Shown: piece after piece, positions 1 through 64,000 of the stretch
How the letters are laid out: each line of letters begins with the position of its first letter
How positions within the stretch are numbered: the stretch's first letter is position 1
Assembly: GCA_016201205.1 (NCBI GenBank)
Contig: JACQDF010000034.1
Span: 1 to 64,000, forward strand
From: Acidobacteriota bacterium
GTDB taxonomy: Bacteria > Acidobacteriota > Terriglobia > Bryobacterales > Bryobacteraceae
Direction: 5' to 3'
DNA: 64,000 nucleotides
The notes under the pieces: generated by a model
Seen by the model: the letters and a program-made list of their open reading frames with translations, nothing else
The model's database searches: none
What the model was told of the DNA's origin: nothing
Translations under genes and position numbers: made by a program

Positions 1-2433
1 GCGCAGGTGAATGTGGTGATGAAGTCCGGCACCAACGGCGTGCATGGGACCGGGTACGAGTTTTTCCGCAACGCGGCCCTGGACGCCCGCAATTTCTTTT
101 CGCCCTCGGGCGAGCCCAAGCCGGGCTACCAGCGCAATCAGTTTGGCTTCTCTCTGGGCGGGCCGATCGCGCGAAACAAGACTTTCTTCTTTCTCGACTA
201 TGAGGGGCGCCGCGTCAAAGAAGGCTTTACGCGCCTTACCCGTGTGCCGGCGGCAGCCGAGCGACGGGGCGACTTTTCCCGCAGCCCGGCGCCGCCAATC
301 AATCCGATTACCGGACAGCCCTTCCCGGGCAACGTGATCCCGCAGACCTTTCTGCATCCGAGCGGCGTTGCCGTCGCCAGTCTCTATCCACTGCCCAATC
401 GCGCGGACCCGGTGCAGAATTATGTATCGTCACCCGCGCAGCGGGACCGCGCCGATCAGTTCGATGCCCGCGTCGATCACTCCTTCCGCAGCTCGGAACT
501 GTCCTTCCGCTACAGCTTCATCGACCGCGATCTGTTCGAGCCTTTCGCGGGCCCTTCCTTTGCCGCCGTGCCGGACTACGGCAACGACGTGCCGCGGCGC
601 GCCCAGAATGTGATGCTCAGCGAGACGAGGGCCATCCGGCCAATGTTTCTCAACGAGGCGCGTCTGGCATTCAACCGTGTGGCTTCCGGCGCGTTTCCCC
701 AGATCACCGGCGTCAACGTGAACAAGGCAGTCGGCATTCCGGACCTGTCCCCGAACGCTCGCGACGCCGGTCTCAGCTTCATGACGGTGACCGGCTACTC
801 TCCCCTCGGCCACGAGTTCAACAACCCGCAGCAGGGCGTCACCAACACCTATCAGGTGGTGGATCAGGGGACGTGGTCGCAAGGGCGGCATCTGGCGAAG
901 TTCGGCGCCGACGTTCGCGTACTCCAGCAGAACGCCTATCGCGATGTGATCTCGCGCGGCTTCCTCCAATTCCTGGGATACATCAGCAGGAATCCGCTGG
1001 CCGATCTGCTGCTGGGGCTTCCGACTCTGACGGGCGGCGCGCGGCTGGACAATCCGCAGCACCTGCGCGGTGAGTCCTACAACTTCTTTGCCAATGATGC
1101 CTGGCGCGTGCGGTCCGATCTGACGCTGACGTTGGGGCTGCGTTACGAGTTCAGCTCGCCGCCCGTGGATGTCGCGGACCGCGCCAACCTGTTTGATTCG
1201 GCTTCCAGGTCCCTGGTTCCGGTGGGGGCAAACGGCGTGCCGCGCAGCGGCTACTCGGCGGACCTCAACAATTTCGCGCCGCGGCTGGGCATTGCCTGGT
1301 CGCCGCGGAATCGAGCGACCGTGCTGCGGGCCGGCTATGGATTCTACTATGATCAATCGGCCCTTGCCCCCAGTGAAGGCCTCTACTTCAATGCGCCGTA
1401 TTTCGACTTGCGGCTGTACTTCCCGCTGCCGGGCGCGCCTTTGTTCATTCATAATCCTTTCCCGCAGAACTTCCCGGTGCCGTTGCCGATTTCCGCATTC
1501 GCCTTCCAGCGGGATCTGCGGACGCCGTACATCCAGCACTGGAACTTCAATGTGCAGCAGCAGCTCGGCCGTTCGCGGGTCCTCGAAGTGGCCTATGCCG
1601 GCTCGAAGGGAACACTCCTGTTTTCGGCCCGGGACATCAACCAGCCGCGGCCCAGTTCAGCGGAAATCAATCCCCGGCCGCTGGTGCGGTTTGACGATAT
1701 CACGCAACTGGAGTCTCGCAGCAACTCGGATTATCACAGCCTCCAGATCCGCTTCCAGCAGCGGTATTCCCATGGCCTCTCGATGCTCTCCTCGTACACC
1801 CTTGGCAAGTCGATTGACGACGCCTCGAACTTCTTCCCCAGCGCGGGCGATCCGAACTTTCCGCAGGATAGCGACAATGTCCGGGCCGAGCGCGGGCGGT
1901 CGAACTTCGACATCCGGCAGCGCCTTTCCATTGGCTATTCCTACGATCTGCCCCTTGGGAAGGGGAAGCTGCTGGGCGGCTGGCAGACACACGGGATTCT
2001 GAGCTTCCAAACCGGACGCCCGTTTACGGTGGCACTGTTGCCAGAGCTGGACAACAGCAACACCGGCCGCTCGAATCTGGGCTTCGGATACAACGACCGC
2101 CCCCATGTGAGCGGCAACCCGAAGCTCTCCGATCGCAGCCCCGAGCGGTGGTTCAACACCAGTGCCTTCCTGCTGCCCCCGCGCGGCAGGTTCGGGAATG
2201 CCGGCCGGAACATTGTGGACGGCCCCGGCCTGGCGGCGGTGAATCTATCCCTGCTCAAGGACACGGCGATCAGCGAACGGGCGACGGTGCAATTCCGCGC
2301 CGAGGCATTCAATCTCTTCAACCGGACCAATTTCGATCTGCCCGACATCTTCTGGGGCTCGCCGACGTTCGGGCGGCTGCAATCGGCGCAGAATGCGCGG
2401 AGAGTGCAGTTGGGGCTGAAGGTATTGTTCTAG
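1..2433 (+). CDS. TonB-dependent receptor, Oar-like (5' end outside window)
   Basis: The reading frame is open from the first base, so the signal peptide, regulatory domain and the first part of the plug lie upstream of the window. The visible part begins in the plug with the motif [17 protein letters not shown], typical of large Oar/CarboxypepD-reg TonB receptors, and continues through a long beta-barrel to a terminal aromatic residue (QLGLKVLF), the usual outer-membrane insertion signal. Motifs such as [27 protein letters not shown] and [15 protein letters not shown] recur in the other receptors here. It probably moves a large substrate, such as a glycan or peptide, across the outer membrane; the substrate cannot be inferred. 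The internal ATG at 19 is not the true start. Confidence 0.93.
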
Positions 2434-2436
2434 TTT

Positions 2437-2636
2437 GGTGGGGCGGCCATTCTTGGCCGCAGCCGCCTGTCAGGCGGCTAAGCCCGCTGAAAGCGGGCTT
2501 GCGGGCTGAAAGCCCACCCCACAAGTGCTGGTGCAAGCGAGGTGTCGAAGAACAGATTCACGACCCGAAGACCCTTCGGCAAGCTTGGTCCAGCCGGCCC
2601 GAAGGCCGGCTTGCGGCCAGGATTGGCCACCCCACC
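2437..2636. repeat. Hairpin-rich composite repeat with inverted ends (REP/MITE-like)
   Basis: This gap between two convergent receptor genes is a chain of palindromes: GCGGCCA/TGGCCGC, AGCCGCC/GGCGGCT, AAGCCCGCT/AGCGGGCTT and GGCT/AGCC, then a spacer, then CCGGCC/GGCCGG and GCGGCCA/TGGCC. The outer 24 bases, 2437-2460 and 2613-2636, are imperfect inverted copies of each other (GGTGGGGC... and ...CACCCCACC). A related chain occurs at 7782-7908. It may stop transcription for both flanking genes, or be a non-autonomous repeat family. Confidence 0.75.
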
Positions 2637-2644
2637 GCCTAAAC

Positions 2645-5600
2645 TTAGAACTGCACCCGCATGCCGAACCGCACGGTGCGCAATCCGCCGGCGCCGGTGA
2701 TCGTCATGAAATTGTTTAGCGCCCGGATGCTGCCGTCCGGATTCAGTTGCATATTTGCGGAGCCGGAGTTCGGATTACTCCAGCGCGGCGTATTGGTCAG
2801 GTTGAACGCCTCGGCCCGGAACTCGGCGCGGACCCGCTCGGTGACCACGAATTGCTTCGAAACCATCGGATCCAGCCTCCAGAAGCCCGGCCCGTACAGT
2901 ACGTTCCTCCCCATCGTGCCCTCGCGATAAACCGGGTTGGCGGCGTTGAAGTAGAACAGCGGGTCGCGGAACGAGTTGGGGTCATAGTACGGCTTGCCAG
3001 GACCGCGCTCCTGGTCGATTCTCCTCACTGGCGCGATCTGATCGGCTGTTGACGGGCAGCCGACGCAGCGGACGGCAGTCCCGCTGCCGCTCACCGTAAA
3101 CGGAGTTCCGGTGTACGCACTGAAGATGCCGCTGATCTGCCATCCGCCCAGAACCTTGTCGGCGAGGCCGGTCAGGGCCAGACGCTTGCCTCTGCCCACC
3201 GGAAGCTCGTAGGCCCAAGCCATGGTGAACATGTGCCGCCGGTCGTAGCCCGCAGGAGCGTAATTGCGGCGCAGCTCCGGCTCCCAATTCGAGAAGGCGA
3301 GGCCGGCCCAGCCGTCGTCATCCGCCATGTTGAGCGTCTTCGACCAGGTGTAAGCGCCCTTCAGGAACAAGCCGTGGCCGAAGTTCTTGTTCAGACTCGC
3401 CTGCAAGGCGTGGTAGCTGCCGTCGCCGATGCCGTCCCACATGTTGGCGGAATTGGTGCGGCCATAGAGCTTGCCGAGCGGCAGGTTGGCGGTGAGATTG
3501 AGAGAGGATCCGGGTCCGGCGGTGTTGATGTTGCGATCGAGCAACTGGTGGACCGTCCGGGTGGCGACGTACCCGGCGTTGGCGATGATGTCCAGCGGCA
3601 GCCTTCGCTCGACGATGAAGTTCCACGACTGGATGTAGCCGCGATTGATCTGGCCGCCCCACGGGCTGCGCGGGCCCATGTCGACGTTGAGCGGCAACAG
3701 CAGCGTTCCACTGCCGGTATCCGGTATCGGAACATCCGGAATGCCCTGGTTGAGGGTGTTGAACCATCCGTAAGAGGATTCACGAAACGCGGCGGCAGCG
3801 TCCCCGGCGCTCCAGCCTCCGGTGAGCGTTGCCGGGTACAGGCCGCGCAGCGGGCGCGAGAAAGGCAGCGGGTCATAGGTGATTCCGTAGCCGCTTCGCA
3901 CCACCCAACTGTCTCCCATGCGATAGGCAAAGCCGATGCGGGGCGCGAACAGCTTCTTGCTGACCGTGATTCCGTTCTCACGAGGGACATTTCCGATCCC
4001 GCCCAAAGTGACCACGTTGGTGTAAGGATTCCACCGCTCGATGCCGCGGTCGCCACGGTTGATGAGCGGGTAATACTCGTATCGCAAGCCCAGCGTCAGA
4101 GTCAGGTTGCGGTTCACTTGCCAGCGGTCACGAACGTACCAGGAAAGCTGCCACTCCCGCGTCTGCATCAGCAGGAACTGAATCGACTTCGAGTAGTTGC
4201 TCACCAGGCCAAGCAACGCAGAGGCAAAGCTGTTCGGCTCGCGGCCGGTGACGCCGGGGATGATGGTCGCCCCGCTGCCGAAATTGATGGCCCCGCGCGG
4301 CTGGCCCGTCTCCGGCTGCCAGTGGTTCATCTCGTGGCGGCGCGGCTCGAAGCCCCAGCGCAATTCATGGGGACCCATGAGCTTGCTGAAGTTGGTCTGG
4401 TAGGTGTAGCTGCGATCGTTGCGGGTCAGCGGCGCCCAGGTCGCGTCGACACCCACATTCGAGAATCCGAACCCGGCGATGGGCGGAGGGCCGCCGTAGC
4501 GTTTGTCGCTGGCGTACTGCCGGCCGCCGTTGGTGCCCGGAATCTTCCAAACGTCGAGTCCGATGTTCTTATCGCTGTTCGGTATATCGACAAACTGGTC
4601 AAATCGCGAGTAGCCGAACACGCCATCCATCAGGAGCGTGGGACTGAAGCTGTAGGTGAAGCCGGCCCTGGGAAGCTGCGTCGTGGTATCGCCGAAGCCA
4701 TGGGTGCCCAGCGCAGGACCGCCCAGATCACCGAATAAATACAGACCTTTTACCGGGGCATCCATGCGGCTGTAACTCGACCAGATCACCAGCTTCCCGG
4801 TTGCATTCCAGTTGACCTTCACGTCGTAATTGTTGCGGTCCAGCTTCAAGGTGCCGGCGCCGAAGTAGTTGCCTCCCAGATTGTTGGGGTCGGTCGGCGA
4901 GATCTGGTTCGGCAGCGGCAATTGTCTCTGGATGGAATCGAAGATCGGGTTGAACCGGCTCTTGGGCACGATATTGTTGGGGAACATCTGGCGCTCGGCC
5001 GGTGTCGAGGAAGTCGCGGGGTCGTAGACTCGCGCGTAATTGTTGTTGAGCCATTTGCTGAAGTCACCTTCGCGAAACTCGGGTGGCGCCACCGAGTAGT
5101 TGCCCGAATTCCCGGTCCGCTCCCACGTCTTTTCAAAGCTGAAAAAGTAGAACAGCTTGTCCTTCTTGATGGGGCCGCCGATCGTGCCGCCGCCCTGGTT
5201 GAAAATGGTGAGCGGTTTCACGAACGTCGAGGTGCGAAAGTAAGGCCCCGAGCTCAGGTGCTGGTTGTTGTGGAACCAGAAGCCGCTTCCGTGAAGCTGG
5301 TTCGTGCCGGACTTCGTGAAAACCGTGATCGCGGCCCCGCCGGCCATGCCCTGCTCAGCGTCGAAAGAGCCGGTGGTGATGTTCACGTTCTCAATGCTCT
5401 CCACCGGAGCGACGTATACAGTGTGGTGCGGCAGCCAGATGAAGATGTTGACGGCGCCATCTGTCAGCGTGTTGTTGTTATTGCGCGCCGTGCCGTTGAT
5501 GTTGGTGGTGAGCGCCCGGGCGGGCGTATCCACCACCGCGTTCTGGAAGTCCGCCGGAGTGGCGCCGGGAACCAGATTGATCAGGCTCTGGTAATTGCGG

Positions 5601-6064
5601 TAATTCGGCAGCGGGAGATTGATCAGCGCTGTCGTCGTGATTTCCGACCGTACGTCGGACTTATCGGTTTGCAGGGAGAGGGCTGAAGCGGCTACGGTGA
5701 CGGTTTCCGCGGTGCCCCCTACTTCCAGCTTGATGTCGCGGCGCGTAACGGTGTTGATCGTCACCTCAATGTCGGTGTGCACCTCGGGCCGGAAACCGGT
5801 GGAAGTCACCTTGAGATCGTAGCGGCCCGGCAGCAGGTTGCCGATCGAGAAGCGGCCGCGATCGTCGCTCGCCGCCTCCCGGGTGACCCCCGTCTGCTTG
5901 TTGGTGATGGTAACGGTCGCGTTCGGCACCACCGAACCACTTGGATCTTCCACGGTTCCGACCAACGACCCATAAAGAACCTGTGCCGCCGCCGGCGCGG
6001 CCATCAGCGCTAGTAATCCAACCGCCAGAGCGGATACAAGTACTGCTCTGCACTGCTTATGCAT
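2645..6064 (-). CDS. TonB-dependent receptor with carboxypeptidase-regulatory domain
   Basis: A 1139-residue outer-membrane receptor. The ATG at 6064 was chosen because an AAAGGAGA ribosome site sits just upstream and a signal peptide follows (hydrophobic to about residue 25, ending APAAAQ); the frame is open 64 codons further up but that part is not signal-like. Residues about 30-110 form a CarboxypepD-reg beta-sandwich (GTVEDPSGSVVPNATV), followed by the plug (GGAAITVFTKSGTNQLHGS) and barrel, ending in FGMRVQF. It belongs to the same paralogous group as the other receptors in the window and converges on the truncated one to the left. The substrate is unknown. Confidence 0.95.
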   Translation of the reverse strand: MHKQCRAVLVSALAVGLLALMAAPAAAQVLYGSLVGTVEDPSGSVVPNATVTITNKQTGVTREAASDDRGRFSIGNLLPGRYDLKVTSTGFRPEVHTDIEVTINTVTRRDIKLEVGGTAETVTVAASALSLQTDKSDVRSEITTTALINLPLPNYRNYQSLINLVPGATPADFQNAVVDTPARALTTNINGTARNNNNTLTDGAVNIFIWLPHHTVYVAPVESIENVNITTGSFDAEQGMAGGAAITVFTKSGTNQLHGSGFWFHNNQHLSSGPYFRTSTFVKPLTIFNQGGGTIGGPIKKDKLFYFFSFEKTWERTGNSGNYSVAPPEFREGDFSKWLNNNYARVYDPATSSTPAERQMFPNNIVPKSRFNPIFDSIQRQLPLPNQISPTDPNNLGGNYFGAGTLKLDRNNYDVKVNWNATGKLVIWSSYSRMDAPVKGLYLFGDLGGPALGTHGFGDTTTQLPRAGFTYSFSPTLLMDGVFGYSRFDQFVDIPNSDKNIGLDVWKIPGTNGGRQYASDKRYGGPPPIAGFGFSNVGVDATWAPLTRNDRSYTYQTNFSKLMGPHELRWGFEPRRHEMNHWQPETGQPRGAINFGSGATIIPGVTGREPNSFASALLGLVSNYSKSIQFLLMQTREWQLSWYVRDRWQVNRNLTLTLGLRYEYYPLINRGDRGIERWNPYTNVVTLGGIGNVPRENGITVSKKLFAPRIGFAYRMGDSWVVRSGYGITYDPLPFSRPLRGLYPATLTGGWSAGDAAAAFRESSYGWFNTLNQGIPDVPIPDTGSGTLLLPLNVDMGPRSPWGGQINRGYIQSWNFIVERRLPLDIIANAGYVATRTVHQLLDRNINTAGPGSSLNLTANLPLGKLYGRTNSANMWDGIGDGSYHALQASLNKNFGHGLFLKGAYTWSKTLNMADDDGWAGLAFSNWEPELRRNYAPAGYDRRHMFTMAWAYELPVGRGKRLALTGLADKVLGGWQISGIFSAYTGTPFTVSGSGTAVRCVGCPSTADQIAPVRRIDQERGPGKPYYDPNSFRDPLFYFNAANPVYREGTMGRNVLYGPGFWRLDPMVSKQFVVTERVRAEFRAEAFNLTNTPRWSNPNSGSANMQLNPDGSIRALNNFMTITGAGGLRTVRFGMRVQF

Positions 6065-6270
6065 AAGTTTGTCTCCTTTGGGAAAACACTTCGAGCCCGG
6101 CCGCACGCAAATAGCGTGCGCAGGCGATAATTGCACGAGTTGGAATGAGTTCACCCCCGTGTCGGACGGGAATCCGTCCTCCCAACAAACCAAAGCCAAA
6201 CTTCTTATACCGCCGCGGTTTGTCGTTGTCAAGGGCAATGGACAATCGATAGACAATCGATGTCCGGCAC

Positions 6271-6304
6271 AAAGAACAAAGCCCCCGGATTCCTCCTGGG
6301 GGCT
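6271..6304 (-). terminator. Rho-independent terminator after rpmB-rpmG
   Basis: Read on the minus strand, AGCCCCCAGG and CCGGGGGCT form a strong stem with a short loop, followed by TTTGTTCTTT. It lies 33 bases beyond the rpmG stop codon, in the right orientation. Confidence 0.85.
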
Positions 6305-6337
6305 CTGTCCCGAACTGTCAGGATCCGATGAATGGAT

Positions 6338-6493
6338 TCAGATCTTCGATTCTTTGTACGGAACCCGCTTGCGCACGACGGGATCGTACTTCACCATCTG
6401 AAGCTTGTCGGTGTTTTTCTTGGGGTTCTTCGACGTGGTGTAGAAATGGCCGGTGCCGGCCGTCGAGACGAGCTTGATCAGAATGCGGGCCAT
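6338..6493 (-). CDS. rpmG: 50S ribosomal protein L33
   Basis: A 51-residue protein starting [18 protein letters not shown], followed by [13 protein letters not shown] and ending [11 protein letters not shown], which is the whole length of bacterial L33. It is a component of the large ribosomal subunit near the E site. This copy has no CxxC zinc pairs, so it is the zinc-free (C-minus) type. Its ATG shares one base with the rpmB stop codon (TGATG), so the two are translationally coupled. Confidence 0.96.
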
Positions 6494-6729
6494 CAGACAT
6501 TCACCCCCTTCTTGCGAAGATCGGCCATCACCTTCTCGATCCCAAGCTTGTTGATCGTCCTGATGCCGCGGCTTGATACCTTCAGCTTCACAAAGCGGTT
6601 TTCGCTCGGCACCCAGAAGCGTTTTTCGTGCAGGTTGGGCTCAAACCGGCGCTTGGTTCTATTGTTGGCGTGGGACACCCGGTTGCCGGAAATCGGCTTC
6701 TTGCCGGTGACGACGCATACTTTCGCCAT
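6493..6729 (-). CDS. rpmB: 50S ribosomal protein L28
   Basis: A 78-residue L28 ([20 protein letters not shown], then [12 protein letters not shown] and a C-terminal [13 protein letters not shown]), a large-subunit ribosomal protein of normal length. A GGAGG ribosome site precedes the ATG. It is the first gene of a two-gene operon with rpmG, as in many bacteria, and the pair ends at a hairpin terminator at 6271-6304. The N-terminal CVVTGKKP has only one cysteine, so this too is the zinc-free form. Confidence 0.96.
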
Positions 6730-6760
6730 GCTGGGGTTTCCTCCAGGAATGAATACCTTT

Positions 6761-7612
6761 TCAGTGTATCACGGACCGATTGGCCTCATCTGCCGGCGTG
6801 ATCGAAACACGGATCTGCCGCGCCACCGTCTGCGCCACTTCGTCCTGGATCAGAGCAACGTCGGTGAGATCGCGATCGAACGTGTTCGCCCACAGATGCT
6901 CGTCGGTTGCCGCGCGGATCAACTGTGTGCTGATACGCAGCCGGTCGCCTGTGCGCACCACCGCTCCTTCCAGCACTGCGTCCACTCTGAGTTCCCTGGC
7001 GATCTCCGGCAGCTTTTTCCTCGCCTCCTTGTACTGCATCACGGAGGTCCGCGAGATCACCCGTAAACAGGACAGCCGAGCCAGCTCGGTGATCAGCGCT
7101 TCGGTCAAGCCTTCGGCAATGTAGTCCTGCTGCGGATCGCCGGACAGGTTGACAATGGGCAAGACAGCCACCGACCTGATCTCGGGCCGGCTGCCCACGT
7201 GCCACCAGGGCAGAGTCCCCAACAGGGCGCCTGCTGCCAACGCCACAACCTTCCAATGCCTTGCCGGCTTTGCTGCGGGCGTCGGTTCACTCTCCAGTTC
7301 CCGCACGGACGCCAGCAACCGGTAGCCGCGGCGGGGCACCGTCTCGATGTAGCGCTCGGTCTCGGTTTCCCCCAGCGCCTTCCTGAGCGAGCGGATGTTC
7401 TGATTGAGATTGTTCTCCTCGACGAAGGTGTCCGGCCAGACGGCGTGCCTCAGCTCTTCCTTTTGCACGACGTGACCTCGCCGCTCCACCAGAACCAACA
7501 GGGTTTGAAACACCTTCGGCGTCAGCGGAATCATCCGGCCGTTGGTGTACAAGGCGCGCTCGGCCAGGTCCACCCGAAACTTGCCGAATTCAAAGCCCTG
7601 GTTCGCTTTCAT
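6761..7612 (-). CDS. Winged-helix regulator with membrane anchor and TolB-like domain
   Basis: A 283-residue protein. Residues about 7-102 are an OmpR/CadC-type winged helix ([43 protein letters not shown]). A hydrophobic segment at about 120-136 follows, then a FlgO/TolB-N-like domain ([28 protein letters not shown]). Acidobacterial relatives usually continue into TPR repeats, giving 500-800 residues; this one stops right after the TolB-like domain, so it is either a short natural form or 3'-truncated. It is probably a membrane-tethered transcription factor. Targets cannot be inferred; it is not obviously linked to rpmB upstream. Confidence 0.85.
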
Positions 7613-7781
7613 GGCCTGATCACCGCTCGACGGTTAGCATCGTACGCGTAGCGACGACCTTCTTCCGGGCCTGCATAGAACAAAGCGGCATTCGCGGGAG
7701 CAATCCGCCATCGCCATGTCCAAGGGATCGGGGCGTGCGCGGGCCGGGAAGGCTTGGCCGGACTACAACATGATGTGATCC

Positions 7782-7908
7782 GTGGGGGGCGGCCATTCTT
7801 GGCCGCCGCCGGCTTTCTAGCCGGCGCTGGGTGCCGCGCCGGGCAGGCTGAAGCCTGCGATCGGGGCGGGCCTGAAGGCCCGCCGCAGGCTGAAAGCCTG
7901 ACCCCACC
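7782..7908. repeat. Hairpin-rich composite repeat, second copy
   Basis: It starts GTGGGGGGCGGCCATTCTTG, the same motif as at 2438, and runs through GCCGGC/GCCGGC, CAGGCTGAAGCCTG, GGCGGGCCTGAAGGCCCGCC and GCAGGCTGAAAGCCTG to a final CCCCACC. The order of hairpins and the GTGGGG...CCCCAC borders match the element at 2437-2636, but the individual stems differ. The rest of the 322-base gap (7613-7781, 7909-7934) shows no gene or clear site. Confidence 0.75.
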
Positions 7909-7934
7909 GACACAAAGTGAACAGTATTGAGGGG

Positions 7935-9101
7935 CTAGCGGGCAAACACCCGCGGCGATCCGTTCACCAGGTGGACGTCGCGCACCCCGCGATAGCCCGC
8001 CGGAATCTCCTCCAGAAACACGGTGAACTCGTTCTTCAGCTTCTGCCGCGCACCGATCCAGCCATAGGCCGGCACATCAAACAGCGAGCCGCGCTGCACG
8101 GCCTTGCGCAACCCCTCGGCAAACGGAGAATTGCCGAACTCGAGGCCCCGGGCCACCGCCTTCCCGTTCCATGGCGGTGTAGTGTTGCTCTTGTTCTCCT
8201 GCCAGTCCGCCAGCCACGGATTCTGCTCCCCCGGAAACACGTAGCCGATCAGCACCCGGTAGTCCGCATGATAGAGCGTGAAGAATTGCAGCCGCCGGTC
8301 GGGATTCGTGAGCATCACATAGTAGGTTCCCGCATTCGGCTTGGGTTGAAACACTCGCAGGTCAACGGCCTTTCCTTCCGGGTTCAGCCCGTTCGGCCAT
8401 TGCAGATAGGAATTCGAGGCCAGCGACCCGCCGCCCGGCCGCACTGCCGTCAATCCCTTTGCCGCCGAGGCGTCCAGGAACGTCTTGCCGGGCTCGACAA
8501 AAGGCGGCCCGAAAGTGGCATGCTGCATCCACTGAAAGGGGCGGTCGTACGCGGTCAGATTCTCGACCCATTCTTCCACCTTGAAGTGCCGGGCGCCGGC
8601 CGCCATGGTGATCGCCCGCTCCACGCGGTAGTGCGTTTTGTTGAGATCCGCCGCGTACCAGAAGGTGACGGATTCGGCGCGCTCGTCCACTTTGATCTTG
8701 CGCCACTCGACGATCGGCGCTTCGCCGTGATTGCCCAGCTCCGCCTTGATCTCGTCTTCCGACGAAGGCGGCCCGTAGAAGGGGAAACACAGCAAGTGAC
8801 CCATGTATCCGGCCGAGAGCCAGCGGTGACTGCCCGAGCCGTAGATGGCATCATGTTGCGACGGCACATAGCGCTGCGGGTCGATCGTGGGATAGTGCGG
8901 CACGCGCATCGGATTGACGCTCTTCCCGGGGTCCTTGCTCAGCAAACGGACCTCGCCAATGTGTCCGCCGCCGCGCAACGCAGCCACACGAATCACGCCG
9001 TTGTCGAGCACCCATGCATTACGACCATGGAGTTGTTCTTCCAGCAGTCTCGGTGTCTGCGCGAGCGCCACAGCCAGGGCAAGCGATAACAGGCTTGTCA
9101 T
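7935..9101 (-). CDS. Secreted galactose-mutarotase-like protein
   Basis: A 388-residue protein with a Sec signal peptide (MTSLLSLALAVALAQ). The body is beta-rich with the layout of aldose-epimerase/mutarotase-fold proteins: LDNGVIRVAALRGGGHIGEV near the N-terminus, a histidine-containing VENLTAYDRPFQWMQHATFG in the middle and a late LVNG strand. Proteins of this kind are common in Acidobacteriota, often near carbohydrate genes, but the catalytic residues of true epimerases cannot be confidently placed here. It is divergent from hslV and separated by about 70 bases. The specific sugar substrate is unknown. Confidence 0.6.
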   Translation of the reverse strand: MTSLLSLALAVALAQTPRLLEEQLHGRNAWVLDNGVIRVAALRGGGHIGEVRLLSKDPGKSVNPMRVPHYPTIDPQRYVPSQHDAIYGSGSHRWLSAGYMGHLLCFPFYGPPSSEDEIKAELGNHGEAPIVEWRKIKVDERAESVTFWYAADLNKTHYRVERAITMAAGARHFKVEEWVENLTAYDRPFQWMQHATFGPPFVEPGKTFLDASAAKGLTAVRPGGGSLASNSYLQWPNGLNPEGKAVDLRVFQPKPNAGTYYVMLTNPDRRLQFFTLYHADYRVLIGYVFPGEQNPWLADWQENKSNTTPPWNGKAVARGLEFGNSPFAEGLRKAVQRGSLFDVPAYGWIGARQKLKNEFTVFLEEIPAGYRGVRDVHLVNGSPRVFAR

Positions 9102-9172
9102 GGAGCCTATTCTAATGCCTGGCGCCGCCGGCGGCGGCGAAAGACTCGTCGCTACAATAAGAAATAGATTCC

Positions 9173-9712
9173 ATGCCTTCCCGCATTCGTTCCACCACCA
9201 TCCTCTGTGTGCGCCGTGAAAACAAAGTGACCATGGCCGGCGACGGACAGGTGACGCACGGCCAGGAGGTGCTGAAGTCCTCAGCCAGGAAGCTGCGGCG
9301 TCTGTACAACAACAAGGTCCTGGCGGGATTTGCCGGATCCACGGCGGATGCGTTTTCCCTGTTTTCGCGTTTTGAGAGCAAGCTTGAGCAGCACAACGGC
9401 AATCTGTCGCGCGCCGTGGTCGAGCTCGCCAAAGACTGGCGGACGGACAAAGTCCTGCGGCACCTGGAAGCGCTTCTGCTGGTCGCGGATATGCAGAACA
9501 CCTACATCGTCAGCGGCAACGGCGATGTCATCGAGCCGGATGAGCCGCTGGCGGCGATCGGCTCGGGCGGCCCGTTCGCCAAAGCAGCCGCCCAGGCGCT
9601 TTACGAAAACAGCACTCTGCCGGCGCGGCAGATCGCCGAGAAGGCGATGAAGATTGCTGCCGGCATCTGCATCTACACCAACCAGAATGTAACGTTCGAG
9701 GAGCTTGGCTGA
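9173..9712 (+). CDS. hslV: ATP-dependent protease subunit HslV
   Basis: The 179-residue proteolytic subunit of the HslUV (ClpYQ) protease. The catalytic N-terminal threonine is Thr8 or Thr9 in [20 protein letters not shown]; the first seven residues must be removed to expose it, as in many HslV with a short leader. The conserved [20 protein letters not shown] and [16 protein letters not shown] blocks are present and the length is normal. It is the first gene of a tightly spaced operon; its TGA overlaps the hslU ATG. A weak -10-like TACAAT sits at 9153-9158. Confidence 0.97.
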
Positions 9713-11070
9713 TGGTTATCTATCTTCCCAGCCAGTCGCTTGATGAAGCCCCGGTGCTCGACGAATTGACGCCGGCCGAGATTGTCCGCGAGCTGGACAA
9801 GTACGTCATTGGGCAAATGGAAGCCAAACGGGCGGTGGCCGTCGCGTTGCGGAACCGCATCCGGCGTCAGCGGCTCGAGCCGGAGATGGCCGAAGAGGTG
9901 ATGCCGAAGAACATCCTCATGATCGGCCCCACCGGGGTGGGCAAGACGGAGATCGCACGCCGGCTCGCCAGACTCGCCAATTCGCCTTTCCTGAAGGTGG
10001 AGGCGAGCAAGTTCACCGAGGTGGGATATGTCGGGCGCGACGTCGAGTCGATGATCCGCGATCTGGTCGAGATCGCCATCGACATGGTGCGCGGCGAGAG
10101 GCTCGATGAAGTGGCCGACCGCGCTGAGCGAAACGCCGAGGAGCGGCTGCTCGATCTGCTGATGCCGCCGCAGCCGGAGCCGTCGGAATCGGTCGAGCGC
10201 ACCCGCGAGAAAGTGCGTGAAAAGCTGCGCGCGGGCAAGCTGGACGACCGCATCGTCGAACTCGATGTCAAGGAGCGCGGCCCGACCTTCGAGGTCACCA
10301 CCAACACCGGCATCGAAGAGATGGACATCAACCTCAAGGAGGTCCTGCCGAACATCTTCGGCGCCCGCACGCGGCGCCGCAAGATGCGCGTGCACGAGGC
10401 GCTCGACTACCTGACCCAGGAAGAAGAGCAGAAACTGATCGACATGGATCAGGTGACGCGGGTGGCGCTGGAGCGTGTCGAGCGCAACGGCATCATTTTT
10501 CTGGACGAGGTGGACAAGATCGCCGGCCGCGAAGGCGGGCATGGGCCGGACGTGAGCCGGGAAGGGGTCCAGCGCGACATCCTGCCGATCGTCGAAGGCA
10601 CCACGGTGAACACGCGCTACGGCTTCGTGCGCACCGACCACATCCTGTTCGTCGCCGCCGGCGCCTTCCACGTCTCCAAGCCGAGTGACCTGATCCCGGA
10701 GCTGCAAGGCCGCTTCCCGATCCGCGTCGAGCTGAGATCGCTGAACGAGCAGGATTTCATCCGCATTCTCAAGGAGCCCAAGAATGCGCTCACCAAGCAG
10801 TACATTGCGCTGATGGAGACCGAGGGCATCAAGCTGGCGTTCACCGACGACGGCCTCGAGGCAGTCGCTCGCTACGCCGCCGAGATCAACCAGCAGATGG
10901 AGAACATCGGCGCCCGCCGGCTTCATACGATCCTGGAAAGAGTTCTCGATGAGATCTCGTTCCAGGGGCCCGACCTGAGAAAGAAAACGGTCAAGATCGA
11001 CGCCGCCTATGTGCGGCAGCAGTTGGCGGACATCGTGAAGGATCAGGACCTGAGCCGCTACATTCTCTGA
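9712..11070 (+). CDS. hslU: ATP-dependent protease ATPase subunit HslU
   Basis: A 452-residue AAA+ unfoldase partner of HslV. The Walker A motif GPTGVGKTE lies at residues 72-80, Walker B is [15 protein letters not shown], the pore loop is GYVGRD, and the C-terminal LSRYIL is the tail that inserts into HslV. The I-domain (about 110-230) is charged and shorter than average in places but complete. Its ATG overlaps the hslV stop (TGATG), and its own TGA overlaps the next gene, so the order hslV-hslU-lipoprotein is translationally coupled. Confidence 0.97.
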
Positions 11071-12056
11071 TGCGATTTCCCGGCACGCTGGCGGCGCTGG
11101 TTCTGGCCGGGTGCGGCTATGTGGGCGATCCGCAGCCGCCGGCGCTGCACATTCCGCAGCCGATTCAGGATCTGAATGCCGTCCAGCGCGGCGACAAGCT
11201 GGTGCTCGTGTTCACGCTGCCAGGGCTGACCACCGAGGGTCTGAAGTTGGACCGGCGGGGGGAGATTGAAGTGCGCGTGGGGCCCCCTCCGGCGGGCGGG
11301 TTTGACGTGAACGTCTGGGCGGCGTCGGCGCGGCGCATCCCGGCCGTGGAATCCAACGCAAACGGCACGCTGACCGTCGAGGCGCCGGTGCGCGAGTACT
11401 CCGGCCGCGAAGTCTTCTCCGCCGTTCGCGTCGCCAATTGGAAAGGGCGGTGGTCGCAATGGTCGAACGTGGCCGCGCTGGCGATTGTTGAACCGCTGGC
11501 GCGTCCCGGGCAGATGACGGCTGCCGCAGCGGCGGACGGCGTCCGGTTGAGATGGCAAGGTGAATCGCGAGCTGTGAACTACCGCATCTACCGCCTGGCG
11601 CAAAAGGAAGACGAGTTCAGGCTGCTGGGGCAGGCCGATCAGGCGGCTTACACGGATTCCACCGCGCAATTCGGAGCTTTGTATCGCTACCAGGTGCAGG
11701 CGGCGCTGAAAAGCGGCGAGAAGGAAGCCGAAAGCGAATTGTCGGAGATCGTCGAGATTACGCCGCAAGACACGTTCCCGCCGGCTGTGCCACAGGGCCT
11801 GTCGGTCCTCCAGGGGGTGAGCACGGTTGAGCTGGCATGGGAGCGCAATACAGAGGCAGACTTCCGCGGCTACCATGTGTATCGCTCGACGGGCGATGGT
11901 CCCTTCGAGCGTGTGGGGACGCTCAGCGAGTCCCCGGCGTATAGTGACAAGACAGTGGAGCCGGGGAGAATCTATCGTTATGCGGTGACGGCCGTGGATC
12001 AGAAAGGCAATGAGAGCGCAAGATCCGACCCGGTCAGCATCGCATTGCCCCAATAG
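11070..12056 (+). CDS. Lipoprotein with fibronectin type III domains
   Basis: A 328-residue protein with a short lipoprotein signal, LVLAGC, predicting Cys15 as the acylated residue. At least two fibronectin type III-like repeats follow, recognised by VRLRWQGESRAVNYRIYRLA and VELAWERNTEADFRGYHVYR together with late YRYAVTAVDQKGNES-type strands; the region at 40-150 is probably a third. Such proteins usually sit in the outer membrane and mediate binding. It is coupled to hslU by a TGATG overlap, which is unusual for a surface lipoprotein, and there is no evidence that it works with the protease. Confidence 0.8.
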   Translation: MRFPGTLAALVLAGCGYVGDPQPPALHIPQPIQDLNAVQRGDKLVLVFTLPGLTTEGLKLDRRGEIEVRVGPPPAGGFDVNVWAASARRIPAVESNANGTLTVEAPVREYSGREVFSAVRVANWKGRWSQWSNVAALAIVEPLARPGQMTAAAAADGVRLRWQGESRAVNYRIYRLAQKEDEFRLLGQADQAAYTDSTAQFGALYRYQVQAALKSGEKEAESELSEIVEITPQDTFPPAVPQGLSVLQGVSTVELAWERNTEADFRGYHVYRSTGDGPFERVGTLSESPAYSDKTVEPGRIYRYAVTAVDQKGNESARSDPVSIALPQ

Positions 12057-12070
12057 GCAAGGAAGATCTC

Positions 12071-12862
12071 ATGACCAAGTACGTTCGATTCAGTCCCAAC
12101 CGCAACGCATGGCCGACCGTGCCGGACGGCTCCCCGCTGGTCCGCTACGGCATCGTGGAAGGGGACACCATCTACGAGACAGATTCTCTTTGGAGTAGAG
12201 AGAAAACCGAAGAATACGGGCTGGCAAACGTGCGCCTGCTCCCGCCCTGCTGGCCTTCGAAGATCGTTTGCGTTGGCCGAAACTACGCCGCTCATGCCAA
12301 AGAGCTGGGAAATCCGGCGCCCGCTGAGCCGCTCATCTTTTATAAGCCGGTCTCTTCGCTGATTGCGTCCGGGGATTCGATTGTCTATCCTCCACTCTCG
12401 CGGGAAGTGAATTTTGAAGGCGAGTTGGGGCTGGTGATCGGGCGGCAGGCGCGGAACGTGAGCGAGCAGGAGGCGGCGGATTACATTTACGGCTTCACAA
12501 TCGTCAACGACGTCACCGCTCGCGACTTACAGAAGAAAGACGGTCAGTGGGCCCGCGCCAAAGGATTCGATACATTCTGTCCCGCCGGTCCCTGGATCGT
12601 CCCGCGCAGCGAAGTGAAATCCGACAGGCTGCGGATTCGCACCTGGGTCGATGGCGCCCTAAAGCAGGACGGCTCGATGGGCGATATGATCTTTAGCCCT
12701 GGTGTTATAATCGCGTATGTAGCACAATTCCTGACACTGGAGCCGGGCGATCTGATCGCCACCGGCACTCCCCCCGGGGTTGGGCCTCTGGAGCCAGGCA
12801 ACACAGTGCGCGTGGAAATCGAGGGGATTGGGGCCCTGGAAAACAGCGTCATTCAAGGGTAG
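12071..12862 (+). CDS. Fumarylacetoacetate hydrolase family protein
   Basis: A 263-residue FAH-fold enzyme. Conserved blocks are [17 protein letters not shown], the metal-binding [12 protein letters not shown], and [21 protein letters not shown], followed by GPWIV and [19 protein letters not shown]. Family members include 2-hydroxyhepta-2,4-diene-1,7-dioate isomerases, acylpyruvases and oxaloacetate decarboxylases; the sequence alone does not choose between them. The ATG follows the lipoprotein stop by 14 bases with a GGAAG-type ribosome site. It lies in the hslVU operon direction, just upstream of transaldolase. Confidence 0.92.
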
Positions 12863-12867
12863 TGCAC

Positions 12868-13530
12868 ATGAAAATATTTCTCGACACTGCGAATCTGGAC
12901 GAGTTGCGAAAAGGGGCGGATTGGGGCATCGTCGATGGCGTTACGACAAACCCGTCGCTGATCGCCAAAGAAGGACGGCCCCTCGAGGAACAGGTCCGCG
13001 AGATCTGCCGGATCGTGGACGGCGACATCAGCGCGGAGGTCGTCGCGACGGAATCGGCGGCGATGATTCGCGAGGGGCGCGAGCTGGCGCGGATTCACAA
13101 GAATATCGTGGTGAAGGCGCCGCTGACGCGCGAGGGAATCAAAGCGACGGCGGCGCTGTCGGGGGAGGGCATTCGCGTCAATGTGACGCTGTGCTTTTCG
13201 CCTTCCCAGGCGCTGCTGGCGGCCAAAGCGGGCGCCTATATCGTGAGCCCGTTTGTGGGCCGGCTGGATGACGTTTCCACCAACGGCATGGAGCTGATCC
13301 GGCAGATCCTCACCATCTACAAGAACTATGGCTATCCGACGCAGGTTCTGGCGGCCTCGCTGCGCCATCCGATGCACGTGGTGGACGCCGCGCTGGCTGG
13401 AGCGCACATCGGCACGATGCCGTTCAAAGTGCTGGACCAGCTTTTCAACCATCCGCTCACCGACAAGGGGCTGGACGCGTTCCTGAAGGACTGGGCGAAA
13501 GTATTCCAGGAAACAGGCGCCGTTCGGTGA
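12868..13530 (+). CDS. tal: Transaldolase, TalC/MipB family
   Basis: A 220-residue small transaldolase. The ATG at 12868 (MKIFLDTAN) was preferred over the in-frame GTG at 12862 because AAGGG is 8 bases upstream of it and this is the usual family N-terminus. Schiff-base lysine Lys83 lies in NIVVKAPLT. The active-site position that is Tyr in E. coli fructose-6-phosphate aldolase is Phe here (SPFVGRLDD), which favours transaldolase activity in the non-oxidative pentose phosphate pathway. It follows the FAH gene within 6 bases and belongs to the same operon. Confidence 0.94.
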
Positions 13531-13537
13531 GCTGCAC

Positions 13538-13939
13538 GTGACTGTGAAGACAGCCATCCTGTTGCTGGGAGCGGCGGGGGCGATCCTGCTGGCGCTGGCG
13601 GGCTGGCTTCTCATCGGCAAGCGGCGTTCGCCCGCCGAGCAGGAGCGTGCGCGGCGGCGCTATCTGAGCGCGCGCGGGCGTGTCGCCGACGCGGAAATCA
13701 CCGATATCGAGGGGGCGATGCTCGAGTACAGCTACGAGGTGGCCGGCGTGCGTTATCACGTGACGCAGGACATCGGCCTGTTCCTCGATCTGCTGCCGCC
13801 GGATCCGGCCCTGCTGCTGGGTCCGGCCTCGATCAAGTACGCGCCGGGCAATCCGGCCAATTCCATCCTGATCAGCGAGGAGTGGACCGGAGTGCGATTG
13901 GCCCGGCCCGCCCCGCTGTTCAAACAGAAGGGAGCCTGA
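13538..13939 (+). CDS. Small membrane-anchored protein (DUF3592-like)
   Basis: A 133-residue protein starting at a GTG. One N-terminal transmembrane helix (about 5-28, TAILLLGAAGAILLALAGWL) is followed by a charged linker (RRSPAEQERARRR) and a soluble beta-rich part with LEYSYEVAGVRYHVTQD and KYAPGNPANSIL. The YxYxVxGxxY pattern and the late YxPxNPxxSxL strand resemble DUF3592. No enzymatic motif is visible. It starts 7 bases after the transaldolase stop, so it is probably co-transcribed. Confidence 0.65.
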   Translation: MTVKTAILLLGAAGAILLALAGWLLIGKRRSPAEQERARRRYLSARGRVADAEITDIEGAMLEYSYEVAGVRYHVTQDIGLFLDLLPPDPALLLGPASIKYAPGNPANSILISEEWTGVRLARPAPLFKQKGA

Positions 13940-13946
13940 CTACATT

Positions 13947-14348
13947 ATGAAGAACTCGTTTTCACGCAGAATCGTGCTTGGGACAGCCGTGCTGGCCATC
14001 GTCGGCTCAGGCGTGCTGCTGGGCGCAAACCAGTATGGCAAGCCAAAGTCCATCATCCATGTGGTGACGCTGTATTACCGGGACGGCGTCACGGCCGCCG
14101 ACAAGAAGAAGGTGCTCGACGGCGTGGAAAAGATGGCCTCCGCGATTCCGGGCATTAAGAATGTCTGGCTGCGCAGCGTCAAGGTGCAGGGCGACGCCGG
14201 CGGCCAGCAGTTGACGGACGCGTTCGTAATGGAGTTTGCCGACGAGGCGGCCTTCAAGGCATACGACAACCATCCGGCGCACCGGGAATGGGAGAAGATC
14301 TACGTCCCGTTGCGCGGCGAGAGCCGCACGCACGACATCACGAACTGA
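13947..14348 (+). CDS. Dabb (stress-responsive A/B barrel) domain protein, membrane-anchored
   Basis: A 133-residue protein with an N-terminal signal or anchor segment (about 9-26) and a ferredoxin-like dimeric alpha/beta barrel domain: IIHVVTLYYRDGVTAADKKK, VKVQGDAGGQQLTDAFVMEF and DHPAHREW-like NHPAHREWEKIYVPL. Dabb proteins are small dimers found in stress proteins and some polyketide cyclases; the role here is unknown. It is the last gene of the hslV operon run. Its final 110 bases with the stop codon are repeated almost exactly at 16431-16555. Confidence 0.82.
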   Translation: MKNSFSRRIVLGTAVLAIVGSGVLLGANQYGKPKSIIHVVTLYYRDGVTAADKKKVLDGVEKMASAIPGIKNVWLRSVKVQGDAGGQQLTDAFVMEFADEAAFKAYDNHPAHREWEKIYVPLRGESRTHDITN

Positions 14349-14363
14349 GAACCGCTTCCTTAC
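14239..14363. repeat. 125 bp direct repeat, copy A (inside Dabb gene 3' end)
   Basis: This stretch covers the last 36 codons of the Dabb gene, its TGA and 15 further bases. It matches 16431-16555 at 123 of 125 positions; the differences are at 14279 (g/a) and 14330 (g/c). Homology stops sharply at both ends. Confidence 0.95.
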
Positions 14364-14628
14364 CCGGCGTAGCCGGAACCAAACAGGGTCTTGCGGTACC
14401 GGGCAACCGCTCCGTGACCGTCGCGGTTCGGCTGGATTCGCGAAGTTGCGGGCCGTCTATAACCCCCTCCTGAGGCCCGTAAACATTGCATGAAACGCAT
14501 GTCACGAAAAATATTCTGCCAGAAACAACAAGAATCCTACTCAGCTCCGGCGCAACCTGCTTACGGACGGAGCGGCATCCGGCATTAAGGTGGCCTGAGC
14601 TTGCTGGAGGCGGGAGTGCGGAACGCTC

Positions 14629-14955
14629 GCGTACTATCGGCGGCGGGTGGAGGAGTCGCTGCCCGATCGTTACGTGATTTTCGGCCACATCGGCGACGCG
14701 CATGTGCATGTGAACGTCCTGTCTCGCACGCAGGCGGCGTTCGATTTTGGCGAGGAGTTGATGATCGAGTTCGCCCGGAAGGCCGCCGAACCGGGCGGCA
14801 CGGTCGGCGCCGAGCACGGTCTCAGCAAGCGCAAGGCGTACTTGCTGCCGATTCAGTACGCGCCGGAGCATATTGAGGCCATGAAAGCGGTCAAGCGGCG
14901 GCTGGATCCGCGTTGGCTGCTCGGGCGGGACACGCTGTTGGGGGCTGCCTGCTAA
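14629..14955 (+). pseudogene. Fragment of FAD-linked oxidase, C-terminal domain (GlcD-like)
   Basis: About 108 codons read as the C-terminal domain of a GlcD/lactate-dehydrogenase-type FAD-linked oxidase: SLPDRYVIFGHIGDAHVHVN, the signature PGGTVGAEHGLSKRKA, and MKAVKRRLDPRWLLGRDTLL with a normal C-terminus. The FAD-binding N-terminal 350 residues are missing, and upstream of 14629 there is no matching sequence, so this is a decapitated remnant. The preceding 265 bases (14364-14628) show nothing recognisable. It lies inside the segment bounded by the 125 bp repeats. Confidence 0.82.
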
Positions 14956-15006
14956 TGTTGGCGCCGCCACTCTGCCGATAAGATTCTTGACAAGGTTGTG
15001 GCCAGC

Positions 15007-15474
15007 ATGGCTTCCCAAGCAAAACAAACGGAACCTGACCCGGATGAGTTTTGCCGGCGGGCGGCAGCAAGCGTGCGCCTTCCTGCAACGGAGTTTCTTT
15101 CGGAACAAATGGACGCGGTTGTCGGAGGACTCTCGAACCTGTACGTTCAGAGTCTAATTGATCGAGGTATCGGGAGTCAGACAGTGGAAACGACCGACGC
15201 CGTTGTCTCGGAACTGGCTCCGATGGCTGCGGTTCTCGCTGAGATTCACTACTGTAGTGGCGTTGCGCAGACCGAATGTCCAGCCGTGCTCGATGCACTA
15301 AAGTCCACGATTAAGGACCTCTTCGTTGAGAATCAGGCTGCCGCCGTCATTCTCCGAGGGATCGGCACGTTCACACCTGTTGTGCTGGAAGAGGCGCGAT
15401 ACCGCCTCACCGTGGAGGACCCCATCCGCGTTCACGAGTTTTCCGGCCCGAGGTTCTTTCCCACTTCAGTATAA
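15007..15474 (+). CDS. Hypothetical protein
   Basis: A 155-residue soluble protein starting MASQAKQTEPDPDEFCRRAA; an in-frame GTG 9 bases upstream is an alternative start. It is predicted to be mostly helical, with no signal peptide, membrane segment or motif I recognise. The C-terminal half (LVENQ-like FVENQAAAVILRGIGTFTP, VLEEARYRLTVEDPIRVHEF) looks well ordered. It precedes the broken metallophosphoesterase by 9 bases, so the two may once have been an operon. Its codon use is less GC-biased than that of the hslVU operon. Confidence 0.55.
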   Translation: MASQAKQTEPDPDEFCRRAAASVRLPATEFLSEQMDAVVGGLSNLYVQSLIDRGIGSQTVETTDAVVSELAPMAAVLAEIHYCSGVAQTECPAVLDALKSTIKDLFVENQAAAVILRGIGTFTPVVLEEARYRLTVEDPIRVHEFSGPRFFPTSV

Positions 15475-15483
15475 TCTGAGGGT

Positions 15484-16324
15484 TTGTCGTCCAAACCAGT
15501 ATTCACGCTGTTCCATCTTTCTGATCTCCACTTCGGGCCGGCAATTTGGAACGAGATCTCGTGGTTTCGCCGGGTTCGCGCTCATGTGCCGCTGGCTCAG
15601 GGCGATTTTCCGCACGACTGCCGCATCGCCCATGCGTTGTCCGGCGCGATCAGGAAGATTCTCGCGTTTCGGCGGCAGCAAGGTATTCCTGTCGCGGTGG
15701 TCCACTCGGGAGACCTTACAGCCTCAGGACAACCCGCGGAGTTCTCCGTGGGCGCCACATTCCTTCATTCCGCACATCAGCTTCCTGGACTGCGGGCCCG
15801 GACCGTTTCCCGCTGAACTGCCCATCGTCGATCTCCCCGTTCGCCTTCCGATGTTCCAACAGCGAGCCGCGATTCGAATCGAGTCCGTAGACCACGATCT
15901 CTCCACTCTCTAACCTGGTCCTGAGTTGGGCGCATTATGCGAGCGGCTGGAGGCGGATCGCAAGCCTGATACCGTTCGCATCGTCGCGATTCACCATCCT
16001 CTCACGGACCCTCCCAGGTCGATTTCGCGCTGGGTCCCGCTGCGCTTGAACGACCGTGAGAGCGTGGCGCAGCGCTTGTTGGATGCGGGGGCAGAAGTCG
16101 TCCTCGCAGGCCATGTGCATGTCGCCTTTGGAAAGCGTACGCAAGCCGGCCGCCCGCTGCACTTCGTTTCGGGAACCGGCTGCCAAATGCTTTCCGAGGA
16201 GCCATGCTGCTTTCTCGTCCTCGACGTCTACGTTGAAGGCGGTCGCCACGGCTTCGATGTCCGCAAGTACGAGCTCGGACGCGACCGGCAATTCACAGAA
16301 GCTCTGTTTGACGCAGTAGATTAG
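15484..16324 (+). pseudogene. Broken calcineurin-like metallophosphoesterase with internal inversion
   Basis: The N-terminal part (TTG at 15484) carries the first metal motif FHLSDLHFG and then VVHSGDLTASGQPAEFSVGA, and runs to a stop at 15816. The C-terminal part, open from 15914, carries AIHHPL and AGHVHVAFGKRT, the last two metal-binding motifs of the same family. Between them the GNHD motif is absent. Bases 15818-15904, read on the minus strand, give an uninterrupted peptide GEIVVYGLDSNRGSL followed by LEHRKANGEIDDGQ, which fits the family's middle region. The gene has therefore suffered an internal deletion and a roughly 90 bp inversion, and cannot make an intact enzyme. Confidence 0.78.
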
Positions 16325-16430
16325 TGGCATGGTGCGTCCTGTAAGACGCGTTCATCTCGCAGGTGAAAGACCCGTCCGGGTAAGCCCCAGTGCGCCCGGT
16401 AGCAGACCCCAGGCAGGGAGAGAAATCGAC

Positions 16431-16555
16431 CCGACGAGGCGGCCTTCAAGGCATACGACAACCATCCGGCACACCGGGAATGGGAGAAGATCTACGTCCC
16501 GTTGCGCGGCGAGAGCCGCACCCACGACATCACGAACTGAGAACCGCTTCCTTAC
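16431..16555. repeat. 125 bp direct repeat, copy B (orphan Dabb 3' end)
   Basis: A headless copy of the Dabb gene end with its TGA, 2192 bases downstream of copy A and 123/125 identical. It ends 15 bases before the cspA stop codon. Joining copy A directly to the sequence after copy B would put the Dabb gene and cspA in simple convergence, presumably the ancestral order. The preceding 106 bases (16325-16430) hold nothing recognisable. Confidence 0.95.
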
Positions 16556-16569
16556 TTTACAGTCGCGGC

Positions 16570-16776
16570 TCAGTTGGGGAGAACGTTCTCGGCATGGAGG
16601 CCTTTGGGGCCTTCCTTGACCTCGAACTCGACGTCCGCTCCGTTGTTCAGCGTGCGATACCCAATCATCTGAATCGAGGAGTGGTGAACGAACACATCCT
16701 CACCGGTCTGCCTCTGGATGAACCCGTATCCTTTGGCCGAGTTGAACCATTTCACGGTGCCTTTTTCTCTCAACAC
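16570..16776 (-). CDS. cspA: Cold-shock protein (CspA family)
   Basis: A 68-residue CSD-fold RNA/DNA-binding protein: GTVKWFNSAKGYGFIQRQTG with RNP1 (KGYGFI), then DVFVHHSSI with RNP2 and GPKGLHAENV near the end. The GTG at 16776 was chosen because AGGAGAG lies 8 bases upstream and this gives the family length; a much longer open frame upstream (to 16899) is GC-rich leader and not protein-like. The leader contains two strong hairpins (16813-16831 and 16845-16862), reminiscent of structured cold-shock leaders. It converges on the Dabb gene region. Confidence 0.92.
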   Translation of the reverse strand: MLREKGTVKWFNSAKGYGFIQRQTGEDVFVHHSSIQMIGYRTLNNGADVEFEVKEGPKGLHAENVLPN

Positions 16777-16986
16777 AACAATTTCTCTCCTGCTCAATCC
16801 TGGAAACGAGGTCCCGTCCCCCGGGGGCGGGCCTTCCTTAGCCGCGCCGGCGCAAGCCGGCGTTTCCCGCATTGTGGCAGAAGCGAATAAAACATTCAAG
16901 CCTTTTTTGTTTGAAACAGAAGAAAGTGACTGCGTGCGTCATTTGACCGCCTCCGGCCCGGCCCGCTACGCTGGGCGGAGAACGCG

Positions 16987-18732
16987 ATGCGCCGATTCGT
17001 GCCGGCCTTGCTCTGGTGCTGCCCCTGCCTGGCTCAAAGCTGGACGCAGTGGGGCATGAACTCCCGCCACACCGGCGCCGTGGCCGTGGCCGGGCAAGCC
17101 CCGGAACGGCTGCTGGCCGAATTCGTCCTGGACCCGTTCGTGCCGCAGGCCGTGGCCGAAGCGGGCGGATCGCTCCTGGTTCACTACCAGTCGCCGCTTT
17201 CCGACGGTCGCGATGTCTTTGCCTCGTTCAAAGACGGAACCTACTTGTCCTGTTCTCCGCCGGGGTCCCGGCAGCCATCCCCGTGCGGGGCCGACGCCTG
17301 GGACCGCCAGACGTGGGGCATGAAGCGGCTCCGCTGGAATGCCAACCGGCTGCGCGAGCGCTGGTCGTTCCTTTCCGACTGGAAGCCCGTGCCGGACGCC
17401 GGGGGCGCTCTGGGCGGCTGGGAGCCCGTGTTTCATGGAGCGATCAGCGAGCGCTTTGCCTACCTGCCCGCTGCGGGCGGCGAAGTCTTCCAGTTGAACC
17501 GGCGAACGGGCGCGGTGGCTCGCCGCATCCAACCGTTCGGCCCCGCCACGGACGCGAACAAGTACGTCTCCGGACCGCTGACCCTGGACGAGCGAGGCAA
17601 TCTCTTTTACAACGTCCTGCAAATTGACCCATCCGATCCCTGGGGCTTCGGGCCGGCGCGCGACGGGCGGCAGGGCAAGGACATCCCGGCAGCGTGGCTG
17701 GTGAAAGTATCGCGAGACGGCGCTGTCGCCATGACCAATTACACGGCGCTGATCGCCAGCGCGCCCGTGTCGTGCAGAGCGACCTTCTCATCCGAACCGC
17801 TGCCCTGGCCTCCCACGCCCAGCGCCGTTCCGCCCAGTGTGCCGTGCCTGAGCCAGCGGCCCGGCGTGAACGTGGCGCCGGCAATCGCTCCCGATGGCAC
17901 AGTCTACACGGTGAGCCGGGCGCACAATCCGCTCGCCGGGCGCTACTCCTATGTGATTGCCCTGAATCCTGACTTGAGCCTCAAGTGGGCCGCCTCACTG
18001 CGCGACCGGCTCAAGGACGGTTGTGGCGTGCTCTTACCTATCAGCGGTCCGAACGGGTGCCGCGCCGGCACGCCTGCCGATGGACGCGACCCGGCCACCA
18101 ATGAGGCGCCCGCCGGAATCGTGAGCGACCTGTCAACTTCCTCTCCCGTGGTGGCGCCCGACGGCAGCGTGCTTTACGGAGCTCTCACGCGCTACAACTT
18201 CCTGCGCGGGCATCTGTTCAAGTTCAGCGCTTCCGGCGAGTTTCTGGCGGCTCATGATTTTGGCTGGGATACGACTCCGGCCATCTGGGAGCACGACGGC
18301 ACATATTCGGTCGCCATCAAGGAGAACAATTACGACGTCGGCTCCTACTGCTCGGACCCGCAAATCTGCCCGGCGCGAGAGGCCGGGCCATACTACATCA
18401 CCCAGCTCGATGCGAATCTGAAGGCGGAGTGGCGATTCCAAAACACAAACACGCAAAGATGTTCCCGCCTGCCGGATGGCTCGGTCCGCTGCGAGCCGGC
18501 TGCCGCCGGCGGATTCGAGTGGTGCATCAACGCGCCGGCCGTCGACGCGCTCGGCCGCGTCTACGCCAATGCCGAGGACGGCTTTTTGTACGTGATCGGC
18601 CAGGGAGGAAAGCAAGAGGGCAGCATTTTTCTCGACTGGGCGCTCGGCGCCGCCTACACCCCGCTCTCGATTGGCTACGACGGCAAGATCTACACCGAGA
18701 ATGGCGGGAAGGTTTTTGTGGTGGGCAAGTAG
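16987..18732 (+). CDS. Secreted PQQ-like beta-propeller protein
   Basis: A 581-residue protein with a short signal peptide (MRRFVPALLWCCPCLAQ). The N-terminal WTQWGMNSRHTGA resembles the opening of PQQ-dependent dehydrogenase-like propellers, and repeated blades follow of the type APDGTVYTVSRAH, SPVVAPDGSVLYGAL, PAVDALGRVYANAEDGFLYV and SIGYDGKIYTENGGKVFVVG. No PQQ-binding tryptophan-docking set or adjacent Cys pair can be assigned, so catalysis is doubtful. It is cysteine-rich for a propeller (CGADAW, CSDPQICPA, CSRLP), suggesting extracytoplasmic disulfides. Function unknown. Confidence 0.7.
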   Translation: MRRFVPALLWCCPCLAQSWTQWGMNSRHTGAVAVAGQAPERLLAEFVLDPFVPQAVAEAGGSLLVHYQSPLSDGRDVFASFKDGTYLSCSPPGSRQPSPCGADAWDRQTWGMKRLRWNANRLRERWSFLSDWKPVPDAGGALGGWEPVFHGAISERFAYLPAAGGEVFQLNRRTGAVARRIQPFGPATDANKYVSGPLTLDERGNLFYNVLQIDPSDPWGFGPARDGRQGKDIPAAWLVKVSRDGAVAMTNYTALIASAPVSCRATFSSEPLPWPPTPSAVPPSVPCLSQRPGVNVAPAIAPDGTVYTVSRAHNPLAGRYSYVIALNPDLSLKWAASLRDRLKDGCGVLLPISGPNGCRAGTPADGRDPATNEAPAGIVSDLSTSSPVVAPDGSVLYGALTRYNFLRGHLFKFSASGEFLAAHDFGWDTTPAIWEHDGTYSVAIKENNYDVGSYCSDPQICPAREAGPYYITQLDANLKAEWRFQNTNTQRCSRLPDGSVRCEPAAAGGFEWCINAPAVDALGRVYANAEDGFLYVIGQGGKQEGSIFLDWALGAAYTPLSIGYDGKIYTENGGKVFVVGK

Positions 18733-18744
18733 TAGCATCGAGGT

Positions 18745-19446
18745 GTGACCTCCCATCGCATGACCGATGACGGCATCCGGCGGATGATCCGGAGATCGCA
18801 TCTGACGCCGCTCTGGAGCATTGCGGGAGCCGCGGTGCTCGGCCTCGCGGTGGGACGCATCGGCGGGACAGCGCTCCACGCCATGTCCTTCGTCTTTCTT
18901 CTGCTCGCGCTGGCGTTCGGCCTGCTTTCCGTTTCCGGGATCCGCAAAATGCGGCGGTACTGGCGCAACTTCGAAATCTCGCTGGACGAGCACGGCATCG
19001 AGCAAAAGAATGACTCGGGGGCGCGCCGCATCGAGCGCGTCATCACGAACGTCCTCGAGACAGCCGGCAGCGGGCTGGCCATCCGCGCCGGCGATGAAAG
19101 GAAATCGATCTGGATTCCCGCCGGGATCGACGGATACCAGGAGATTCGTGCGAAGCTCGCTGATTGGGCCGCCATCGAGCAGTTCACGCCTCCCCGCCGC
19201 GGCTGGCTGCCGGCGCTTCACGCCCACTTCGTCTGGGTCCTGTTTGGTTACATCGGGGCGCTGTTTGCGCAGCGCCCTGAGGTCGTATTGCCGGCCGGAG
19301 CGCTCTTGACTTGCTATTTCGGCGGTATCGCGGCTCGCATGCTGAGCCTGCCTGCCGGGAAGCTGCGCACGCTGGCGCTCGCCCTGGCGTTTCCTGCAAT
19401 TGCCATCACCGTGATGGGCGTCAAGATCTTCTCCGTTCTGCGGTGA
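18745..19446 (+). CDS. Integral membrane protein, unknown function
   Basis: A 233-residue protein starting at GTG 18745 (ATG 18760 is an alternative). There are about five hydrophobic segments: two near residues 20-60, then after a 90-residue soluble part three more at about 155-230. The soluble part (FEISLDEHGIEQKNDSGARR, VITNVLETAGSGLAIRAGD, WIPAGIDGYQEIRAKL) has the look of a small membrane-associated PH-like domain. It starts 12 bases after the propeller gene and may be co-transcribed with it. Confidence 0.6.
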   Translation: MTSHRMTDDGIRRMIRRSHLTPLWSIAGAAVLGLAVGRIGGTALHAMSFVFLLLALAFGLLSVSGIRKMRRYWRNFEISLDEHGIEQKNDSGARRIERVITNVLETAGSGLAIRAGDERKSIWIPAGIDGYQEIRAKLADWAAIEQFTPPRRGWLPALHAHFVWVLFGYIGALFAQRPEVVLPAGALLTCYFGGIAARMLSLPAGKLRTLALALAFPAIAITVMGVKIFSVLR

Positions 19447-19466
19447 ACAAAGGAATCCCCTGCGGG

Positions 19467-19508
19467 TGGACTCCCGTCGTTTCTTGCTGTACTATTTGAA
19501 TGTGTACA
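19467..19508 (+). promoter_or_regulatory. Putative autoregulated promoter of the tacAT-type module
   Basis: A -35-like TGGACT (19467-19472) and a -10-like TACTAT (19490-19495) are 17 bases apart. An inverted repeat TGTAC/GTACA (19488-19492 and 19504-19508) overlaps the -10, where binding of the antitoxin/toxin complex would block transcription. Confidence 0.5.
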
Positions 19509-19526
19509 ACGAGGAGGAATCCTGCC

Positions 19527-19805
19527 ATGCCAAGAGTAGCGGTCGAAGACAATAGCCGATTGTCCTTGCGGATTCGGGCCGAGGAAAAAGCGGTGCTCTT
19601 GCGGGCGGTGGCGCTGAAGCACACCGACCTGACGGATTTCGTCATTCGGCACGCATTGCGTGCCGCCAAAGCCGTGATTGAGGAAGCCGATCATGTGCGG
19701 CTCTCCGACAGAGACAGTCTGCTGGTTCTGGACCTGCTGGAGAATCCGCCTGTGCCTAACGCAAGGCTGCGGGTAGCCGCTCGGGCGTTGCCAAAGCGGC
19801 GATGA
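19527..19805 (+). CDS. tacA: DUF1778 antitoxin (TacA-like)
   Basis: A 92-residue protein. The ATG at 19527 has GAGGAGG upstream; the frame extends to 19500 but without a ribosome site. The N-terminal part is a ribbon-helix-helix DNA-binding fold (RLSLRIRAEEKAVLLRAVAL, DLTDFVIRHALRAAKAVIE) and the C-terminal DRDSLLVLDLLENPP is the segment that wraps the toxin in this family. It overlaps the start of the acetyltransferase gene by 4 bases, the usual order and coupling for such modules. It probably represses its own promoter via the inverted repeat upstream. Confidence 0.9.
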   Translation: MPRVAVEDNSRLSLRIRAEEKAVLLRAVALKHTDLTDFVIRHALRAAKAVIEEADHVRLSDRDSLLVLDLLENPPVPNARLRVAARALPKRR

Positions 19806-20329
19806 CTGTGGCGGCATGGCACGAAGAGCCGATCCACAAGAAACACGATCGGGAAACGTTCGACTGCGGCGAAGAAGCGCTGAACGAATTCTTGCGCCGT
19901 TACGCTCGTAAGAGTCATGAGCTGGGCGGTGCGAAAACATTCCTTGCGATCGACGATGCCAACAAGACCATTCTCGGCTTCTACAGCCTGAGCCCCGCCT
20001 CGGTGGAGTATGCCCGCACGCCGGAGATCGTACGGCGCGGACTGGCTCGCCATGACGTGCCGGGTTTCCGGTTGGCACGCTTAGCCGTGGATCGCAGGGC
20101 GCAAGGGCACGGCCTTGGCGGGCAGCTTCTGCTCGCGGCGGGCAAACGCTGTCTGCTGGCCTCGGCGGAAGTTGGCGGCGTTTTGCTTGTCATCGACGCC
20201 AAGAATGACAGGGTGGCGGGATGGTATGCCCGCTTTGGCGCCGTACCGCTGCTGGATGCGCCGTTAACTCTGCTGCTGCCGCTTGCGACCATCGAGGCCG
20301 CGTTGAAAACCGCCGGAAAATACCGATAG
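19802..20329 (+). CDS. tacT: GNAT-family acetyltransferase toxin (TacT-like)
   Basis: A 175-residue GNAT protein that begins EPIHKKHDRETFDCGEEALN-like, the characteristic TacT/AtaT start (FDCGEEALNEFL). The acetyl-CoA loop is RLAVDRRAQGHGLGGQLLLA, and a late tyrosine lies in NDRVAGWYARFG, the position of the catalytic tyrosine in characterised toxins. TacT toxins acetylate the amino group of charged tRNAs and stop translation. Nothing in the frame is broken, so the module appears functional, unlike two other modules in this window. Confidence 0.9.
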   Translation: MTVAAWHEEPIHKKHDRETFDCGEEALNEFLRRYARKSHELGGAKTFLAIDDANKTILGFYSLSPASVEYARTPEIVRRGLARHDVPGFRLARLAVDRRAQGHGLGGQLLLAAGKRCLLASAEVGGVLLVIDAKNDRVAGWYARFGAVPLLDAPLTLLLPLATIEAALKTAGKYR

Positions 20330-20394
20330 AGGCAAACAGACAAGCCCCCCTGCGGCCGCCAGCCGAGTTGGCATATCATGAGGCCACTGGCAAT

Positions 20395-21372
20395 ATGAAC
20401 CGGCGAAGATTTCTGGCATGCTGGGCCGCGGCTCTGGGCGGGCTGAAGGCGCGTATCGAAGCAGCGATGCCCGCCGGCGATCGCAACATTTCCTGGGCCG
20501 TCAGCTCGTTCCTATGGACGTCGACCCAATGGAAGGAAGACGGCTCGGCCAGGTTTACCGACATGCTCGATGTAGTTAAGGACTGCGGCCTCGATGGCTT
20601 CCGCCTCAACGGCTGGCCCGCCACCCTGGAGCGTTTCCGCATGCCGCCCGTTCAATTGGAAAAAGAGCTGAGCAAGCGCGGGCTCCGTCTGGCAACTTTG
20701 TCTTTCGGAGGAGAAGCCAGCGACGCCGCGCAGCACGCCGCCATCGAAGCCAATGCCCACAAAGCCTGCCAGTTTCTGAAGAGCTTCGGCTCGAATCTGC
20801 TGACCGTGTTCAGCCCGCGAAGGCCGAACAAGGTGCTGGTCCGTGAGCACCTGCGGATCGCCTGCGGTTTCTGGAACCGGCTGGGGGATCTTTGCGCCGG
20901 TTACGGCATCAAGGCGGGGCAGCACAATCATTCGCAGGGGCAATTGGTCGAGAGCCAGGATGAAGTGGAGCTGATGCTCAAGCTCACGGACCAGAAACGA
21001 TTCGGCTGGTCGCCCGACACGGTGCATCTGTACCTGGGCGGCTGCGACATCCCGTACCTGTTCCAGAAATATGGCCACCGGCTGGTGTCGATGGATTACG
21101 TGGATGCCAGGTATGTATATGCGGCCGGCGACGTCGTGGTGGCCAACGGCAAGGTTGAAAAAGCCGGAACCCAGAACGCCACCTTCCTGCTATGCAACCA
21201 GGATCTGGGGGACGGCGAGATCGACTTCCGCCGCTTGCACCAGGTTTTGAAGAAGAACCGGTTCCGCGGCTGGATCACGATTGACCACCATCATACGCCG
21301 GTGAGCCCGCGTCACAGCTTCACGCAGTGCCACCGGTTCATCCGCGAGAAGCTCGAGCCGGTCTACCGCTGA
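20395..21372 (+). CDS. Xylose isomerase-like TIM-barrel protein, Tat-exported
   Basis: A 325-residue sugar phosphate isomerase/epimerase-type protein. The ATG at 20395 begins MNRRRFLACWAAALGG, a twin-arginine signal (RRxFL), so export in folded form is likely. The barrel shows VKDCGLDGFRLNGWPATLE, AGQHNHSQGQL-type metal-binding histidines, FGWSPDTVHLYLGGCDI and a final WITIDHHHTPVSPRHSF. Such proteins are abundant in Acidobacteriota and include isomerases, epimerases and 3-dehydro-sugar enzymes. The exact reaction is unknown. It is followed after 36 bases by a cupin gene in the same direction. Confidence 0.82.
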   Translation: MNRRRFLACWAAALGGLKARIEAAMPAGDRNISWAVSSFLWTSTQWKEDGSARFTDMLDVVKDCGLDGFRLNGWPATLERFRMPPVQLEKELSKRGLRLATLSFGGEASDAAQHAAIEANAHKACQFLKSFGSNLLTVFSPRRPNKVLVREHLRIACGFWNRLGDLCAGYGIKAGQHNHSQGQLVESQDEVELMLKLTDQKRFGWSPDTVHLYLGGCDIPYLFQKYGHRLVSMDYVDARYVYAAGDVVVANGKVEKAGTQNATFLLCNQDLGDGEIDFRRLHQVLKKNRFRGWITIDHHHTPVSPRHSFTQCHRFIREKLEPVYR

Positions 21373-21408
21373 CAGGAAGGCCGATGGTTTGATGAAATAG
21401 ATCAAACG

Positions 21409-22059
21409 ATGCTCATATTCACCACTCTCCTACCCATCGCGGGGCTGCTGATTGCCGCAGACGACCGCGTGAGATTCGACACGGACCAGGTGAAGGTGCT
21501 TCTGGTCACCAATGCCCCTGGTCAAAAGAGCCAGCTTCACAAACACGACGTGAACCGCGTCATGATTTACCTGGATGCGGGCCAGATGCGTCTGGCTTAC
21601 CAGGATGGCGGCGTCAAAGACCTGAAATGGAAAGCCGGCGAAATGCGCTGGGATCCGGCCGGCGGTCTTCACACCAGCGAGAACACCGGCAGGAACAGCT
21701 ACCGCATTGTAGAGGTGGAGTTGAACAAGCCCAAGGGCTCGCCGGCAGCGTATCCAGTCCTCGACCCGGTGAAAGTCGATCCCAAGCATTACAAAGTCGA
21801 GCTGGAGAATGACCAGGTGCGAGTGGTGCGGGCACGGTTCCCTCCGAACGAGGGGGCGCCGCTGCATGAGCACGCCTTGCCGCGCGTGGTCGTCTATCTG
21901 ACGGATTATCGCCTGAGATCCACGGCGGCGGACGGAACCGTGAGTGAGCCGTCGGGCAAGGCAGGAGGGGTGGCGATGCCGGGCCCGGGGAAACACTCTG
22001 AGGTGAACCTGAACGCGCAGCCGTTTGAAGTGTTGGTGATCGAGCTGAAAACGCGCTGA
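21409..22059 (+). CDS. Secreted double-cupin protein
   Basis: A 216-residue protein with a signal peptide (LIFTTLLPIAGLLIAAD) and two similar halves. Each has a cupin-type strand with histidines: GQKSQLHKHDVNRVMIYLD in the first and NEGAPLHEHALPRVVVYLTD in the second, followed by AGEMRWDPAGGLHTSEN and AMPGPGKHSEVN. The duplicated design suggests a bicupin; metal binding by the paired histidines is likely. The ligand is unknown. It may be co-transcribed with the TIM-barrel gene upstream. Confidence 0.7.
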   Translation: MLIFTTLLPIAGLLIAADDRVRFDTDQVKVLLVTNAPGQKSQLHKHDVNRVMIYLDAGQMRLAYQDGGVKDLKWKAGEMRWDPAGGLHTSENTGRNSYRIVEVELNKPKGSPAAYPVLDPVKVDPKHYKVELENDQVRVVRARFPPNEGAPLHEHALPRVVVYLTDYRLRSTAADGTVSEPSGKAGGVAMPGPGKHSEVNLNAQPFEVLVIELKTR

Positions 22060-22086
22060 TCCTGCACGCAGCGCGTTGCTTCGGCG

Positions 22087-23007
22087 CTACTGGCGGGGCT
22101 GCCCGGTTTGCTGCAACAACGTAAGAAAAGAGTGCGTGGCGCGATTGAGGCGTTTCTTTTTCAAGTGAATGATGCCCAGCGGACGGATCAGGCCCGGCGC
22201 TTCCAGCGGCACGGCGACCAGGCGTCCCTGCTCGATCTCCGCCTGGAGCATGCGCGCCGGCAGGATGCTGACGCAATGGCCCAGCGCCAGCGCTTCCTTC
22301 ACCATCGGGATGGAATCGAAGTGCATCGTCACCTGGACACCGACACCCTGGTCGCGCAGAAAGCGATCCACCTCGCGCCGGATCGGCAGGTCGGGATCGA
22401 AGCCGATGAACTCGAGCCCTTCCATCTCCTTGGGACTGACGCGGGCAAGGCCGGCGATGGCGTGGGATGGCGCCGCCGCCAGCGCCATCTCTTCTTCGCG
22501 CCAGGCAATGACGGCGATATCTTTGGCCGGATGCGGATAGCTGACCAGACCGATGTCGGCGCGATCCGTGCGGACTGCCTCGTACACCTTCTCCGGCCGT
22601 AAGTATTCCACTTCCAATTGCGCCTGGGGAAAACGCCCGCTGAATTCCTCCTCCAGCCGGGACATCTCCGACAGGCCGACGGAAAAGATCGACGCCACCC
22701 GGACCGTGCCCGCCACGGCCGACTTCAACTGGCCGAGTGCGATGTCAAACTCCTCGCTGCGGTCGAGCAGGTCGCGGCACAGTTCGTGATAGAGCATGCC
22801 GGCTTCGGTCAGACGCAGCGGGCGGCGCGTGCGGTCGATGAGCTCGACTTCCATCTCCCTTTCGCGCTCCTGTACGTGCTGGCTGGCCGCCGACTGGCTG
22901 ACGCCGTTCATCGCCGCGCCACGACTCATGCTGCCCGTATGGGCGATGTCCCGAAACAATTTGAAATGAAAGAAGGCACCCACAGCCGGGAGGCTAGCAT
23001 AAGTCAT
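22087..23007 (-). CDS. LysR-family transcriptional regulator
   Basis: A 306-residue LysR regulator. The helix-turn-helix lies at about residues 15-70 (FKLFRDIAHTGSMSRGAAMN, GVSQSAASQHVQERER, LIDRTRRPLRLTEAG), followed by the substrate-binding domain with VEYLRPEKVYEAVRTDRADI and a late GHCVSILPARM. The start is uncertain: the first 15 residues are not conserved-looking and no ribosome site is visible, so a GTG at 22983 is possible. It sits between the cupin gene and an MFS transporter on the same strand, either of which could be a target; the effector is unknown. Confidence 0.9.
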   Translation of the reverse strand: MTYASLPAVGAFFHFKLFRDIAHTGSMSRGAAMNGVSQSAASQHVQEREREMEVELIDRTRRPLRLTEAGMLYHELCRDLLDRSEEFDIALGQLKSAVAGTVRVASIFSVGLSEMSRLEEEFSGRFPQAQLEVEYLRPEKVYEAVRTDRADIGLVSYPHPAKDIAVIAWREEEMALAAAPSHAIAGLARVSPKEMEGLEFIGFDPDLPIRREVDRFLRDQGVGVQVTMHFDSIPMVKEALALGHCVSILPARMLQAEIEQGRLVAVPLEAPGLIRPLGIIHLKKKRLNRATHSFLTLLQQTGQPRQ

Positions 23008-23044
23008 CCTTATGCCGCAATAGGGGAGTCACCGCATGCGCTAA

Positions 23045-24325
<1,281 letters not shown>

Positions 24326-24395
24326 GAGGGTAAGTGTACAACAGGGCGGCATCGGAGCGACCAGAATGCCGCGAGAATGGAGAGCCTCGAGCCGC

Positions 24396-26450
24396 CTACT
24401 TGAGAACCTGGAACAGGCTCGAGTAGTCGTCTGTCCAGGCGCGGACCTTTGCTTTAGGCTGGACGGGCTTGCCGGCGCCGTTGAAGACCTTGTGCTGGAA
24501 CACGCCGGGGCTGGAGGCGACCAGGACCCATGTCGAGCCGAAGCAGTCCCCATCCTCGTCTTCTTCGGTTTCGACCTGTAATGTCGCTTTCCCCAACGCT
24601 GACGCAATTCGGTCGATCACGTATTCGAGTTCGAGGAAGCGGTTGGAGACGTGGAGTGCGAGGACGCCGCCGGGCTTGAGATGGCGGAAATAGAGCTCGA
24701 TGGCCTGGCGGGTGAGCAGGTGAATGGGGATCGAGTCGCCGGAGAAGCAGTCGACGGCGAGAACATCGAAGTCCTGCGGAGGCTCTCGCTCCAGGGATAA
24801 GCGGGCGTCGCCGAGAACCACATCGATGCCGGCGCGCGCTTCCGGCAGGAAAAAGAATTCGCTGCGGGCGAGCTCGACGACCAGCGGGTTGATCTCGTAG
24901 AACTTATAGGAATCGCCCGGACGGGCATAGGCGGCGATGGTCCCGGCGCCGAGTCCGAAGACGCCGACTTTCTGTGGCTGGTTTGACTGCCGGGTGCGGA
25001 TGGCGCGGCCGGCGCCGGTGTCCTGGCAATAGTAGGTGAGCAATTCGCGGCGGCGGTCCGGATGCATCCACTCTTCACCGTGATTGATTGCTCCGTGCAG
25101 CAGGGTGCGGTACTGGTCGCGCTCGCCGGGCTTGCCGGTTTCGCGCACGCGGAGGATGCCGTAGAAATTGCGGCGGACGAGTTTGTAGTCGTGGATGGCG
25201 GTGCGGACAGTGCGGCCCAAGTAAGCGGTCAGGGCCAGCACGCCGGCGATCATGAGGATGATGGACCAGTGAGTCCAGCGCTCGTAAAAGCGGGAAGCCG
25301 GGTCGCCAGTGAGGACGAGGACGGACAGGAACCCGCACAGCGCCAGCGAGACCGGGAACTCGAAATTGGAGAGGAAAAGGTACGGAGCGATGACGCCGAC
25401 AAAGAGACCTCCGCAGGCGCCTCCCACCGAGAGCATGAGGTAGAAAGAGGTGAGGTAGCGCGGATGAGGTTTGAGCCGGACGAGCTCGCCATGGCAGACC
25501 ATGCAGCAGACGAAGAAAGCGGCGGAGAATCCGGCGAGGAGGATCTTGAGATTGAAGTCTTCGGTGCCCTCATGAAAGAAGTAGGCGAGCCCGGCAAGGG
25601 ATGGGATCAACAGGAACATGAACAGCGGGCGTCGATACCAGCCGCGGGCATCAAAGCAGAGGATGAAACTCAGCAGATAGAGAGCGAGCGGCACGATCCA
25701 GAGGAAGGGGATGGCGGCGACATCCTGGGTAAGGTGGTTGGTGACCGCGAGCAGGAGGGCGGAAGGGCAGGTGGCGAGGGCAGTCCACATGACCAGATTC
25801 GACGGCGCGGGAGCAGGCGGTGCTTCCTCATCGGCGGCGGCAGGAGCGTCCAATGGCAGGCCGGAACCCGTTCGGCGCGTGGTGACGAAAGCGGTGGCCG
25901 CACAAAGGATCACAAACAAGACATAGAGCCCGGACCATACGGCGCCCTGGTTGCGGGAAGAGAGGAACGGCTCAACTCCGACCGGGTAGCTGAGCAGAGC
26001 GAGCATCGAGCCAAGATTGGATAACGCAAACAGGCGATACGGGAGAACGCCTTTGCCGGTGCGGGCGTACCAGGATTGGAGCAGAGGACTGGTGGTCGAG
26101 AGCAGCACATAGGGGACGCCGACGCAGGCGCCCAGCAGCAGCAGGATCTGGATCGAGGGATTGGCTTCGGGCGCGGGCTTCCATTGCGTTCCTGGGGTAA
26201 CGGGAAGCAGCGCCAGGCTGGCGGCGAGCAGGGCGGAATGCAGCCAGGCATGCCGCTTGGGCTCGAGATGGCGCACGGCGAACCAGGCGTAGAGGTAGCC
26301 CAGCAGGAGAGCGGACTGGAAGAAGAGCATGCACGTGGTCCAGACGGCTGCCGAGCCGCCAAACCACGGCAGAATCATCTTGGCGATGACGGGCTGGACC
26401 TGGAAGAGAAGAAACGCGGAAAGGAAAATGGTGCAGGCGTAAATGATCAT
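24396..26450 (-). CDS. Fused membrane protein-spermidine synthase-like methyltransferase
   Basis: A protein of about 684 residues. The N-terminal half holds around ten transmembrane helices beginning YACTIFLSAFLLFQVQPVIA and KMILPWFGGSAAVWTTCMLF; the C-terminal third is a soluble Rossmann domain like spermidine synthase (VGVFGLGAGTIAAYA, YKFYEINPLVVELAR, VVLGDARLSLE, VLAVDCFSGDSIPIHLL). Fusions of this design are common in Acidobacteriota and Proteobacteria. The aminopropyltransferase residues are not clearly conserved, so the activity is unknown. The start is uncertain: in-frame ATGs also exist at 26486 and 26498 and none has a good ribosome site. Confidence 0.85.
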   Translation of the reverse strand: MIIYACTIFLSAFLLFQVQPVIAKMILPWFGGSAAVWTTCMLFFQSALLLGYLYAWFAVRHLEPKRHAWLHSALLAASLALLPVTPGTQWKPAPEANPSIQILLLLGACVGVPYVLLSTTSPLLQSWYARTGKGVLPYRLFALSNLGSMLALLSYPVGVEPFLSSRNQGAVWSGLYVLFVILCAATAFVTTRRTGSGLPLDAPAAADEEAPPAPAPSNLVMWTALATCPSALLLAVTNHLTQDVAAIPFLWIVPLALYLLSFILCFDARGWYRRPLFMFLLIPSLAGLAYFFHEGTEDFNLKILLAGFSAAFFVCCMVCHGELVRLKPHPRYLTSFYLMLSVGGACGGLFVGVIAPYLFLSNFEFPVSLALCGFLSVLVLTGDPASRFYERWTHWSIILMIAGVLALTAYLGRTVRTAIHDYKLVRRNFYGILRVRETGKPGERDQYRTLLHGAINHGEEWMHPDRRRELLTYYCQDTGAGRAIRTRQSNQPQKVGVFGLGAGTIAAYARPGDSYKFYEINPLVVELARSEFFFLPEARAGIDVVLGDARLSLEREPPQDFDVLAVDCFSGDSIPIHLLTRQAIELYFRHLKPGGVLALHVSNRFLELEYVIDRIASALGKATLQVETEEDEDGDCFGSTWVLVASSPGVFQHKVFNGAGKPVQPKAKVRAWTDDYSSLFQVLK

Positions 26451-26711
26451 CGAGTCTTTGGCCCGTGTGTCGCGCGGCCCTTTCATCACACAGGCCAAAG
26501 GCCTAAGTTTACCAGTTTAAGCATAGAGGATTCTTCGTCTCACTTCTTCAGGTCCGCCGGCTCTCTTTCGGAGCCGCGCGCGTCAGCAAGCGGTCTTACG
26601 GAAACCTTCAGAAGCCGTGTTTAGCAAGCATTGCCCGCAAGCGTTCCCTGCGGTCTGGGATTGAGTTCACGGTCGATGGCCATCTTCACCAGTTTGTGAT
26701 AGTTTGCCCTT

Positions 26712-26966
26712 ATGAGGCGCGCCACGATCACTTTTCCCGATGATCTCGAAAAAAAACTGATCGACTATCTTCATCAACAGGAAGCCCCTCCTAGTCTTAC
26801 CATTCTCGTCCAGGCCGCCCTCCGGGAATATCTCGGCAACCGTGGCTACGGTGTTGCGACCGCCAAACGACTGCGGATTACCCCGTCCTCGGTCCCGCGC
26901 AATGGCCCTTCGGACGTCAGCGACAGGCACGATTCTTATTTTGCGGAAGCGATCCAGCCACGATGA
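26712..26966 (+). CDS. Ribbon-helix-helix antitoxin (VapB-like)
   Basis: An 84-residue protein starting MRRATITFPDDLEKKLIDYL, a typical RHH/CopG DNA-binding strand and helix, continuing to APPSLTILVQAALREYLGNR. The C-terminal DRHDSYFAEAI resembles the toxin-binding tail of VapB antitoxins paired with PIN-domain toxins. Its stop codon overlaps the ATG of a 37-codon frame (ATGA), where the toxin would be expected, but that frame is too short to be one. The 213 bases upstream contain a hairpin (CGGCTC/GAGCCG at about 26558-26576) and no recognised gene. Confidence 0.7.
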   Translation: MRRATITFPDDLEKKLIDYLHQQEAPPSLTILVQAALREYLGNRGYGVATAKRLRITPSSVPRNGPSDVSDRHDSYFAEAIQPR

Positions 26967-27076
26967 AGCCGGCGGTTCTCGCGACGATCAGCCGCGCGCG
27001 GAAGATCGAGATATGGACTTTCGACTCAGACATGGAGTTGTTGCAGGCGAACGTTTGGAGACGCGGAGCCGGCTAA
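26963..27076 (+). pseudogene. 37-codon remnant, possibly an internally deleted PIN toxin
   Basis: The frame starts MKPAVLATISRARK, coupled to the RHH antitoxin by an ATGA overlap, and ends IEIWTFDSDMELLQANVW plus a short tail. PIN toxins of this type often start with MKP-like residues and carry a late IWTxDxDF motif; here the two lie only about ten residues apart, as if the roughly 100 residues between were lost. The metal-binding acidic core is absent. It could also be an unrelated small peptide gene. Confidence 0.4.
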
Positions 27077-27117
27077 CTCCCTCTCAAAACCGCGAGCCCC
27101 GGATCGCGTTTAACCAA

Positions 27118-28494
27118 TCATGGGGTCCCGCTCTTCTTCAGGTCCGCCAGCAGCCGGAGGGCTGATTCCACCAGTTTCTCCCCCGATCCTTGGGCCACTC
27201 GCGCGCTCACCACTTCGTAGTTGCCCTGTGGGTACGCCCGCTGATCGGGAATGTACGTGGTGGGGCCATGAGCGAGCTCGACCACGATCGTGGACGGGAA
27301 TGGCGACGCCTTCTTGATCGCCATCCCCAGCTCGACGAAGACCTCGCCCGGAAGCGCCACCCAGGCAATCTGGCTGCCGAGCGCGATCACCTGCACCTCG
27401 GCCTCATGCGGCTTACCCTGGCGATCACTTACATCGATGGCTTTGAAGGCGAAGACGGAGTCCAGGAACTTCGGTGACTTGCCGGCGCGGATCTCGGCCT
27501 CGATCGTTTTGCCGCGGTCCACGTCGGCGGCCGTCACTTCCGGCAACGCCAGCGGCACGATTTCGCTCTTCACTGCAAGAGCGCCATCGGATAGCGGCGA
27601 CAGGCGAGTGTAAGTCTTCAGTACCTCCCCGGCCAGAACCGTGCCGATGCGGGCCGCTTCTTCGTGTCCTTTTTGCGGCTTCTTCGACGAAACATCGACG
27701 TGATTGATGTTGCCCGCAGTACCGATCGTGAACAGCGTCAGCATGCCGCCGCCTTTGACGTTCGCGAGAATGGACGACAAAGTGTACGGATAGTCCGCCG
27801 ACCACTCGACTCCGCCCACGGTGTCGAGATGGCACGAGTAGTTGACATACGTGGCGAGCGCAGTGGAGTCTTCGCCCTCGAAATAGACTACGTGGACGCC
27901 GGGATCGACGGCCCCGGCCGGCTCCAGGATGTTCGGATTCAGCTTCCCCGGATTCCAGCCCACGCTGCCGTCCTTCATATGAAACCGCCGGTTGAACGCA
28001 AGCGACTGTTCTTTGCCAATGCCCGCCGCCGCCCGGGCCGCGCGCAGATCGGCGTTTGCCAATTGAACGCTTTCAGCGATTCTTGCGGGCAATTCGGCCA
28101 TGTATTTCTTGAGCACCGGCAGCGAGCCGCCGTAGGCCGAATCGCGCGACCCGCGGCCGGTGATGACTGGCCCGGTGTGCGAGTGGGTGGCGCTGATCAT
28201 GATGTTGCCGGCCGGAATGCGAGTTGCCTTTTCAGCAAGGCGGCGCGCTTCTTCGATAACGTTCGGCGCCAGAGCGACCAGATCACACGCCACCAGCGCC
28301 GCCTTGCGACCGTCTTTTTCGAGCACGATCGCTTTGGCGTGGAGATCGTCGTGCGTGCCGGTGGCCAGGCGTGTGCTGTAATAACCCGCCATCGGCGTCC
28401 CTGGCTCGGGTGTGATCTTCACCGCCGCGCGGCCCACACGAAGAGGGGCCGCGCTCAAGGAGGCGGCCAGCAGAAACAGGGTGATTTCGCGCAT
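27118..28494 (-). CDS. Secreted neutral ceramidase-like protein
   Basis: A 458-residue protein with a signal peptide (MREITLFLLAASLSAAP) and the neutral/alkaline non-lysosomal ceramidase N-terminal fold: VGRAAVKITPEPGTPMAGY at the start, VACDLVALAPNVIEEAR, and the metal-site motif MISATHSHTGPV. Further metal-binding and fold residues are in VNYSCHLDTVGG and TIGTAGNINHVD. Many bacterial members are annotated only as ceramidase domain proteins and their true amide substrates are unknown. The gene ends 1 base after the next upstream receptor frame begins on the same strand, so it is probably transcribed after the TonB receptor as part of its operon. Confidence 0.88.
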   Translation of the reverse strand: MREITLFLLAASLSAAPLRVGRAAVKITPEPGTPMAGYYSTRLATGTHDDLHAKAIVLEKDGRKAALVACDLVALAPNVIEEARRLAEKATRIPAGNIMISATHSHTGPVITGRGSRDSAYGGSLPVLKKYMAELPARIAESVQLANADLRAARAAAGIGKEQSLAFNRRFHMKDGSVGWNPGKLNPNILEPAGAVDPGVHVVYFEGEDSTALATYVNYSCHLDTVGGVEWSADYPYTLSSILANVKGGGMLTLFTIGTAGNINHVDVSSKKPQKGHEEAARIGTVLAGEVLKTYTRLSPLSDGALAVKSEIVPLALPEVTAADVDRGKTIEAEIRAGKSPKFLDSVFAFKAIDVSDRQGKPHEAEVQVIALGSQIAWVALPGEVFVELGMAIKKASPFPSTIVVELAHGPTTYIPDQRAYPQGNYEVVSARVAQGSGEKLVESALRLLADLKKSGTP

Positions 28495-28495
28495 G

Positions 28496-31400
28496 TCAGA
28501 ACTCGACTCTCAACCGCATGGTGATCTCCCGGTACGCGCTCTTTTCGCGCGGCGCCCCGCCGCCCTGGTGCCCCACGATGCGGGCCACCTGGCCAGGCAC
28601 CGAGATATTCGCCTGCGGAAAAGCATAGTGAGGCGTATTGAAGATGTTCGCCATCGATGCCTGGGGTACGATCTTAAACCGCTCGGTCACCCGGAATTCC
28701 TTTACCACCGCCAGATGATGCAAATTCAGGCCGGGTCCTTCGAGAATATTCACGCCTGAGTTGCCGTATCGTCCGGCGGCAGGGGCCACGAAGGCGCCGG
28801 CGTCAAACCAGCGGCTGACCTGCCGCGCACCGGGGTCCAGATTTCCATCGCCAATCCGGTCCGGCAAGCCGCCAAACGTGTTGGTGTTGGATGGATCGGT
28901 CCCGCTGAAGCTGGGCGAGAAATACTGGCCGGACTGGAAATAATGCACCGTCTGCGTCTGCCATCCTCCAAGCATCGCGTTCATCAGCTTTGGCGCGGTG
29001 TTCATGTATCTCCGGCCGCGGCCGAACGGCAGATCCCAGATCGTCGTGACCACCGCTCTGTGACGCGAATTGAACGCATCGCGGTTCCAGAATGAATGGT
29101 CATACGGGTCTTGCAGATTCAGATAGTCCGCCATCGAGTTCGAGAGCGTGTAGTGGACGTCGAAGGTGAACGAGCCGTGGCGCTTGCTGGCTTCCAACTG
29201 CAAGGCATCATAGTTCGTGCGCCCGTCATTCAGCGCGTAGGATGCTCCGATGAACTGCTGGTAGGGCCGGCGGTTCTGGTTAAACGGGATCAGGCCCGGC
29301 CGCGGCTTATTCAATCCGAGATCGTAATTCAGACCGCGACCGCGCGATCCGATGTAAGAAGCACGCAGTCCGAGCCGGTGATAATCCTTCTCGATGCTGA
29401 CGTTGTACTGATGGATGACGCCGTTGTCCGTACTCGCCGGATACCCGGAAACACTTTGAGACGGAATACTTCCCAGCCGGGCCGGAAACGGGCTGGGGAA
29501 CTGCAAAGCAGGACGGCCGGCGCGAAACTCGTCGAGATTCGTAAAGGACTCCTGCAACTGGAACGGACCGGTGCCCTGGAAGCGATGAAAGGCGCCGAGC
29601 GATTCGCTGAACGTGCCGTATCCGCCGCGCACCACGAATGAGTCGCGAATCCGGTACGCGGCGCCGAATCTCGGGCGGAAATTATCCCGCGCCGGGCTGG
29701 GCACGACCTGGCCTTCGCGCAACTTGATCTGGCTCGCCGGATAGAGCGGGCTGACCTTATCGCGTGTCCCCGGGGGAATGATCACGTCGCCGTTCTCGCG
29801 GTCCCAGTTGTATTGCAGATTGTCACCGTAACTGGTGGAGCCGAAGTAGTCCCAGCGCAGCCCGAGATCGAGAGTCAGCCTGCGAGTCACCTTCCACGTA
29901 TCGGTGAAGAAGAATCCGATCTCGTATGCCCGCAGCTTGCGCTGGGTGAGCGGATCCAGCCTCGAGGTGGAGGACGGCAGGCCAAGCAGGAAATCGGCGT
30001 ACGGCTCTCCGCTCAGAGCGCCGTTGAAATTGAACACGCCGTAAGCGCCCTCGAAAATGACATCGCGAAAATCACGGAAAGTTCTGGCGTCGCCGCCGAA
30101 CTTGATCACGTGTGAGCGCGTGGACCACGACGTGTTGTTCGTGTACTCGAAATCATGACGGTCATTGATGGTGCCGCCGGGCTGGATCGCCAGGCGGCTG
30201 ACGCCCACAATATCCATCACCGGGAAGCCCATCGCCTTCAGATTGCGCGGATTCACACCCTGGATGCCGAGGCTGGCCACCACCGTGTCGCCCGTCACCG
30301 GCGTGAACCCGTCAATGGTTCCGCCGTCCCGGATATCGTCCTTGATCCAACCCCAGCGCGCGTTATTGACCAGCCGGGGCGAGAAGGTATGGGTATCGGA
30401 GAGAACGACCGAGTGATGGTGCCTCATGCGTGTCCAGGTGCCGACATTGGGAAAGCTGCCCGCCAGCACGTAGGGAGTCAAGCGATTGATGTAGCGGCCG
30501 AAGATCGAATTCTTCTCGCTGAAACGATGATCGAAGCGGCCGGTTACGGAATCCCATCGGAACAAGTCGAGCGGCCAATGGTGGAGGAAGCCGAAGTTGC
30601 TGGTCCGGTCATTCGCCCCGCCCTGATTCGGCTCCGGAATATACTGCTGCTGGGCTTTGAGCGACACCGGATTGAACCGGTTCGAGGGAACCCGGTTGCC
30701 GGGGAACGGCGTCCCGGTCGCGGGATTGCCCGCCGTCATGGTGAGCGGATCGCGCACCACGGTGGAAGACGCGGAAAAGTCTCCATTGCGCATGGCTCGC
30801 GTGGGCACATTGCGGTTGAAGAACGTGGCTGACGGGATGCGCACCAGGCTGTAAGAGAAATAGAAGAACGTCTTGTCCTTGATGATGGGGCCGTTGATAT
30901 TCCCGTTGCCCCGGTGTTCTTTGTAGGGGACTTTGTAAGGCGCAAAGGCGCTGCGGGCGTTCAGAGCCGAGTTCACGAAGTCCAGATAGGCCCGGCCGTG
31001 GAACTGGTTCGAGCCGCCGCGCCCGGTCATTGTGAAATTGGCGATGCGCGGGAACTCGGCCGAGTTGTTCACCGCCACCACTTGCAGCTCCTCGAAGTCA
31101 AACATGTTCTGGACCAGGTTCACCGGGCCGTCGCTCACCACGCCGTCCAGCGACTCGGCGACTTGATTGCCGCTCTGTCCGGCAAAACGCAAACCCCACC
31201 CGCCCAAATCGGTCTGGATATTCGGCAAAGTGGTCATGTAGGCCTGCGGGAAAAAGCTCTGGCTCAGCGGGCTGTCGACAAACGAGGAGTTATTGAACCC
31301 GTTCGCCACCTGGCTGCCTTCGGTCGAGATCACGGCGGCTTCCGCGGTCACGTTCACTTGCGCGCCGACTGCGCCGAGTTCGAGCGCGGCGTCGATACGC

Positions 31401-31693
31401 CGGATTTCACGGCTGGTGATGCGAATGCGGTCGGCGACAAATTCCTTGAATCCGGCCGCTGTCGCCGTCAGTTTGTAGAGACCGGGCACAAGAAACGGAA
31501 TCTCGTAGTTGCCGTCCTGGCCCGTCGATGTCATGCGGCTCGTGTTGCGCTCGATATCCGTGAGCGTGATGCCGGCGTTCGGCACTACGGCGCCGGAAGC
31601 ATCCGTCACCGTTCCTCGAATGGTGGACAGGTCTGTTTGGGCGTGGAGAACCGCCGCAAATAGAAAAATGGTGAAAGCAGCAAAGCGCCTCAT
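28496..31693 (-). CDS. TonB-dependent receptor with carboxypeptidase-regulatory domain
   Basis: A 1065-residue outer-membrane receptor. A GGGAGGG ribosome site precedes the ATG, and the signal peptide ends at about residue 19 (VLHAQ). Residues about 24-105 form the regulatory beta-sandwich (IRGTVTDASGAVVPNAGITL), then a plug with FTMTGRGGSNQFHGRAYLDF and a barrel ending ITMRLRVEF. Its stop is 1 base from the ATG of the ceramidase-like gene (gap of one base), so the two form an operon; uptake of a lipid- or amide-containing substrate would fit, but this is inference. It is divergent from the SGNH-TPR gene. Confidence 0.94.
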   Translation of the reverse strand: MRRFAAFTIFLFAAVLHAQTDLSTIRGTVTDASGAVVPNAGITLTDIERNTSRMTSTGQDGNYEIPFLVPGLYKLTATAAGFKEFVADRIRITSREIRRIDAALELGAVGAQVNVTAEAAVISTEGSQVANGFNNSSFVDSPLSQSFFPQAYMTTLPNIQTDLGGWGLRFAGQSGNQVAESLDGVVSDGPVNLVQNMFDFEELQVVAVNNSAEFPRIANFTMTGRGGSNQFHGRAYLDFVNSALNARSAFAPYKVPYKEHRGNGNINGPIIKDKTFFYFSYSLVRIPSATFFNRNVPTRAMRNGDFSASSTVVRDPLTMTAGNPATGTPFPGNRVPSNRFNPVSLKAQQQYIPEPNQGGANDRTSNFGFLHHWPLDLFRWDSVTGRFDHRFSEKNSIFGRYINRLTPYVLAGSFPNVGTWTRMRHHHSVVLSDTHTFSPRLVNNARWGWIKDDIRDGGTIDGFTPVTGDTVVASLGIQGVNPRNLKAMGFPVMDIVGVSRLAIQPGGTINDRHDFEYTNNTSWSTRSHVIKFGGDARTFRDFRDVIFEGAYGVFNFNGALSGEPYADFLLGLPSSTSRLDPLTQRKLRAYEIGFFFTDTWKVTRRLTLDLGLRWDYFGSTSYGDNLQYNWDRENGDVIIPPGTRDKVSPLYPASQIKLREGQVVPSPARDNFRPRFGAAYRIRDSFVVRGGYGTFSESLGAFHRFQGTGPFQLQESFTNLDEFRAGRPALQFPSPFPARLGSIPSQSVSGYPASTDNGVIHQYNVSIEKDYHRLGLRASYIGSRGRGLNYDLGLNKPRPGLIPFNQNRRPYQQFIGASYALNDGRTNYDALQLEASKRHGSFTFDVHYTLSNSMADYLNLQDPYDHSFWNRDAFNSRHRAVVTTIWDLPFGRGRRYMNTAPKLMNAMLGGWQTQTVHYFQSGQYFSPSFSGTDPSNTNTFGGLPDRIGDGNLDPGARQVSRWFDAGAFVAPAAGRYGNSGVNILEGPGLNLHHLAVVKEFRVTERFKIVPQASMANIFNTPHYAFPQANISVPGQVARIVGHQGGGAPREKSAYREITMRLRVEF

Positions 31694-31771
31694 GCTGGCC
31701 CTCCCGTTGTCCCGGCCATCCGCCGGGTATCATTTGGTGGACGAGTTTTTCACACTGTGAGGCCCTTGTCA

Positions 31772-33793
31772 ATGCGCGAGTGGGCGAAGCGGCTGGCGCT
31801 GATCATCCTTTCGCCATTTCTGTTTCTGGCGCTGCTCGAATCGGGTCTGCGACTGGCCGGCTATGGTTATCCCTCCTCCTTCTTCTTGCCGGCTGGCGGC
31901 TACATGACGACCAACCGCCAGTTCGGCTGGCGCTTCTTTCCCAAACGCATCGCCCGCACCCCTCTGCCGCTTCGCTTTGCCGTCCCCAAGCCTCCCGGAG
32001 TGAGGCGCGTCTTCGTGCTGGGGGAGTCGGCGGCCATGGGGTTTCCCGATCCCATGTTCAGCTTCGCGCACCAGATGCAGGCCATCGCCGGAGGGCGGCT
32101 CGAAGTGATCAACACCGCCATGACAGCGATCAACTCGCACGTCATTCTCGAGATCGCCGAGGAGTGCGCGCGGCTGGAGCCCGATCTCGTTGTCCTCTAC
32201 ATGGGCAACAACGAGGTGGTTGGCCCATTCGGCCCAGGCACTGTTTTTAGCGCTTCGAAGATCGCGGCTGCGCTGAAGCGCTTCAGTCTTGGCCAACTGC
32301 TCTCGCCCGCGCGCCGGGATTTGACCGAGTGGCGGGGCATGGAGATGTTTCTGCGCCGGCAGATCTCAGCCGGTGACCCGCTTCTCGAGCAGGTCTATCG
32401 AAACTTCGGGAACAACCTGACAGCGATCATTCGCGTGGCCCGCGGGGCGGGAGCTCGAGTGATTCTCTGCACAGTGGCCGTCAACCTTCGTGATTGCCCG
32501 CCCTTTGCCGGCGCGGCCGCGGAGGAAAAATTCCGCGCCGGTGATTTTGCCGCCGCCCGCGACCTCGACTTGCTGCGCTTTCGTGCGGATAGCCGGATCA
32601 ATGCCATCATTCGGGACGCCGCCGCCCGCACCGGGGCTTCTCTTGTCGATGTCGAGAAGCTGATCCCGCCCGATAGCACGTCGTTCTATGAACATGTGCA
32701 CCTGCGCCCGCGGGCCAGCCTTCGTCTGGCGGAGGCGATCTTGAATCTCGACGGCGAAGGGTTTGTGCCGTCGGCGTGGGATGAGCACCGTATGGAGCGG
32801 GATATGCACGCGCTGATGGAGCGCCCGCCGTTCAGGAATCAGGGCGGTTTCCGGATGCAGCGCGGTCGCATCGATTTGAACGAGGCGGAGCAGCAGTACA
32901 GCCGGTGGCTCGAGAAATACCCGGAAGACTTGCTGTTGCGCGAGAGATTCGCTGAATTGCTCGCTGAGCGCCGCAAACATGAGCGCGCCGTGGCCGAGTG
33001 GCGCGAGCTGCTGCGCCGTCTTTCCTCCGTTCCCAACTGGCACACCGGGCTCGGTGAATCCCTGCTGGCAGCGGGGCGCCTGCCGGAAGCGCGTGCCGCG
33101 TATGAGCTGGCATGGAAGATCGATCCGCAATTCCTGGCTGCGCACATCGGCCTCGGCGTCATTGCCTTTGCCGAAGGCCGGCTGCCGGCTGCCGAAAAGC
33201 ATTTCCAGGACGCATTGCAGCTTGATCCGCAGTCGCCCGAGGCGAACAACAATCTCGGCCGTTTGCTGGATGCCCAGGGCAGGACGCAAGCGGCGCTGGA
33301 AGCGTTTCGAAAAGCGGTGGCTGCGAAGCCGGAGTTTGCCGAGGCGCACAACAATCTTGGCGTGGCTCTGAGCCGGCAGGGGATGCAGCAAGAGGCACTC
33401 GAGGCCTACCGGGAGGCGGTCCGCATTCAACCCGGCTTCGCCGGCGCCCACTACAATCTCGGGGGCACGTACGCACGCCTCGGCCGCATTGGCGAAGCCG
33501 AGGGGCACTACCGGGCTGCCATCCTGGCTCAACCGGGCTTTGCATCCGCCCACTATGACCTCGGCCTTCTGCTGGCCGGCCAGGGAAAGACCGAAGAAGC
33601 GATTGCGGAATATCGCGAGACGTTGCGCCTGGATCCGGCCAACGCCGACGCCCACAACAACTGGGGCTCCGCACTGGCGCGGGCCGGCCGGATCGCGGAG
33701 GCTGTTTCGCATTTCCAGGAAGCGTTGCGGCTGCGCCCCGGTCATCCGCAGGCGCGCCGCAACCTGGAATCAGCGCGCGCCGGCCGGCGTTAG
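31772..33793 (+). CDS. SGNH hydrolase-like and TPR membrane protein
   Basis: A 673-residue protein. ATG 31772 is preferred over GTG 31757 because GTGAGG lies 9 bases upstream. A hydrophobic N-terminal helix (LALIILSPFLFLALLESGLR) anchors it. Residues about 80-330 are SGNH-like: VFVLGESAAMG for the nucleophile block, VVLYMGNNEVVGPFGPG, and a late HVHLRPRASL with the catalytic-type histidine. The second half is at least eight TPR units (AHNNLGVALSRQGMQQEAL, AHYNLGGTYARLGRIGEAE). Such proteins may modify envelope glycans. The 3' end lies in a 68 bp repeat and overlaps the convergent higA by 4 bases. Confidence 0.85.
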   Translation: MREWAKRLALIILSPFLFLALLESGLRLAGYGYPSSFFLPAGGYMTTNRQFGWRFFPKRIARTPLPLRFAVPKPPGVRRVFVLGESAAMGFPDPMFSFAHQMQAIAGGRLEVINTAMTAINSHVILEIAEECARLEPDLVVLYMGNNEVVGPFGPGTVFSASKIAAALKRFSLGQLLSPARRDLTEWRGMEMFLRRQISAGDPLLEQVYRNFGNNLTAIIRVARGAGARVILCTVAVNLRDCPPFAGAAAEEKFRAGDFAAARDLDLLRFRADSRINAIIRDAAARTGASLVDVEKLIPPDSTSFYEHVHLRPRASLRLAEAILNLDGEGFVPSAWDEHRMERDMHALMERPPFRNQGGFRMQRGRIDLNEAEQQYSRWLEKYPEDLLLRERFAELLAERRKHERAVAEWRELLRRLSSVPNWHTGLGESLLAAGRLPEARAAYELAWKIDPQFLAAHIGLGVIAFAEGRLPAAEKHFQDALQLDPQSPEANNNLGRLLDAQGRTQAALEAFRKAVAAKPEFAEAHNNLGVALSRQGMQQEALEAYREAVRIQPGFAGAHYNLGGTYARLGRIGEAEGHYRAAILAQPGFASAHYDLGLLLAGQGKTEEAIAEYRETLRLDPANADAHNNWGSALARAGRIAEAVSHFQEALRLRPGHPQARRNLESARAGRR

Positions 33794-33830
33794 CGCGAGC
33801 TTGAGGTTCGCCAGCGCGGCTTGGTTGCGG
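33763..33830. repeat. 68 bp direct repeat, copy A
   Basis: It matches 37973-38040 at 66 of 68 positions; the differences are 33780 (c/a) and 33791 (t/c). It encodes the last residues and stop of the SGNH-TPR protein on the plus strand and the last 12 codons of the HigA-like antitoxin on the minus strand. Confidence 0.93.
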
Positions 33831-34110
33831 CTTCGCGAGGCTCGAAGCTGATCAGCAACCGCGATCCGGTCGCATCCGCCAGACGCTCCAGGGTGCGCAT
33901 CGAGGGGCGCACGCGCCCGCTCTCCAGGCGCGCCACGACGGGCTGAGTCGTCCCCATCTTCCGGGCCAGCTCCTCCTGCGTGAGGCCGGCGCGGTTCCGC
34001 ACATCCATCACGGCCGACGCCAGGACGAACTCTTCCTCAAGCGCCTCGTAAGCCTTCCGATACTTCGGCACTTTCATCCACTCCTTGTGCATATCAGATA
34101 TGCGTGCCAT
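33790..34110 (-). CDS. higA: HigA-like XRE-family antitoxin
   Basis: A 106-residue protein with a lambda-repressor-type helix-turn-helix at about residues 33-88 (NRAGLTQEELARKMGTTQPV, VARLESGRVRPSMRTLERLA). The N-terminal 30 residues (MHKEWMKVPKYRKAYEALEE) are typical of HigA antitoxins that follow a HigB toxin gene. The last 12 codons (KPRWRTSSSR) fall inside the 68 bp repeat and look like a tail gained by fusion rather than a family feature. It lies 13 bases downstream of the toxin and overlaps the convergent SGNH-TPR gene. Confidence 0.88.
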   Translation of the reverse strand: MARISDMHKEWMKVPKYRKAYEALEEEFVLASAVMDVRNRAGLTQEELARKMGTTQPVVARLESGRVRPSMRTLERLADATGSRLLISFEPREAATKPRWRTSSSR

Positions 34111-34123
34111 TGCTACACCTCCA

Positions 34124-34447
34124 TCATAGAACCGCTTTCGCGCGGGACAGGGCCAGCTCTATCTCGCGCCGCGGCGTTTTCTCCGTTTTCTTCACGAAGA
34201 CCCGCACGATCACCACGCGCCGGCCGACGGCCGTCACATACAGCGCCCGCGAAATTCCGCTGCGGCCTTTCAGCCGCATCTCTGACAGCCGCCCTTCCAC
34301 ATGCTTGACGTGCGGCTCGCCCACACGCTCCAGGCCCTTTTCCTCGATGAGCTTCGCGATACGCGCCAGCCTCGCCCGCATGTCTTCGGGCAAGGCCTCG
34401 ACCTCCGCGTCAACGGTTTCGTTGAGGGTCTCGACCGTCCAGTTCAT
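34124..34447 (-). CDS. higB: RelE/HigB-family toxin
   Basis: A 107-residue toxin of the HigB/Gp49 (RelE fold) type: EALPEDMRARLARIAKLIEE, GLERVGEPHVKHVEGRLSEM, RLKGRSGISRALYVTAVGRR and VVIVRVFVKKTEKTPRREIE. These mRNA interferases cut ribosome-bound transcripts. The toxin-first, antitoxin-second order is the HigBA arrangement. The frame is intact and the key basic residues of the RelE core (K, R in RLKGRSGISR and KKTEKTP) are present. No ribosome site precedes the ATG; a -10-like element is only 5 bases away. Confidence 0.9.
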   Translation of the reverse strand: MNWTVETLNETVDAEVEALPEDMRARLARIAKLIEEKGLERVGEPHVKHVEGRLSEMRLKGRSGISRALYVTAVGRRVVIVRVFVKKTEKTPRREIELALSRAKAVL

Positions 34448-34461
34448 ATGCTAGTATACCA
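34448..34461 (-). promoter_or_regulatory. Extended -10 promoter right in front of higB
   Basis: On the minus strand TGGTATACT (a TGn-TATACT extended -10) ends 5 bases before the higB ATG, so transcription would start at or next to the ATG. No good -35 is visible. The CATATG around the start is palindromic and could be part of an operator. Confidence 0.45.
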
Positions 34462-34580
34462 CAAAAGATATATATTCCGGGGAGCCATAGAATTGTCCAA
34501 TGCGAGATGGGCCTGAACGGAGGGTTCGTTCCCAATGCGGAGTGAGCCTGAACACGGAGCTGGGCGCGAACCGCCCGGCG

Positions 34581-37500
34581 TCAGAAGCTGTACTTCAACG
34601 CGAACTGGATCTGTCGCGAATCGATCTTCGTCGCGCCAATCACACCATAGGTGGCCGTTCGCAGAGTCGTTCCCGGCGGAGCGAAAATCGGATGGTTTGG
34701 CAGGTTGAAGAATTCGCTGCGGAACTCGATCGTCTGCCGCTCGGCGATGCGAAAGAACTTGTTGGCGCTGAAGTCCAGGGAGATGATCCCCGGTCCGATA
34801 ATCGTATTGCGCCCCGCCGTCCCGTAGCGGAACTCGGTAATCCGGGCCGGATCCTGGCCGAGGCGGTCGACGAAGGCAGCCGTGTTGAAGAAGCGAGTCA
34901 CGCGCTGCTCGCTGTCGGGCAGGTTGGGATTGGCGCCCGCCACGGCATCCGGCTTGCAGTAACCGCCGCCGTTCTGGATGTTGCCTGGCCCGCAGTACGA
35001 GGTCAGCGGGAAGCCGTCCTGGAAGGTAAGAATGCCGCCCAATTGCCATCCGCCCAGCAGGAAATTCGCGAAGCTGTTCCCGCCAAAGTCCACACTTTTT
35101 CCCTTGCCCAGGGGTAGCTCGTAGAGGAACGAAGCGGTGAGACGCTGGCGGAAGTCGAAGGCGGAGAGACCGCGCTCGGCGCGGAGGTTGTAGTTATCGG
35201 ACGGAGTCAGAGCATCCCCGTCGGTTGTGCGGATGCCGGATCCGTTGTCGATCGACTTGCCGTACGCGTAAGAGCCGAGGACGGTGAAGCCGTGAGAAAA
35301 GCGGTGCTGCAAGCGGGCCTGCAAGGCGTGATAGGTCGAATGGCTCGGCGCGTTCATGTTCTGGAAGCTGCCATTGAATTTCGGGAACGGCCGGTTGAGG
35401 TTGGGATTGCCGGGCCGCGGAAATGGATTGTTGTAGGAGGTCAGACGGCGAAGTTTGACGCCGCTTGAACCCATATAGGTGACTTCGAGCGACATGTTCC
35501 CGGTCAGCTCGCGCTGCACCGAAGCCTGCCATTGATCGACGTAGGAGGTACGTTCGCCAAACTGATTGATCAGCAGGAAGCTGGGCGCGCCAACCGCCGT
35601 GAACGGCCGCTCCCAATTCAAGTTGGGGCGCGTCGTATCGGCTGTTTCGGCCTGTCGGATGGTGAAGGGAATGTTGCGAACGACGTCGAAGACCGCGTTG
35701 CCGATGTCGCGGACAAAGTAAACCCCGCCGCCGGCCCGGAAAACGGTCTTGGAATTGAGCTGATAGGCAATGCCGATCCGGGGGCCGAAATCGTTGCGGT
35801 CGGGCGCGCCGGCGCCGCGACCGAAGCGGCCATCGCGTGTATAGAGCCAGCCGGGCGGCGGCGGGAATTGCGGGTTGCCAGCAAAAGGATCCCCGGCGCC
35901 GGCGCGGACGAAGACCGGCTCGCGCGAGTTGTCCCAGGCGAAATCGACGTTCACGATGGCGTCGTGCTTATCGTAGTAGGGGGATTCATACTCCCAGCGC
36001 AGACCCCAGTTGAGCGTCAGCTTCGGCGTGATTTTCCAGGTGTCCTGGATATAAACGCCGATGTAGCTCTGGCGGAAGTTGGCGATGGGCGCCCCAACCT
36101 GGCCCTCGGAGGCGCTGAAATAGCTGAGCAGCATGTCCGCCATTGGGTCCCCCGCATACTGGCCGTTCCAGGAGAAGCGGCCGCGCGGGACGACGGCCCC
36201 GATCTGGTTGTAACGCAGGCGGCGATACTCGCCGCCGAACTTGAGGGAGTGCTTGCCGGTGGTCCAGCCGAAGTTGTCGGTGAGCTGGAACGTCGTGTTC
36301 CAGTTCACAAACGGGCAATCGTTGCACTCGCCGACGTTGGAGAACCCGCTGATCTGGAAAACGGGGATACCCCAGTAGAGCGGGTCCTGGGAAACGCCGG
36401 GGATCCTGAGCTCGTTGACAACGTTGCGGACAAAAGCCCGCTGCTGGATATTGGCCGACTTGAAGTAGTTCATCCCGAACTTGAACTCGTTCACCTTGTT
36501 GGCGCCCATCACAGCCGTGTGGCCGAGCACACCCTGCTGTCCGAGGATGTCCACGTTGTTGCCCATGTTCTCGATGTTGAAGGGGATGTATTGCGGCTCC
36601 TGGGTCTGGGAGAAGCGGAAGAAAAAGGTGTGGTTGCGAACGGCCGTCAGGTCACCTCGCGCCGTGACCTGATCGCCGTCCGAGCGGCGGCCTTCGTTGT
36701 TGAGGTAGTTGTTGCCCAAGCCGAGCGCGCCGGTGCCGGGGCGGTTCGGGAGGGGATAGAAGTCCTGGAGCACCTTGGCCGAAGTCGCGTGGATGCGGCT
36801 TTGCGGAATGATGTTGCCGGCAAACGGCTGGCCGTTGAGCGGATCGCGGATCTGCCGCGGGATTTGCGACAGGTCGCCGCGGCGATAGCCGGCCGGCGGC
36901 AAAGTGCCGGCCTGCGTCAGCGCCTTCCGCTCGCGCAGTCCTTCGTAGTTGAACAAAAAGAACAGCTTGTCTTTGCCGTTGTAGAGTTTCGGGATCAGGA
37001 CAGGTCCGCTGAAGGTGCCTCCGAATTGATTCCGCTTGAAGGGCGGAATCGGGTCGTTCGGGCGGTCGAAGAAATTCTTTGCATCGAGCTTGGCGTTGCG
37101 GAGAAATTCGAACGCGACACCGTGAAAGTCGTTCGTGCCGGACTTGGTGGAAACGTTCACCTGCGCGATCGCACGGCCATACTCTGCCGAGAAGAGGCCG
37201 CTCTCGACCTTGAATTCCTGGAGCGCATCAATGGACGGCAGGAACAGATAGGTGTTGAAGTTCTGGTCAGTGTTCTCCATCCCGTCGAGCGAGTAGTGAT
37301 TGAAGTGCACTCGCTGGCCGGCGACGTTGAGCGCGAACTGGTTGCGCGCGCCGCCCATGCGCTGCTGGCCTTGCGAGGAAGCGGGGCCGTTGGTGGTCGC
37401 GCCGGGGATCAACGACGCCAGTTGGAGATAATTCCGGCCATTGAGAGGGAGTTCGACAATCCGCCGGTTTTCAATTACCGTGCCGACCGAGGTCGATTCC

Positions 37501-37877
37501 GTCTCCAGCACGGGCGCCAGGCCCGTGATCTCGACCACTTCGGCGACGTTGCCGACTTTCATGGAAAAATCGATACGCGCCACCTGGCCGACCTGCAATT
37601 CGACCCCATTGCGGACCTGGCTTTGAAACCCCTGTATCTCCACCCGGAGGTTGTATACGCCGGGCGGCAGCGCCGAAACGACGTAGATGCCGTTGCCGGT
37701 CGAGACAACCGAGCGCTGGACATTGGTGGCCGGGTTGGTGACGGTGACGGCGGCCCCGACGACGACGGCGCCGGTCGGGTCGGTCACGGCGCCCGTAACC
37801 TCGCCGGTCGGCGCCTGGGCGAACAGAAGAGCCGTCAGGCCAAGCAGCAGGACAGAAACGGAGCAGGGTTCATGCAT
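34581..37877 (-). CDS. TonB-dependent receptor with carboxypeptidase-regulatory domain
   Basis: A 1098-residue receptor. The ATG at 37877 follows GGGAGA and opens a signal peptide (SVSVLLLGLTALLFAQ); an upstream in-frame ATG at 37913 lacks a ribosome site. The regulatory domain (GEVTGAVTDPTGAVVVGAAV) covers about residues 20-105, the plug contains NVSTKSGTNDFHGVAFEFLR, and the barrel ends IQFALKYSF. It sits with higBA inside the 4.2 kb segment bounded by the 68 bp repeats, so it may have arrived with it. The 133 bases between it and higB (34448-34580) hold only the higB promoter. Confidence 0.94.
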   Translation of the reverse strand: MHEPCSVSVLLLGLTALLFAQAPTGEVTGAVTDPTGAVVVGAAVTVTNPATNVQRSVVSTGNGIYVVSALPPGVYNLRVEIQGFQSQVRNGVELQVGQVARIDFSMKVGNVAEVVEITGLAPVLETESTSVGTVIENRRIVELPLNGRNYLQLASLIPGATTNGPASSQGQQRMGGARNQFALNVAGQRVHFNHYSLDGMENTDQNFNTYLFLPSIDALQEFKVESGLFSAEYGRAIAQVNVSTKSGTNDFHGVAFEFLRNAKLDAKNFFDRPNDPIPPFKRNQFGGTFSGPVLIPKLYNGKDKLFFLFNYEGLRERKALTQAGTLPPAGYRRGDLSQIPRQIRDPLNGQPFAGNIIPQSRIHATSAKVLQDFYPLPNRPGTGALGLGNNYLNNEGRRSDGDQVTARGDLTAVRNHTFFFRFSQTQEPQYIPFNIENMGNNVDILGQQGVLGHTAVMGANKVNEFKFGMNYFKSANIQQRAFVRNVVNELRIPGVSQDPLYWGIPVFQISGFSNVGECNDCPFVNWNTTFQLTDNFGWTTGKHSLKFGGEYRRLRYNQIGAVVPRGRFSWNGQYAGDPMADMLLSYFSASEGQVGAPIANFRQSYIGVYIQDTWKITPKLTLNWGLRWEYESPYYDKHDAIVNVDFAWDNSREPVFVRAGAGDPFAGNPQFPPPPGWLYTRDGRFGRGAGAPDRNDFGPRIGIAYQLNSKTVFRAGGGVYFVRDIGNAVFDVVRNIPFTIRQAETADTTRPNLNWERPFTAVGAPSFLLINQFGERTSYVDQWQASVQRELTGNMSLEVTYMGSSGVKLRRLTSYNNPFPRPGNPNLNRPFPKFNGSFQNMNAPSHSTYHALQARLQHRFSHGFTVLGSYAYGKSIDNGSGIRTTDGDALTPSDNYNLRAERGLSAFDFRQRLTASFLYELPLGKGKSVDFGGNSFANFLLGGWQLGGILTFQDGFPLTSYCGPGNIQNGGGYCKPDAVAGANPNLPDSEQRVTRFFNTAAFVDRLGQDPARITEFRYGTAGRNTIIGPGIISLDFSANKFFRIAERQTIEFRSEFFNLPNHPIFAPPGTTLRTATYGVIGATKIDSRQIQFALKYSF

Positions 37878-37972
37878 GAGAGTCTCCCAAATACGACGGA
37901 CAGGATGATCCAAACCGTTTAGGTGAGACTATCAAGAAGCCGTACGGGGCCGCAAGCTGCCCTTATTTTGCG

Positions 37973-38040
37973 CCTGGAATCAGCGCGCGACGGCCGGCGT
38001 CAGCGCGAGCTTGAGGTTCGCCAGCGCGGCTTGGTTGCGG
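37973..38040. repeat. 68 bp direct repeat, copy B (inside cytochrome-TPR 3' end)
   Basis: 66 of 68 positions match 33763-33830. Here it forms the last 19 codons (minus strand, ending LKLALTPAVAR) and stop of the multiheme cytochrome-TPR gene, plus 7 bases beyond. Confidence 0.93.
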
Positions 38041-39575
38041 GGATCGATCGCCAGCGCTTGCCGGAACATCCTGACTGCTTCCGCTTTTTCTCCCTTGTGC
38101 GCCAGCAGCGCTCCCAGATTCACGTACGCTTCCGGCAGATCGGGGTCGGCCATCATCGCCGCTCGGAGATCCGCTTCGTCACCGCGGGCTGTCCCCAGCA
38201 GAGTGAGCAGAAACGCATCGCGTGGCGCATGTTTCAGCCCTCCCAGGATCGCCTCGAGATTCGGGTACTCGACCAGCGCGAGTCCCCGCCACGCTGGAAC
38301 GAGCGACGGCATCTTGGCTAACGCTTGTTGATAGTGCGCCACTGCTTCGGGCTTGCGGCCTGTCTTGCGGTACGCCTCCGCCAGATCGCAGTGAAATTCC
38401 GCGCGCGGAAACCCGGCCGCCAGCCTCTGCAACCGAACCACGCCCTCGCCGAGATTCGCTGCGTCGCGCACCTGGGCCAACGCCAGGTAGAGCTTGTCGA
38501 TCACCGGCGGATAGTAGGCAGCCACCCGGCCCGCGTACTCCGGCAGTTCCGAGGGATCTTGCGCGTCGGGCTTTCGCTGAATCCGGTGGTCCGTCATCGT
38601 CGTGAGCCGTGCATCTTCCGGACGCCGCCTGGCCATGTGACAGCCGGCGCAGTCTTTCTCCTTGTGGTGGGCGGTCCGATGGCAGCTCGGGCAGGCGTTT
38701 TTCACCGTTCGCGCATGCGGATCGTGGCAAGTGGTGCAGCTCATCCGCCCTCTGCTGTTGAGAAAACATGCCGACTTTCGCAGCCGGTAGGGTGCGCTGA
38801 CGACTTCGAACTTGTCTCGATAAGCGCCGCCGGCCGGATGATCGAAGTGCACCATATAGTTTTCGAGCGGCTCGCCCGGCCGGTAGCTGAACATCCCGCG
38901 GCCATAGCGGCGGATGGAATGGGGCAGCGGGTGAGACGTAGTCTCCAGATGGCACTGCATGCACAGCTCCATCTGCCGTGCCCAGGAGAGCGTCTTCGGA
39001 TTGAGGATCGTACCGCGGCGCGGGTTGCTCAGATGCTTGTCCGCCGTTCCATGACACCGCGCGCAATCGACGCCCTCCGGCAGCGGATCGAGATAGAGCG
39101 GATCGCTCTCATCGCCGCCCGGCGTGCCGGGATAGGCATTGTGGCAAAAGAAGCACTCGTAGTTGATCTTCCGTCGAAAATCCACGTGGTCCGGCCGGTC
39201 GTAACCGGGCGCCATTTGCCAGAACCCGCCTTTTTCCGCATACCAGGATACCGGCATCGCCAGCAGACGCCCTTCGGACGTGCGGTGAACGTAGCTCCGC
39301 GCATGGTTGCCGGAGCCGAGCACGTAGTGGAGCTCCTTCTCCATGACGCCGTCGGCGTGTTCGCGTCGCATGTAAAACCTGCCCTCGCGTTCAGTCATGA
39401 TGAACCAGCTCTTTGAGGGCGCATGAAAGAAGCGGTTGCGTTTTGCGAAATCCTCCACTCTCGTTTCTTGCGTCAGCGCGAAAAAGGAGCGACCCATGCC
39501 CGTCCGCGCATAGGAATCGACGATTGCCTGGTGACAAGGAGTGCACGCCAGCATGGCGGCCAAGGCGAACGCCAT
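37980..39575 (-). CDS. Seven-heme c-type cytochrome with TPR repeats
   Basis: A 531-residue protein. Seven CxxCH heme-binding motifs are visible: CTPCH, CFFCH, CARCH, CMQCH, CTTCH, CPSCH and CAGCH, the first at residue 11 directly after a very short hydrophobic N-terminus (MAFALAAMLA). The C-terminal third (about 370-525) is TPR-like (AEFHCDLAEAYRKTGRKPEA, LPEAYVNLGALLAHKGEKAE). It is presumably periplasmic or surface-facing and electron-transferring; multiheme-TPR proteins are frequent in Acidobacteriota, but their partners are unknown. The signal peptide is short for such a protein, so the true start might lie slightly upstream. Confidence 0.88.
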   Translation of the reverse strand: MAFALAAMLACTPCHQAIVDSYARTGMGRSFFALTQETRVEDFAKRNRFFHAPSKSWFIMTEREGRFYMRREHADGVMEKELHYVLGSGNHARSYVHRTSEGRLLAMPVSWYAEKGGFWQMAPGYDRPDHVDFRRKINYECFFCHNAYPGTPGGDESDPLYLDPLPEGVDCARCHGTADKHLSNPRRGTILNPKTLSWARQMELCMQCHLETTSHPLPHSIRRYGRGMFSYRPGEPLENYMVHFDHPAGGAYRDKFEVVSAPYRLRKSACFLNSRGRMSCTTCHDPHARTVKNACPSCHRTAHHKEKDCAGCHMARRRPEDARLTTMTDHRIQRKPDAQDPSELPEYAGRVAAYYPPVIDKLYLALAQVRDAANLGEGVVRLQRLAAGFPRAEFHCDLAEAYRKTGRKPEAVAHYQQALAKMPSLVPAWRGLALVEYPNLEAILGGLKHAPRDAFLLTLLGTARGDEADLRAAMMADPDLPEAYVNLGALLAHKGEKAEAVRMFRQALAIDPRNQAALANLKLALTPAVAR

Positions 39576-39710
39576 GCGGGCATCGTATCACCGGCTGAGT
39601 GTAGACTGAACCGTAGTGAAGAGTCCAAAATGAAAATCTGGCGTTAAACTGTCAGTGAGTACTTCGGGGCCTGATCTCTACATTCGAACGTAACCGAAGG
39701 AGGGTGCGCG

Positions 39711-42700
39711 ATGAAGTCTCTCTGTCTGGTTCTTGTCTTTGCGGCAGCCGCATGGGGCCAAGCCATTACCGCCACGGTTCTGGGGACGGTGACCGATTCG
39801 TCGGGAGCCGTCGTCGCCGACGCGCTGGTCAGCATCGTCGAAACGCAGACTGGTGTAAAGCGGCGGATCGCCACCAATGGAGAAGGTCTCTACACGCAGC
39901 CCTACCTGCCGCCGGGCATCTACGAAGTAGATGTCGAGAAGCAAGGGTTCAAGAAAGTATCGCGGCGAAACATCCAGGTGCAGGTTGCTTCCACCGTCCG
40001 TGCGGATTTCACGCTGGAGCCCGGCATGGTCACCGAAACGATACAAGTGGCCGCCGAATCGCCGCTGCTGCAAACCGACCGTTCCGACGTCAACCGCACC
40101 ATCCCGTCCCAGGCCGTGCGCGAGCTTCCCATCGCCAATCGCAGCTTCCAGGCCCTGGTGGGCCTGCTCCCGGGCGTGACACCGCCGGTGGCGAACTTCA
40201 CCGCGCTCGAAGACGCGCCGCGCACCACGTTCTACCAGGCGAATGGGCAGGGGAACAGCGCCAACAACGTGCAGGTCGACGGCGTTGACAACAACAACCC
40301 CACGCTGGGGCTGACCATCTACATCCCGCCGGCCGAGTCCGTGCAGGAGGTCAACATCAGCACGTCGAACTTCAACGCGGAGTTCGGCCGCGCCGGCGGC
40401 GCCGTGGTGAACGTGATCACGCGCGGCGGCACGAACCAGCTCCACGGGAGCCTGTTCCATTTCCACCGCAACGCCGCCATACGCGCACGCAACTTTTTCA
40501 ACTTCGTTCCTCAGCCGAAACCTTCGCTCACGCGCAACCAGTTCGGCGGGACGCTTGGCGGACCCATCGTCCGAAACAAGACGTTCTATTTCGGCTCGTT
40601 TCAGGGCACGGTGCAGCGTCAGGCCACCACGCAGCTCAACACGATCCCTGTCGCGGCATGGCGCGATGGCAACTTCGCCGGCGTCACGGGGCTCACGCTG
40701 TACGATCCGCGCACCGGGCCCGATGGGCCGGGGCGGATGCCGTTCGCGGGCAACACGATTCCCGCGGCCCGCATCCATCCGGTCGCGCGCCGGCTGAACT
40801 CCTTTCTGCCGGCGACCAATCAGACCGGGCTCGTGAATAACATCGTGGGGAACGTGCCGTTCCGGCTCGACAGCTTCAATTACGACGGCCGCGTCGATCA
40901 CAACTTCAACGAGCGCAACTCGGTCTTCGTGAAGTACAACTTCACTCCGTCCGAGGTCGCACAGGACGCGCTGCTCGGCTTCAAGATCGGCGACGGCGTC
41001 AGAAGCAACGGCGGCAACCACACGGCCGTTCTCAACTATACGCGCCAGTTTAGCCCGACGCTGCTGATGGAGGCGCGCTTTGGCTATAACCGGTACTTCG
41101 TGGACGTCAACGGCAACAATGTGGACGACGGACTGGCCAAAGAACTGGGGCTGAATAATCCATTCCCCGATCCCATCAGTTCGCGCGGCCTGCCACGCTT
41201 CGATGTCGGCGGCATGCCGGGCATCGGCGTTCCCGTCGTGTATCCCCTGATCAACTCCGACAACCTGTTCAACTGGGTGAATACCTGGAGCAAAACGATC
41301 AGCCGCCACACGATGAAATGGGGCGCCGACGTTCGGCGTCTGCGCGCAGACCGCTTCCAGCCGCAGGGTCTTAACTTCGGACCGCGCGGCCGCTTCCAGT
41401 TCAACCCGGGGACCACTGCGCTGCCCGGCGCGGCGCTAGGACCGTTCGGCACGCTCGGCCACTCGTACGCTGCGTTCCTGATCAACGCGCCCGATGTTTC
41501 GTCGCGCACGTTTCAGACGGTGACGCCGACCAATCGGGTGACCCAGGCGTTCTTCTTCTTCCACGATTCCTACCAGGTGACCTCGAAGCTCACTCTCGAC
41601 CTGGGCTTGCGCTACGAAGGGCACTCTACTGTGAAACCGCGCTATCGCGGCGGAGCGTCGAACTATGACGTCTCCAATAACAGCCTGGTCATCGCGGGCT
41701 ACGGCAACATAGGCCTGAGCACGAACGTCGACTATGACGCCAACAACTGGGCTCCGCGCTTCGGTTTCGCCTACAAGGCTTCCGCCAAGTCGGTGATCCG
41801 CGGCGGTTATGGTACGTCGTACTACACTGGCCGGTTCGGTTTTACCGGAGGAACGCTCTCCACGCAATTCCCCGTGATTTACAACGTGCAGGTCGGTGTG
41901 GCGAACGATTTTCGGATCGACGGATCGATGGACACCATCGTGCCGGTGCCCGTGCAGCCGATTCCCGACAACGGCGTTATCAGCCCGGCGCCGAACCAGG
42001 CCTTCTTCACCGTTCCCCGCAAGAACGCGACTCCGTTTGTGCATAGCTACAGCCTCACGTATCAGAGGGAACTCGGCAGGAGCGTGGTCATGGATCTGAG
42101 CTACGTCGGAACGCTGGGCCGGCGTCTGCCGAGCCAGCGCGAGTTGAACCACTCGCTCCCGGGCCTGGGCACGGCCGGCCTTCAATTCAACCGGCTGTTC
42201 GGACGGACGGCCAGCGTGGCCGAACGCGCCAATGCCTACAACAGCAACTACAACGCGCTCCAGCTTAACCTGCAACGCCGCTTCAACAACGGCCTGTCGT
42301 TCGGCGTGGCCTACACGTGGTCGAAGGTGTTGAGCGTTCAGGATGACCAGGGGGGTTTTGTCATCGTCGCCGACGTTCGACGCAACTACGGCCCGACGTC
42401 CTTCGATCGCACACACATGCTCGTGCTCAATCACATCTATGAGCTGCCGGTCGGCGCGGGCAAGAAGTACGCGCAGAGGGGCCCAGCCAAGTGGATTCTC
42501 GGCGGATGGCAGTTAAACGGCATTCTGCGCGCGGTCAGCGGCTCGCCGTTCAATATCACCGCCGACGCGGGCCAGTGCAATTGCCCCGGCAACGGCCAAT
42601 TCGCCGACGTCGCGGGATCTTACCAGAAACTCGGCGCAGTCGGGCCAGGCGAGCGATTTTTCAATACTTCAGCCTTCGTCGCGCCCGCGCCGGGACGCTT

Positions 42701-42950
42701 CGGCAACGCGGGACGTAACATCGGGCGCGGTCCAGTGCTGGCCAATTACGACTTCTCGGTGTTCCGCAACTTCGACATCCGGGAAGGCTGGCGGCTGGAG
42801 TTCCGTTCGGAGTTTTACAATCTGACGAACACGCCCCAGTTCGCCAATCCGTCGGGGAACGTGAACGCGGGAAACTTCGGGCAGATCACGGGGACGTTCG
42901 CGGGCGCAGGCGAGCGGGAGGTTCAGTTCGCTCTCCGATTGCGGTTCTGA
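39711..42950 (+). CDS. TonB-dependent receptor with carboxypeptidase-regulatory domain
   Basis: A 1079-residue receptor preceded by GGAGG. Signal peptide MKSLCLVLVFAAAAWGQ; regulatory domain at about 20-105 (VLGTVTDSSGAVVADALVSI); plug with VVNVITRGGTNQLHGSLFHF; barrel ending REVQFALRLRF. It belongs to the same family as the other receptors here. It is transcribed away from the cytochrome gene and is followed by a 127-base gap (42951-43077) with nothing recognisable. The substrate is unknown. Confidence 0.94.
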   Translation: MKSLCLVLVFAAAAWGQAITATVLGTVTDSSGAVVADALVSIVETQTGVKRRIATNGEGLYTQPYLPPGIYEVDVEKQGFKKVSRRNIQVQVASTVRADFTLEPGMVTETIQVAAESPLLQTDRSDVNRTIPSQAVRELPIANRSFQALVGLLPGVTPPVANFTALEDAPRTTFYQANGQGNSANNVQVDGVDNNNPTLGLTIYIPPAESVQEVNISTSNFNAEFGRAGGAVVNVITRGGTNQLHGSLFHFHRNAAIRARNFFNFVPQPKPSLTRNQFGGTLGGPIVRNKTFYFGSFQGTVQRQATTQLNTIPVAAWRDGNFAGVTGLTLYDPRTGPDGPGRMPFAGNTIPAARIHPVARRLNSFLPATNQTGLVNNIVGNVPFRLDSFNYDGRVDHNFNERNSVFVKYNFTPSEVAQDALLGFKIGDGVRSNGGNHTAVLNYTRQFSPTLLMEARFGYNRYFVDVNGNNVDDGLAKELGLNNPFPDPISSRGLPRFDVGGMPGIGVPVVYPLINSDNLFNWVNTWSKTISRHTMKWGADVRRLRADRFQPQGLNFGPRGRFQFNPGTTALPGAALGPFGTLGHSYAAFLINAPDVSSRTFQTVTPTNRVTQAFFFFHDSYQVTSKLTLDLGLRYEGHSTVKPRYRGGASNYDVSNNSLVIAGYGNIGLSTNVDYDANNWAPRFGFAYKASAKSVIRGGYGTSYYTGRFGFTGGTLSTQFPVIYNVQVGVANDFRIDGSMDTIVPVPVQPIPDNGVISPAPNQAFFTVPRKNATPFVHSYSLTYQRELGRSVVMDLSYVGTLGRRLPSQRELNHSLPGLGTAGLQFNRLFGRTASVAERANAYNSNYNALQLNLQRRFNNGLSFGVAYTWSKVLSVQDDQGGFVIVADVRRNYGPTSFDRTHMLVLNHIYELPVGAGKKYAQRGPAKWILGGWQLNGILRAVSGSPFNITADAGQCNCPGNGQFADVAGSYQKLGAVGPGERFFNTSAFVAPAPGRFGNAGRNIGRGPVLANYDFSVFRNFDIREGWRLEFRSEFYNLTNTPQFANPSGNVNAGNFGQITGTFAGAGEREVQFALRLRF

Positions 42951-43077
42951 TTCAATTCGGGCCGGGCGTCGCATCAGCCGGCCTTACCGCAGATTTACGA
43001 CAACCGCAGGCGGTCGATCGACGAGCGAGGGCGCTATCCACGACGTGCCAATGTGATGAAACTGGCCATCCGTGCGT

Positions 43078-43785
43078 TCAGAAGCGGAGGTTTTCGAACT
43101 TTTCCGAAATTAGACCTCGACCAGACGCGACGATTTGCCCAGCAACCTCTACTCCATACGAAAACTCCATGATTCCATATTCCCCGTGAACAGAGGGCGG
43201 TCCTGTGTTGATATCGAAGTAAACTGATGTGCCAAGCCCCGGTGCAATCGGTTGCCGAGTGGTGAACGTTTCCCGGCCTAACGTCCCGTTCCTGCCCTTG
43301 AGCTCAATGGTGACGGAGCCCTCAAACGGAGTCTGGCCATGGTTCCTGATCGCAAAGAAATATCGATACTTCCGGGCAACCGCTTTGACGATCTGACTCT
43401 GAACGCCGATCTTCTGGCTCTGGGGTCTGCCTTCCTCCCCTTTCGGCACCACTTCGCGTTTAGCGGCTTCTTCCTTGGCTTTGTCTGTCTCGGCCTTCTG
43501 CATCGCCTGTCGTTTAGCCTCCGCGTCTTTAGCTTCTTTCTTTTTCGCCAGCTCGCGCTCTCGCACCGCTTGAGCGTAGGCCGGGTCTGTTGCTATCCGG
43601 CGTTCCTCGACTAACCTCGCCAAGGACCCAACAATCAAGAAGGCAACGAAATAGACCAAGAAGGCCTTACCTCTGGAGGGCCTTACAACTTTGCGGAGCA
43701 CGGTTGCAGGCTTCCACAGTCCGACGATCATCAACACGAAACACACCAATCCCACGAATCCGAGTAGTCCTTGCAGGATTGCCAT
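43078..43785 (-). CDS. Membrane protein with charged coiled-coil linker, unknown function
   Basis: A 235-residue protein with two N-terminal membrane helices (LLGFVGLVCFVLMIVGLW and FLVYFVAFLIVGSLARL), a lysine/glutamate/alanine-rich stretch at about 75-115 likely to be a coiled coil (KKKEAKDAEAKRQAMQKAET), and a C-terminal beta-rich domain (KYRYFFAIRNHGQTPFEGSV, FSYGVEVAGQIVASG) of FxLIN/CARDB-like appearance. No known family is recognised. It stands alone; the 262 bases upstream (43786-44047) show no gene. Confidence 0.6.
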   Translation of the reverse strand: MAILQGLLGFVGLVCFVLMIVGLWKPATVLRKVVRPSRGKAFLVYFVAFLIVGSLARLVEERRIATDPAYAQAVRERELAKKKEAKDAEAKRQAMQKAETDKAKEEAAKREVVPKGEEGRPQSQKIGVQSQIVKAVARKYRYFFAIRNHGQTPFEGSVTIELKGRNGTLGRETFTTRQPIAPGLGTSVYFDINTGPPSVHGEYGIMEFSYGVEVAGQIVASGRGLISEKFENLRF

Positions 43786-44047
43786 GTTGGATAGTCCTTC
43801 CGATAAGCATTATGACCGCTGTTGTGCCGCGAGGAAAGCCGTAAGTTTACACTTTCCATTTAAGGACTACGCCGACCAGCGTCTCTTGCCGTCGGCCCGC
43901 GCGCGAGACTCCTCACCAGCGACCCATGCCAGGAGCGTTGTGCGAGCGAGTTCTTCAAAAGCGCAAAGGACGCGCCCCGCGGCGCCATAGCCTTGAGGAA
44001 CGCCGGAGTGTCCCTCCCGCGGGCGCGGTCAGTTTTGCGCGTGTTCT

Positions 44048-44902
44048 TCAGAAGCTCACCCGCGCCGCCACCTGCAACGCGCGCGGCCCGCCGCTCCCAA
44101 ACACCTGGTTCGTCCGGATGGTCGGCTGCCCGAACAGCGTCGGATCATACAGGTTGTAGGCGTGACCGCCCAGGTTCGCGATATTGAACAGGTTGAAGAT
44201 CTCGCCGAACACGCTCAGCTTCCAGCGCTCGCGGAAGGCGAAGCTCTTGGACAGCCGGATGTCCTGGCTGGAAAAGGTGTCGCCGAACTCGTAATTCGAC
44301 GGCAGGGTCACGGCGCGGATCGGCTGGTTTCGCGGCGTCGCCTTTCCGGCGTACCTGGTGTTGAAGTCGGCGACTGCACGCTCCAGATCGCTCGACTCCA
44401 GCCCCCGGTTGAAGCCGTTTACCCGCAGTCCGGGAATCAAGTCAAACCCCGTGCCGTCGCCGTCCAGATCGATCCCCGTCAGCGAGGGCGTCACTGGCGC
44501 CTTGCTCGGGGAGACGGAGCGATGTGCGCGAACGGCGCCAGCGGGGCCGAATCCGGCTGCACCGTAAACACCGAGTCCTGGTCTGGTTGGTTATCGCGAA
44601 AATAGAAGTAGCCGGCGCCGTGAAAATCGTTCGCCCCGCTGCGAGTCACGATGTTCACCGCGCCCGTGCTGGTGATGCCGGTGCCAGTTGACGCTGGAAA
44701 GCTGGAACTCCTGCACCACTTCCTGCGAAATATTCTGCGACGTGTTCCCCGTGGTGCGATCCCGGATGTTCCCCCCATCCGCGCTCACCGCTGTCCTCGC
44801 GTTTGATCCACCCAGAATCGCCACCGCAAACTGCGCGTTATACTGCGCCAGCGTCGCCGCGGCCACAGTCAGACCCGCGCATACGGACAAAAGCGCACAC
44901 AG
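44048..44902 (-). pseudogene. TonB-dependent receptor remnant with large internal deletion
   Basis: The minus strand holds an N-proximal part in two frames (AQYNAQFAVAILGGSNARTA, then VNIVTRSGANDFHGAGYFYF after a frameshift near 44700) joined near 44490-44520 to a C-terminal part that reads normally to a terminal RALQVAARVSF. The roughly 600-700 residues of barrel expected between plug and C-terminus are gone. The regulatory domain is also missing. The C-terminal half contains typical SKSFAFRERWKLSVFGEIFN and the frame is intact there, so the deletion may be recent. Confidence 0.82.
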
Positions 44903-45039
44903 CCACTTTTGCGTACTTCACATGCCTGCCCCTCTTTACTTATGCCTTGTACGCGTTCCAGGCGCCGGTGTCAAGCCCCATGCACCCGAGACACCTGAGG
45001 AACCGGGCATCCGGCTCGTCCTGCTAGAATAGCCATGGA

Positions 45040-45543
45040 ATGCAGGTACTCCGGGCTGGCGATCACAAAATTCTGCTGCTCGAGCTGGAGCCGGAGCTGG
45101 TGTCCAGTATCGCCAGGCAAGCCGGATTCGAGATCAGCATCCAGGACTCGAGCCGCGCGCTGGTGGCCGAGCTCAGCGCTCCCGACCGGCAGGCGCCCCT
45201 GCTGCTGTTCGATGCCGCCGATCCAGGCAACGCCGGCTGGTTTTCCCGATGCCAGTTCTACGTGGACGGCCACACCGGAGCCATTCTGCAAACCCCCATG
45301 CAGATCGCCAATCTGAGCGACCGTCATGGCCGGCCTCTGCCCAACACCGTCCGAGTGCAGATCAACAAGGAACTCTCCCCGAGCTTCCGCCTGCCCGGCA
45401 AGCAGCTCGTCACCGAGCAGCTTGTCTACTCGGTTCTGCTCAATTTCCTGCAAGCTCTGACCCAAGTAGGCGTCGGTGTGTGCGGCTTAGGGATCGTCCG
45501 TCCCTTGGCTGGGCGCATCGAAGGTCCAAGCGCGCGCAATTGA
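45040..45543 (+). CDS. Hypothetical protein upstream of glycosyltransferase
   Basis: A 167-residue soluble protein, MQVLRAGDHKILLLELEPEL at the start. The first 60 residues alternate strand and helix in a way loosely like a receiver or Rossmann half (ILLLELE, APLLLFDAADPG), but no phosphorylation site or nucleotide motif is present. The second half (QFYVDGHTGAILQTPMQIAN) has no recognised match. Its stop overlaps the TTG start of a family 2 glycosyltransferase, so they are coupled. No function is proposed. Confidence 0.5.
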   Translation: MQVLRAGDHKILLLELEPELVSSIARQAGFEISIQDSSRALVAELSAPDRQAPLLLFDAADPGNAGWFSRCQFYVDGHTGAILQTPMQIANLSDRHGRPLPNTVRVQINKELSPSFRLPGKQLVTEQLVYSVLLNFLQALTQVGVGVCGLGIVRPLAGRIEGPSARN

Positions 45544-46214
45544 TCTCCATCTCGGTGGTGATTCCCGCCCTCAACGAGGAAGCGGCCATCGTGCCTTTGC
45601 TGCGCTCGCTGGTTGCTGAACTGCCTCACGAGATCCTGGTGGCGGACGGCGGCTCGAGGGATGAGACGGCCGCCAGGGCCGCTGACTGGGCAAAGGTGAT
45701 TCCGTCACCGCGGGGGCGCGCCCGCCAGATGAACCACGCAGCGCGGGTTGCGTCCGGCGATGTGCTGCTCTTCCTGCACGCCGACGTCCTGCCCGACCCC
45801 GGCGTTCTCGATGCCATTCGGCGGGCGCTCGCCGAGCCGGCCGTCCTCGGCGGAAATTTCCGCGTCTGCTATGAGGGCGAAGACGCCGCCGCGGCTGCAT
45901 TTAACTGGATCAACCGGCAGCGATGCCGCTTCGGCATCTTCTATGGCGACTCCGGCATCTTCTGCCGCCGCTTAGTCTTCGAGCAACTGGGCGGCTACCG
46001 CGACATGCCGATTCTGGAAGACTACGACTTCGCCCGCCGCCTCTGGAAACACGGACGGCTCGCCTTTCTGGCCCACAGGATCCGCGTCTCGGACCGGCGG
46101 TGGCGCAAGTCAGGACTGCTGGTCACATTGTGGCGGTGGTTCTGGATTCAGGCGCTGTATCTGGCCGGGGCGCCCCCGGATCGGCTGGCATCGCTCTACC
46201 GGGATGTGCGTTGA
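45540..46214 (+). CDS. Family 2 glycosyltransferase (TIGR04283-like)
   Basis: A 224-residue GT2 enzyme: ISVVIPALNEEAAIVPLLRS, the nucleotide-sugar site EILVADGGSRDETA, a DxD-like FLHADVLPDPG, and a catalytic region with MPILEDYDFARRLWKHG. The sequence RARQMNHAARVASGDVLLFL matches the TIGR04283 group found near radical-SAM/selenium genes, though none is here. The TTG start at 45540 overlaps the preceding stop (TTGA); a GTG a few codons in is an alternative. Its 3' end overlaps the convergent phosphomannomutase gene by 19 bases. Confidence 0.88.
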   Translation: MISISVVIPALNEEAAIVPLLRSLVAELPHEILVADGGSRDETAARAADWAKVIPSPRGRARQMNHAARVASGDVLLFLHADVLPDPGVLDAIRRALAEPAVLGGNFRVCYEGEDAAAAAFNWINRQRCRFGIFYGDSGIFCRRLVFEQLGGYRDMPILEDYDFARRLWKHGRLAFLAHRIRVSDRRWRKSGLLVTLWRWFWIQALYLAGAPPDRLASLYRDVR

Positions 46215-47572
46215 GGGTCCGAGCAGGCGGAAGCCTCCGCCAGGGCTGCTTCCACTTCGCTCCGGTACACGTTGAGCGACTCCGCATCCCGAGCCTCAAA
46301 CCGCAGCACCAGCACCGGCTGCGTGTTCGACGCCCGCACCAGACCCCATCCCTTCTCGAACAGCACCCGCACCCCATCCACCTCGACCACCGGCCGAATC
46401 CGGCGGAAATGCTCGGCCACGCGGGCGACGACGGCGAACTTGGCTTCGTCGGAGCAATCGACGCGGATCTCCGGCGTCGCCACCATCTTCGGCAGCCCCG
46501 CCAGTTGAGCAGACAGCGGTTTGCCGCTGGCGGCCACAATCTCGATCAGCCGGCAGGCGGCGTAGAGGGCATCGTCGTAGCCGTAGTAGCGGTCAGCGAA
46601 GAACATGTGCCCGCTCATCTCGCCCGCCAGTTCGGCTCGCTCTTCTTTCATCTTTGCCTTGATCAGCGAGTGGCCTGTCTTGTACATGACAGGCCGGCCG
46701 CCCATTCGCGCGATCTCGTCATACATCACCTGCGAACACTTCACTTCCCCGATGAACGTCGCTCCAGGTTTGCGCGCCAGAATCTCGCGAGCACAGATCA
46801 GCAAGATCTGGTCGCCCCAGACTACGTTGCCGTTCTCGTCGATCGCCCCGAGCCGGTCGCCGTCGCCGTCAAAAGCAAGGCCCAAATCGGCGTGTTGGCA
46901 GCGTACCGCTTCTTTGAGTGCTTCCAGATTCTCTTCCACCGTCGGATCCGGATGATGATTCGGAAAATGGCCATCCATCTCGAAGAACAGTTCCACCGCG
47001 TCCACGTTCAGCTTTTGGAACAGCCGGTGCATCAGGGGCCCGGCCGTGCCGTTGCCGGCGTCGGCTGCCACCTTGACTGGCTGCACAAACCGGAACTGCC
47101 CGGCCACTTCCTCCACATACGGCGTCACGACATCCGCTTCCGTCACCGAGCCGGCGCCGGAGGCGAAGTCGCCTTTCTCGATGATCTCCCGCACCTGCTG
47201 GATCTCAGCGCCGTAGATCGTCGCTTTGCCGCGCATCACTTTAAAGCCGTTGTACTCGGCCGGGTTGTGGCTGCCGGTGATCATCACACCGCCGTCCGCC
47301 TCCAGGTGAAACACCGAGTAATAAAGCAGCGGTGTCGGCACTTGCCCGATGTCTGTCACGTGCAGGCCCGTGGATAGGAGGCCTTTCAACAACGAGTCGC
47401 GCAACCGTTCCCCGCTCAACCGGCAGTCACGGCCCAGGTTGATCTTCTCGACGACGTTCCGGCGCAGGTACGTGCCGATCCCCTTGCCCAACAACTCGAC
47501 ATCCGGGCCCGGCAAATCGACGTCCGCAATCCCGCGGATGTCGTACTCGCGAAAAATAGTTGGTTTCAGCAC
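46196..47572 (-). CDS. Phosphomannomutase/phosphoglucomutase
   Basis: A 458-residue alpha-D-phosphohexomutase (ManB/AlgC type). The phosphoserine is Ser101 in MITGSHNPAEYNGFKV, the metal-binding loop is FDGDGDRLGAID, the sugar-binding loop is GEVKCSQ-like with GEMSGHMFFADRYYGYDDAL, and the phosphate-binding loop RASNTQPVLVLRFEA lies near the end. It interconverts mannose or glucose 1- and 6-phosphates and would supply GDP-mannose or UDP-glucose precursors, fitting the glycosyltransferases in the window. It follows the dehydratase/aldolase gene by 3 bases on the same strand. Confidence 0.94.
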   Translation of the reverse strand: MLKPTIFREYDIRGIADVDLPGPDVELLGKGIGTYLRRNVVEKINLGRDCRLSGERLRDSLLKGLLSTGLHVTDIGQVPTPLLYYSVFHLEADGGVMITGSHNPAEYNGFKVMRGKATIYGAEIQQVREIIEKGDFASGAGSVTEADVVTPYVEEVAGQFRFVQPVKVAADAGNGTAGPLMHRLFQKLNVDAVELFFEMDGHFPNHHPDPTVEENLEALKEAVRCQHADLGLAFDGDGDRLGAIDENGNVVWGDQILLICAREILARKPGATFIGEVKCSQVMYDEIARMGGRPVMYKTGHSLIKAKMKEERAELAGEMSGHMFFADRYYGYDDALYAACRLIEIVAASGKPLSAQLAGLPKMVATPEIRVDCSDEAKFAVVARVAEHFRRIRPVVEVDGVRVLFEKGWGLVRASNTQPVLVLRFEARDAESLNVYRSEVEAALAEASACSDPQRTSR

Positions 47573-47575
47573 TGC

Positions 47576-48469
47576 CTACAGATAGTCCCCATACAAGTCC
47601 AGCAGTTCCTGAATCATCTTCTCTTCAGCCGGCGTTACATTCTCGAGCGGCGGCCGGACCGGCCCGCCCTTCAGCCCGGTCAGGTCCATCATTTTCTTCA
47701 TCACGGACACTTCATAGCCGCGCTTGCGGTCGCGCAAAGCGTACAGAGGATGAACGTACTTGTACAGCAACCGGTCCAGCATTGCGAAATCGCGCTGCAT
47801 CCCCGCTTCGGCCAGCGCCAGAGACAGCTTCGGCGCCACGTTCGAGATGCTCGACGTGTACCCCTGCACGCCGATCGCGAAGTAAGGCGCCACGCAATCG
47901 TCGCCGATGCCGCCCAGCCAAGCCAGCCGGTTGCCCACCTTTGCCATGATCCGTTGATACTTGCGCGCGTCGCCCTGACCGTCTTTCCAGATCTCGAGCG
48001 CCGGCGCTTTCTCCGCCAGCCTCGCCACCATCTCCGGCGTGAACACCGCCCAGTCGCGGCTGTACACCGCCAGCGGCAAGCCGGAGGCATGCCCCACCGC
48101 GGCGTAGTAATCGAGCAGCCCTTCGGTGGGAGCATTCATATAGTAAGGGGGCATCACCAGCAGCGCGTCCGCGCCCGCCTTCTCCATCTCGTGCGCCATC
48201 TCGGACGCGATCCGCGCGTTGAAGCCGACTCCGCCGATCACCGGCATGCGGCCGTTCACAACCGCCACCGTCCGCCTTACCACTTCCATGTTCTCCGGCG
48301 GCGTCATGGAATACATCTCGCCGGTGCCGCCCGCGGCCACGATTCCGCAGAAGGCGTGCTTCGCCATCTCGAAAACGTTCGATCCGAGCGCCTCCAGATC
48401 GAGCGAAAGATCCTGCTTAAACGGCGTAACCGGAAAACCGAGCACGCCCCGCAGCTTATCCCTCAACAT
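47576..48469 (-). CDS. Dihydrodipicolinate synthase family (5-dehydro-4-deoxyglucarate dehydratase-like)
   Basis: A 297-residue DapA-fold class I aldolase/dehydratase. ATG 48469 is favoured, with GAGG 6 bases upstream; GTG 48481 is in frame. Visible motifs are GFPVTPFKQDLSLDLEAL, GIVAAGGTGEMYSMTP in place of DapA GTTGE, VMPPYYMNAPTEGLLDYY, and a Schiff-base lysine in LEIWKDGQGDARK. These features match 5-dehydro-4-deoxyglucarate dehydratases more than true DapA. The substrate remains inferred. It is spaced 3 bases from the mutase gene. Confidence 0.85.
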   Translation of the reverse strand: MLRDKLRGVLGFPVTPFKQDLSLDLEALGSNVFEMAKHAFCGIVAAGGTGEMYSMTPPENMEVVRRTVAVVNGRMPVIGGVGFNARIASEMAHEMEKAGADALLVMPPYYMNAPTEGLLDYYAAVGHASGLPLAVYSRDWAVFTPEMVARLAEKAPALEIWKDGQGDARKYQRIMAKVGNRLAWLGGIGDDCVAPYFAIGVQGYTSSISNVAPKLSLALAEAGMQRDFAMLDRLLYKYVHPLYALRDRKRGYEVSVMKKMMDLTGLKGGPVRPPLENVTPAEEKMIQELLDLYGDYL

Positions 48470-48490
48470 TGCCTTCCTCACATTTTCATG

Positions 48491-48510
48491 GGGACAGGGC
48501 AGCCTGTCCC
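48491..48510. repeat. Perfect 20 bp palindrome between genes
   Basis: GGGACAGG-gcag-CCTGTCCC lies between the permease stop and the start of the dehydratase/aldolase gene, both on the minus strand. It could attenuate read-through or be a small REP unit; a similar CAGGCTG/CAGCCTG palindrome lies at 52472-52486. Confidence 0.6.
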
Positions 48511-48511
48511 T

Positions 48512-50002
48512 CTATTTCAGCGCGCTGTGCTTCTTGCCGAAGCAGAAGTAAATCACCAGCCCGATCGCCAGCCACACAAAAAAACGGATCCAGGTCTCGA
48601 ACGGCAGGCTCATCATCAGCACCACGCAAAATGCGATCGCCAGCACCGGCACCACCGGCACAAACGGCACGCGGAAGCCGCGCACGCGCTCCGGCTGGCT
48701 CCGCCGCAACACCAGCACTCCCGCCGACACCAGCGCGAATGCGAACAGTGTGCCGATGTTGCTCAAGTCGGCGAACGTTCCGATATCCCAAATGCCCGCC
48801 GGGATGCCCACCGCAAAACCCGCCACCCAGGTGCTGATGTGCGGTGTCCGGTGGCGCGGGTGCACTCTTGAAAACACGCCCGGCAAGAGCCCGTCCCGCG
48901 ACATCGCAAACCAGATCCGCGCCTGCCCGTATTGAAACACCAGCAGCGAGCTCAGCATGCCGCCCAGCGCTCCCAACGACACCAGCCGCCGCACGTTGTC
49001 CAGACCCGCCGCCTTGAGCGCGTTGGCCACCGGGGCGGCGGTGTTCAGCGTCTTCCAGTTCTGCATTCCGGTCAGCATCAGCGACACGGAGACGTACAGC
49101 AGCGTGCAGATCACCAGCGAGACGATGATGCCGAAGGGCAGGTCGCGCTGCGGGTGGCGCGCTTCTTCGGCCGCCGTGGACACGGAATCGAATCCGATAT
49201 ACGTAAAGAACACGATCGCGCCGCCGGTCAGCACACCTTGAAATCCGTTCGGCATGAACGGCGTCCAGTTCTCGACCTTGACGGCGCGCCAGGCGGCGGC
49301 GACAAAAATCAGAATCGCCGCCACCTTCACGATCACCATGATGTTGTTGGCGCGCGCGCTTTCCTTCACCCCGCGCACCAGCACCACCGTCAGCGCCATC
49401 AGCACCAGAAACGCCGGCAGGTTGAACCAGCTTCCGGTGAGCTGACCGCCCATAACCATTGGCTCGGAAAGCTGCCTTGGCAGATGTACGCCGAGGAGCG
49501 CATCGAGAATGTCATTGAAGTACGCCGAAAAGCCGACGGCCACAGCCATGTTCGACACGGCGTACTCCAGAATCAGGTCCCAGCCGATGATCCATGCAAA
49601 GATCTCGCCGAGCGTGGCATAAGAATAGGTGTACGCGCTGCCCGCGATCGGGATCATGGACGCCAATTCCGCGTAGCACAGCCCGGCGAGGCCGCACACC
49701 ACCGCCACCAGAAAGAACGACAGCGCGATCGCCGGGCCGGCCCCGGGCCGCCCGATGGTGGCCACCGAATCCGGCCCATTGAGCAGCAGATCCAGCACCG
49801 GCACGTGCAGGACCGAGTGAAAGCTGAGCGTCTCGCCGGCCGCCGCCGTGCCCGTCAGAATGAAGATGCCGGAGCCAATGACGGCGCCGATGCCGAGGGC
49901 GGTGAGGCTCCACGGGCCCAGCGTGCGGCTGAGCCGCTTGCCAGGCTCCTCGCTGGCGGCGATCAATGCGTCGATGCTCTTGGTGCGGAGAAGCTGGCTC
50001 AC
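48512..50002 (-). CDS. APC-family amino acid permease
   Basis: A 496-residue transporter with about 12-14 membrane helices. The first-helix substrate motif is ALGIGAVIGSGIFILTGTAA, typical of cationic amino acid transporters (CAT type) in the APC superfamily, and the FFTYIGFDSVSTAAEEARHP helix-6/7 motif and CYAELASMIPIAGSAYTYSY are conserved. It is probably an inner-membrane amino acid/proton symporter; the exact amino acid is unknown. It follows the 52-residue basic protein by one base on the same strand. Confidence 0.9.
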   Translation of the reverse strand: MSQLLRTKSIDALIAASEEPGKRLSRTLGPWSLTALGIGAVIGSGIFILTGTAAAGETLSFHSVLHVPVLDLLLNGPDSVATIGRPGAGPAIALSFFLVAVVCGLAGLCYAELASMIPIAGSAYTYSYATLGEIFAWIIGWDLILEYAVSNMAVAVGFSAYFNDILDALLGVHLPRQLSEPMVMGGQLTGSWFNLPAFLVLMALTVVLVRGVKESARANNIMVIVKVAAILIFVAAAWRAVKVENWTPFMPNGFQGVLTGGAIVFFTYIGFDSVSTAAEEARHPQRDLPFGIIVSLVICTLLYVSVSLMLTGMQNWKTLNTAAPVANALKAAGLDNVRRLVSLGALGGMLSSLLVFQYGQARIWFAMSRDGLLPGVFSRVHPRHRTPHISTWVAGFAVGIPAGIWDIGTFADLSNIGTLFAFALVSAGVLVLRRSQPERVRGFRVPFVPVVPVLAIAFCVVLMMSLPFETWIRFFVWLAIGLVIYFCFGKKHSALK

Positions 50003-50003
50003 G

Positions 50004-50162
50004 CTATCGTTTGCGCTGGCCCTTGGCCATCTTCAGTACTTTCTTCTTCCTCGATCCGCGGGCCACACCCTGCGCTCTCTTAGCCTTGGGTGGCAGCTTC
50101 TTGCGGGCCGCGCGCTTCAGCTTCTTGCGTTCCGGTTTGTCCGTAATGTTCTTTGTGTTCAT
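50004..50162 (-). CDS. 52-residue highly basic protein coupled to uvrD
   Basis: A short frame, MNTKNITDKPERKKLKRAAR, continuing KKLPPKAKRAQGVARGSRKK and ending KVLKMAKGQRKR. Nearly half of the residues are Lys or Arg and there is no acidic cluster, so it should bind nucleic acid or the ribosome. The ATG overlaps the uvrD stop (ATGA), which argues for real, coupled translation. It resembles no ribosomal protein that I recognise and may be overlooked in annotations because of its size. Confidence 0.6.
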   Translation of the reverse strand: MNTKNITDKPERKKLKRAARKKLPPKAKRAQGVARGSRKKKVLKMAKGQRKR

Positions 50163-52459
50163 GCTCCGTCTGTCAATCCTGCGTATTTTGCCACCAGTTT
50201 CATCAGGCCGCGCCCTGGAAATTTTACCGTCAGCTTGGCTTCGGGCCCATCGCCTTCCTTGCGGACGATGGTTCCTTCCCCATACTTGGGATGGCGGATG
50301 ATCGACCCCTTTGCCAGCTTCGGCCTCTTCAGCGCGGCCGGTTTCGACGCCGCCGGCACAGCGGGTTTCTCCGGCGGCCGGAACCTGGTTGCCGGCGCCC
50401 CGCGCTGCTGGAAGAACTGCGCGATGTTCTCCACTGAATTATACGTCTTTCCGGTGTATAGATTCTTTCGCGCCGTGTTCCGCACTTCCCGCTGCTCGCT
50501 GAACAGATCCACTTCGGCCCCGAAACGGCTGTGCAGCTTGCGCACGCACTGCGTCGGCACTTCTTTCAGGAAGCGGCTGGCGATCGTCGGCTCCGAAAAC
50601 CCGCCGCCATACCGCCTGCGCGACCGCGCGTGCGTCAGAAAAAGCTGCTTCCTGGCCCGCGTCATCCCCACGTAGCACAGCCGCCGCTCCTCTTCGAGAA
50701 GCGCATTCGAGTTCAGAGAGCGGTTGTGCGGAAACAACCCCTCCTCCATGCCCGCCAGAAACACAACTGGAAACTCGAGGCCTTTGGCGTTGTGCATCGT
50801 CAGCAGAGAGACTTCCGCTTTCTCATCGACGGCGTCCGCATCGCTCACCAGGGCGGCATGATCGAGGAAATCCGCGATCGATTCACCCCGCTCGCCCGCT
50901 TCCGAAGCTGCGTTCAACAATTCGCCGATGTTGGCGATCCGCGATTCGGCGTCACCGCTCTTGTCCATTTCGAGCATGCGCTCATAGCAGGTGCGCTCGA
51001 TAATCCGTTCCAACACATCCTTCACCGGCTTGCCGGCTTCGTTCCGCAGCTCGATCACCAGCTTGCGGAACTCGCCCAGCGCCGCCTCCGCCCGCGCACC
51101 CAGCTCGTGCGTCTCGAGCAGCCGCGCGATCGCTTCCCACGCGCTTAGCCGGTTCGCCCTCACGCACTGTTCGATCGCCTCGACGGTCGTCTTGCCGATG
51201 CCCCGCGCCGGCGTGTTGATGATCCGCAGCAGGCTGACACTGTCCTCAGGCGTGATCCCCACGCGCAGGTACGCCAGCAGGTCCTTGATCTCCATCCGCT
51301 GGTAGAAGCTGAATCCTCCCACCACGATGTATTTCCGCCCGTACCGCCGCAGCGCTTCCTCAATCTGCCGCGACTGGAAGTTCGTCCGGTAGAGCACGGC
51401 TGCGTGATCTTCCTGCCGTGTGCGCAGGATCTTCTCGATGGCGTCGGCGATGAACAGCGCTTCGTTTTCGGCGTCGATTGCTTCATGAACCGTCAAAAGC
51501 TCGCCCGCCGGCGCCGCTGTCCACAAGTTCTTGCCGAGCCGGTCTGTGTTGTTGGCCACCACGGCGCCGGCCGCATCCAGAATCGATTTCGTCGAGCGGT
51601 AGTTCTGCTCCAGCCGGATGATCCTCGCGTCCGGAAAATCCCGCTCGAAATCGAGGATGTTGCGAATCTCGGCGCCGCGCCAGCTATAGATCGATTGATC
51701 CTCGTCGCCGACCACGCATACGTTGTGACCGCTGCCGGCCAGCAGCCGCATCAGCTCGTACTGGTTGCGGTTGGTGTCCTGATACTCGTCAATCATCAGG
51801 TGCTGCAGCCGCTCATTCCAACCCAGCCGTGTCGCGTCGTCATGTTCCAGCAGCCGGACCGCCTCGATCAGCAGGTCATCGAAATCCAGTGCGTTGGCGG
51901 CCCGCAGCCGGCCTTCGTAGCGCTCATAGACTTCGCCCACCTTGGCCGCGGCGTCGCGCGCTTTCTGCCGCATTTCCTCCGGTGATTGCTTCGCGCACTT
52001 GGCATGGCTGATCATCGACAGCGCGGTTTTCGCCGGGATCGTTTTGTCATCCACGCCCAGCTCGCGGTAAATCGCCTTCACGACTGCGATCTGGTCCTCG
52101 TCGTCGTAAATCGTGAAACGGCGCGTGAACCCCGGGCGGATGTCCGCCAGCCGCTCGCCGTACCGCCGCAGCAGCCGCACGCAGAACGAGTGAAACGTGG
52201 AAACAAGCGGCCCTTCGCCAGTGATCCGCCCCTCCAGCAGCCCCCGTACCCTCTGCCGCATCTCACCGGCCGCCTTGTTGGTAAAGGTGACAGCGAGAAT
52301 CGACCACGGCGGCACACCACGCTCACAAATCAGGTAGGCAATGCGGTGCGTGATGACCCGCGTTTTGCCGCTGCCGGCGCCTGCCAGGATCAGCAGCGGT
52401 CCGCTGGTGTGCCGAACCGCTTCCATTTGCTGGGGATTCAAACCCTCGAGAAGATCCAT
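50159..52459 (-). CDS. uvrD: ATP-dependent DNA helicase UvrD/PcrA
   Basis: A 766-residue superfamily 1A helicase. Motifs in order: Q-motif LNPQQMEAV, Walker A LILAGAGSGKTRVITHRIAY, VTFTNKAAGEMRQRV (Ia), DEYQDTN (II), VVGDEDQSIYSWRGAEI (III), RLEQNYRST (IV), LLTMHNAKGLEFPVVFLAG (V) and LCYVGMTRARKQLFLTHA (VI). The C-terminal GSIIRHPKYGEGTIV is the Tudor-like domain of the PcrA/UvrD group. It acts in nucleotide excision and mismatch repair and replication-fork clearance. It starts with an ATG; the 5' gap to the hicB gene is 302 bases. Confidence 0.97.
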   Translation of the reverse strand: MDLLEGLNPQQMEAVRHTSGPLLILAGAGSGKTRVITHRIAYLICERGVPPWSILAVTFTNKAAGEMRQRVRGLLEGRITGEGPLVSTFHSFCVRLLRRYGERLADIRPGFTRRFTIYDDEDQIAVVKAIYRELGVDDKTIPAKTALSMISHAKCAKQSPEEMRQKARDAAAKVGEVYERYEGRLRAANALDFDDLLIEAVRLLEHDDATRLGWNERLQHLMIDEYQDTNRNQYELMRLLAGSGHNVCVVGDEDQSIYSWRGAEIRNILDFERDFPDARIIRLEQNYRSTKSILDAAGAVVANNTDRLGKNLWTAAPAGELLTVHEAIDAENEALFIADAIEKILRTRQEDHAAVLYRTNFQSRQIEEALRRYGRKYIVVGGFSFYQRMEIKDLLAYLRVGITPEDSVSLLRIINTPARGIGKTTVEAIEQCVRANRLSAWEAIARLLETHELGARAEAALGEFRKLVIELRNEAGKPVKDVLERIIERTCYERMLEMDKSGDAESRIANIGELLNAASEAGERGESIADFLDHAALVSDADAVDEKAEVSLLTMHNAKGLEFPVVFLAGMEEGLFPHNRSLNSNALLEEERRLCYVGMTRARKQLFLTHARSRRRYGGGFSEPTIASRFLKEVPTQCVRKLHSRFGAEVDLFSEQREVRNTARKNLYTGKTYNSVENIAQFFQQRGAPATRFRPPEKPAVPAASKPAALKRPKLAKGSIIRHPKYGEGTIVRKEGDGPEAKLTVKFPGRGLMKLVAKYAGLTDGA

Positions 52460-52471
52460 GGGGTTGTAGAA

Positions 52472-52486
52472 CAGGCTGCCAGCCTG
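52472..52486. repeat. Short palindrome upstream of uvrD
   Basis: CAGGCTG-C-CAGCCTG lies 13 bases upstream of the uvrD ATG, a position where it would form a hairpin in the uvrD leader. Confidence 0.45.
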
Positions 52487-52517
52487 CCCGCTGGGAACCT
52501 TCCGCTATTGTGGCATA

Positions 52518-52635
52518 GTCAGGACCGCAACCAGCGCCGTCTTCAGCGCCACCACCAACCAGTCGGGGCGATACCGGCTCCTGTTTCTGAATCCCGCAAT
52601 TACAAGCTGCTCGCGGAAATGGCGGGAATGGTCTG
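52518..52635 (+). pseudogene. Fragment of a TonB-receptor regulatory domain
   Basis: The plus strand reads SATTNQSGRYRLLFLNP and then, after a one-base frameshift, NYKLLAEMAGM, matching the TNQSGxYRFxFLxPGNYKLxAEMxGF stretch of the CarboxypepD-reg domain seen in the receptors here. Only about 39 codons remain, with no start and no continuation. It lies in the 302-base space between uvrD and hicB. Confidence 0.65.
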
Positions 52636-52657
52636 GCGCCCGGCTTTTTCCTGGCTC

Positions 52658-52686
52658 TTCACAGGTTGCCGGAGGGATGCTACACT
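52658..52686 (+). promoter_or_regulatory. Putative sigma-70-type promoter for hicB
   Basis: A -35-like TTCACA (52658-52663) and a -10-like TACACT (52681-52686) are 17 bases apart, about 75 bases upstream of the hicB start. Confidence 0.55.
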
Positions 52687-52761
52687 GCCAGTGCAAAGAT
52701 CATTAAATCTGCAATCCTCATGTTTCGATCGCGCACCCCATCCAATCAGGAGGAAAGCGCT

Positions 52762-53013
52762 GTGTCTGAATATCACTACACGGTCTTGTTTGAGCCGGCT
52801 GAAGAAGGCGGCTATGTGGCCACGTGCCCGGCGTTGCCAGGGCTCGTAACCGAAGGCGACACGCTGGAAGAAGTCCGCGCCATGGCCCAGGACGCTATCC
52901 GCGCCTATCTGGAAAGCCTGCGAAAAGACGGCCTACAGCCGCCGCCTGACAAGAAGCTTGCCCTTGATCCGGTGAAAGAGGAAGTGAGCGTTGCAATTCC
53001 CGAACCGGCATGA
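52762..53013 (+). CDS. hicB: HicB-family antitoxin
   Basis: An 83-residue HicB: VSEYHYTVLFEPAEEGGYVA at the start, TCPALPGLVTEGDTLEEVRA with the partial RNase-H-like fold, and DAIRAYLESLRKDGLQPPPD. The GTG at 52762 follows AGGAGGAAAG at normal spacing. The C-terminal DNA-binding extension found in long HicB is absent, so this is the short type. Its stop overlaps the ATG of a broken hicA (ATGA). Antitoxin first and toxin second is one of the known orders for hicAB. Confidence 0.85.
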   Translation: MSEYHYTVLFEPAEEGGYVATCPALPGLVTEGDTLEEVRAMAQDAIRAYLESLRKDGLQPPPDKKLALDPVKEEVSVAIPEPA

Positions 53014-53179
53014 GCCAGCACCTGACTCCACTGGCAGTCACCACGTCCTCAAGCATCCTGATAATCCGGCCCTGCGCGTGACGCTGGCCATGCACAACCG
53101 CGACCTCAAACGGAAAACGTTGATGTCCATCATTGATCAGGCCGGGTACTCGGTGGAAGAGTTTCTGGGCCTGCTGTAG
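53010..53179 (+). pseudogene. hicA: hicA toxin with internal deletion and frameshift
   Basis: The frame starts MSQHLTPLA, coupled to hicB, as expected for HicA (MSxxLPxLTxxEVxxxL). From 53037 the correct continuation is in a different frame: GSHHVLKHPDNPALRVTLAM and HNRDLKRKTLMSIIDQAGYS to VEEFLGLL, which is the HicA C-terminal two-thirds with its catalytic histidine (GSHH). About 20 codons (the EVIRxLxxxGF helix) and a frame are lost between. The product is a 23-residue peptide, so the toxin is dead while the antitoxin stays intact. Confidence 0.78.
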
Positions 53180-53182
53180 AAC

Positions 53183-53495
53183 CTGTTCGAGATGGCGGAA
53201 CTGTTCCCCGGCGATATCGAGCGCACCGCGTGGGTCTCCGGGAACACGGACCTGAGCCTGCTGCTTCAAAACGCGGTTCGCTGGATGCTGCGCGGCGAGA
53301 CGCCGATCCGGCCGTTCTCCCCCATCGGACCGCAGCAGGTGCGGATGGTTGTTCCCGGCCGAAGGCGGATCAGCCGCGTCGAGCTGCTGCGCGCGGAAAC
53401 CGACGTAGCATTCCGCCCAGCGGAACCAGGTGGTGGAATTCGTCATTCCCAAAGTGGTGGATTACGAAGTGGCCGCGCTCCATGCTGGAGATTGA
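53183..53495 (+). pseudogene. C-terminal fragment of a glycoside-hydrolase-like protein
   Basis: In the frame of 53192 the fragment reads FPGDIERTAWVSGNTDLSLL and LQNAVRWMLRGETPI, then IGPQQVRMVVPGRRRISRVE and LLRAETDVAF; after a frameshift it ends RNQVVEFVIPKVVDYEVAAL and a stop. These blocks are typical of the C-terminus of large Acidobacterial beta-galactosidase-trimerisation-type enzymes, where they enclose about 30 more residues. The N-terminal 500 or more residues are missing and there is an internal deletion near 53310. Confidence 0.6.
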
Positions 53496-53520
53496 ACGCC
53501 GCAGCCGGCGGTGCAACTAC

Positions 53521-53612
53521 ACGTACACCCGCTTCACCCGCTTCACCCGCGCACTGATGCTGCACAGCACCGAATAGGTGATGGTGCCGGCTGCCTTCGC
53601 CAGTTGCCGCGC
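53521..53612. repeat. Direct repeat copy A: duplicated 3' end of alr
   Basis: It corresponds to 56349-56431 with two substitutions and one extra 9-base unit (TTCACCCGC doubled). Read on the minus strand it encodes the last residues of alanine racemase, TYSVLCSISARVKR..RVYV, with its own in-frame stop. It is directly followed by truncated transposase sequence. Confidence 0.93.
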
Positions 53613-53828
53613 CGCGGCATATTTGGAATGGCTGGCGCAAGCCGCGGGGCATGCAGACCGCAACCTGCCCTTGCGGAATTACTGTACGGGCCTGTTGCTG
53701 GACGGCGAAGGAAGAGCGTCGAGCCCATGGCCGCGCGCTTGGCTCTCGATCATGTGCACCGCACGCACGAGTCGCTGCATCACTTCGTCGCGCAGTCGCC
53801 CTGGAGCGATGCCGACCTGTTGCGGCAA
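53613..53828 (+). pseudogene. IS701-family transposase, N-terminal fragment
   Basis: The plus strand gives YLEWLAQAAGHADRNLPLRN and YCTGLLLDGE, then after a frameshift RKSVEPMAARLALDHVHRTH, ESLHHFVAQSPWSDADLLRQ. This is the N-terminal region of IS701-type DDE transposases (LLLxGERKSVEPMAAR). The first residues are missing, and at 53829 the sequence switches abruptly into a transporter gene. The rest of the transposase resumes at 55495. Confidence 0.85.
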
Positions 53829-54361
53829 TACCTTTGGGGACATTTTCACCGAGGTCTATGGTTACGCGGCGTCCCGCCGCGCCATCTGGACCGCGTTCCT
53901 GGCCTCCGCTCTGCTGTCCGTGATGGGGCTCATCGTCGTGGCCCCTGCCGCCCGCCGCCGGTTGGCCGGACCAATCCGCCTTCGAGAGAGTCTTCACCTT
54001 CGTGCCCCGTCTGGTCGCCGCCAGTCTGGTCGCTTATTGGTGCGGCGAATTCGCCAACGCCTTCGTAATGACCCGCCTGAAAGTCGTCACCAAGGGCAGA
54101 ATGTTATGGACGCGCACCATCGGTTCCACCGCCGTTGGCCAGTTCGTCGACACCATCGTAGTAATGGTCCTCGCGTTCGGAGGCAGCCTCAGCCTGTCCA
54201 CGATAGGAACTCTGCTCCTGTCCGGTTATCTCGGCAAAGTTCTTTATGAAGCCGCGGCGACTCCGCTGAGGTACCTGATCGTGAATTCCTTAAAGCGGGC
54301 CGAGGGCGTCGATATTTACGACACCGCCACGGACTTTAATCCCTTCCACGGTTCGAAGTAG
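53829..54361 (+). pseudogene. yhhQ: Queuosine-precursor transporter fragment (YhhQ/VUT family)
   Basis: The fragment starts inside the gene at FGDIFTEVYGYAASRRAIWT and shifts frame near 53945 into WPDQSAFERVFTFVPRLVAA, SLVAYWCGEFANAFVMTRLK and SLKRAEGVDIYD with a natural C-terminus. YhhQ proteins import the queuosine precursor preQ0/preQ1. The first 70-80 residues, including the first two helices, are missing, and there is a frameshift, so the product cannot be intact, although the last 119 residues form one open frame. Confidence 0.8.
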
Positions 54362-54559
54362 GGTGAGCGGGTCTGGCCCAATTCGAGCCCTTGACACCGA
54401 CCTCTCGACAGGTGTAACCTCAGGCTTTGCGCAACGCGCGATAATGCCCGATTCGTTCAAATTGAGATGGCAATTCAAGCATGTTTAATGTCTCCAAAAA
54501 GAGGATTTGCAAGATTTGCAAGTAGTTCAAATTCAGATATTAAGATGAGGAGGTGATAC

Positions 54560-54787
54560 ATGGAGAGAAGAAATGCCGTTCGCTACCTGATTGTGACAGC
54601 GATAACTGCTGTAGTTTCCAAGGTTGCGCGGGCCGACTGCGGCACAGGCGGTACCGGGTGCTGGGTGGAGCAAAGCTACTGTAATCCGCCCTGGTGCGGC
54701 TCCTGTCCTTGGGAAGAACACGGGATAATTCAGTGCCGAGATGGTAGTGGAGGCGTCGTGGTGTGCGGGTGTTGCATTTGTGTTTAG
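54560..54787 (+). CDS. Small secreted cysteine-rich protein
   Basis: A 75-residue protein with a strong ribosome site (GAGGAGGTGA) 6 bases before the ATG. The first 26 residues (MERRNAVRYLIVTAITAVVS...ARA) look like a Sec or twin-arginine-like signal; the mature part of about 49 residues holds ten cysteines: DCGTGGTGC, SYCNPPWCGSC, QCRDG and VVCGCCICV. This is enough for five disulfides and also fits a metal-binding or modified peptide. No family is recognised. It precedes a second secreted gene by 26 bases with its own ribosome site. The 198 bases upstream (54362-54559) are AT-richer than the surroundings and hold no gene. Confidence 0.65.
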   Translation: MERRNAVRYLIVTAITAVVSKVARADCGTGGTGCWVEQSYCNPPWCGSCPWEEHGIIQCRDGSGGVVVCGCCICV

Positions 54788-54813
54788 ATCGGTTTTCAGG
54801 AAGGAGAGGAACA

Positions 54814-55428
54814 ATGAAGCGAACTACATTCATCTCCTCCTTGGCGATAGGAGGAGTGATCTCACAGCGCGGGTCTCACGGGCAGACCCGCTGGACTCCG
54901 GTAACTGCGAAAATCAGACACGCGACTTTCGTAGTCAACGCTGACGGGACCGAGACTCCATTCTCGTTGGACGAAGGCTATTACTACCGGGTCGCGGACG
55001 GCTCGGATATTCGATATACTCGGCAGATTATCGATGGAATCCCACAAGGTCCCGGCCGAGGCTTTCTGCGGGACACGGCTACTGCTACCTCGTACAACGT
55101 CTATTTTGGGAGCAAAAAAGCGATTGTGAACGAAAAATGGAAGGCGCCAACGAGAGAGCGCTTGCCTTACCCGCAATCCAGCGTCGTCCGTGGTCAGCAG
55201 GTGGTCAATGGTTTGCCTTGCGTTGGCACCCTGCTCAAGGTGACGCCGCCTAACCGTGATGGGATCATGTGGAAGTCGATTGAACACGATCTGACGGTCC
55301 GAATCGATTACACAATGTCAGGCTACCATACGGTGATTGATCTGCATGAGATTCAAATCGGTGTTGAGCCCCCCGTGGGAGCAGTTAGTTTGCCGCCCGA
55401 TTTCGAGGTGCTCGATCGTAGAAAGTAA
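54814..55428 (+). CDS. Secreted protein of unknown function, partner of the Cys-rich gene
   Basis: A 204-residue protein. ATG 54814 has AAGGAGAGG upstream and begins a signal peptide (MKRTTFISSLAIGGVISQRG, cut near GSHGQ). The mature part is beta-rich (RHATFVVNADGTETPFSLDE, GYYYRVADGSDIRYTRQIID, YNVYFGSKKAIVNEKW) with a single cysteine (GLPCVG). No family is recognised; the start NADGTET is loosely like secreted repeat proteins. It is probably co-transcribed with the cysteine-rich gene upstream. Both have weaker GC bias than the chromosomal genes around, suggesting acquisition. Confidence 0.6.
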   Translation: MKRTTFISSLAIGGVISQRGSHGQTRWTPVTAKIRHATFVVNADGTETPFSLDEGYYYRVADGSDIRYTRQIIDGIPQGPGRGFLRDTATATSYNVYFGSKKAIVNEKWKAPTRERLPYPQSSVVRGQQVVNGLPCVGTLLKVTPPNRDGIMWKSIEHDLTVRIDYTMSGYHTVIDLHEIQIGVEPPVGAVSLPPDFEVLDRRK

Positions 55429-55494
55429 TAAACGCCGCGAGTACGTCGCATCCCCTTCGGGTGCCCGCCTGTTTCTGTTACGCCGCATCCGATA

Positions 55495-56262
55495 ATGCGC
55501 GATGGGCTGCGCGACTTGAAAGTGCGGAGTTACGTCCTGCCGGCGATGCAGAAAAAGGGACCGCTGACGGCATGGATTGTGGATGAGACCGGGTTTGTCA
55601 AGAGAGGCACGCATTCGGTTGGAGTGGCACGGCAGTATTGTGGCCGGGTGGGAAAGAAGGAGAACTGCCAGGTGGCGGTGAGTTTATCGGCGGCTACGGC
55701 GACCGGGAGTCTGCCCATTGCCTGGCGGTTGTATCTGCCGGAAGAATGGGCCAGCGACCCACAGCGCCGCAGGGCGGCCGGTGTTCCCGAACAGGTGCAG
55801 TTTCAGACCAAGCCGCAGATTGCGCTGGCGCAGATTCGGCAAGCGGTGGAGGACGGGGTGTCGCCCGGGGTGGTGCTGGCCGATGAAGTATACGGATCCA
55901 ATCGCGAGTTCCGGGAGGGAGTGGCGAAACTGAAGCTGGGCTATTCGCTGGCGGTAAGATCCACGACTACGGTGTGGGCGCTGGAGCGGCAGCCATTGCC
56001 ACCCAAGCCTTGGAAGGGGAAGGGGCGGCGGGCCACACGGATGCGACGGGACCAGACGCACCAACCGGTTACGGTGAAGCAACTGGCTCAAGAGTTGCCG
56101 GAGAAAGCTTGGCGCGAAGTGGCTTGGCGCGAAGGCAGTAAAGAAACGTTGTGCTCCCGCTTTACCGCATTGCGGGTTCGACCTGCGTACGGAGACGACC
56201 GCAAAGGGGGCTTACAGCCGGAACCGCCCAGCGGCATAATCCCCATTCGATCGCGACGCTGA
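55495..56262 (+). pseudogene. IS701-family transposase, main fragment (DDE domain)
   Basis: A 255-codon frame carrying the catalytic core: TAWIVDETGFVKRGTHSVGV with the first Asp, ARQYCGRVGKKENCQVAVSL, PIAWRLYLPEEWASDP, ALAQIRQAVEDGVSPGVVLA, DEVYGSN for the second acidic position and a late LPEKAWREVAWREGSKE. The normal ending is replaced after RVRPAYGDD, and the N-terminal part lies 1.7 kb upstream at 53613-53828. In intact elements those parts are contiguous, so DNA was inserted into the transposase gene. No clear terminal inverted repeats were found. Confidence 0.88.
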
Positions 56263-56344
56263 TGTTGTCGCCTGCGCGTATAATTTATGACACAGTAGAG
56301 GTAAAGTATGGGAGCGGATGCGCAAACACTTGTGCCCGTTGTGT

Positions 56345-57448
56345 TTAAACGTACACCCGCTTCACCCGCGCACTGATGCCGCACAGGACCGAATAGGTGA
56401 TGGTGCCGGCTGCCTTCGCCAGTTGCCGCGCGTCCTGCGCCACCTCCGCTTCCGCCCCGATGATGGTGACCGCATCGCCAGGTTCGAGATGCGGAGCATG
56501 GCTGATGTCAATGGTGGTCAGGTCCATCGAGACGGCGCCGAGAATGGGAGTCAGCCTGCCGGCGGCGATCACCTTCCCTTTGTTGGAGAGCCGGTGCGGA
56601 AGCCCATCGGCGTAACCGATGCCGAGCACGGCAATCCGCATGTCCCGCGGCGAAGTGAACATGGCTCCGTAACCGATGCGGGCGCCGGCCTCGATCTCCT
56701 TCACCAGCACGATGGACGCCTTCCATCTCAGCGCGGGCTTCACTTCAAACAGCGGTTTGGGCGCATCGCCCTTGCCAGGCGTCCAGTAGCCGTAGATGGC
56801 GATCCCCGGGCGCACCATGTTGTACCAGGCGCCGCGGCGGGCCAGCATCACAGGATTGGTCGACGCAACATGCGTGTAAAGCGGCTCGACACCCGCCCGG
56901 CGCAAATCTTGGCGCAGCTTCTCGAACTGCGCGATCTGTTGTTCGGTCTGAAAGGAGGTGTAGTCCGCCGACGAAGCGAAGTGCGTCATCAGTCCTTCCA
57001 GACGCGCTGGAGCGCCGGCCCGCACGGCGGCTGCGATTTCTTCCGCCGAAGCCTGTGTCCCCAGCCGCCCCATTCCTGTGTCTGCCTTAAGGTGATACCC
57101 GATGGGGCCGAGACCGCCGATCTCATTCAGCGAGTGCACGGCCGGCGTCAGCTCGTATTCCCGCAGCTTCTCACGTTCCCACGGCAGCACGCCGCCCATC
57201 ACAAGGATGCGAGCATCGATCTGGGCCAGCCGCAGAGCCATGCCTTCGTCGACGCTCGAGACCGCCAGCCAGCGCACCCCCTCGGCAATCAGGATCCTCG
57301 ACACCTCGACGGCGCCGTGGCGGTAGGCGTCCGCCTTCACGACGGGCATCACCTCGACCACTGCGCCGACGGCCTGCTGGATCGAGCGGTAGTTGGCGGC
57401 CAGTTGCTCGCGGGAAATTTCGACCCAGCAGCGCAGAGCCCCGCTCAT
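56345..57448 (-). CDS. alr: Alanine racemase
   Basis: A 367-residue PLP enzyme that makes D-alanine for peptidoglycan. The PLP lysine is Lys38 in VVKADAYRHGAVEV; the family consensus is KANAYGHG, so the usual glycine is Arg here. The catalytic tyrosine is in RIGYGAMF, and the C-terminal domain has GAVSMDLTTIDISHAP and a normal YSVLCGISARVKRVYV ending. The ATG overlaps the stop of the glycosyltransferase upstream (ATGA). Its last 80 bases are duplicated at 53521-53612. Confidence 0.93.
   Translation of the reverse strand: MSGALRCWVEISREQLAANYRSIQQAVGAVVEVMPVVKADAYRHGAVEVSRILIAEGVRWLAVSSVDEGMALRLAQIDARILVMGGVLPWEREKLREYELTPAVHSLNEIGGLGPIGYHLKADTGMGRLGTQASAEEIAAAVRAGAPARLEGLMTHFASSADYTSFQTEQQIAQFEKLRQDLRRAGVEPLYTHVASTNPVMLARRGAWYNMVRPGIAIYGYWTPGKGDAPKPLFEVKPALRWKASIVLVKEIEAGARIGYGAMFTSPRDMRIAVLGIGYADGLPHRLSNKGKVIAAGRLTPILGAVSMDLTTIDISHAPHLEPGDAVTIIGAEAEVAQDARQLAKAAGTITYSVLCGISARVKRVYV
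56349..56431. repeat. Direct repeat copy B: native alr 3' end
   Basis: This is the resident copy of the sequence repeated at 53521-53612. It covers the C-terminal residues of alr (minus strand), stopping just short of its TAA at 56345-56347. Confidence 0.93.
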
Positions 57449-58530
57449 GGCGCCAGCTCCCGGAAGAGACGCTCGTAGGCGTCGGTAACGGCGTCCCAGG
57501 AGTAGCGCTGCGCCACCCGTGTCATCGCCTTCGCTCCCCAGCTTGCCCGGTCCCCGGCGCTCATCTCGAGCGCCTGCTGCATCTTCGCTGTCAGCTCGTG
57601 CGCGTCGAACCCAATGCCGGCCCCGCCCGCCACTTCTTCATTCTCCGGCGTCTTCAGATACAGCACCAGGCAGCCCCGCCCCATGGCTTCAATCAACGCC
57701 GGATGCGTGCCGCCGACTTCGGTCGCATGGATGTAAGCGAGGCAGTGCGATTGCAGCTCGTGGTAGCCTTCGCCGTAGATCGCGCCCGGCAGCAGCACGC
57801 GCGGATCTCTTGTATCCCGGACGCGGCGAATATAGTCCTGAGCATAGGGGGCGTCGCCGACCAGCGCCAGCCGGACATCGGTTTGGAGTCTTTCGAAGGC
57901 CTCGCGCACCAGCAGCGCGTTGTTCTCCGGCTCGAATCGCGAGACATACAGGAAATAGCGCTCCGGCTGAAGACCTAATTGCTCCAGCACGGCAGTGGAA
58001 GAAATCGGGCCCACGGGGGCCCCATAGGGAATGAAGGCAGTCTCCGCACGGTAACGCCGCCGGTAGTATTGGGCGATCTTGCGGGCATCGGTGATCGCCT
58101 GATTAGGAAAGATCGTCGCCATCCATTCCGACATCAGGTACCAGGCGCGGGCGAGCCAGCTCCACTTTCTGCGTCTTCGCTCGACGCCGTCGACATTCAA
58201 CGCGACGGGAACTCCGACCAGGCGGGGCATCCAGGTGAAGATCGCGTTGGCGGCGTTGCAGTAGAGAGCCACATCCGGCCAGTGAAACAGCAGGTGCAGC
58301 GTCGAGAGCGCTGTGTGGGCAATCGTATCCAGATATTTGCGGCGGATGGTGGGCAGATAGACCAGCCTGACGCCGAGGTAGCTCGGCTCGGTGTGCCGCT
58401 GGCGGCAATAGACAGTGACCTGATAGCCGCGCTCGACCAGGCGGCGCGAAAGCTCCTCGGCAAAGGTTTCAAAACCGCCGTACCGCGCCGGTATCCCGCG
58501 TGTGCCGAGAATCGCCACCCGCCCCGGCAA
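57445..58530 (-). CDS. Family 4 glycosyltransferase with DUF1972 N-terminus
   Basis: A 361-residue GT-B enzyme. The N-terminal RVAILGTRGIPARYGGFETF is the DUF1972 signature, followed by a GT4 donor domain with LYVSRFEPENNALLVREAFE, VALVGDAP-like LALVGDAPYAQDY and the catalytic GTHPALIEAMGRGCLVL. DUF1972 enzymes are often rhamnosyl- or fucosyltransferases for capsule or O-antigen. It follows the GT2 gene 6 bases upstream and overlaps alr, so the whole block is one operon. Confidence 0.9.
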   Translation of the reverse strand: MPGRVAILGTRGIPARYGGFETFAEELSRRLVERGYQVTVYCRQRHTEPSYLGVRLVYLPTIRRKYLDTIAHTALSTLHLLFHWPDVALYCNAANAIFTWMPRLVGVPVALNVDGVERRRRKWSWLARAWYLMSEWMATIFPNQAITDARKIAQYYRRRYRAETAFIPYGAPVGPISSTAVLEQLGLQPERYFLYVSRFEPENNALLVREAFERLQTDVRLALVGDAPYAQDYIRRVRDTRDPRVLLPGAIYGEGYHELQSHCLAYIHATEVGGTHPALIEAMGRGCLVLYLKTPENEEVAGGAGIGFDAHELTAKMQQALEMSAGDRASWGAKAMTRVAQRYSWDAVTDAYERLFRELAP

Positions 58531-58536
58531 AGCGCA

Positions 58537-59586
58537 TCAGCCCCGCGCGGCTCTGGACCGGGCGGCCACGCGCGCCCTTGCCTTGGGGACCGGCCTGCTA
58601 ACCGGATGGTAGGAGAACCAGCTTGCGATGTACTCATCGCTGGCGCGCTTGCGATCCATGATTGCCTTGCGCTTTTGCCACACGCGGCGCCAGTTCTTCG
58701 CCAGATACCAGAAGGCTTTCAGCGAGGTGTGCTCGTGCAGCAGGCAGCAGCCGACCACCAGCAGGTCCCGCCAGACGATCGAGAACAGGTTCCGCAGATA
58801 GAGACTACCGGTCATGTTCTTGATCCGCATCAGGAACCGGTTCTTGACCGAGTGCATATTGATGGCCGCGGGCAGCGCCCGGCGGTTGCCCGGCAACACC
58901 GCCCGGACGTGATAGCCGCGGGCGTGCGGCGTGTAAATGCAGCGCCAGCCCATCAACTGCGAGCGCCAGGCCACGTCCGCGTCCTCACGGTAGACGAAAA
59001 AATCCGGGTCAAAGAATTCACCGAAGACTGCGATATCCCCGATCATTTCGCGGCGGTACAGCGCAGCGGCGGCAGTGGCCCCGAACACATACTCATGGTG
59101 AAGGTAGTGCCCGTTGTCTTCCTCCTGGCTGCCGCGATCCAGGTGACGCAACATGGGCGTGAAATAAATGCCCGTGGAATCCACCAGCGTCTTTTCCGGC
59201 AGGTCGAAATTGTTGGTGACCGAGAGCAGCTTCCCGCAGACGGTGCCGGCTTGCGGGTCCATCTGGCCGGCTTCGAGCAGCGCGGAGATAAAGTTTGGAA
59301 ACAGCAGCACGTCCGGGTTGAGCGTGAGCACCCAATCCCCGCCCGCCAGTTCAATCGCCTGGTTCTGGGCGGCGGCGAAGCCGATGTTCTCGCTGTTATA
59401 GACGATCTGGCAGCGGCCTTCGAATTGCTCGAGAATGTCCACGGTGCCGTCCGTGGAGGCATTATCGATCACGATCACTTCTTTGTTCTGGTATCGCTGT
59501 GCCAGCACCGATTCCAGGCAACGTTTGATGAACCGGCCGCTGTTGAACGTCACGATGGTGACGGAAACCAAATCGCTATAAGACAT
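58537..59586 (-). CDS. Family 2 glycosyltransferase
   Basis: A 349-residue GT-A protein starting MSYSDLVSVTIVTFNSGRFI (ATG 59586; the frame extends to 59643 without a ribosome site). Nucleotide-sugar motifs are EVIVIDNASTDGTVDILEQF and LTLNPDVLLFPNF (DxD-like), with FFDPDFFVYREDADVAWRSQ as the catalytic acidic region of rhamnosyltransferase-like GT2. The C-terminus has a hydrophobic LRNLFSIVWRDLLVVGCCLL helix, so it is membrane-associated. It overlaps the preceding GT2 by 11 bases. Confidence 0.9.
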   Translation of the reverse strand: MSYSDLVSVTIVTFNSGRFIKRCLESVLAQRYQNKEVIVIDNASTDGTVDILEQFEGRCQIVYNSENIGFAAAQNQAIELAGGDWVLTLNPDVLLFPNFISALLEAGQMDPQAGTVCGKLLSVTNNFDLPEKTLVDSTGIYFTPMLRHLDRGSQEEDNGHYLHHEYVFGATAAAALYRREMIGDIAVFGEFFDPDFFVYREDADVAWRSQLMGWRCIYTPHARGYHVRAVLPGNRRALPAAINMHSVKNRFLMRIKNMTGSLYLRNLFSIVWRDLLVVGCCLLHEHTSLKAFWYLAKNWRRVWQKRKAIMDRKRASDEYIASWFSYHPVSRPVPKARARVAARSRAARG

Positions 59587-60547
59587 GAATCTGAGCCTGG
59601 TTTGAGTATCTACTTCCGGAACTGCTCCGACCGCGGCCGCCACCAGAAAGAAGATAGCGACACGCCAGACGAATCACCTTACCATAAGTCCGCACGGGTT
59701 CCACTTTGCGATGAAGCACAATCCCCGTTACCAGCCGAAGCAGCGCACCCCCAACCACCGCCAGACTGAGCACTGCACACCAGGGGCGCGAAAAATGCTT
59801 TCCGGCGTACTTCAGTAGGCTAGCATACCAGTAAAACTCGCGGCTTGGGCCTGGGATTTGGCGGACGGAATGGGCGCCCAGATGGCGGGCCTGGACTTCC
59901 GCCTCATAGTATATCAAGTAGCCCTTCTCCAGCAGTCGCTTGCAGAAGTCCACGTCCTCGAACCAGAGCGGAAAAAAACTCTCATCCATTCCGCCGGCGG
60001 CCTCCCATGCCGAGCGCCGGATCATCAGAAATGCGCCGGCTGGCTGCTCGACCGTGCCGCTCCGCGTTTCATCCAGATCCAGGCAGCGATAGCGGCGGTT
60101 GACGGGATTGGCCGGCCACAGGCGGTTCACGCCCAAAACCTCGAAGATCAGGCTGCTGGGCGCAGGCAGCCGGCGGACGCCGAATCCTCTCTGAAAAGAA
60201 CCGTCCGCGGAAATGAGCCGTCCCGTGGCGGCGCCGGCATCCGGCCGTAAGCAGGCGGCACGCAAAGCTTCAAGGCTGGTCTCCACAACGGTATCCGGAT
60301 TCAACAGCAGCAGCAGAGGATGGCTGGCGGCGGCGAATCCCTGATTCACGGCGGCGGCGAAGCCACGGTTCTCCTTGTTGGCGATCAACCGCACAGCGGG
60401 CCGTTTGCGGACTTCTTCGATAGTCGCGTCCCCGGACGCATTGTCGACGACGATCACCTCCACTCGTTGCCGCTGACATGCGTCCACGCACGCGCCAATG
60501 ACGGAGGCGGAGTTGTGGGTGACGATGACGGCCGCCAGATCTTTCAT
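59576..60547 (-). CDS. Family 2 glycosyltransferase, membrane-associated
   Basis: A 323-residue GT2. ATG 60547 (MKDLAAVIVTHNSASV) overlaps the previous stop (ATGA). Motifs: VEVIVVDNASGDATIEEVRK, LLLLLNPDTVVETSLEALRA, GAFLMIRRSAWEAAGGMDES and FFPLWFEDVDFCKRLLEKGY. It carries one or two hydrophobic helices near the C-terminus (CAVLSLAVVGGALLRLVTGI). It is most like rhamnosyltransferases that build polysaccharide repeat units. Confidence 0.9.
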   Translation of the reverse strand: MKDLAAVIVTHNSASVIGACVDACQRQRVEVIVVDNASGDATIEEVRKRPAVRLIANKENRGFAAAVNQGFAAASHPLLLLLNPDTVVETSLEALRAACLRPDAGAATGRLISADGSFQRGFGVRRLPAPSSLIFEVLGVNRLWPANPVNRRYRCLDLDETRSGTVEQPAGAFLMIRRSAWEAAGGMDESFFPLWFEDVDFCKRLLEKGYLIYYEAEVQARHLGAHSVRQIPGPSREFYWYASLLKYAGKHFSRPWCAVLSLAVVGGALLRLVTGIVLHRKVEPVRTYGKVIRLACRYLLSGGGRGRSSSGSRYSNQAQIHVL

Positions 60548-61515
60548 GTGAGTGAAAAGTACAGACGCCAGAACAGGTCGCTTCCGGCTTGCTTTTGCAG
60601 CTCGAGGATTTCCTGTTCCGAGCAGCTCAGGACGTCCTCCAGTCGTGTGTGTTGCCGGCGGCGGGACCTCCAAAGCCGGCCCAGCGCCTGGTACTTGCCC
60701 TGCAAATACGCCATGCCGGTTCCGTGCCGGACGGCGAGCGCTCCCCACAACAACTGGGCGATCAGCACTTGCCAGCCGTAGCGGATGATCCAGTCCGGAG
60801 GATAGTGCTTGGCCACCAGCAGCAACTGATTGCGCGCCAGCCGGCGCACCGTTTCCCGGCTCCATTCGCCCAGCGTGGCGCTGCCGTGATGCAAGCCGGT
60901 CGCTTCCGGCACATACAGGCCGCAAAAGCCGGCGAGCGCGCAACGCAGGCCGAATTCCACGTCTTCGAGATAGGATTCGAACTCCTCGTCCAGATACCCC
61001 ACTCGCTCAAACAGCTCACGGCGGAAAACGGCGGCAGTGAATGGAACAAAATGGACGCGCCGTGTTCTGCTCCACACCGAACAGTCGGCCGAGCCGTGCC
61101 CGGCACGCCAGGCGCAACCGCCCCGGCAAAGCAGGTCAAAAGCGCCATCCACGCGCTTGGGATTGGAAGCAGTGAGCAGTTTGCCGGCGCCGAACCAGCA
61201 GTCTTCGCCGGCCACCGCGGGGAGCAGCGTCTCCAGCCAGGTGGCCGGCAGCCGCACATCGTTGTTCAAGACCGCCACCCAGTCGGTCGCCGCCGCTCGC
61301 AGCCCGGCATTGACAGCGTGGCTGAAGCCCCGGTTCGCGGCCAGCCGGATCACCCGTGCGCCGGCGGAAGCGGCCGCTTCCACCGAGCCGTCCGACGAGC
61401 CGTTGTCCACAACCACGATTTCTTCCAGCGCCATGGATTGCCCCCGCAGATCCTCGATCACGCCGGCCAGCAGATCGCGGCGGTTCCAGTTCGGGATAAT
61501 GGCGGTGACACGCAT
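60544..61515 (-). CDS. Family 2 glycosyltransferase
   Basis: A 323-residue GT2: VTAIIPNWNRRDLLAGVIED, EEIVVVDNGSSDGSVEAAAS, VAVLNNDVRLPATWLETLLP and a catalytic region FESYLEDVEFGLRCALAGF. The C-terminal third has a hydrophobic stretch (IIRYGWQVLIAQLLWGALAV). It is coupled downstream to the next GT2 by an ATGA overlap and lies 18 bases from the GT2 upstream. The three similar GT2 genes in a row suggest successive addition of sugars to one glycan. Confidence 0.9.
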   Translation of the reverse strand: MRVTAIIPNWNRRDLLAGVIEDLRGQSMALEEIVVVDNGSSDGSVEAAASAGARVIRLAANRGFSHAVNAGLRAAATDWVAVLNNDVRLPATWLETLLPAVAGEDCWFGAGKLLTASNPKRVDGAFDLLCRGGCAWRAGHGSADCSVWSRTRRVHFVPFTAAVFRRELFERVGYLDEEFESYLEDVEFGLRCALAGFCGLYVPEATGLHHGSATLGEWSRETVRRLARNQLLLVAKHYPPDWIIRYGWQVLIAQLLWGALAVRHGTGMAYLQGKYQALGRLWRSRRRQHTRLEDVLSCSEQEILELQKQAGSDLFWRLYFSLT

Positions 61516-61533
61516 CGACGGGTTCGAAGCAGT

Positions 61534-62223
61534 CTAGCATTTCCTCGCCCGCGAGGTAAATCGCTTGCGGAAGAGGAACCAGAGGTTGTAACAGCCATCG
61601 CGCCACGGGTTGAGCTTGATTTCCCCCAGCCGCGACGAATACTGAATCGAGATCTCCTGAAAGCGCACCCCGGGATTCTTCAGCGCTTCGATCTTGATCT
61701 CTTCGGAAAAGGCCATGCTGTCCGATTCCAGTGTCATCCCTTCGAGAATCGAGCGGCGGAAGACCCACATGCCGGATTGCGAATCGCGCACCCACTGGAA
61801 ATATAACAGGCTCATGGCCACGGACAGGATGAGGTTGCCGATCTTGTGTTTGAAGCTCATCGCATGGCGGTCGCGGACCGGGAAGCGGGAAGCGTTGAGG
61901 AAGTCGGCCTCCAGATGCAGGAAGGCCTCGATGAGGTAAGAGATGGCGTCCGGCGGATAGCTGTGATCGCCGTCCAGCGTAACAATGACGTCTCCGGTGG
62001 CGGCCGAGAAGCCGCGCTTGTAACTGCGGCCATACCCGCGGACATCCTCGCGAATCACCATCGCTCCGAAGGAGCGTGCGACTTGCGCGGTGCGGTCCGT
62101 CGAGCGGTTGTCGACTACGATGACCTGATCGACGAACGCCGGCATGCTCTTCAGCACTTGCTCGATGCCTTGTTCCTCATTGAGGCAGGGGATGACTACG
62201 GTAATCGAAAGGCCCTTGTACAA
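61534..62223 (-). CDS. Family 2 glycosyltransferase (DPM1-like)
   Basis: A 229-residue GT2 of the polyprenyl-phosphate mannosyl/glucosyltransferase type: SITVVIPCLNEEQGIEQVLK, DQVIVVDNRSTDRTAQVARS, GDVIVTLDGDHSYPPDAISY (DxD) and RDSQSGMWVFRRSILEGM. It lacks the C-terminal GtrA-like membrane domain, so it is the soluble form. Such enzymes load lipid carriers with a sugar. It is the first glycosyltransferase of the block, 45 bases after the ABC ATPase gene. Confidence 0.9.
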   Translation of the reverse strand: MYKGLSITVVIPCLNEEQGIEQVLKSMPAFVDQVIVVDNRSTDRTAQVARSFGAMVIREDVRGYGRSYKRGFSAATGDVIVTLDGDHSYPPDAISYLIEAFLHLEADFLNASRFPVRDRHAMSFKHKIGNLILSVAMSLLYFQWVRDSQSGMWVFRRSILEGMTLESDSMAFSEEIKIEALKNPGVRFQEISIQYSSRLGEIKLNPWRDGCYNLWFLFRKRFTSRARKC

Positions 62224-62268
62224 GCTGCTATTTTAGCCGGTGCGCGCTTTCCGGAAGCGCAAGAAGAT

Positions 62269-63006
62269 CTATCTGACCTTTTCGTCCTTGGCGATCTTGC
62301 CGTCGCGAAGGTACACCACACGGTGAGCGTGCACCGCGACGTCCTGCTCGTGTGTCACCAGGATGATTGTATTGCCCTGCTGGTGCAGGCGGTCGAACAG
62401 GCTCATGATTTCCGCGCCGGTGGCCGAGTCGAGGTTTCCGGTGGGCTCGTCGGCAAGCAGAATCGACGGGTTGTTGACCAGGGCGCGGGCGATCGCGACA
62501 CGCTGGCGCTGGCCGCCGGACAACTCGCTCGGCTTGTGGTACATGCGGTGGGCCAGGTCCACTTGTTGCATCGCCAGCTTCGCTCTCTCGATTCTCTGCT
62601 CGGCGGACATGCCGGCGTAGATCAGCGGGAGCTCGACGTTGTGCAGCCCGGTGGCGCGTGAGAGCAGGTTGAAAGTCTGGAAGACGAAACCGATTTCCTT
62701 GTTGCGGATGGCGGCCAGCTCGTCATCATTCATTTCGCTGACCAGACGCCCGTTGATGAAATAGTCGCCTTTCGATGGCGTGTCCAGGCACCCGATCAGA
62801 TTCATGAGAGTGGATTTCCCCGAACCTGACGGCCCCATGATCGCGACATACTCGCCGCGCTTCATCTCGAGATTCACCCCGCAGACGGCGTGGATCTCCT
62901 GATCCCCCATGATGTAGGTTTTCCACAACTCGTATGTGCGGATGACAATGCCGTCTTTCTTAAGCTGTTCTCCGCGCTCAACTTTTTCCTGAACTGCCTC
63001 TGTCAT
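62269..63006 (-). CDS. ABC transporter ATP-binding protein (MacB/LolD type)
   Basis: A 245-residue ATPase: Walker [19 protein letters not shown]-loop [20 protein letters not shown], signature [17 protein letters not shown], Walker [17 protein letters not shown] and H-loop LVTHEQDVA. The first 25 residues are an extension ([11 protein letters not shown]), and an alternative start may lie within it. MacB/LolD ATPases work with FtsX-type permeases, one of which may lie left of the window's adaptor gene only outside this region, because none is here. It is preceded 96 bases upstream by the HlyD adaptor. Confidence 0.92.
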
Positions 63007-63102
63007 GGTTCTCTCAACGTACTATTTCCATCTTAACCTTGTCCGCAGGCGGGAAAGACAAACCGTCCCCCGATGGGTAGGCGTAGGAAGACCGCCCTGA
63101 GG

Positions 63103-64000
63103 TTACGATTCCGGCCTCAGGGGTTCCCGATTGTTCTCCACGCGGACCTTTGCTTCATTGCGGAGGGTGCGGATTACTTTGTAGGATCCGGTAATGATCT
63201 CGTCGCCGTCGTCCAGCCCGGTCAGGACTTCAATGTCGGTGGCCCCGGTGATGCCGGTGTCCACTTTCCTGAAGGCGGCCTTGCCGCCGGAGACAACGAA
63301 CACCCCCTGAATCTCCTCTTTGCGCGCCTTTTCGGCCGCCGGGTTCGGCCCGGCCGCTTTCACCGAGTCGCCTGCCGGCGCTTCCAGATCGCCTTTCTGC
63401 CGCACGGTCAATGCTTGAATCGGAATCGTCAGCACCTTCTGCCGCGTGGCCGTTGTGACCTTTGCCGTGCAGGAGAGGCCGGGACGAATCTCGGCCGGGG
63501 GATTCTCCAGCGCAATCACCACCTTGAAGTCCTTGGCCTCCTGGCTCGAGATGGCGCTCTGGCTGGCCGCCAGACCGGTCGAGCGGAGAATGGCCGTATT
63601 TCCGATCTCGAGGACCCGCCCTTTGAAGATTCGATTCGGAATCGCATCGATCGTCACATCCGCGATCTGAGTCAGCTTTACGTTGACGATGTCCGTCTCG
63701 TCCACCTTGACTTCGGCGGTGATCAAAGACATGTCCGCGATGGTCATAATGAGGCTGGCGGGCGAGTTCTGGATCCCTGGCACGACGGTCTCGCCCACCC
63801 GCACGGGCAGGTTCGTGACCACGCCATCAAGCGGAGAGATGATGTAGGTGCGCTGCAACACGTCGGCGGCGCGCTTCAGGTTGGCCTGCGCCAGGGCAAC
63901 ACGCTTCTGAGCAGCCGTCAGGCTGGAGGACGTCTGATTCCGCTGTGCCTTAACCTGGGCCAGGCGAGCCTCGGCCTCCCGGACGGCCGCCTGATAGACC
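63103..64000 (-). CDS. HlyD/MacA-type efflux adaptor (5' end outside window)
   Basis: The frame is open to the window edge at 64000, so its start is beyond. The visible part ends a coiled-coil hairpin (AEARLAQVKAQRNQTSSSLT, AQKRVALAQANLKRAADVLQ), then the lipoyl half RTYIISPLDGVVTNLPVRVG, the beta-barrel with VKVDETDIVNVKLTQIADVT and FKVVIALENPPAEIRPGLSC, and a C-terminal part TGITGATDIEVLTGLDDGDE. These are the features of MacA/HlyD periplasmic adaptors, pairing with the ABC ATPase downstream for export of a macrolide, peptide or lipid. Confidence 0.93.
   Translation of the reverse strand, partial: VYQAAVREAEARLAQVKAQRNQTSSSLTAAQKRVALAQANLKRAADVLQRTYIISPLDGVVTNLPVRVGETVVPGIQNSPASLIMTIADMSLITAEVKVDETDIVNVKLTQIADVTIDAIPNRIFKGRVLEIGNTAILRSTGLAASQSAISSQEAKDFKVVIALENPPAEIRPGLSCTAKVTTATRQKVLTIPIQALTVRQKGDLEAPAGDSVKAAGPNPAAEKARKEEIQGVFVVSGGKAAFRKVDTGITGATDIEVLTGLDDGDEIITGSYKVIRTLRNEAKVRVENNREPLRPES

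Follow-up and report, generated by a model that had tools for sequence, protein, structure and literature searches.

How chromosomal toxin-antitoxin operons enter a genome without a transposase, and how they persist there, is an old open question. It is raised by one locus in the 64,000-nucleotide stretch analysed here (the window), from the genome of a soil bacterium of the Bryobacteraceae, in which a higBA-type operon and a TonB-type receptor gene stand between two copies of a 68-bp sequence (Table 1). On recomputing, the two copies proved to be in direct orientation, identical at 66 of 68 positions and 4210 bp apart from start to start, as a sequence-only reading had reported. That reading had also taken the copies for the 3' ends of the SGNH-TPR gene (left) and the cytochrome-TPR gene (right), with the left one supplying the last 12 codons of HigA. 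Our feature table agrees: codons 95-106 and the stop lie within the left copy, so that the HigA reading frame runs on into target sequence. Searching the repeat against its own genome returned the second copy (E = 6.8e-26) and no third one in the assembled sequence of the draft (7.0 Mb, 392 contigs, 94.3% complete).

Table 1. Features of the higBA-TonB locus, in window coordinates.
Feature	Position	Strand	Remarks
SGNH-TPR gene	31757..33793	+	TPR repeats; Lipase_GDSL_2 slightly below cut-off
Left copy of the 68-bp target duplication	33763..33830		SGNH-TPR 3' end (plus) and last 12 codons and stop of higA (minus)
higA antitoxin, HTH_3	33790..34110	-	54 bits, over cut-off; C-terminal tail coded by target sequence
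Inserted segment, 4142 bp	33831..37972		Missing from the homologous junction in three relatives
Part common to 15 higBA loci of other bacteria	33831..34473	-	Promoter region included; ends differ by up to ~15 bp
higB toxin, Gp49 family PF05973	34124..34447	-	84.2 bits against a cut-off of 23.9
TonB-type receptor	34581..37877	-	CarboxypepD_reg and OMP beta-barrel domains; orthologues found
Right copy of the 68-bp target duplication	37973..38040		Cytochrome-TPR gene 3' end
Multihaem cytochrome-TPR gene	37980..39575	-	Domain matches

The two copies differ at positions 33780 (C in the left copy, A in the right) and 33791 (T and C, respectively). The latter falls in the TAG stop of the SGNH-TPR gene (33791-33793), which the right copy lacks. 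Both differences fit a relaxation of constraint after duplication, each copy having retained what its complete neighbour gene needs. They also qualify the earlier claim that excision would leave both stops intact, which holds if the left-copy base at 33791 is kept and fails if the right-copy base is kept.

If the segment is an addition, relatives should still carry the junction without it. We found the uninterrupted convergent SGNH-TPR/cytochrome-TPR junction in three relatives, with the two genes overlapping by 18 bp in G064 and ending 7 bp apart in G098 and 4 bp apart in G104. Moreover, the G064 sequence aligns without a break to the window flanks joined at the repeat. Taken together, the three empty sites and the unbroken alignment indicate that the 4142-bp segment was inserted and that 68 bp of its target were duplicated in the process. 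This comparison covers the higBA-TonB locus alone among the inserts of the genome, and the relatives stand at genus-to-order distance rather than at strain distance; within the species itself we saw no empty allele. The empty sites, together with the lack of HigB in all 11 same-genus genomes (E 1e-12), speak against an old, vertically inherited gene order. The earlier view of the segment as an insertion is thus supported by the empty junctions, the target duplication and the toxin-antitoxin operon inside.

Within the insert, the Gp49 toxin and HTH_3 antitoxin genes are adjacent and on the same strand, and by family they are predicted to form a type II toxin-antitoxin pair of the higBA type. 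The operon resembles other members in its family matches, its toxin-first order and its patchy distribution, which extends to plasmids, but differs in that HigA ends in target-coded residues. Gene contents were defined with our own script, which may miss small genes; the same gene finder chose the start codon of the receptor, whose longer frame begins at 37913. Neither the frames nor the domain search revealed a recombinase, transposase or integrase gene in the insert, and an RNA element was rejected given that Rfam returned no match at gathering score. We found no donor copy of the insert elsewhere in its own genome; the 45 other matches there are pieces of at most 368 bp at 65-88% identity, which we read as probable TonB paralogues from their position within the insert.

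Is the receptor gene part of the mobile unit? Among the matches listed, the higBA operon (~640 bp) recurs at 15 loci across phyla with 77-87% DNA identity, and the homology ends at the operon edges. The unit that moves between phyla is therefore the bare higBA operon, without the TonB gene. In a Verrucomicrobiota MAG (L190), higBA by itself is flanked by 138-bp copies of the end of a gene. Other higBA pairs also lose homology near this codon (median +610), so that the coincidence of this limit with the repeat edge says little by itself. The TonB gene has genus-level orthologues that stand elsewhere without higBA; it is native to the genus and unlinked to the operon. In the 80 HigB loci listed out of at least 214, only two (L185 and L191) had a TonB match at E 1e-20, with 26-35% identity, and in G044, the one relative above our limits for both genes when TonB was searched for in 101 genomes and HigB in 151, they lie on different contigs. 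A conserved higBA-TonB linkage, which the sequence-only reading had proposed to look for, was thus not found, and we reject a single conserved unit in view of the loci with higBA alone and the separate contigs of G044.

Going beyond that reading, we found a whole set of such inserts in this genome. In a sample of 1.03 Mb, repeat rows were mostly direct (23 versus 3 inverted). The 23 direct rows, with gaps of 300-10,000, define 18 places, three of which were dropped: L064, both arms of which belong to a single long, internally repetitive frame; L143, where the arms are opposite ends of a single contig; and a second pair in L138, in which a long frame reaching into the gap contains the right arm. 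Since that last gap holds a PIN gene, dropping the pair counts against a toxin-antitoxin reading. Of the 15 repeat-flanked inserts kept, nine carry a gene of a toxin-antitoxin family and none was found in the other six. By counting independently four toxin-antitoxin families other than HigB, we found 5 of their 19 genes inside these inserts, which span 2.6% of the sample, against 0.43 expected (P = 6e-5). Counting by cluster gave 4 of 17 (P = 4e-4), and when gaps of any size were admitted the count was 6 of 19, with 0.61 expected (P = 5e-5). Matches below cut-off (two PIN, one ParE and five HicB) were kept outside the test; one such PIN match, on contig 64, sits inside the L150 insert and was not counted. 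Unclear small frames gave nothing over cut-off with NCBIfam; L100 8329-8643 may resemble the terminal part of a zeta toxin, and L152 938-1216 may resemble a resolvase. The duplications at the other inserts measure 42 to 231 bp, plus probably one of about 1.1 kb.

The excess did not extend to the HigB loci listed from elsewhere. Around the 80 loci of other genomes, out of at least 214 confirmed relatives, a direct repeat straddles HigB in four (2.8 expected) and an inverted one in one (0.5 expected), that is, without overall excess. One of those four loci, L206, is full of repeats. Control stretches gave the following counts: in 200 kb of G094, no direct and 1 inverted row; in 400 kb of G007, 9 direct rows, 7 of them under 600 bp apart, and no inverted ones; and in 200 kb of G150, 34 direct and 12 inverted rows, many of which crowd into a few stretches. 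Direct repeats as such are thus not special to this genome.

We consider it likely that a 4142-bp piece, with higBA and a TonB-type receptor gene native to the lineage as its cargo, was inserted through break repair or template switching and that 68 bp of the target were duplicated. The convergent SGNH-TPR and cytochrome-TPR genes, with overlapping ends, would have been opened at their junction and the piece set between them, while 68 bp of the junction would have been copied, leaving each gene with its own end. Variable duplications, the lack of terminal inverted repeats and of a shared end motif, and the absence of a recombinase gene here favour break repair or replication template switching over a transposase or integrase, so that we infer a repair route of entry. 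A Ku gene is present in the genome, which we counted in favour of this explanation. Counted against this explanation are the missing excess around the listed HigB loci, the six inserts without a toxin-antitoxin gene and the lack of both a donor copy and a same-species empty allele.

Entry may also have taken two steps: higBA would have arrived alone, producing the 68-bp duplication, and the TonB gene would have been added beside it later without leaving a repeat. The L190 arrangement speaks for this, as do the movement of higBA without TonB and the nativeness of TonB, but not higBA, to the genus. However, this requires a second event precisely in the interval from higBA to the right copy, and the two TonB edges are not joined by any exact match of at least 8 bp, which makes this route rather unlikely though by no means negligible. 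Integration, by single-crossover homologous recombination, of a circle already bearing the 68-bp sequence (a plasmid, or the same locus in excised form) would give an identical final structure, and the two mismatches could then be strain differences. Yet the draft holds no third copy and, since the duplications of the other inserts derive from different genes and are of unequal lengths, each would need its own carrier; we regard such an origin as improbable.

Direct repeats at gene ends also resemble attachment sites, so that a site-specific element, either an integrase with attL/attR or a transposon, might have made them. Here, however, the insert lacks a recombinase, with neither an integrase nor a transposase, the window contains no tRNA, the 68-bp duplication is not the short fixed one of a transposon, duplication lengths are very different among inserts, and in the 16 inserts examined no terminal inverted repeats rose above shuffled ends and no common end motif emerged, so that we give this origin very little credence. 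Even less credible is an assembly artefact: although the draft is split into 392 contigs, the copies differ at two positions as expected for two separately constrained genes, HigA has a target-coded tail, and like structures are seen again both elsewhere in this genome and in a different assembly.

The arrangement recalls the insertion with long target duplication described for restriction-modification genes of Helicobacter pylori (Nobusato et al. 2000, as cited in PMC3874152 and PMC1643837). As far as those citing texts present it, the two share a long variable duplication (on the order of 100 bp), an empty site, the lack of a known mobile element and an addiction-type pair inside. Our locus likewise shows a direct duplication, of a kind that varies in length, and a target uninterrupted in relatives. 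It differs in that the cargo is a type II toxin-antitoxin pair, that many inserts lie in one acidobacterial (Bryobacteraceae) genome, and that our comparison spans genus to order whereas the original one was made at strain distance. Because the insert holds higBA and TonB and no restriction-modification system, we call it a variant of that type of insertion. In Mycoplasma mycoides, direct repeats also flank a toxin-antitoxin pair and are seen by the authors as scars of past recombination (PMC8562856), but the relevant passages of that paper describe no target duplication or empty site.

Toxin-antitoxin inserts may be over-represented because the toxin penalises loss by recombination between the repeats. 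More broadly, we tentatively propose, as a plausible but less than even prospect, that many unrelated toxin-antitoxin families settle as recombinase-free inserts with long target duplications and persist by punishing repeat-driven deletion, about a quarter (5/19) of the genes of the four families in the sampled part of the genome still lying between recognisable target copies. Each target duplication marks a single entry, and the proposal predicts frequent loss of inserts between direct repeats, except where a functional toxin-antitoxin pair is on board. Should other genomes show a similar excess, addiction modules of both kinds, restriction-modification and toxin-antitoxin, would share long target duplication as a way in. 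Repeat-flanked toxin-antitoxin inserts thus hint at the way in which small selfish gene pairs become established in chromosomes.

By searching 151 genomes, including that of this bacterium (GCA_016201205.1), for both proteins flanking the insert, we found the cytochrome-TPR family in 80 (E 1e-40) and the SGNH-TPR protein in 8 (E 1e-60), and inspected the stretches around the SGNH match in all 7 other genomes. The uninterrupted junction for which the sequence-only reading had proposed looking is found in three relatives, where the two genes are convergent and end to end, with an 18-bp overlap (G064) or a gap of 7 bp (G098) or 4 bp (G104). They are divergent in G053, and the cytochrome gene was not found in the inspected stretch of G007, G010 and G034. 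When the window flanks are joined at the repeat, the G064 junction aligns to them without interruption. Together these observations show that the window contains a 4142-bp insertion and a 68-bp duplication.

The direct repeat reported by that reading was confirmed from the sequence (66/68 identical positions), and the proposed search for it elsewhere recovered only the two copies, with no third in the own-genome draft (7.0 Mb, 392 contigs, 94% complete). At position 33791, the left copy has the T of the SGNH-TPR stop codon TAG and the right copy a C, hence no stop, a difference that is silent in the cytochrome frame. The other mismatch (33780, C/A) alters one residue in either reading and may have arisen in either copy. 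Each copy retains the bases required by the complete gene next to it, the pattern to be expected if a stretch formerly serving both genes was duplicated.

The insert carries three minus-strand genes: higA, higB and one for a TonB-type receptor. None of them encodes a recombinase, the ends of the insert lack terminal inverted repeats, and the own genome contains no further copy; no tRNA or Rfam family was found in the window. Relatives of the TonB gene, 76-77% identical, occur in 4 of 11 same-genus genomes. HigB (E 1e-12) is present in 33/151 genomes, own included, and absent from the 11 others of the genus, including all 4 with a TonB relative. These distributions point to a receptor that belongs to the lineage and a higBA operon that is new to it.

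We used an alignment of four HigB sequences to scan the GTDB 220 collection, one genome per species, and confirmed at least 214 HigB relatives. Among the best 80 of these, 15 loci match the window at 77-87% DNA identity, only across 33830-34486, with weaker matches at additional loci. They are labelled Acidobacteria, Alphaproteobacteria, other Proteobacteria, Nitrosospira, Acidiferrobacter, Truepera and Methylomirabilota, and single placements may be wrong because most are metagenome bins. All 105 pairs among the 15 loci match around higB, the median match running from -25 to +610 relative to the start of higB, and in one pair, L183/L178, homology reaches far beyond that span. This confinement indicates that the higBA operon travels without fixed neighbours. 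Among the matches listed, L171-L187 encode a HigB about 90% identical to that of the window under labels including Alphaproteobacteria, Acidiferrobacter and Nitrosospira, which reflects either a recent movement across phyla or errors in binning. In an alignment judged by eye, HigA closes with a short tail and stop codon in several of the 15 loci; at that position, the last residues of the window HigA are encoded by the target sequence. The coincidence of homology edge and repeat edge is weak evidence by itself, since homology also stops close to this codon in other pairs. The higBA-TonB linkage that the sequence-only reading proposed comparing in other genomes was not borne out there as a conserved unit, given that higBA homology in the 15 loci excludes TonB and that TonB relatives occur in the genus without HigB. 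No match of at least 8 bp joins both edges of the TonB part, and the sequence fits either arrival of the operon and receptor gene in one event or separate arrivals.

Because two more direct repeats, of 125 bp and 78 bp, lie at gene ends within the window, we looked for similar repeats in a 1,032,193-base sample of the own genome, made up of the window and at most 20 kb from each of contigs 1-20 and 22-81. With a gap of 300-10,000 bp, 23 rows were direct versus 3 inverted; the direct rows represent 18 places, 15 of them kept as inserts. Nine of the 15 have a Pfam match over cut-off to a toxin-antitoxin (TA) family, or seven when Fic and Zeta, families that have other roles too, are excluded. 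No TA gene was found in six (the two other window inserts, L067, the first L138 pair, L139 and L150).

Repeats, inserts and neighbouring features in the window, other own-genome contigs (L048-L153) and HigB loci of other genomes (L185-L238)
Locus	Coordinates	Content
Window (contig 21)	33763-33830 / 37973-38040	68-bp repeat; HigB + HTH antitoxin
Window	14239-14363 / 16431-16555	125-bp repeat, 98%, 3' end of Dabb-domain gene; encloses 2.07 kb of gene debris (FAD-oxidase C-terminal piece, other fragments); small convergent gene directly beyond
Window	53535-53612 / 56354-56431	78-bp repeat, 97%, 3' end of alanine racemase gene; encloses 2.74 kb with vitamin-transporter piece (Vut_1) and DDE transposase piece
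Window	52720-53179	HicB/HicA pair just outside 78-bp repeat
L048 (contig 1)	3544-6255	Fic; one repeat copy broken, 8-bp overlap at break
L051		PemK; ParE match broken by a stop
L067		transketolase halves
L068 (contig 22)	1693-3713	HicB; one repeat copy broken, 8-bp overlap at break
L070		PemK + ribbon-helix-helix gene
L079 (contig 33)	7327-7490	82-bp tandem duplication, 98.8%, adjacent (gap 0)
L085		Zeta
L128 (contig 42)	4007-6149	PIN + MazE, VapBC-like, between complete uvrA and orphan uvrA fragment
L143 (contig 57, 3390 bp)	1-140 / 3251-3390	identical 140-bp ends
L152		BrnA
L153		PemK, barely over cut-off
L185		UPF0175 gene overlapping left arm; HigB inside
L190	9802-10757	138-bp repeat, 95%, end of MFS-type transporter gene; higBA alone between copies (680 bp)
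L194		DUF433 gene
L215		UPF0175 gene
L238		Fic gene + VbhA antitoxin

The small gene beside the 125-bp repeat resembles a cold-shock gene. In the broken copies of L048 and L068, either a later insertion duplicated 8 bp or sequence between two 8-bp repeats was deleted, and L143 may represent a small circle (about 3.25 kb) or overlapping ends in the assembly. The duplication in L128 involves the 5' part of uvrA (UvrA domains); two pieces of this gene are matched in the orphan copy, where they meet with a 3-bp overlap. In the complete gene, 0.9 kb separates the two pieces, so the original duplication probably measured at least 1.1 kb and has shrunk since; the event looks recent, its arms being 99-100% identical.

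We sought PemK, PIN, ParE and HicB genome-wide, blind to the repeats, and found 10, 40, 15 and 23 places, respectively; 80 are over the Pfam cut-off, 19 of them within the sample. Taking places as independent in this one genome, 6/19 fall inside all repeat gaps versus 0.61 expected by random placement (P = 5e-5), and 5/19 inside the 15 kept inserts, which cover 2.59% of the sample, versus 0.43 (P = 6e-5) or, with each group of neighbouring genes taken as one, 4/17 versus 0.39 (P = 4e-4). The window higBA does not feed this test because HigB lies outside the four families.

Outside the own genome, a direct repeat straddles HigB in 4 of 80 loci (1.13 Mb; the best 80 of at least 214) versus 2.8 expected from position alone; this sample, in which every locus was selected for its HigB and which makes no fair background, has no general excess of such repeats. 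The clearest single case is L190, from a Puniceicoccaceae MAG (Verrucomicrobiota). Its higB may be damaged or start elsewhere, since there is no ATG, GTG or TTG at the aligned start, and the first ATG is at 10067. Other repeat-flanked inserts are those of L194, L215 and L238.

Because the duplications vary in length and the ends are not defined, a transposase or integrase origin is disfavoured. Both features fit template switching or the repair of staggered breaks, in which foreign or displaced DNA would be captured between the copies, and end joining is possible since a Ku gene is present in the own genome. Restriction-modification (RM) genes are known to enter by insertion with long target duplication (Nobusato 2000, as cited in PMC3874152 and PMC1643837), some RM systems inserting with duplications of order 100 bp (PMC3874152); the accessible part of PMC3874152 does not state this for TA systems other than RM. 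In the literature covered on flanking repeats, target duplication or Solibacter, which included few subscription papers, the related accounts, from their accessible parts, are direct repeats beside a TA pair in mycoplasma (PMC8562856) and a survey terming TA pairs mobile (PMC2701414). The original cases carry RM genes; the window insert carries higBA and a TonB receptor gene.

Direct repeats of such size should favour deletion. A TA pair between them would penalise it, and such a penalty would make TA inserts over-represented even if they had no mobility. Retention and mobility may each apply, the data being compatible with both.
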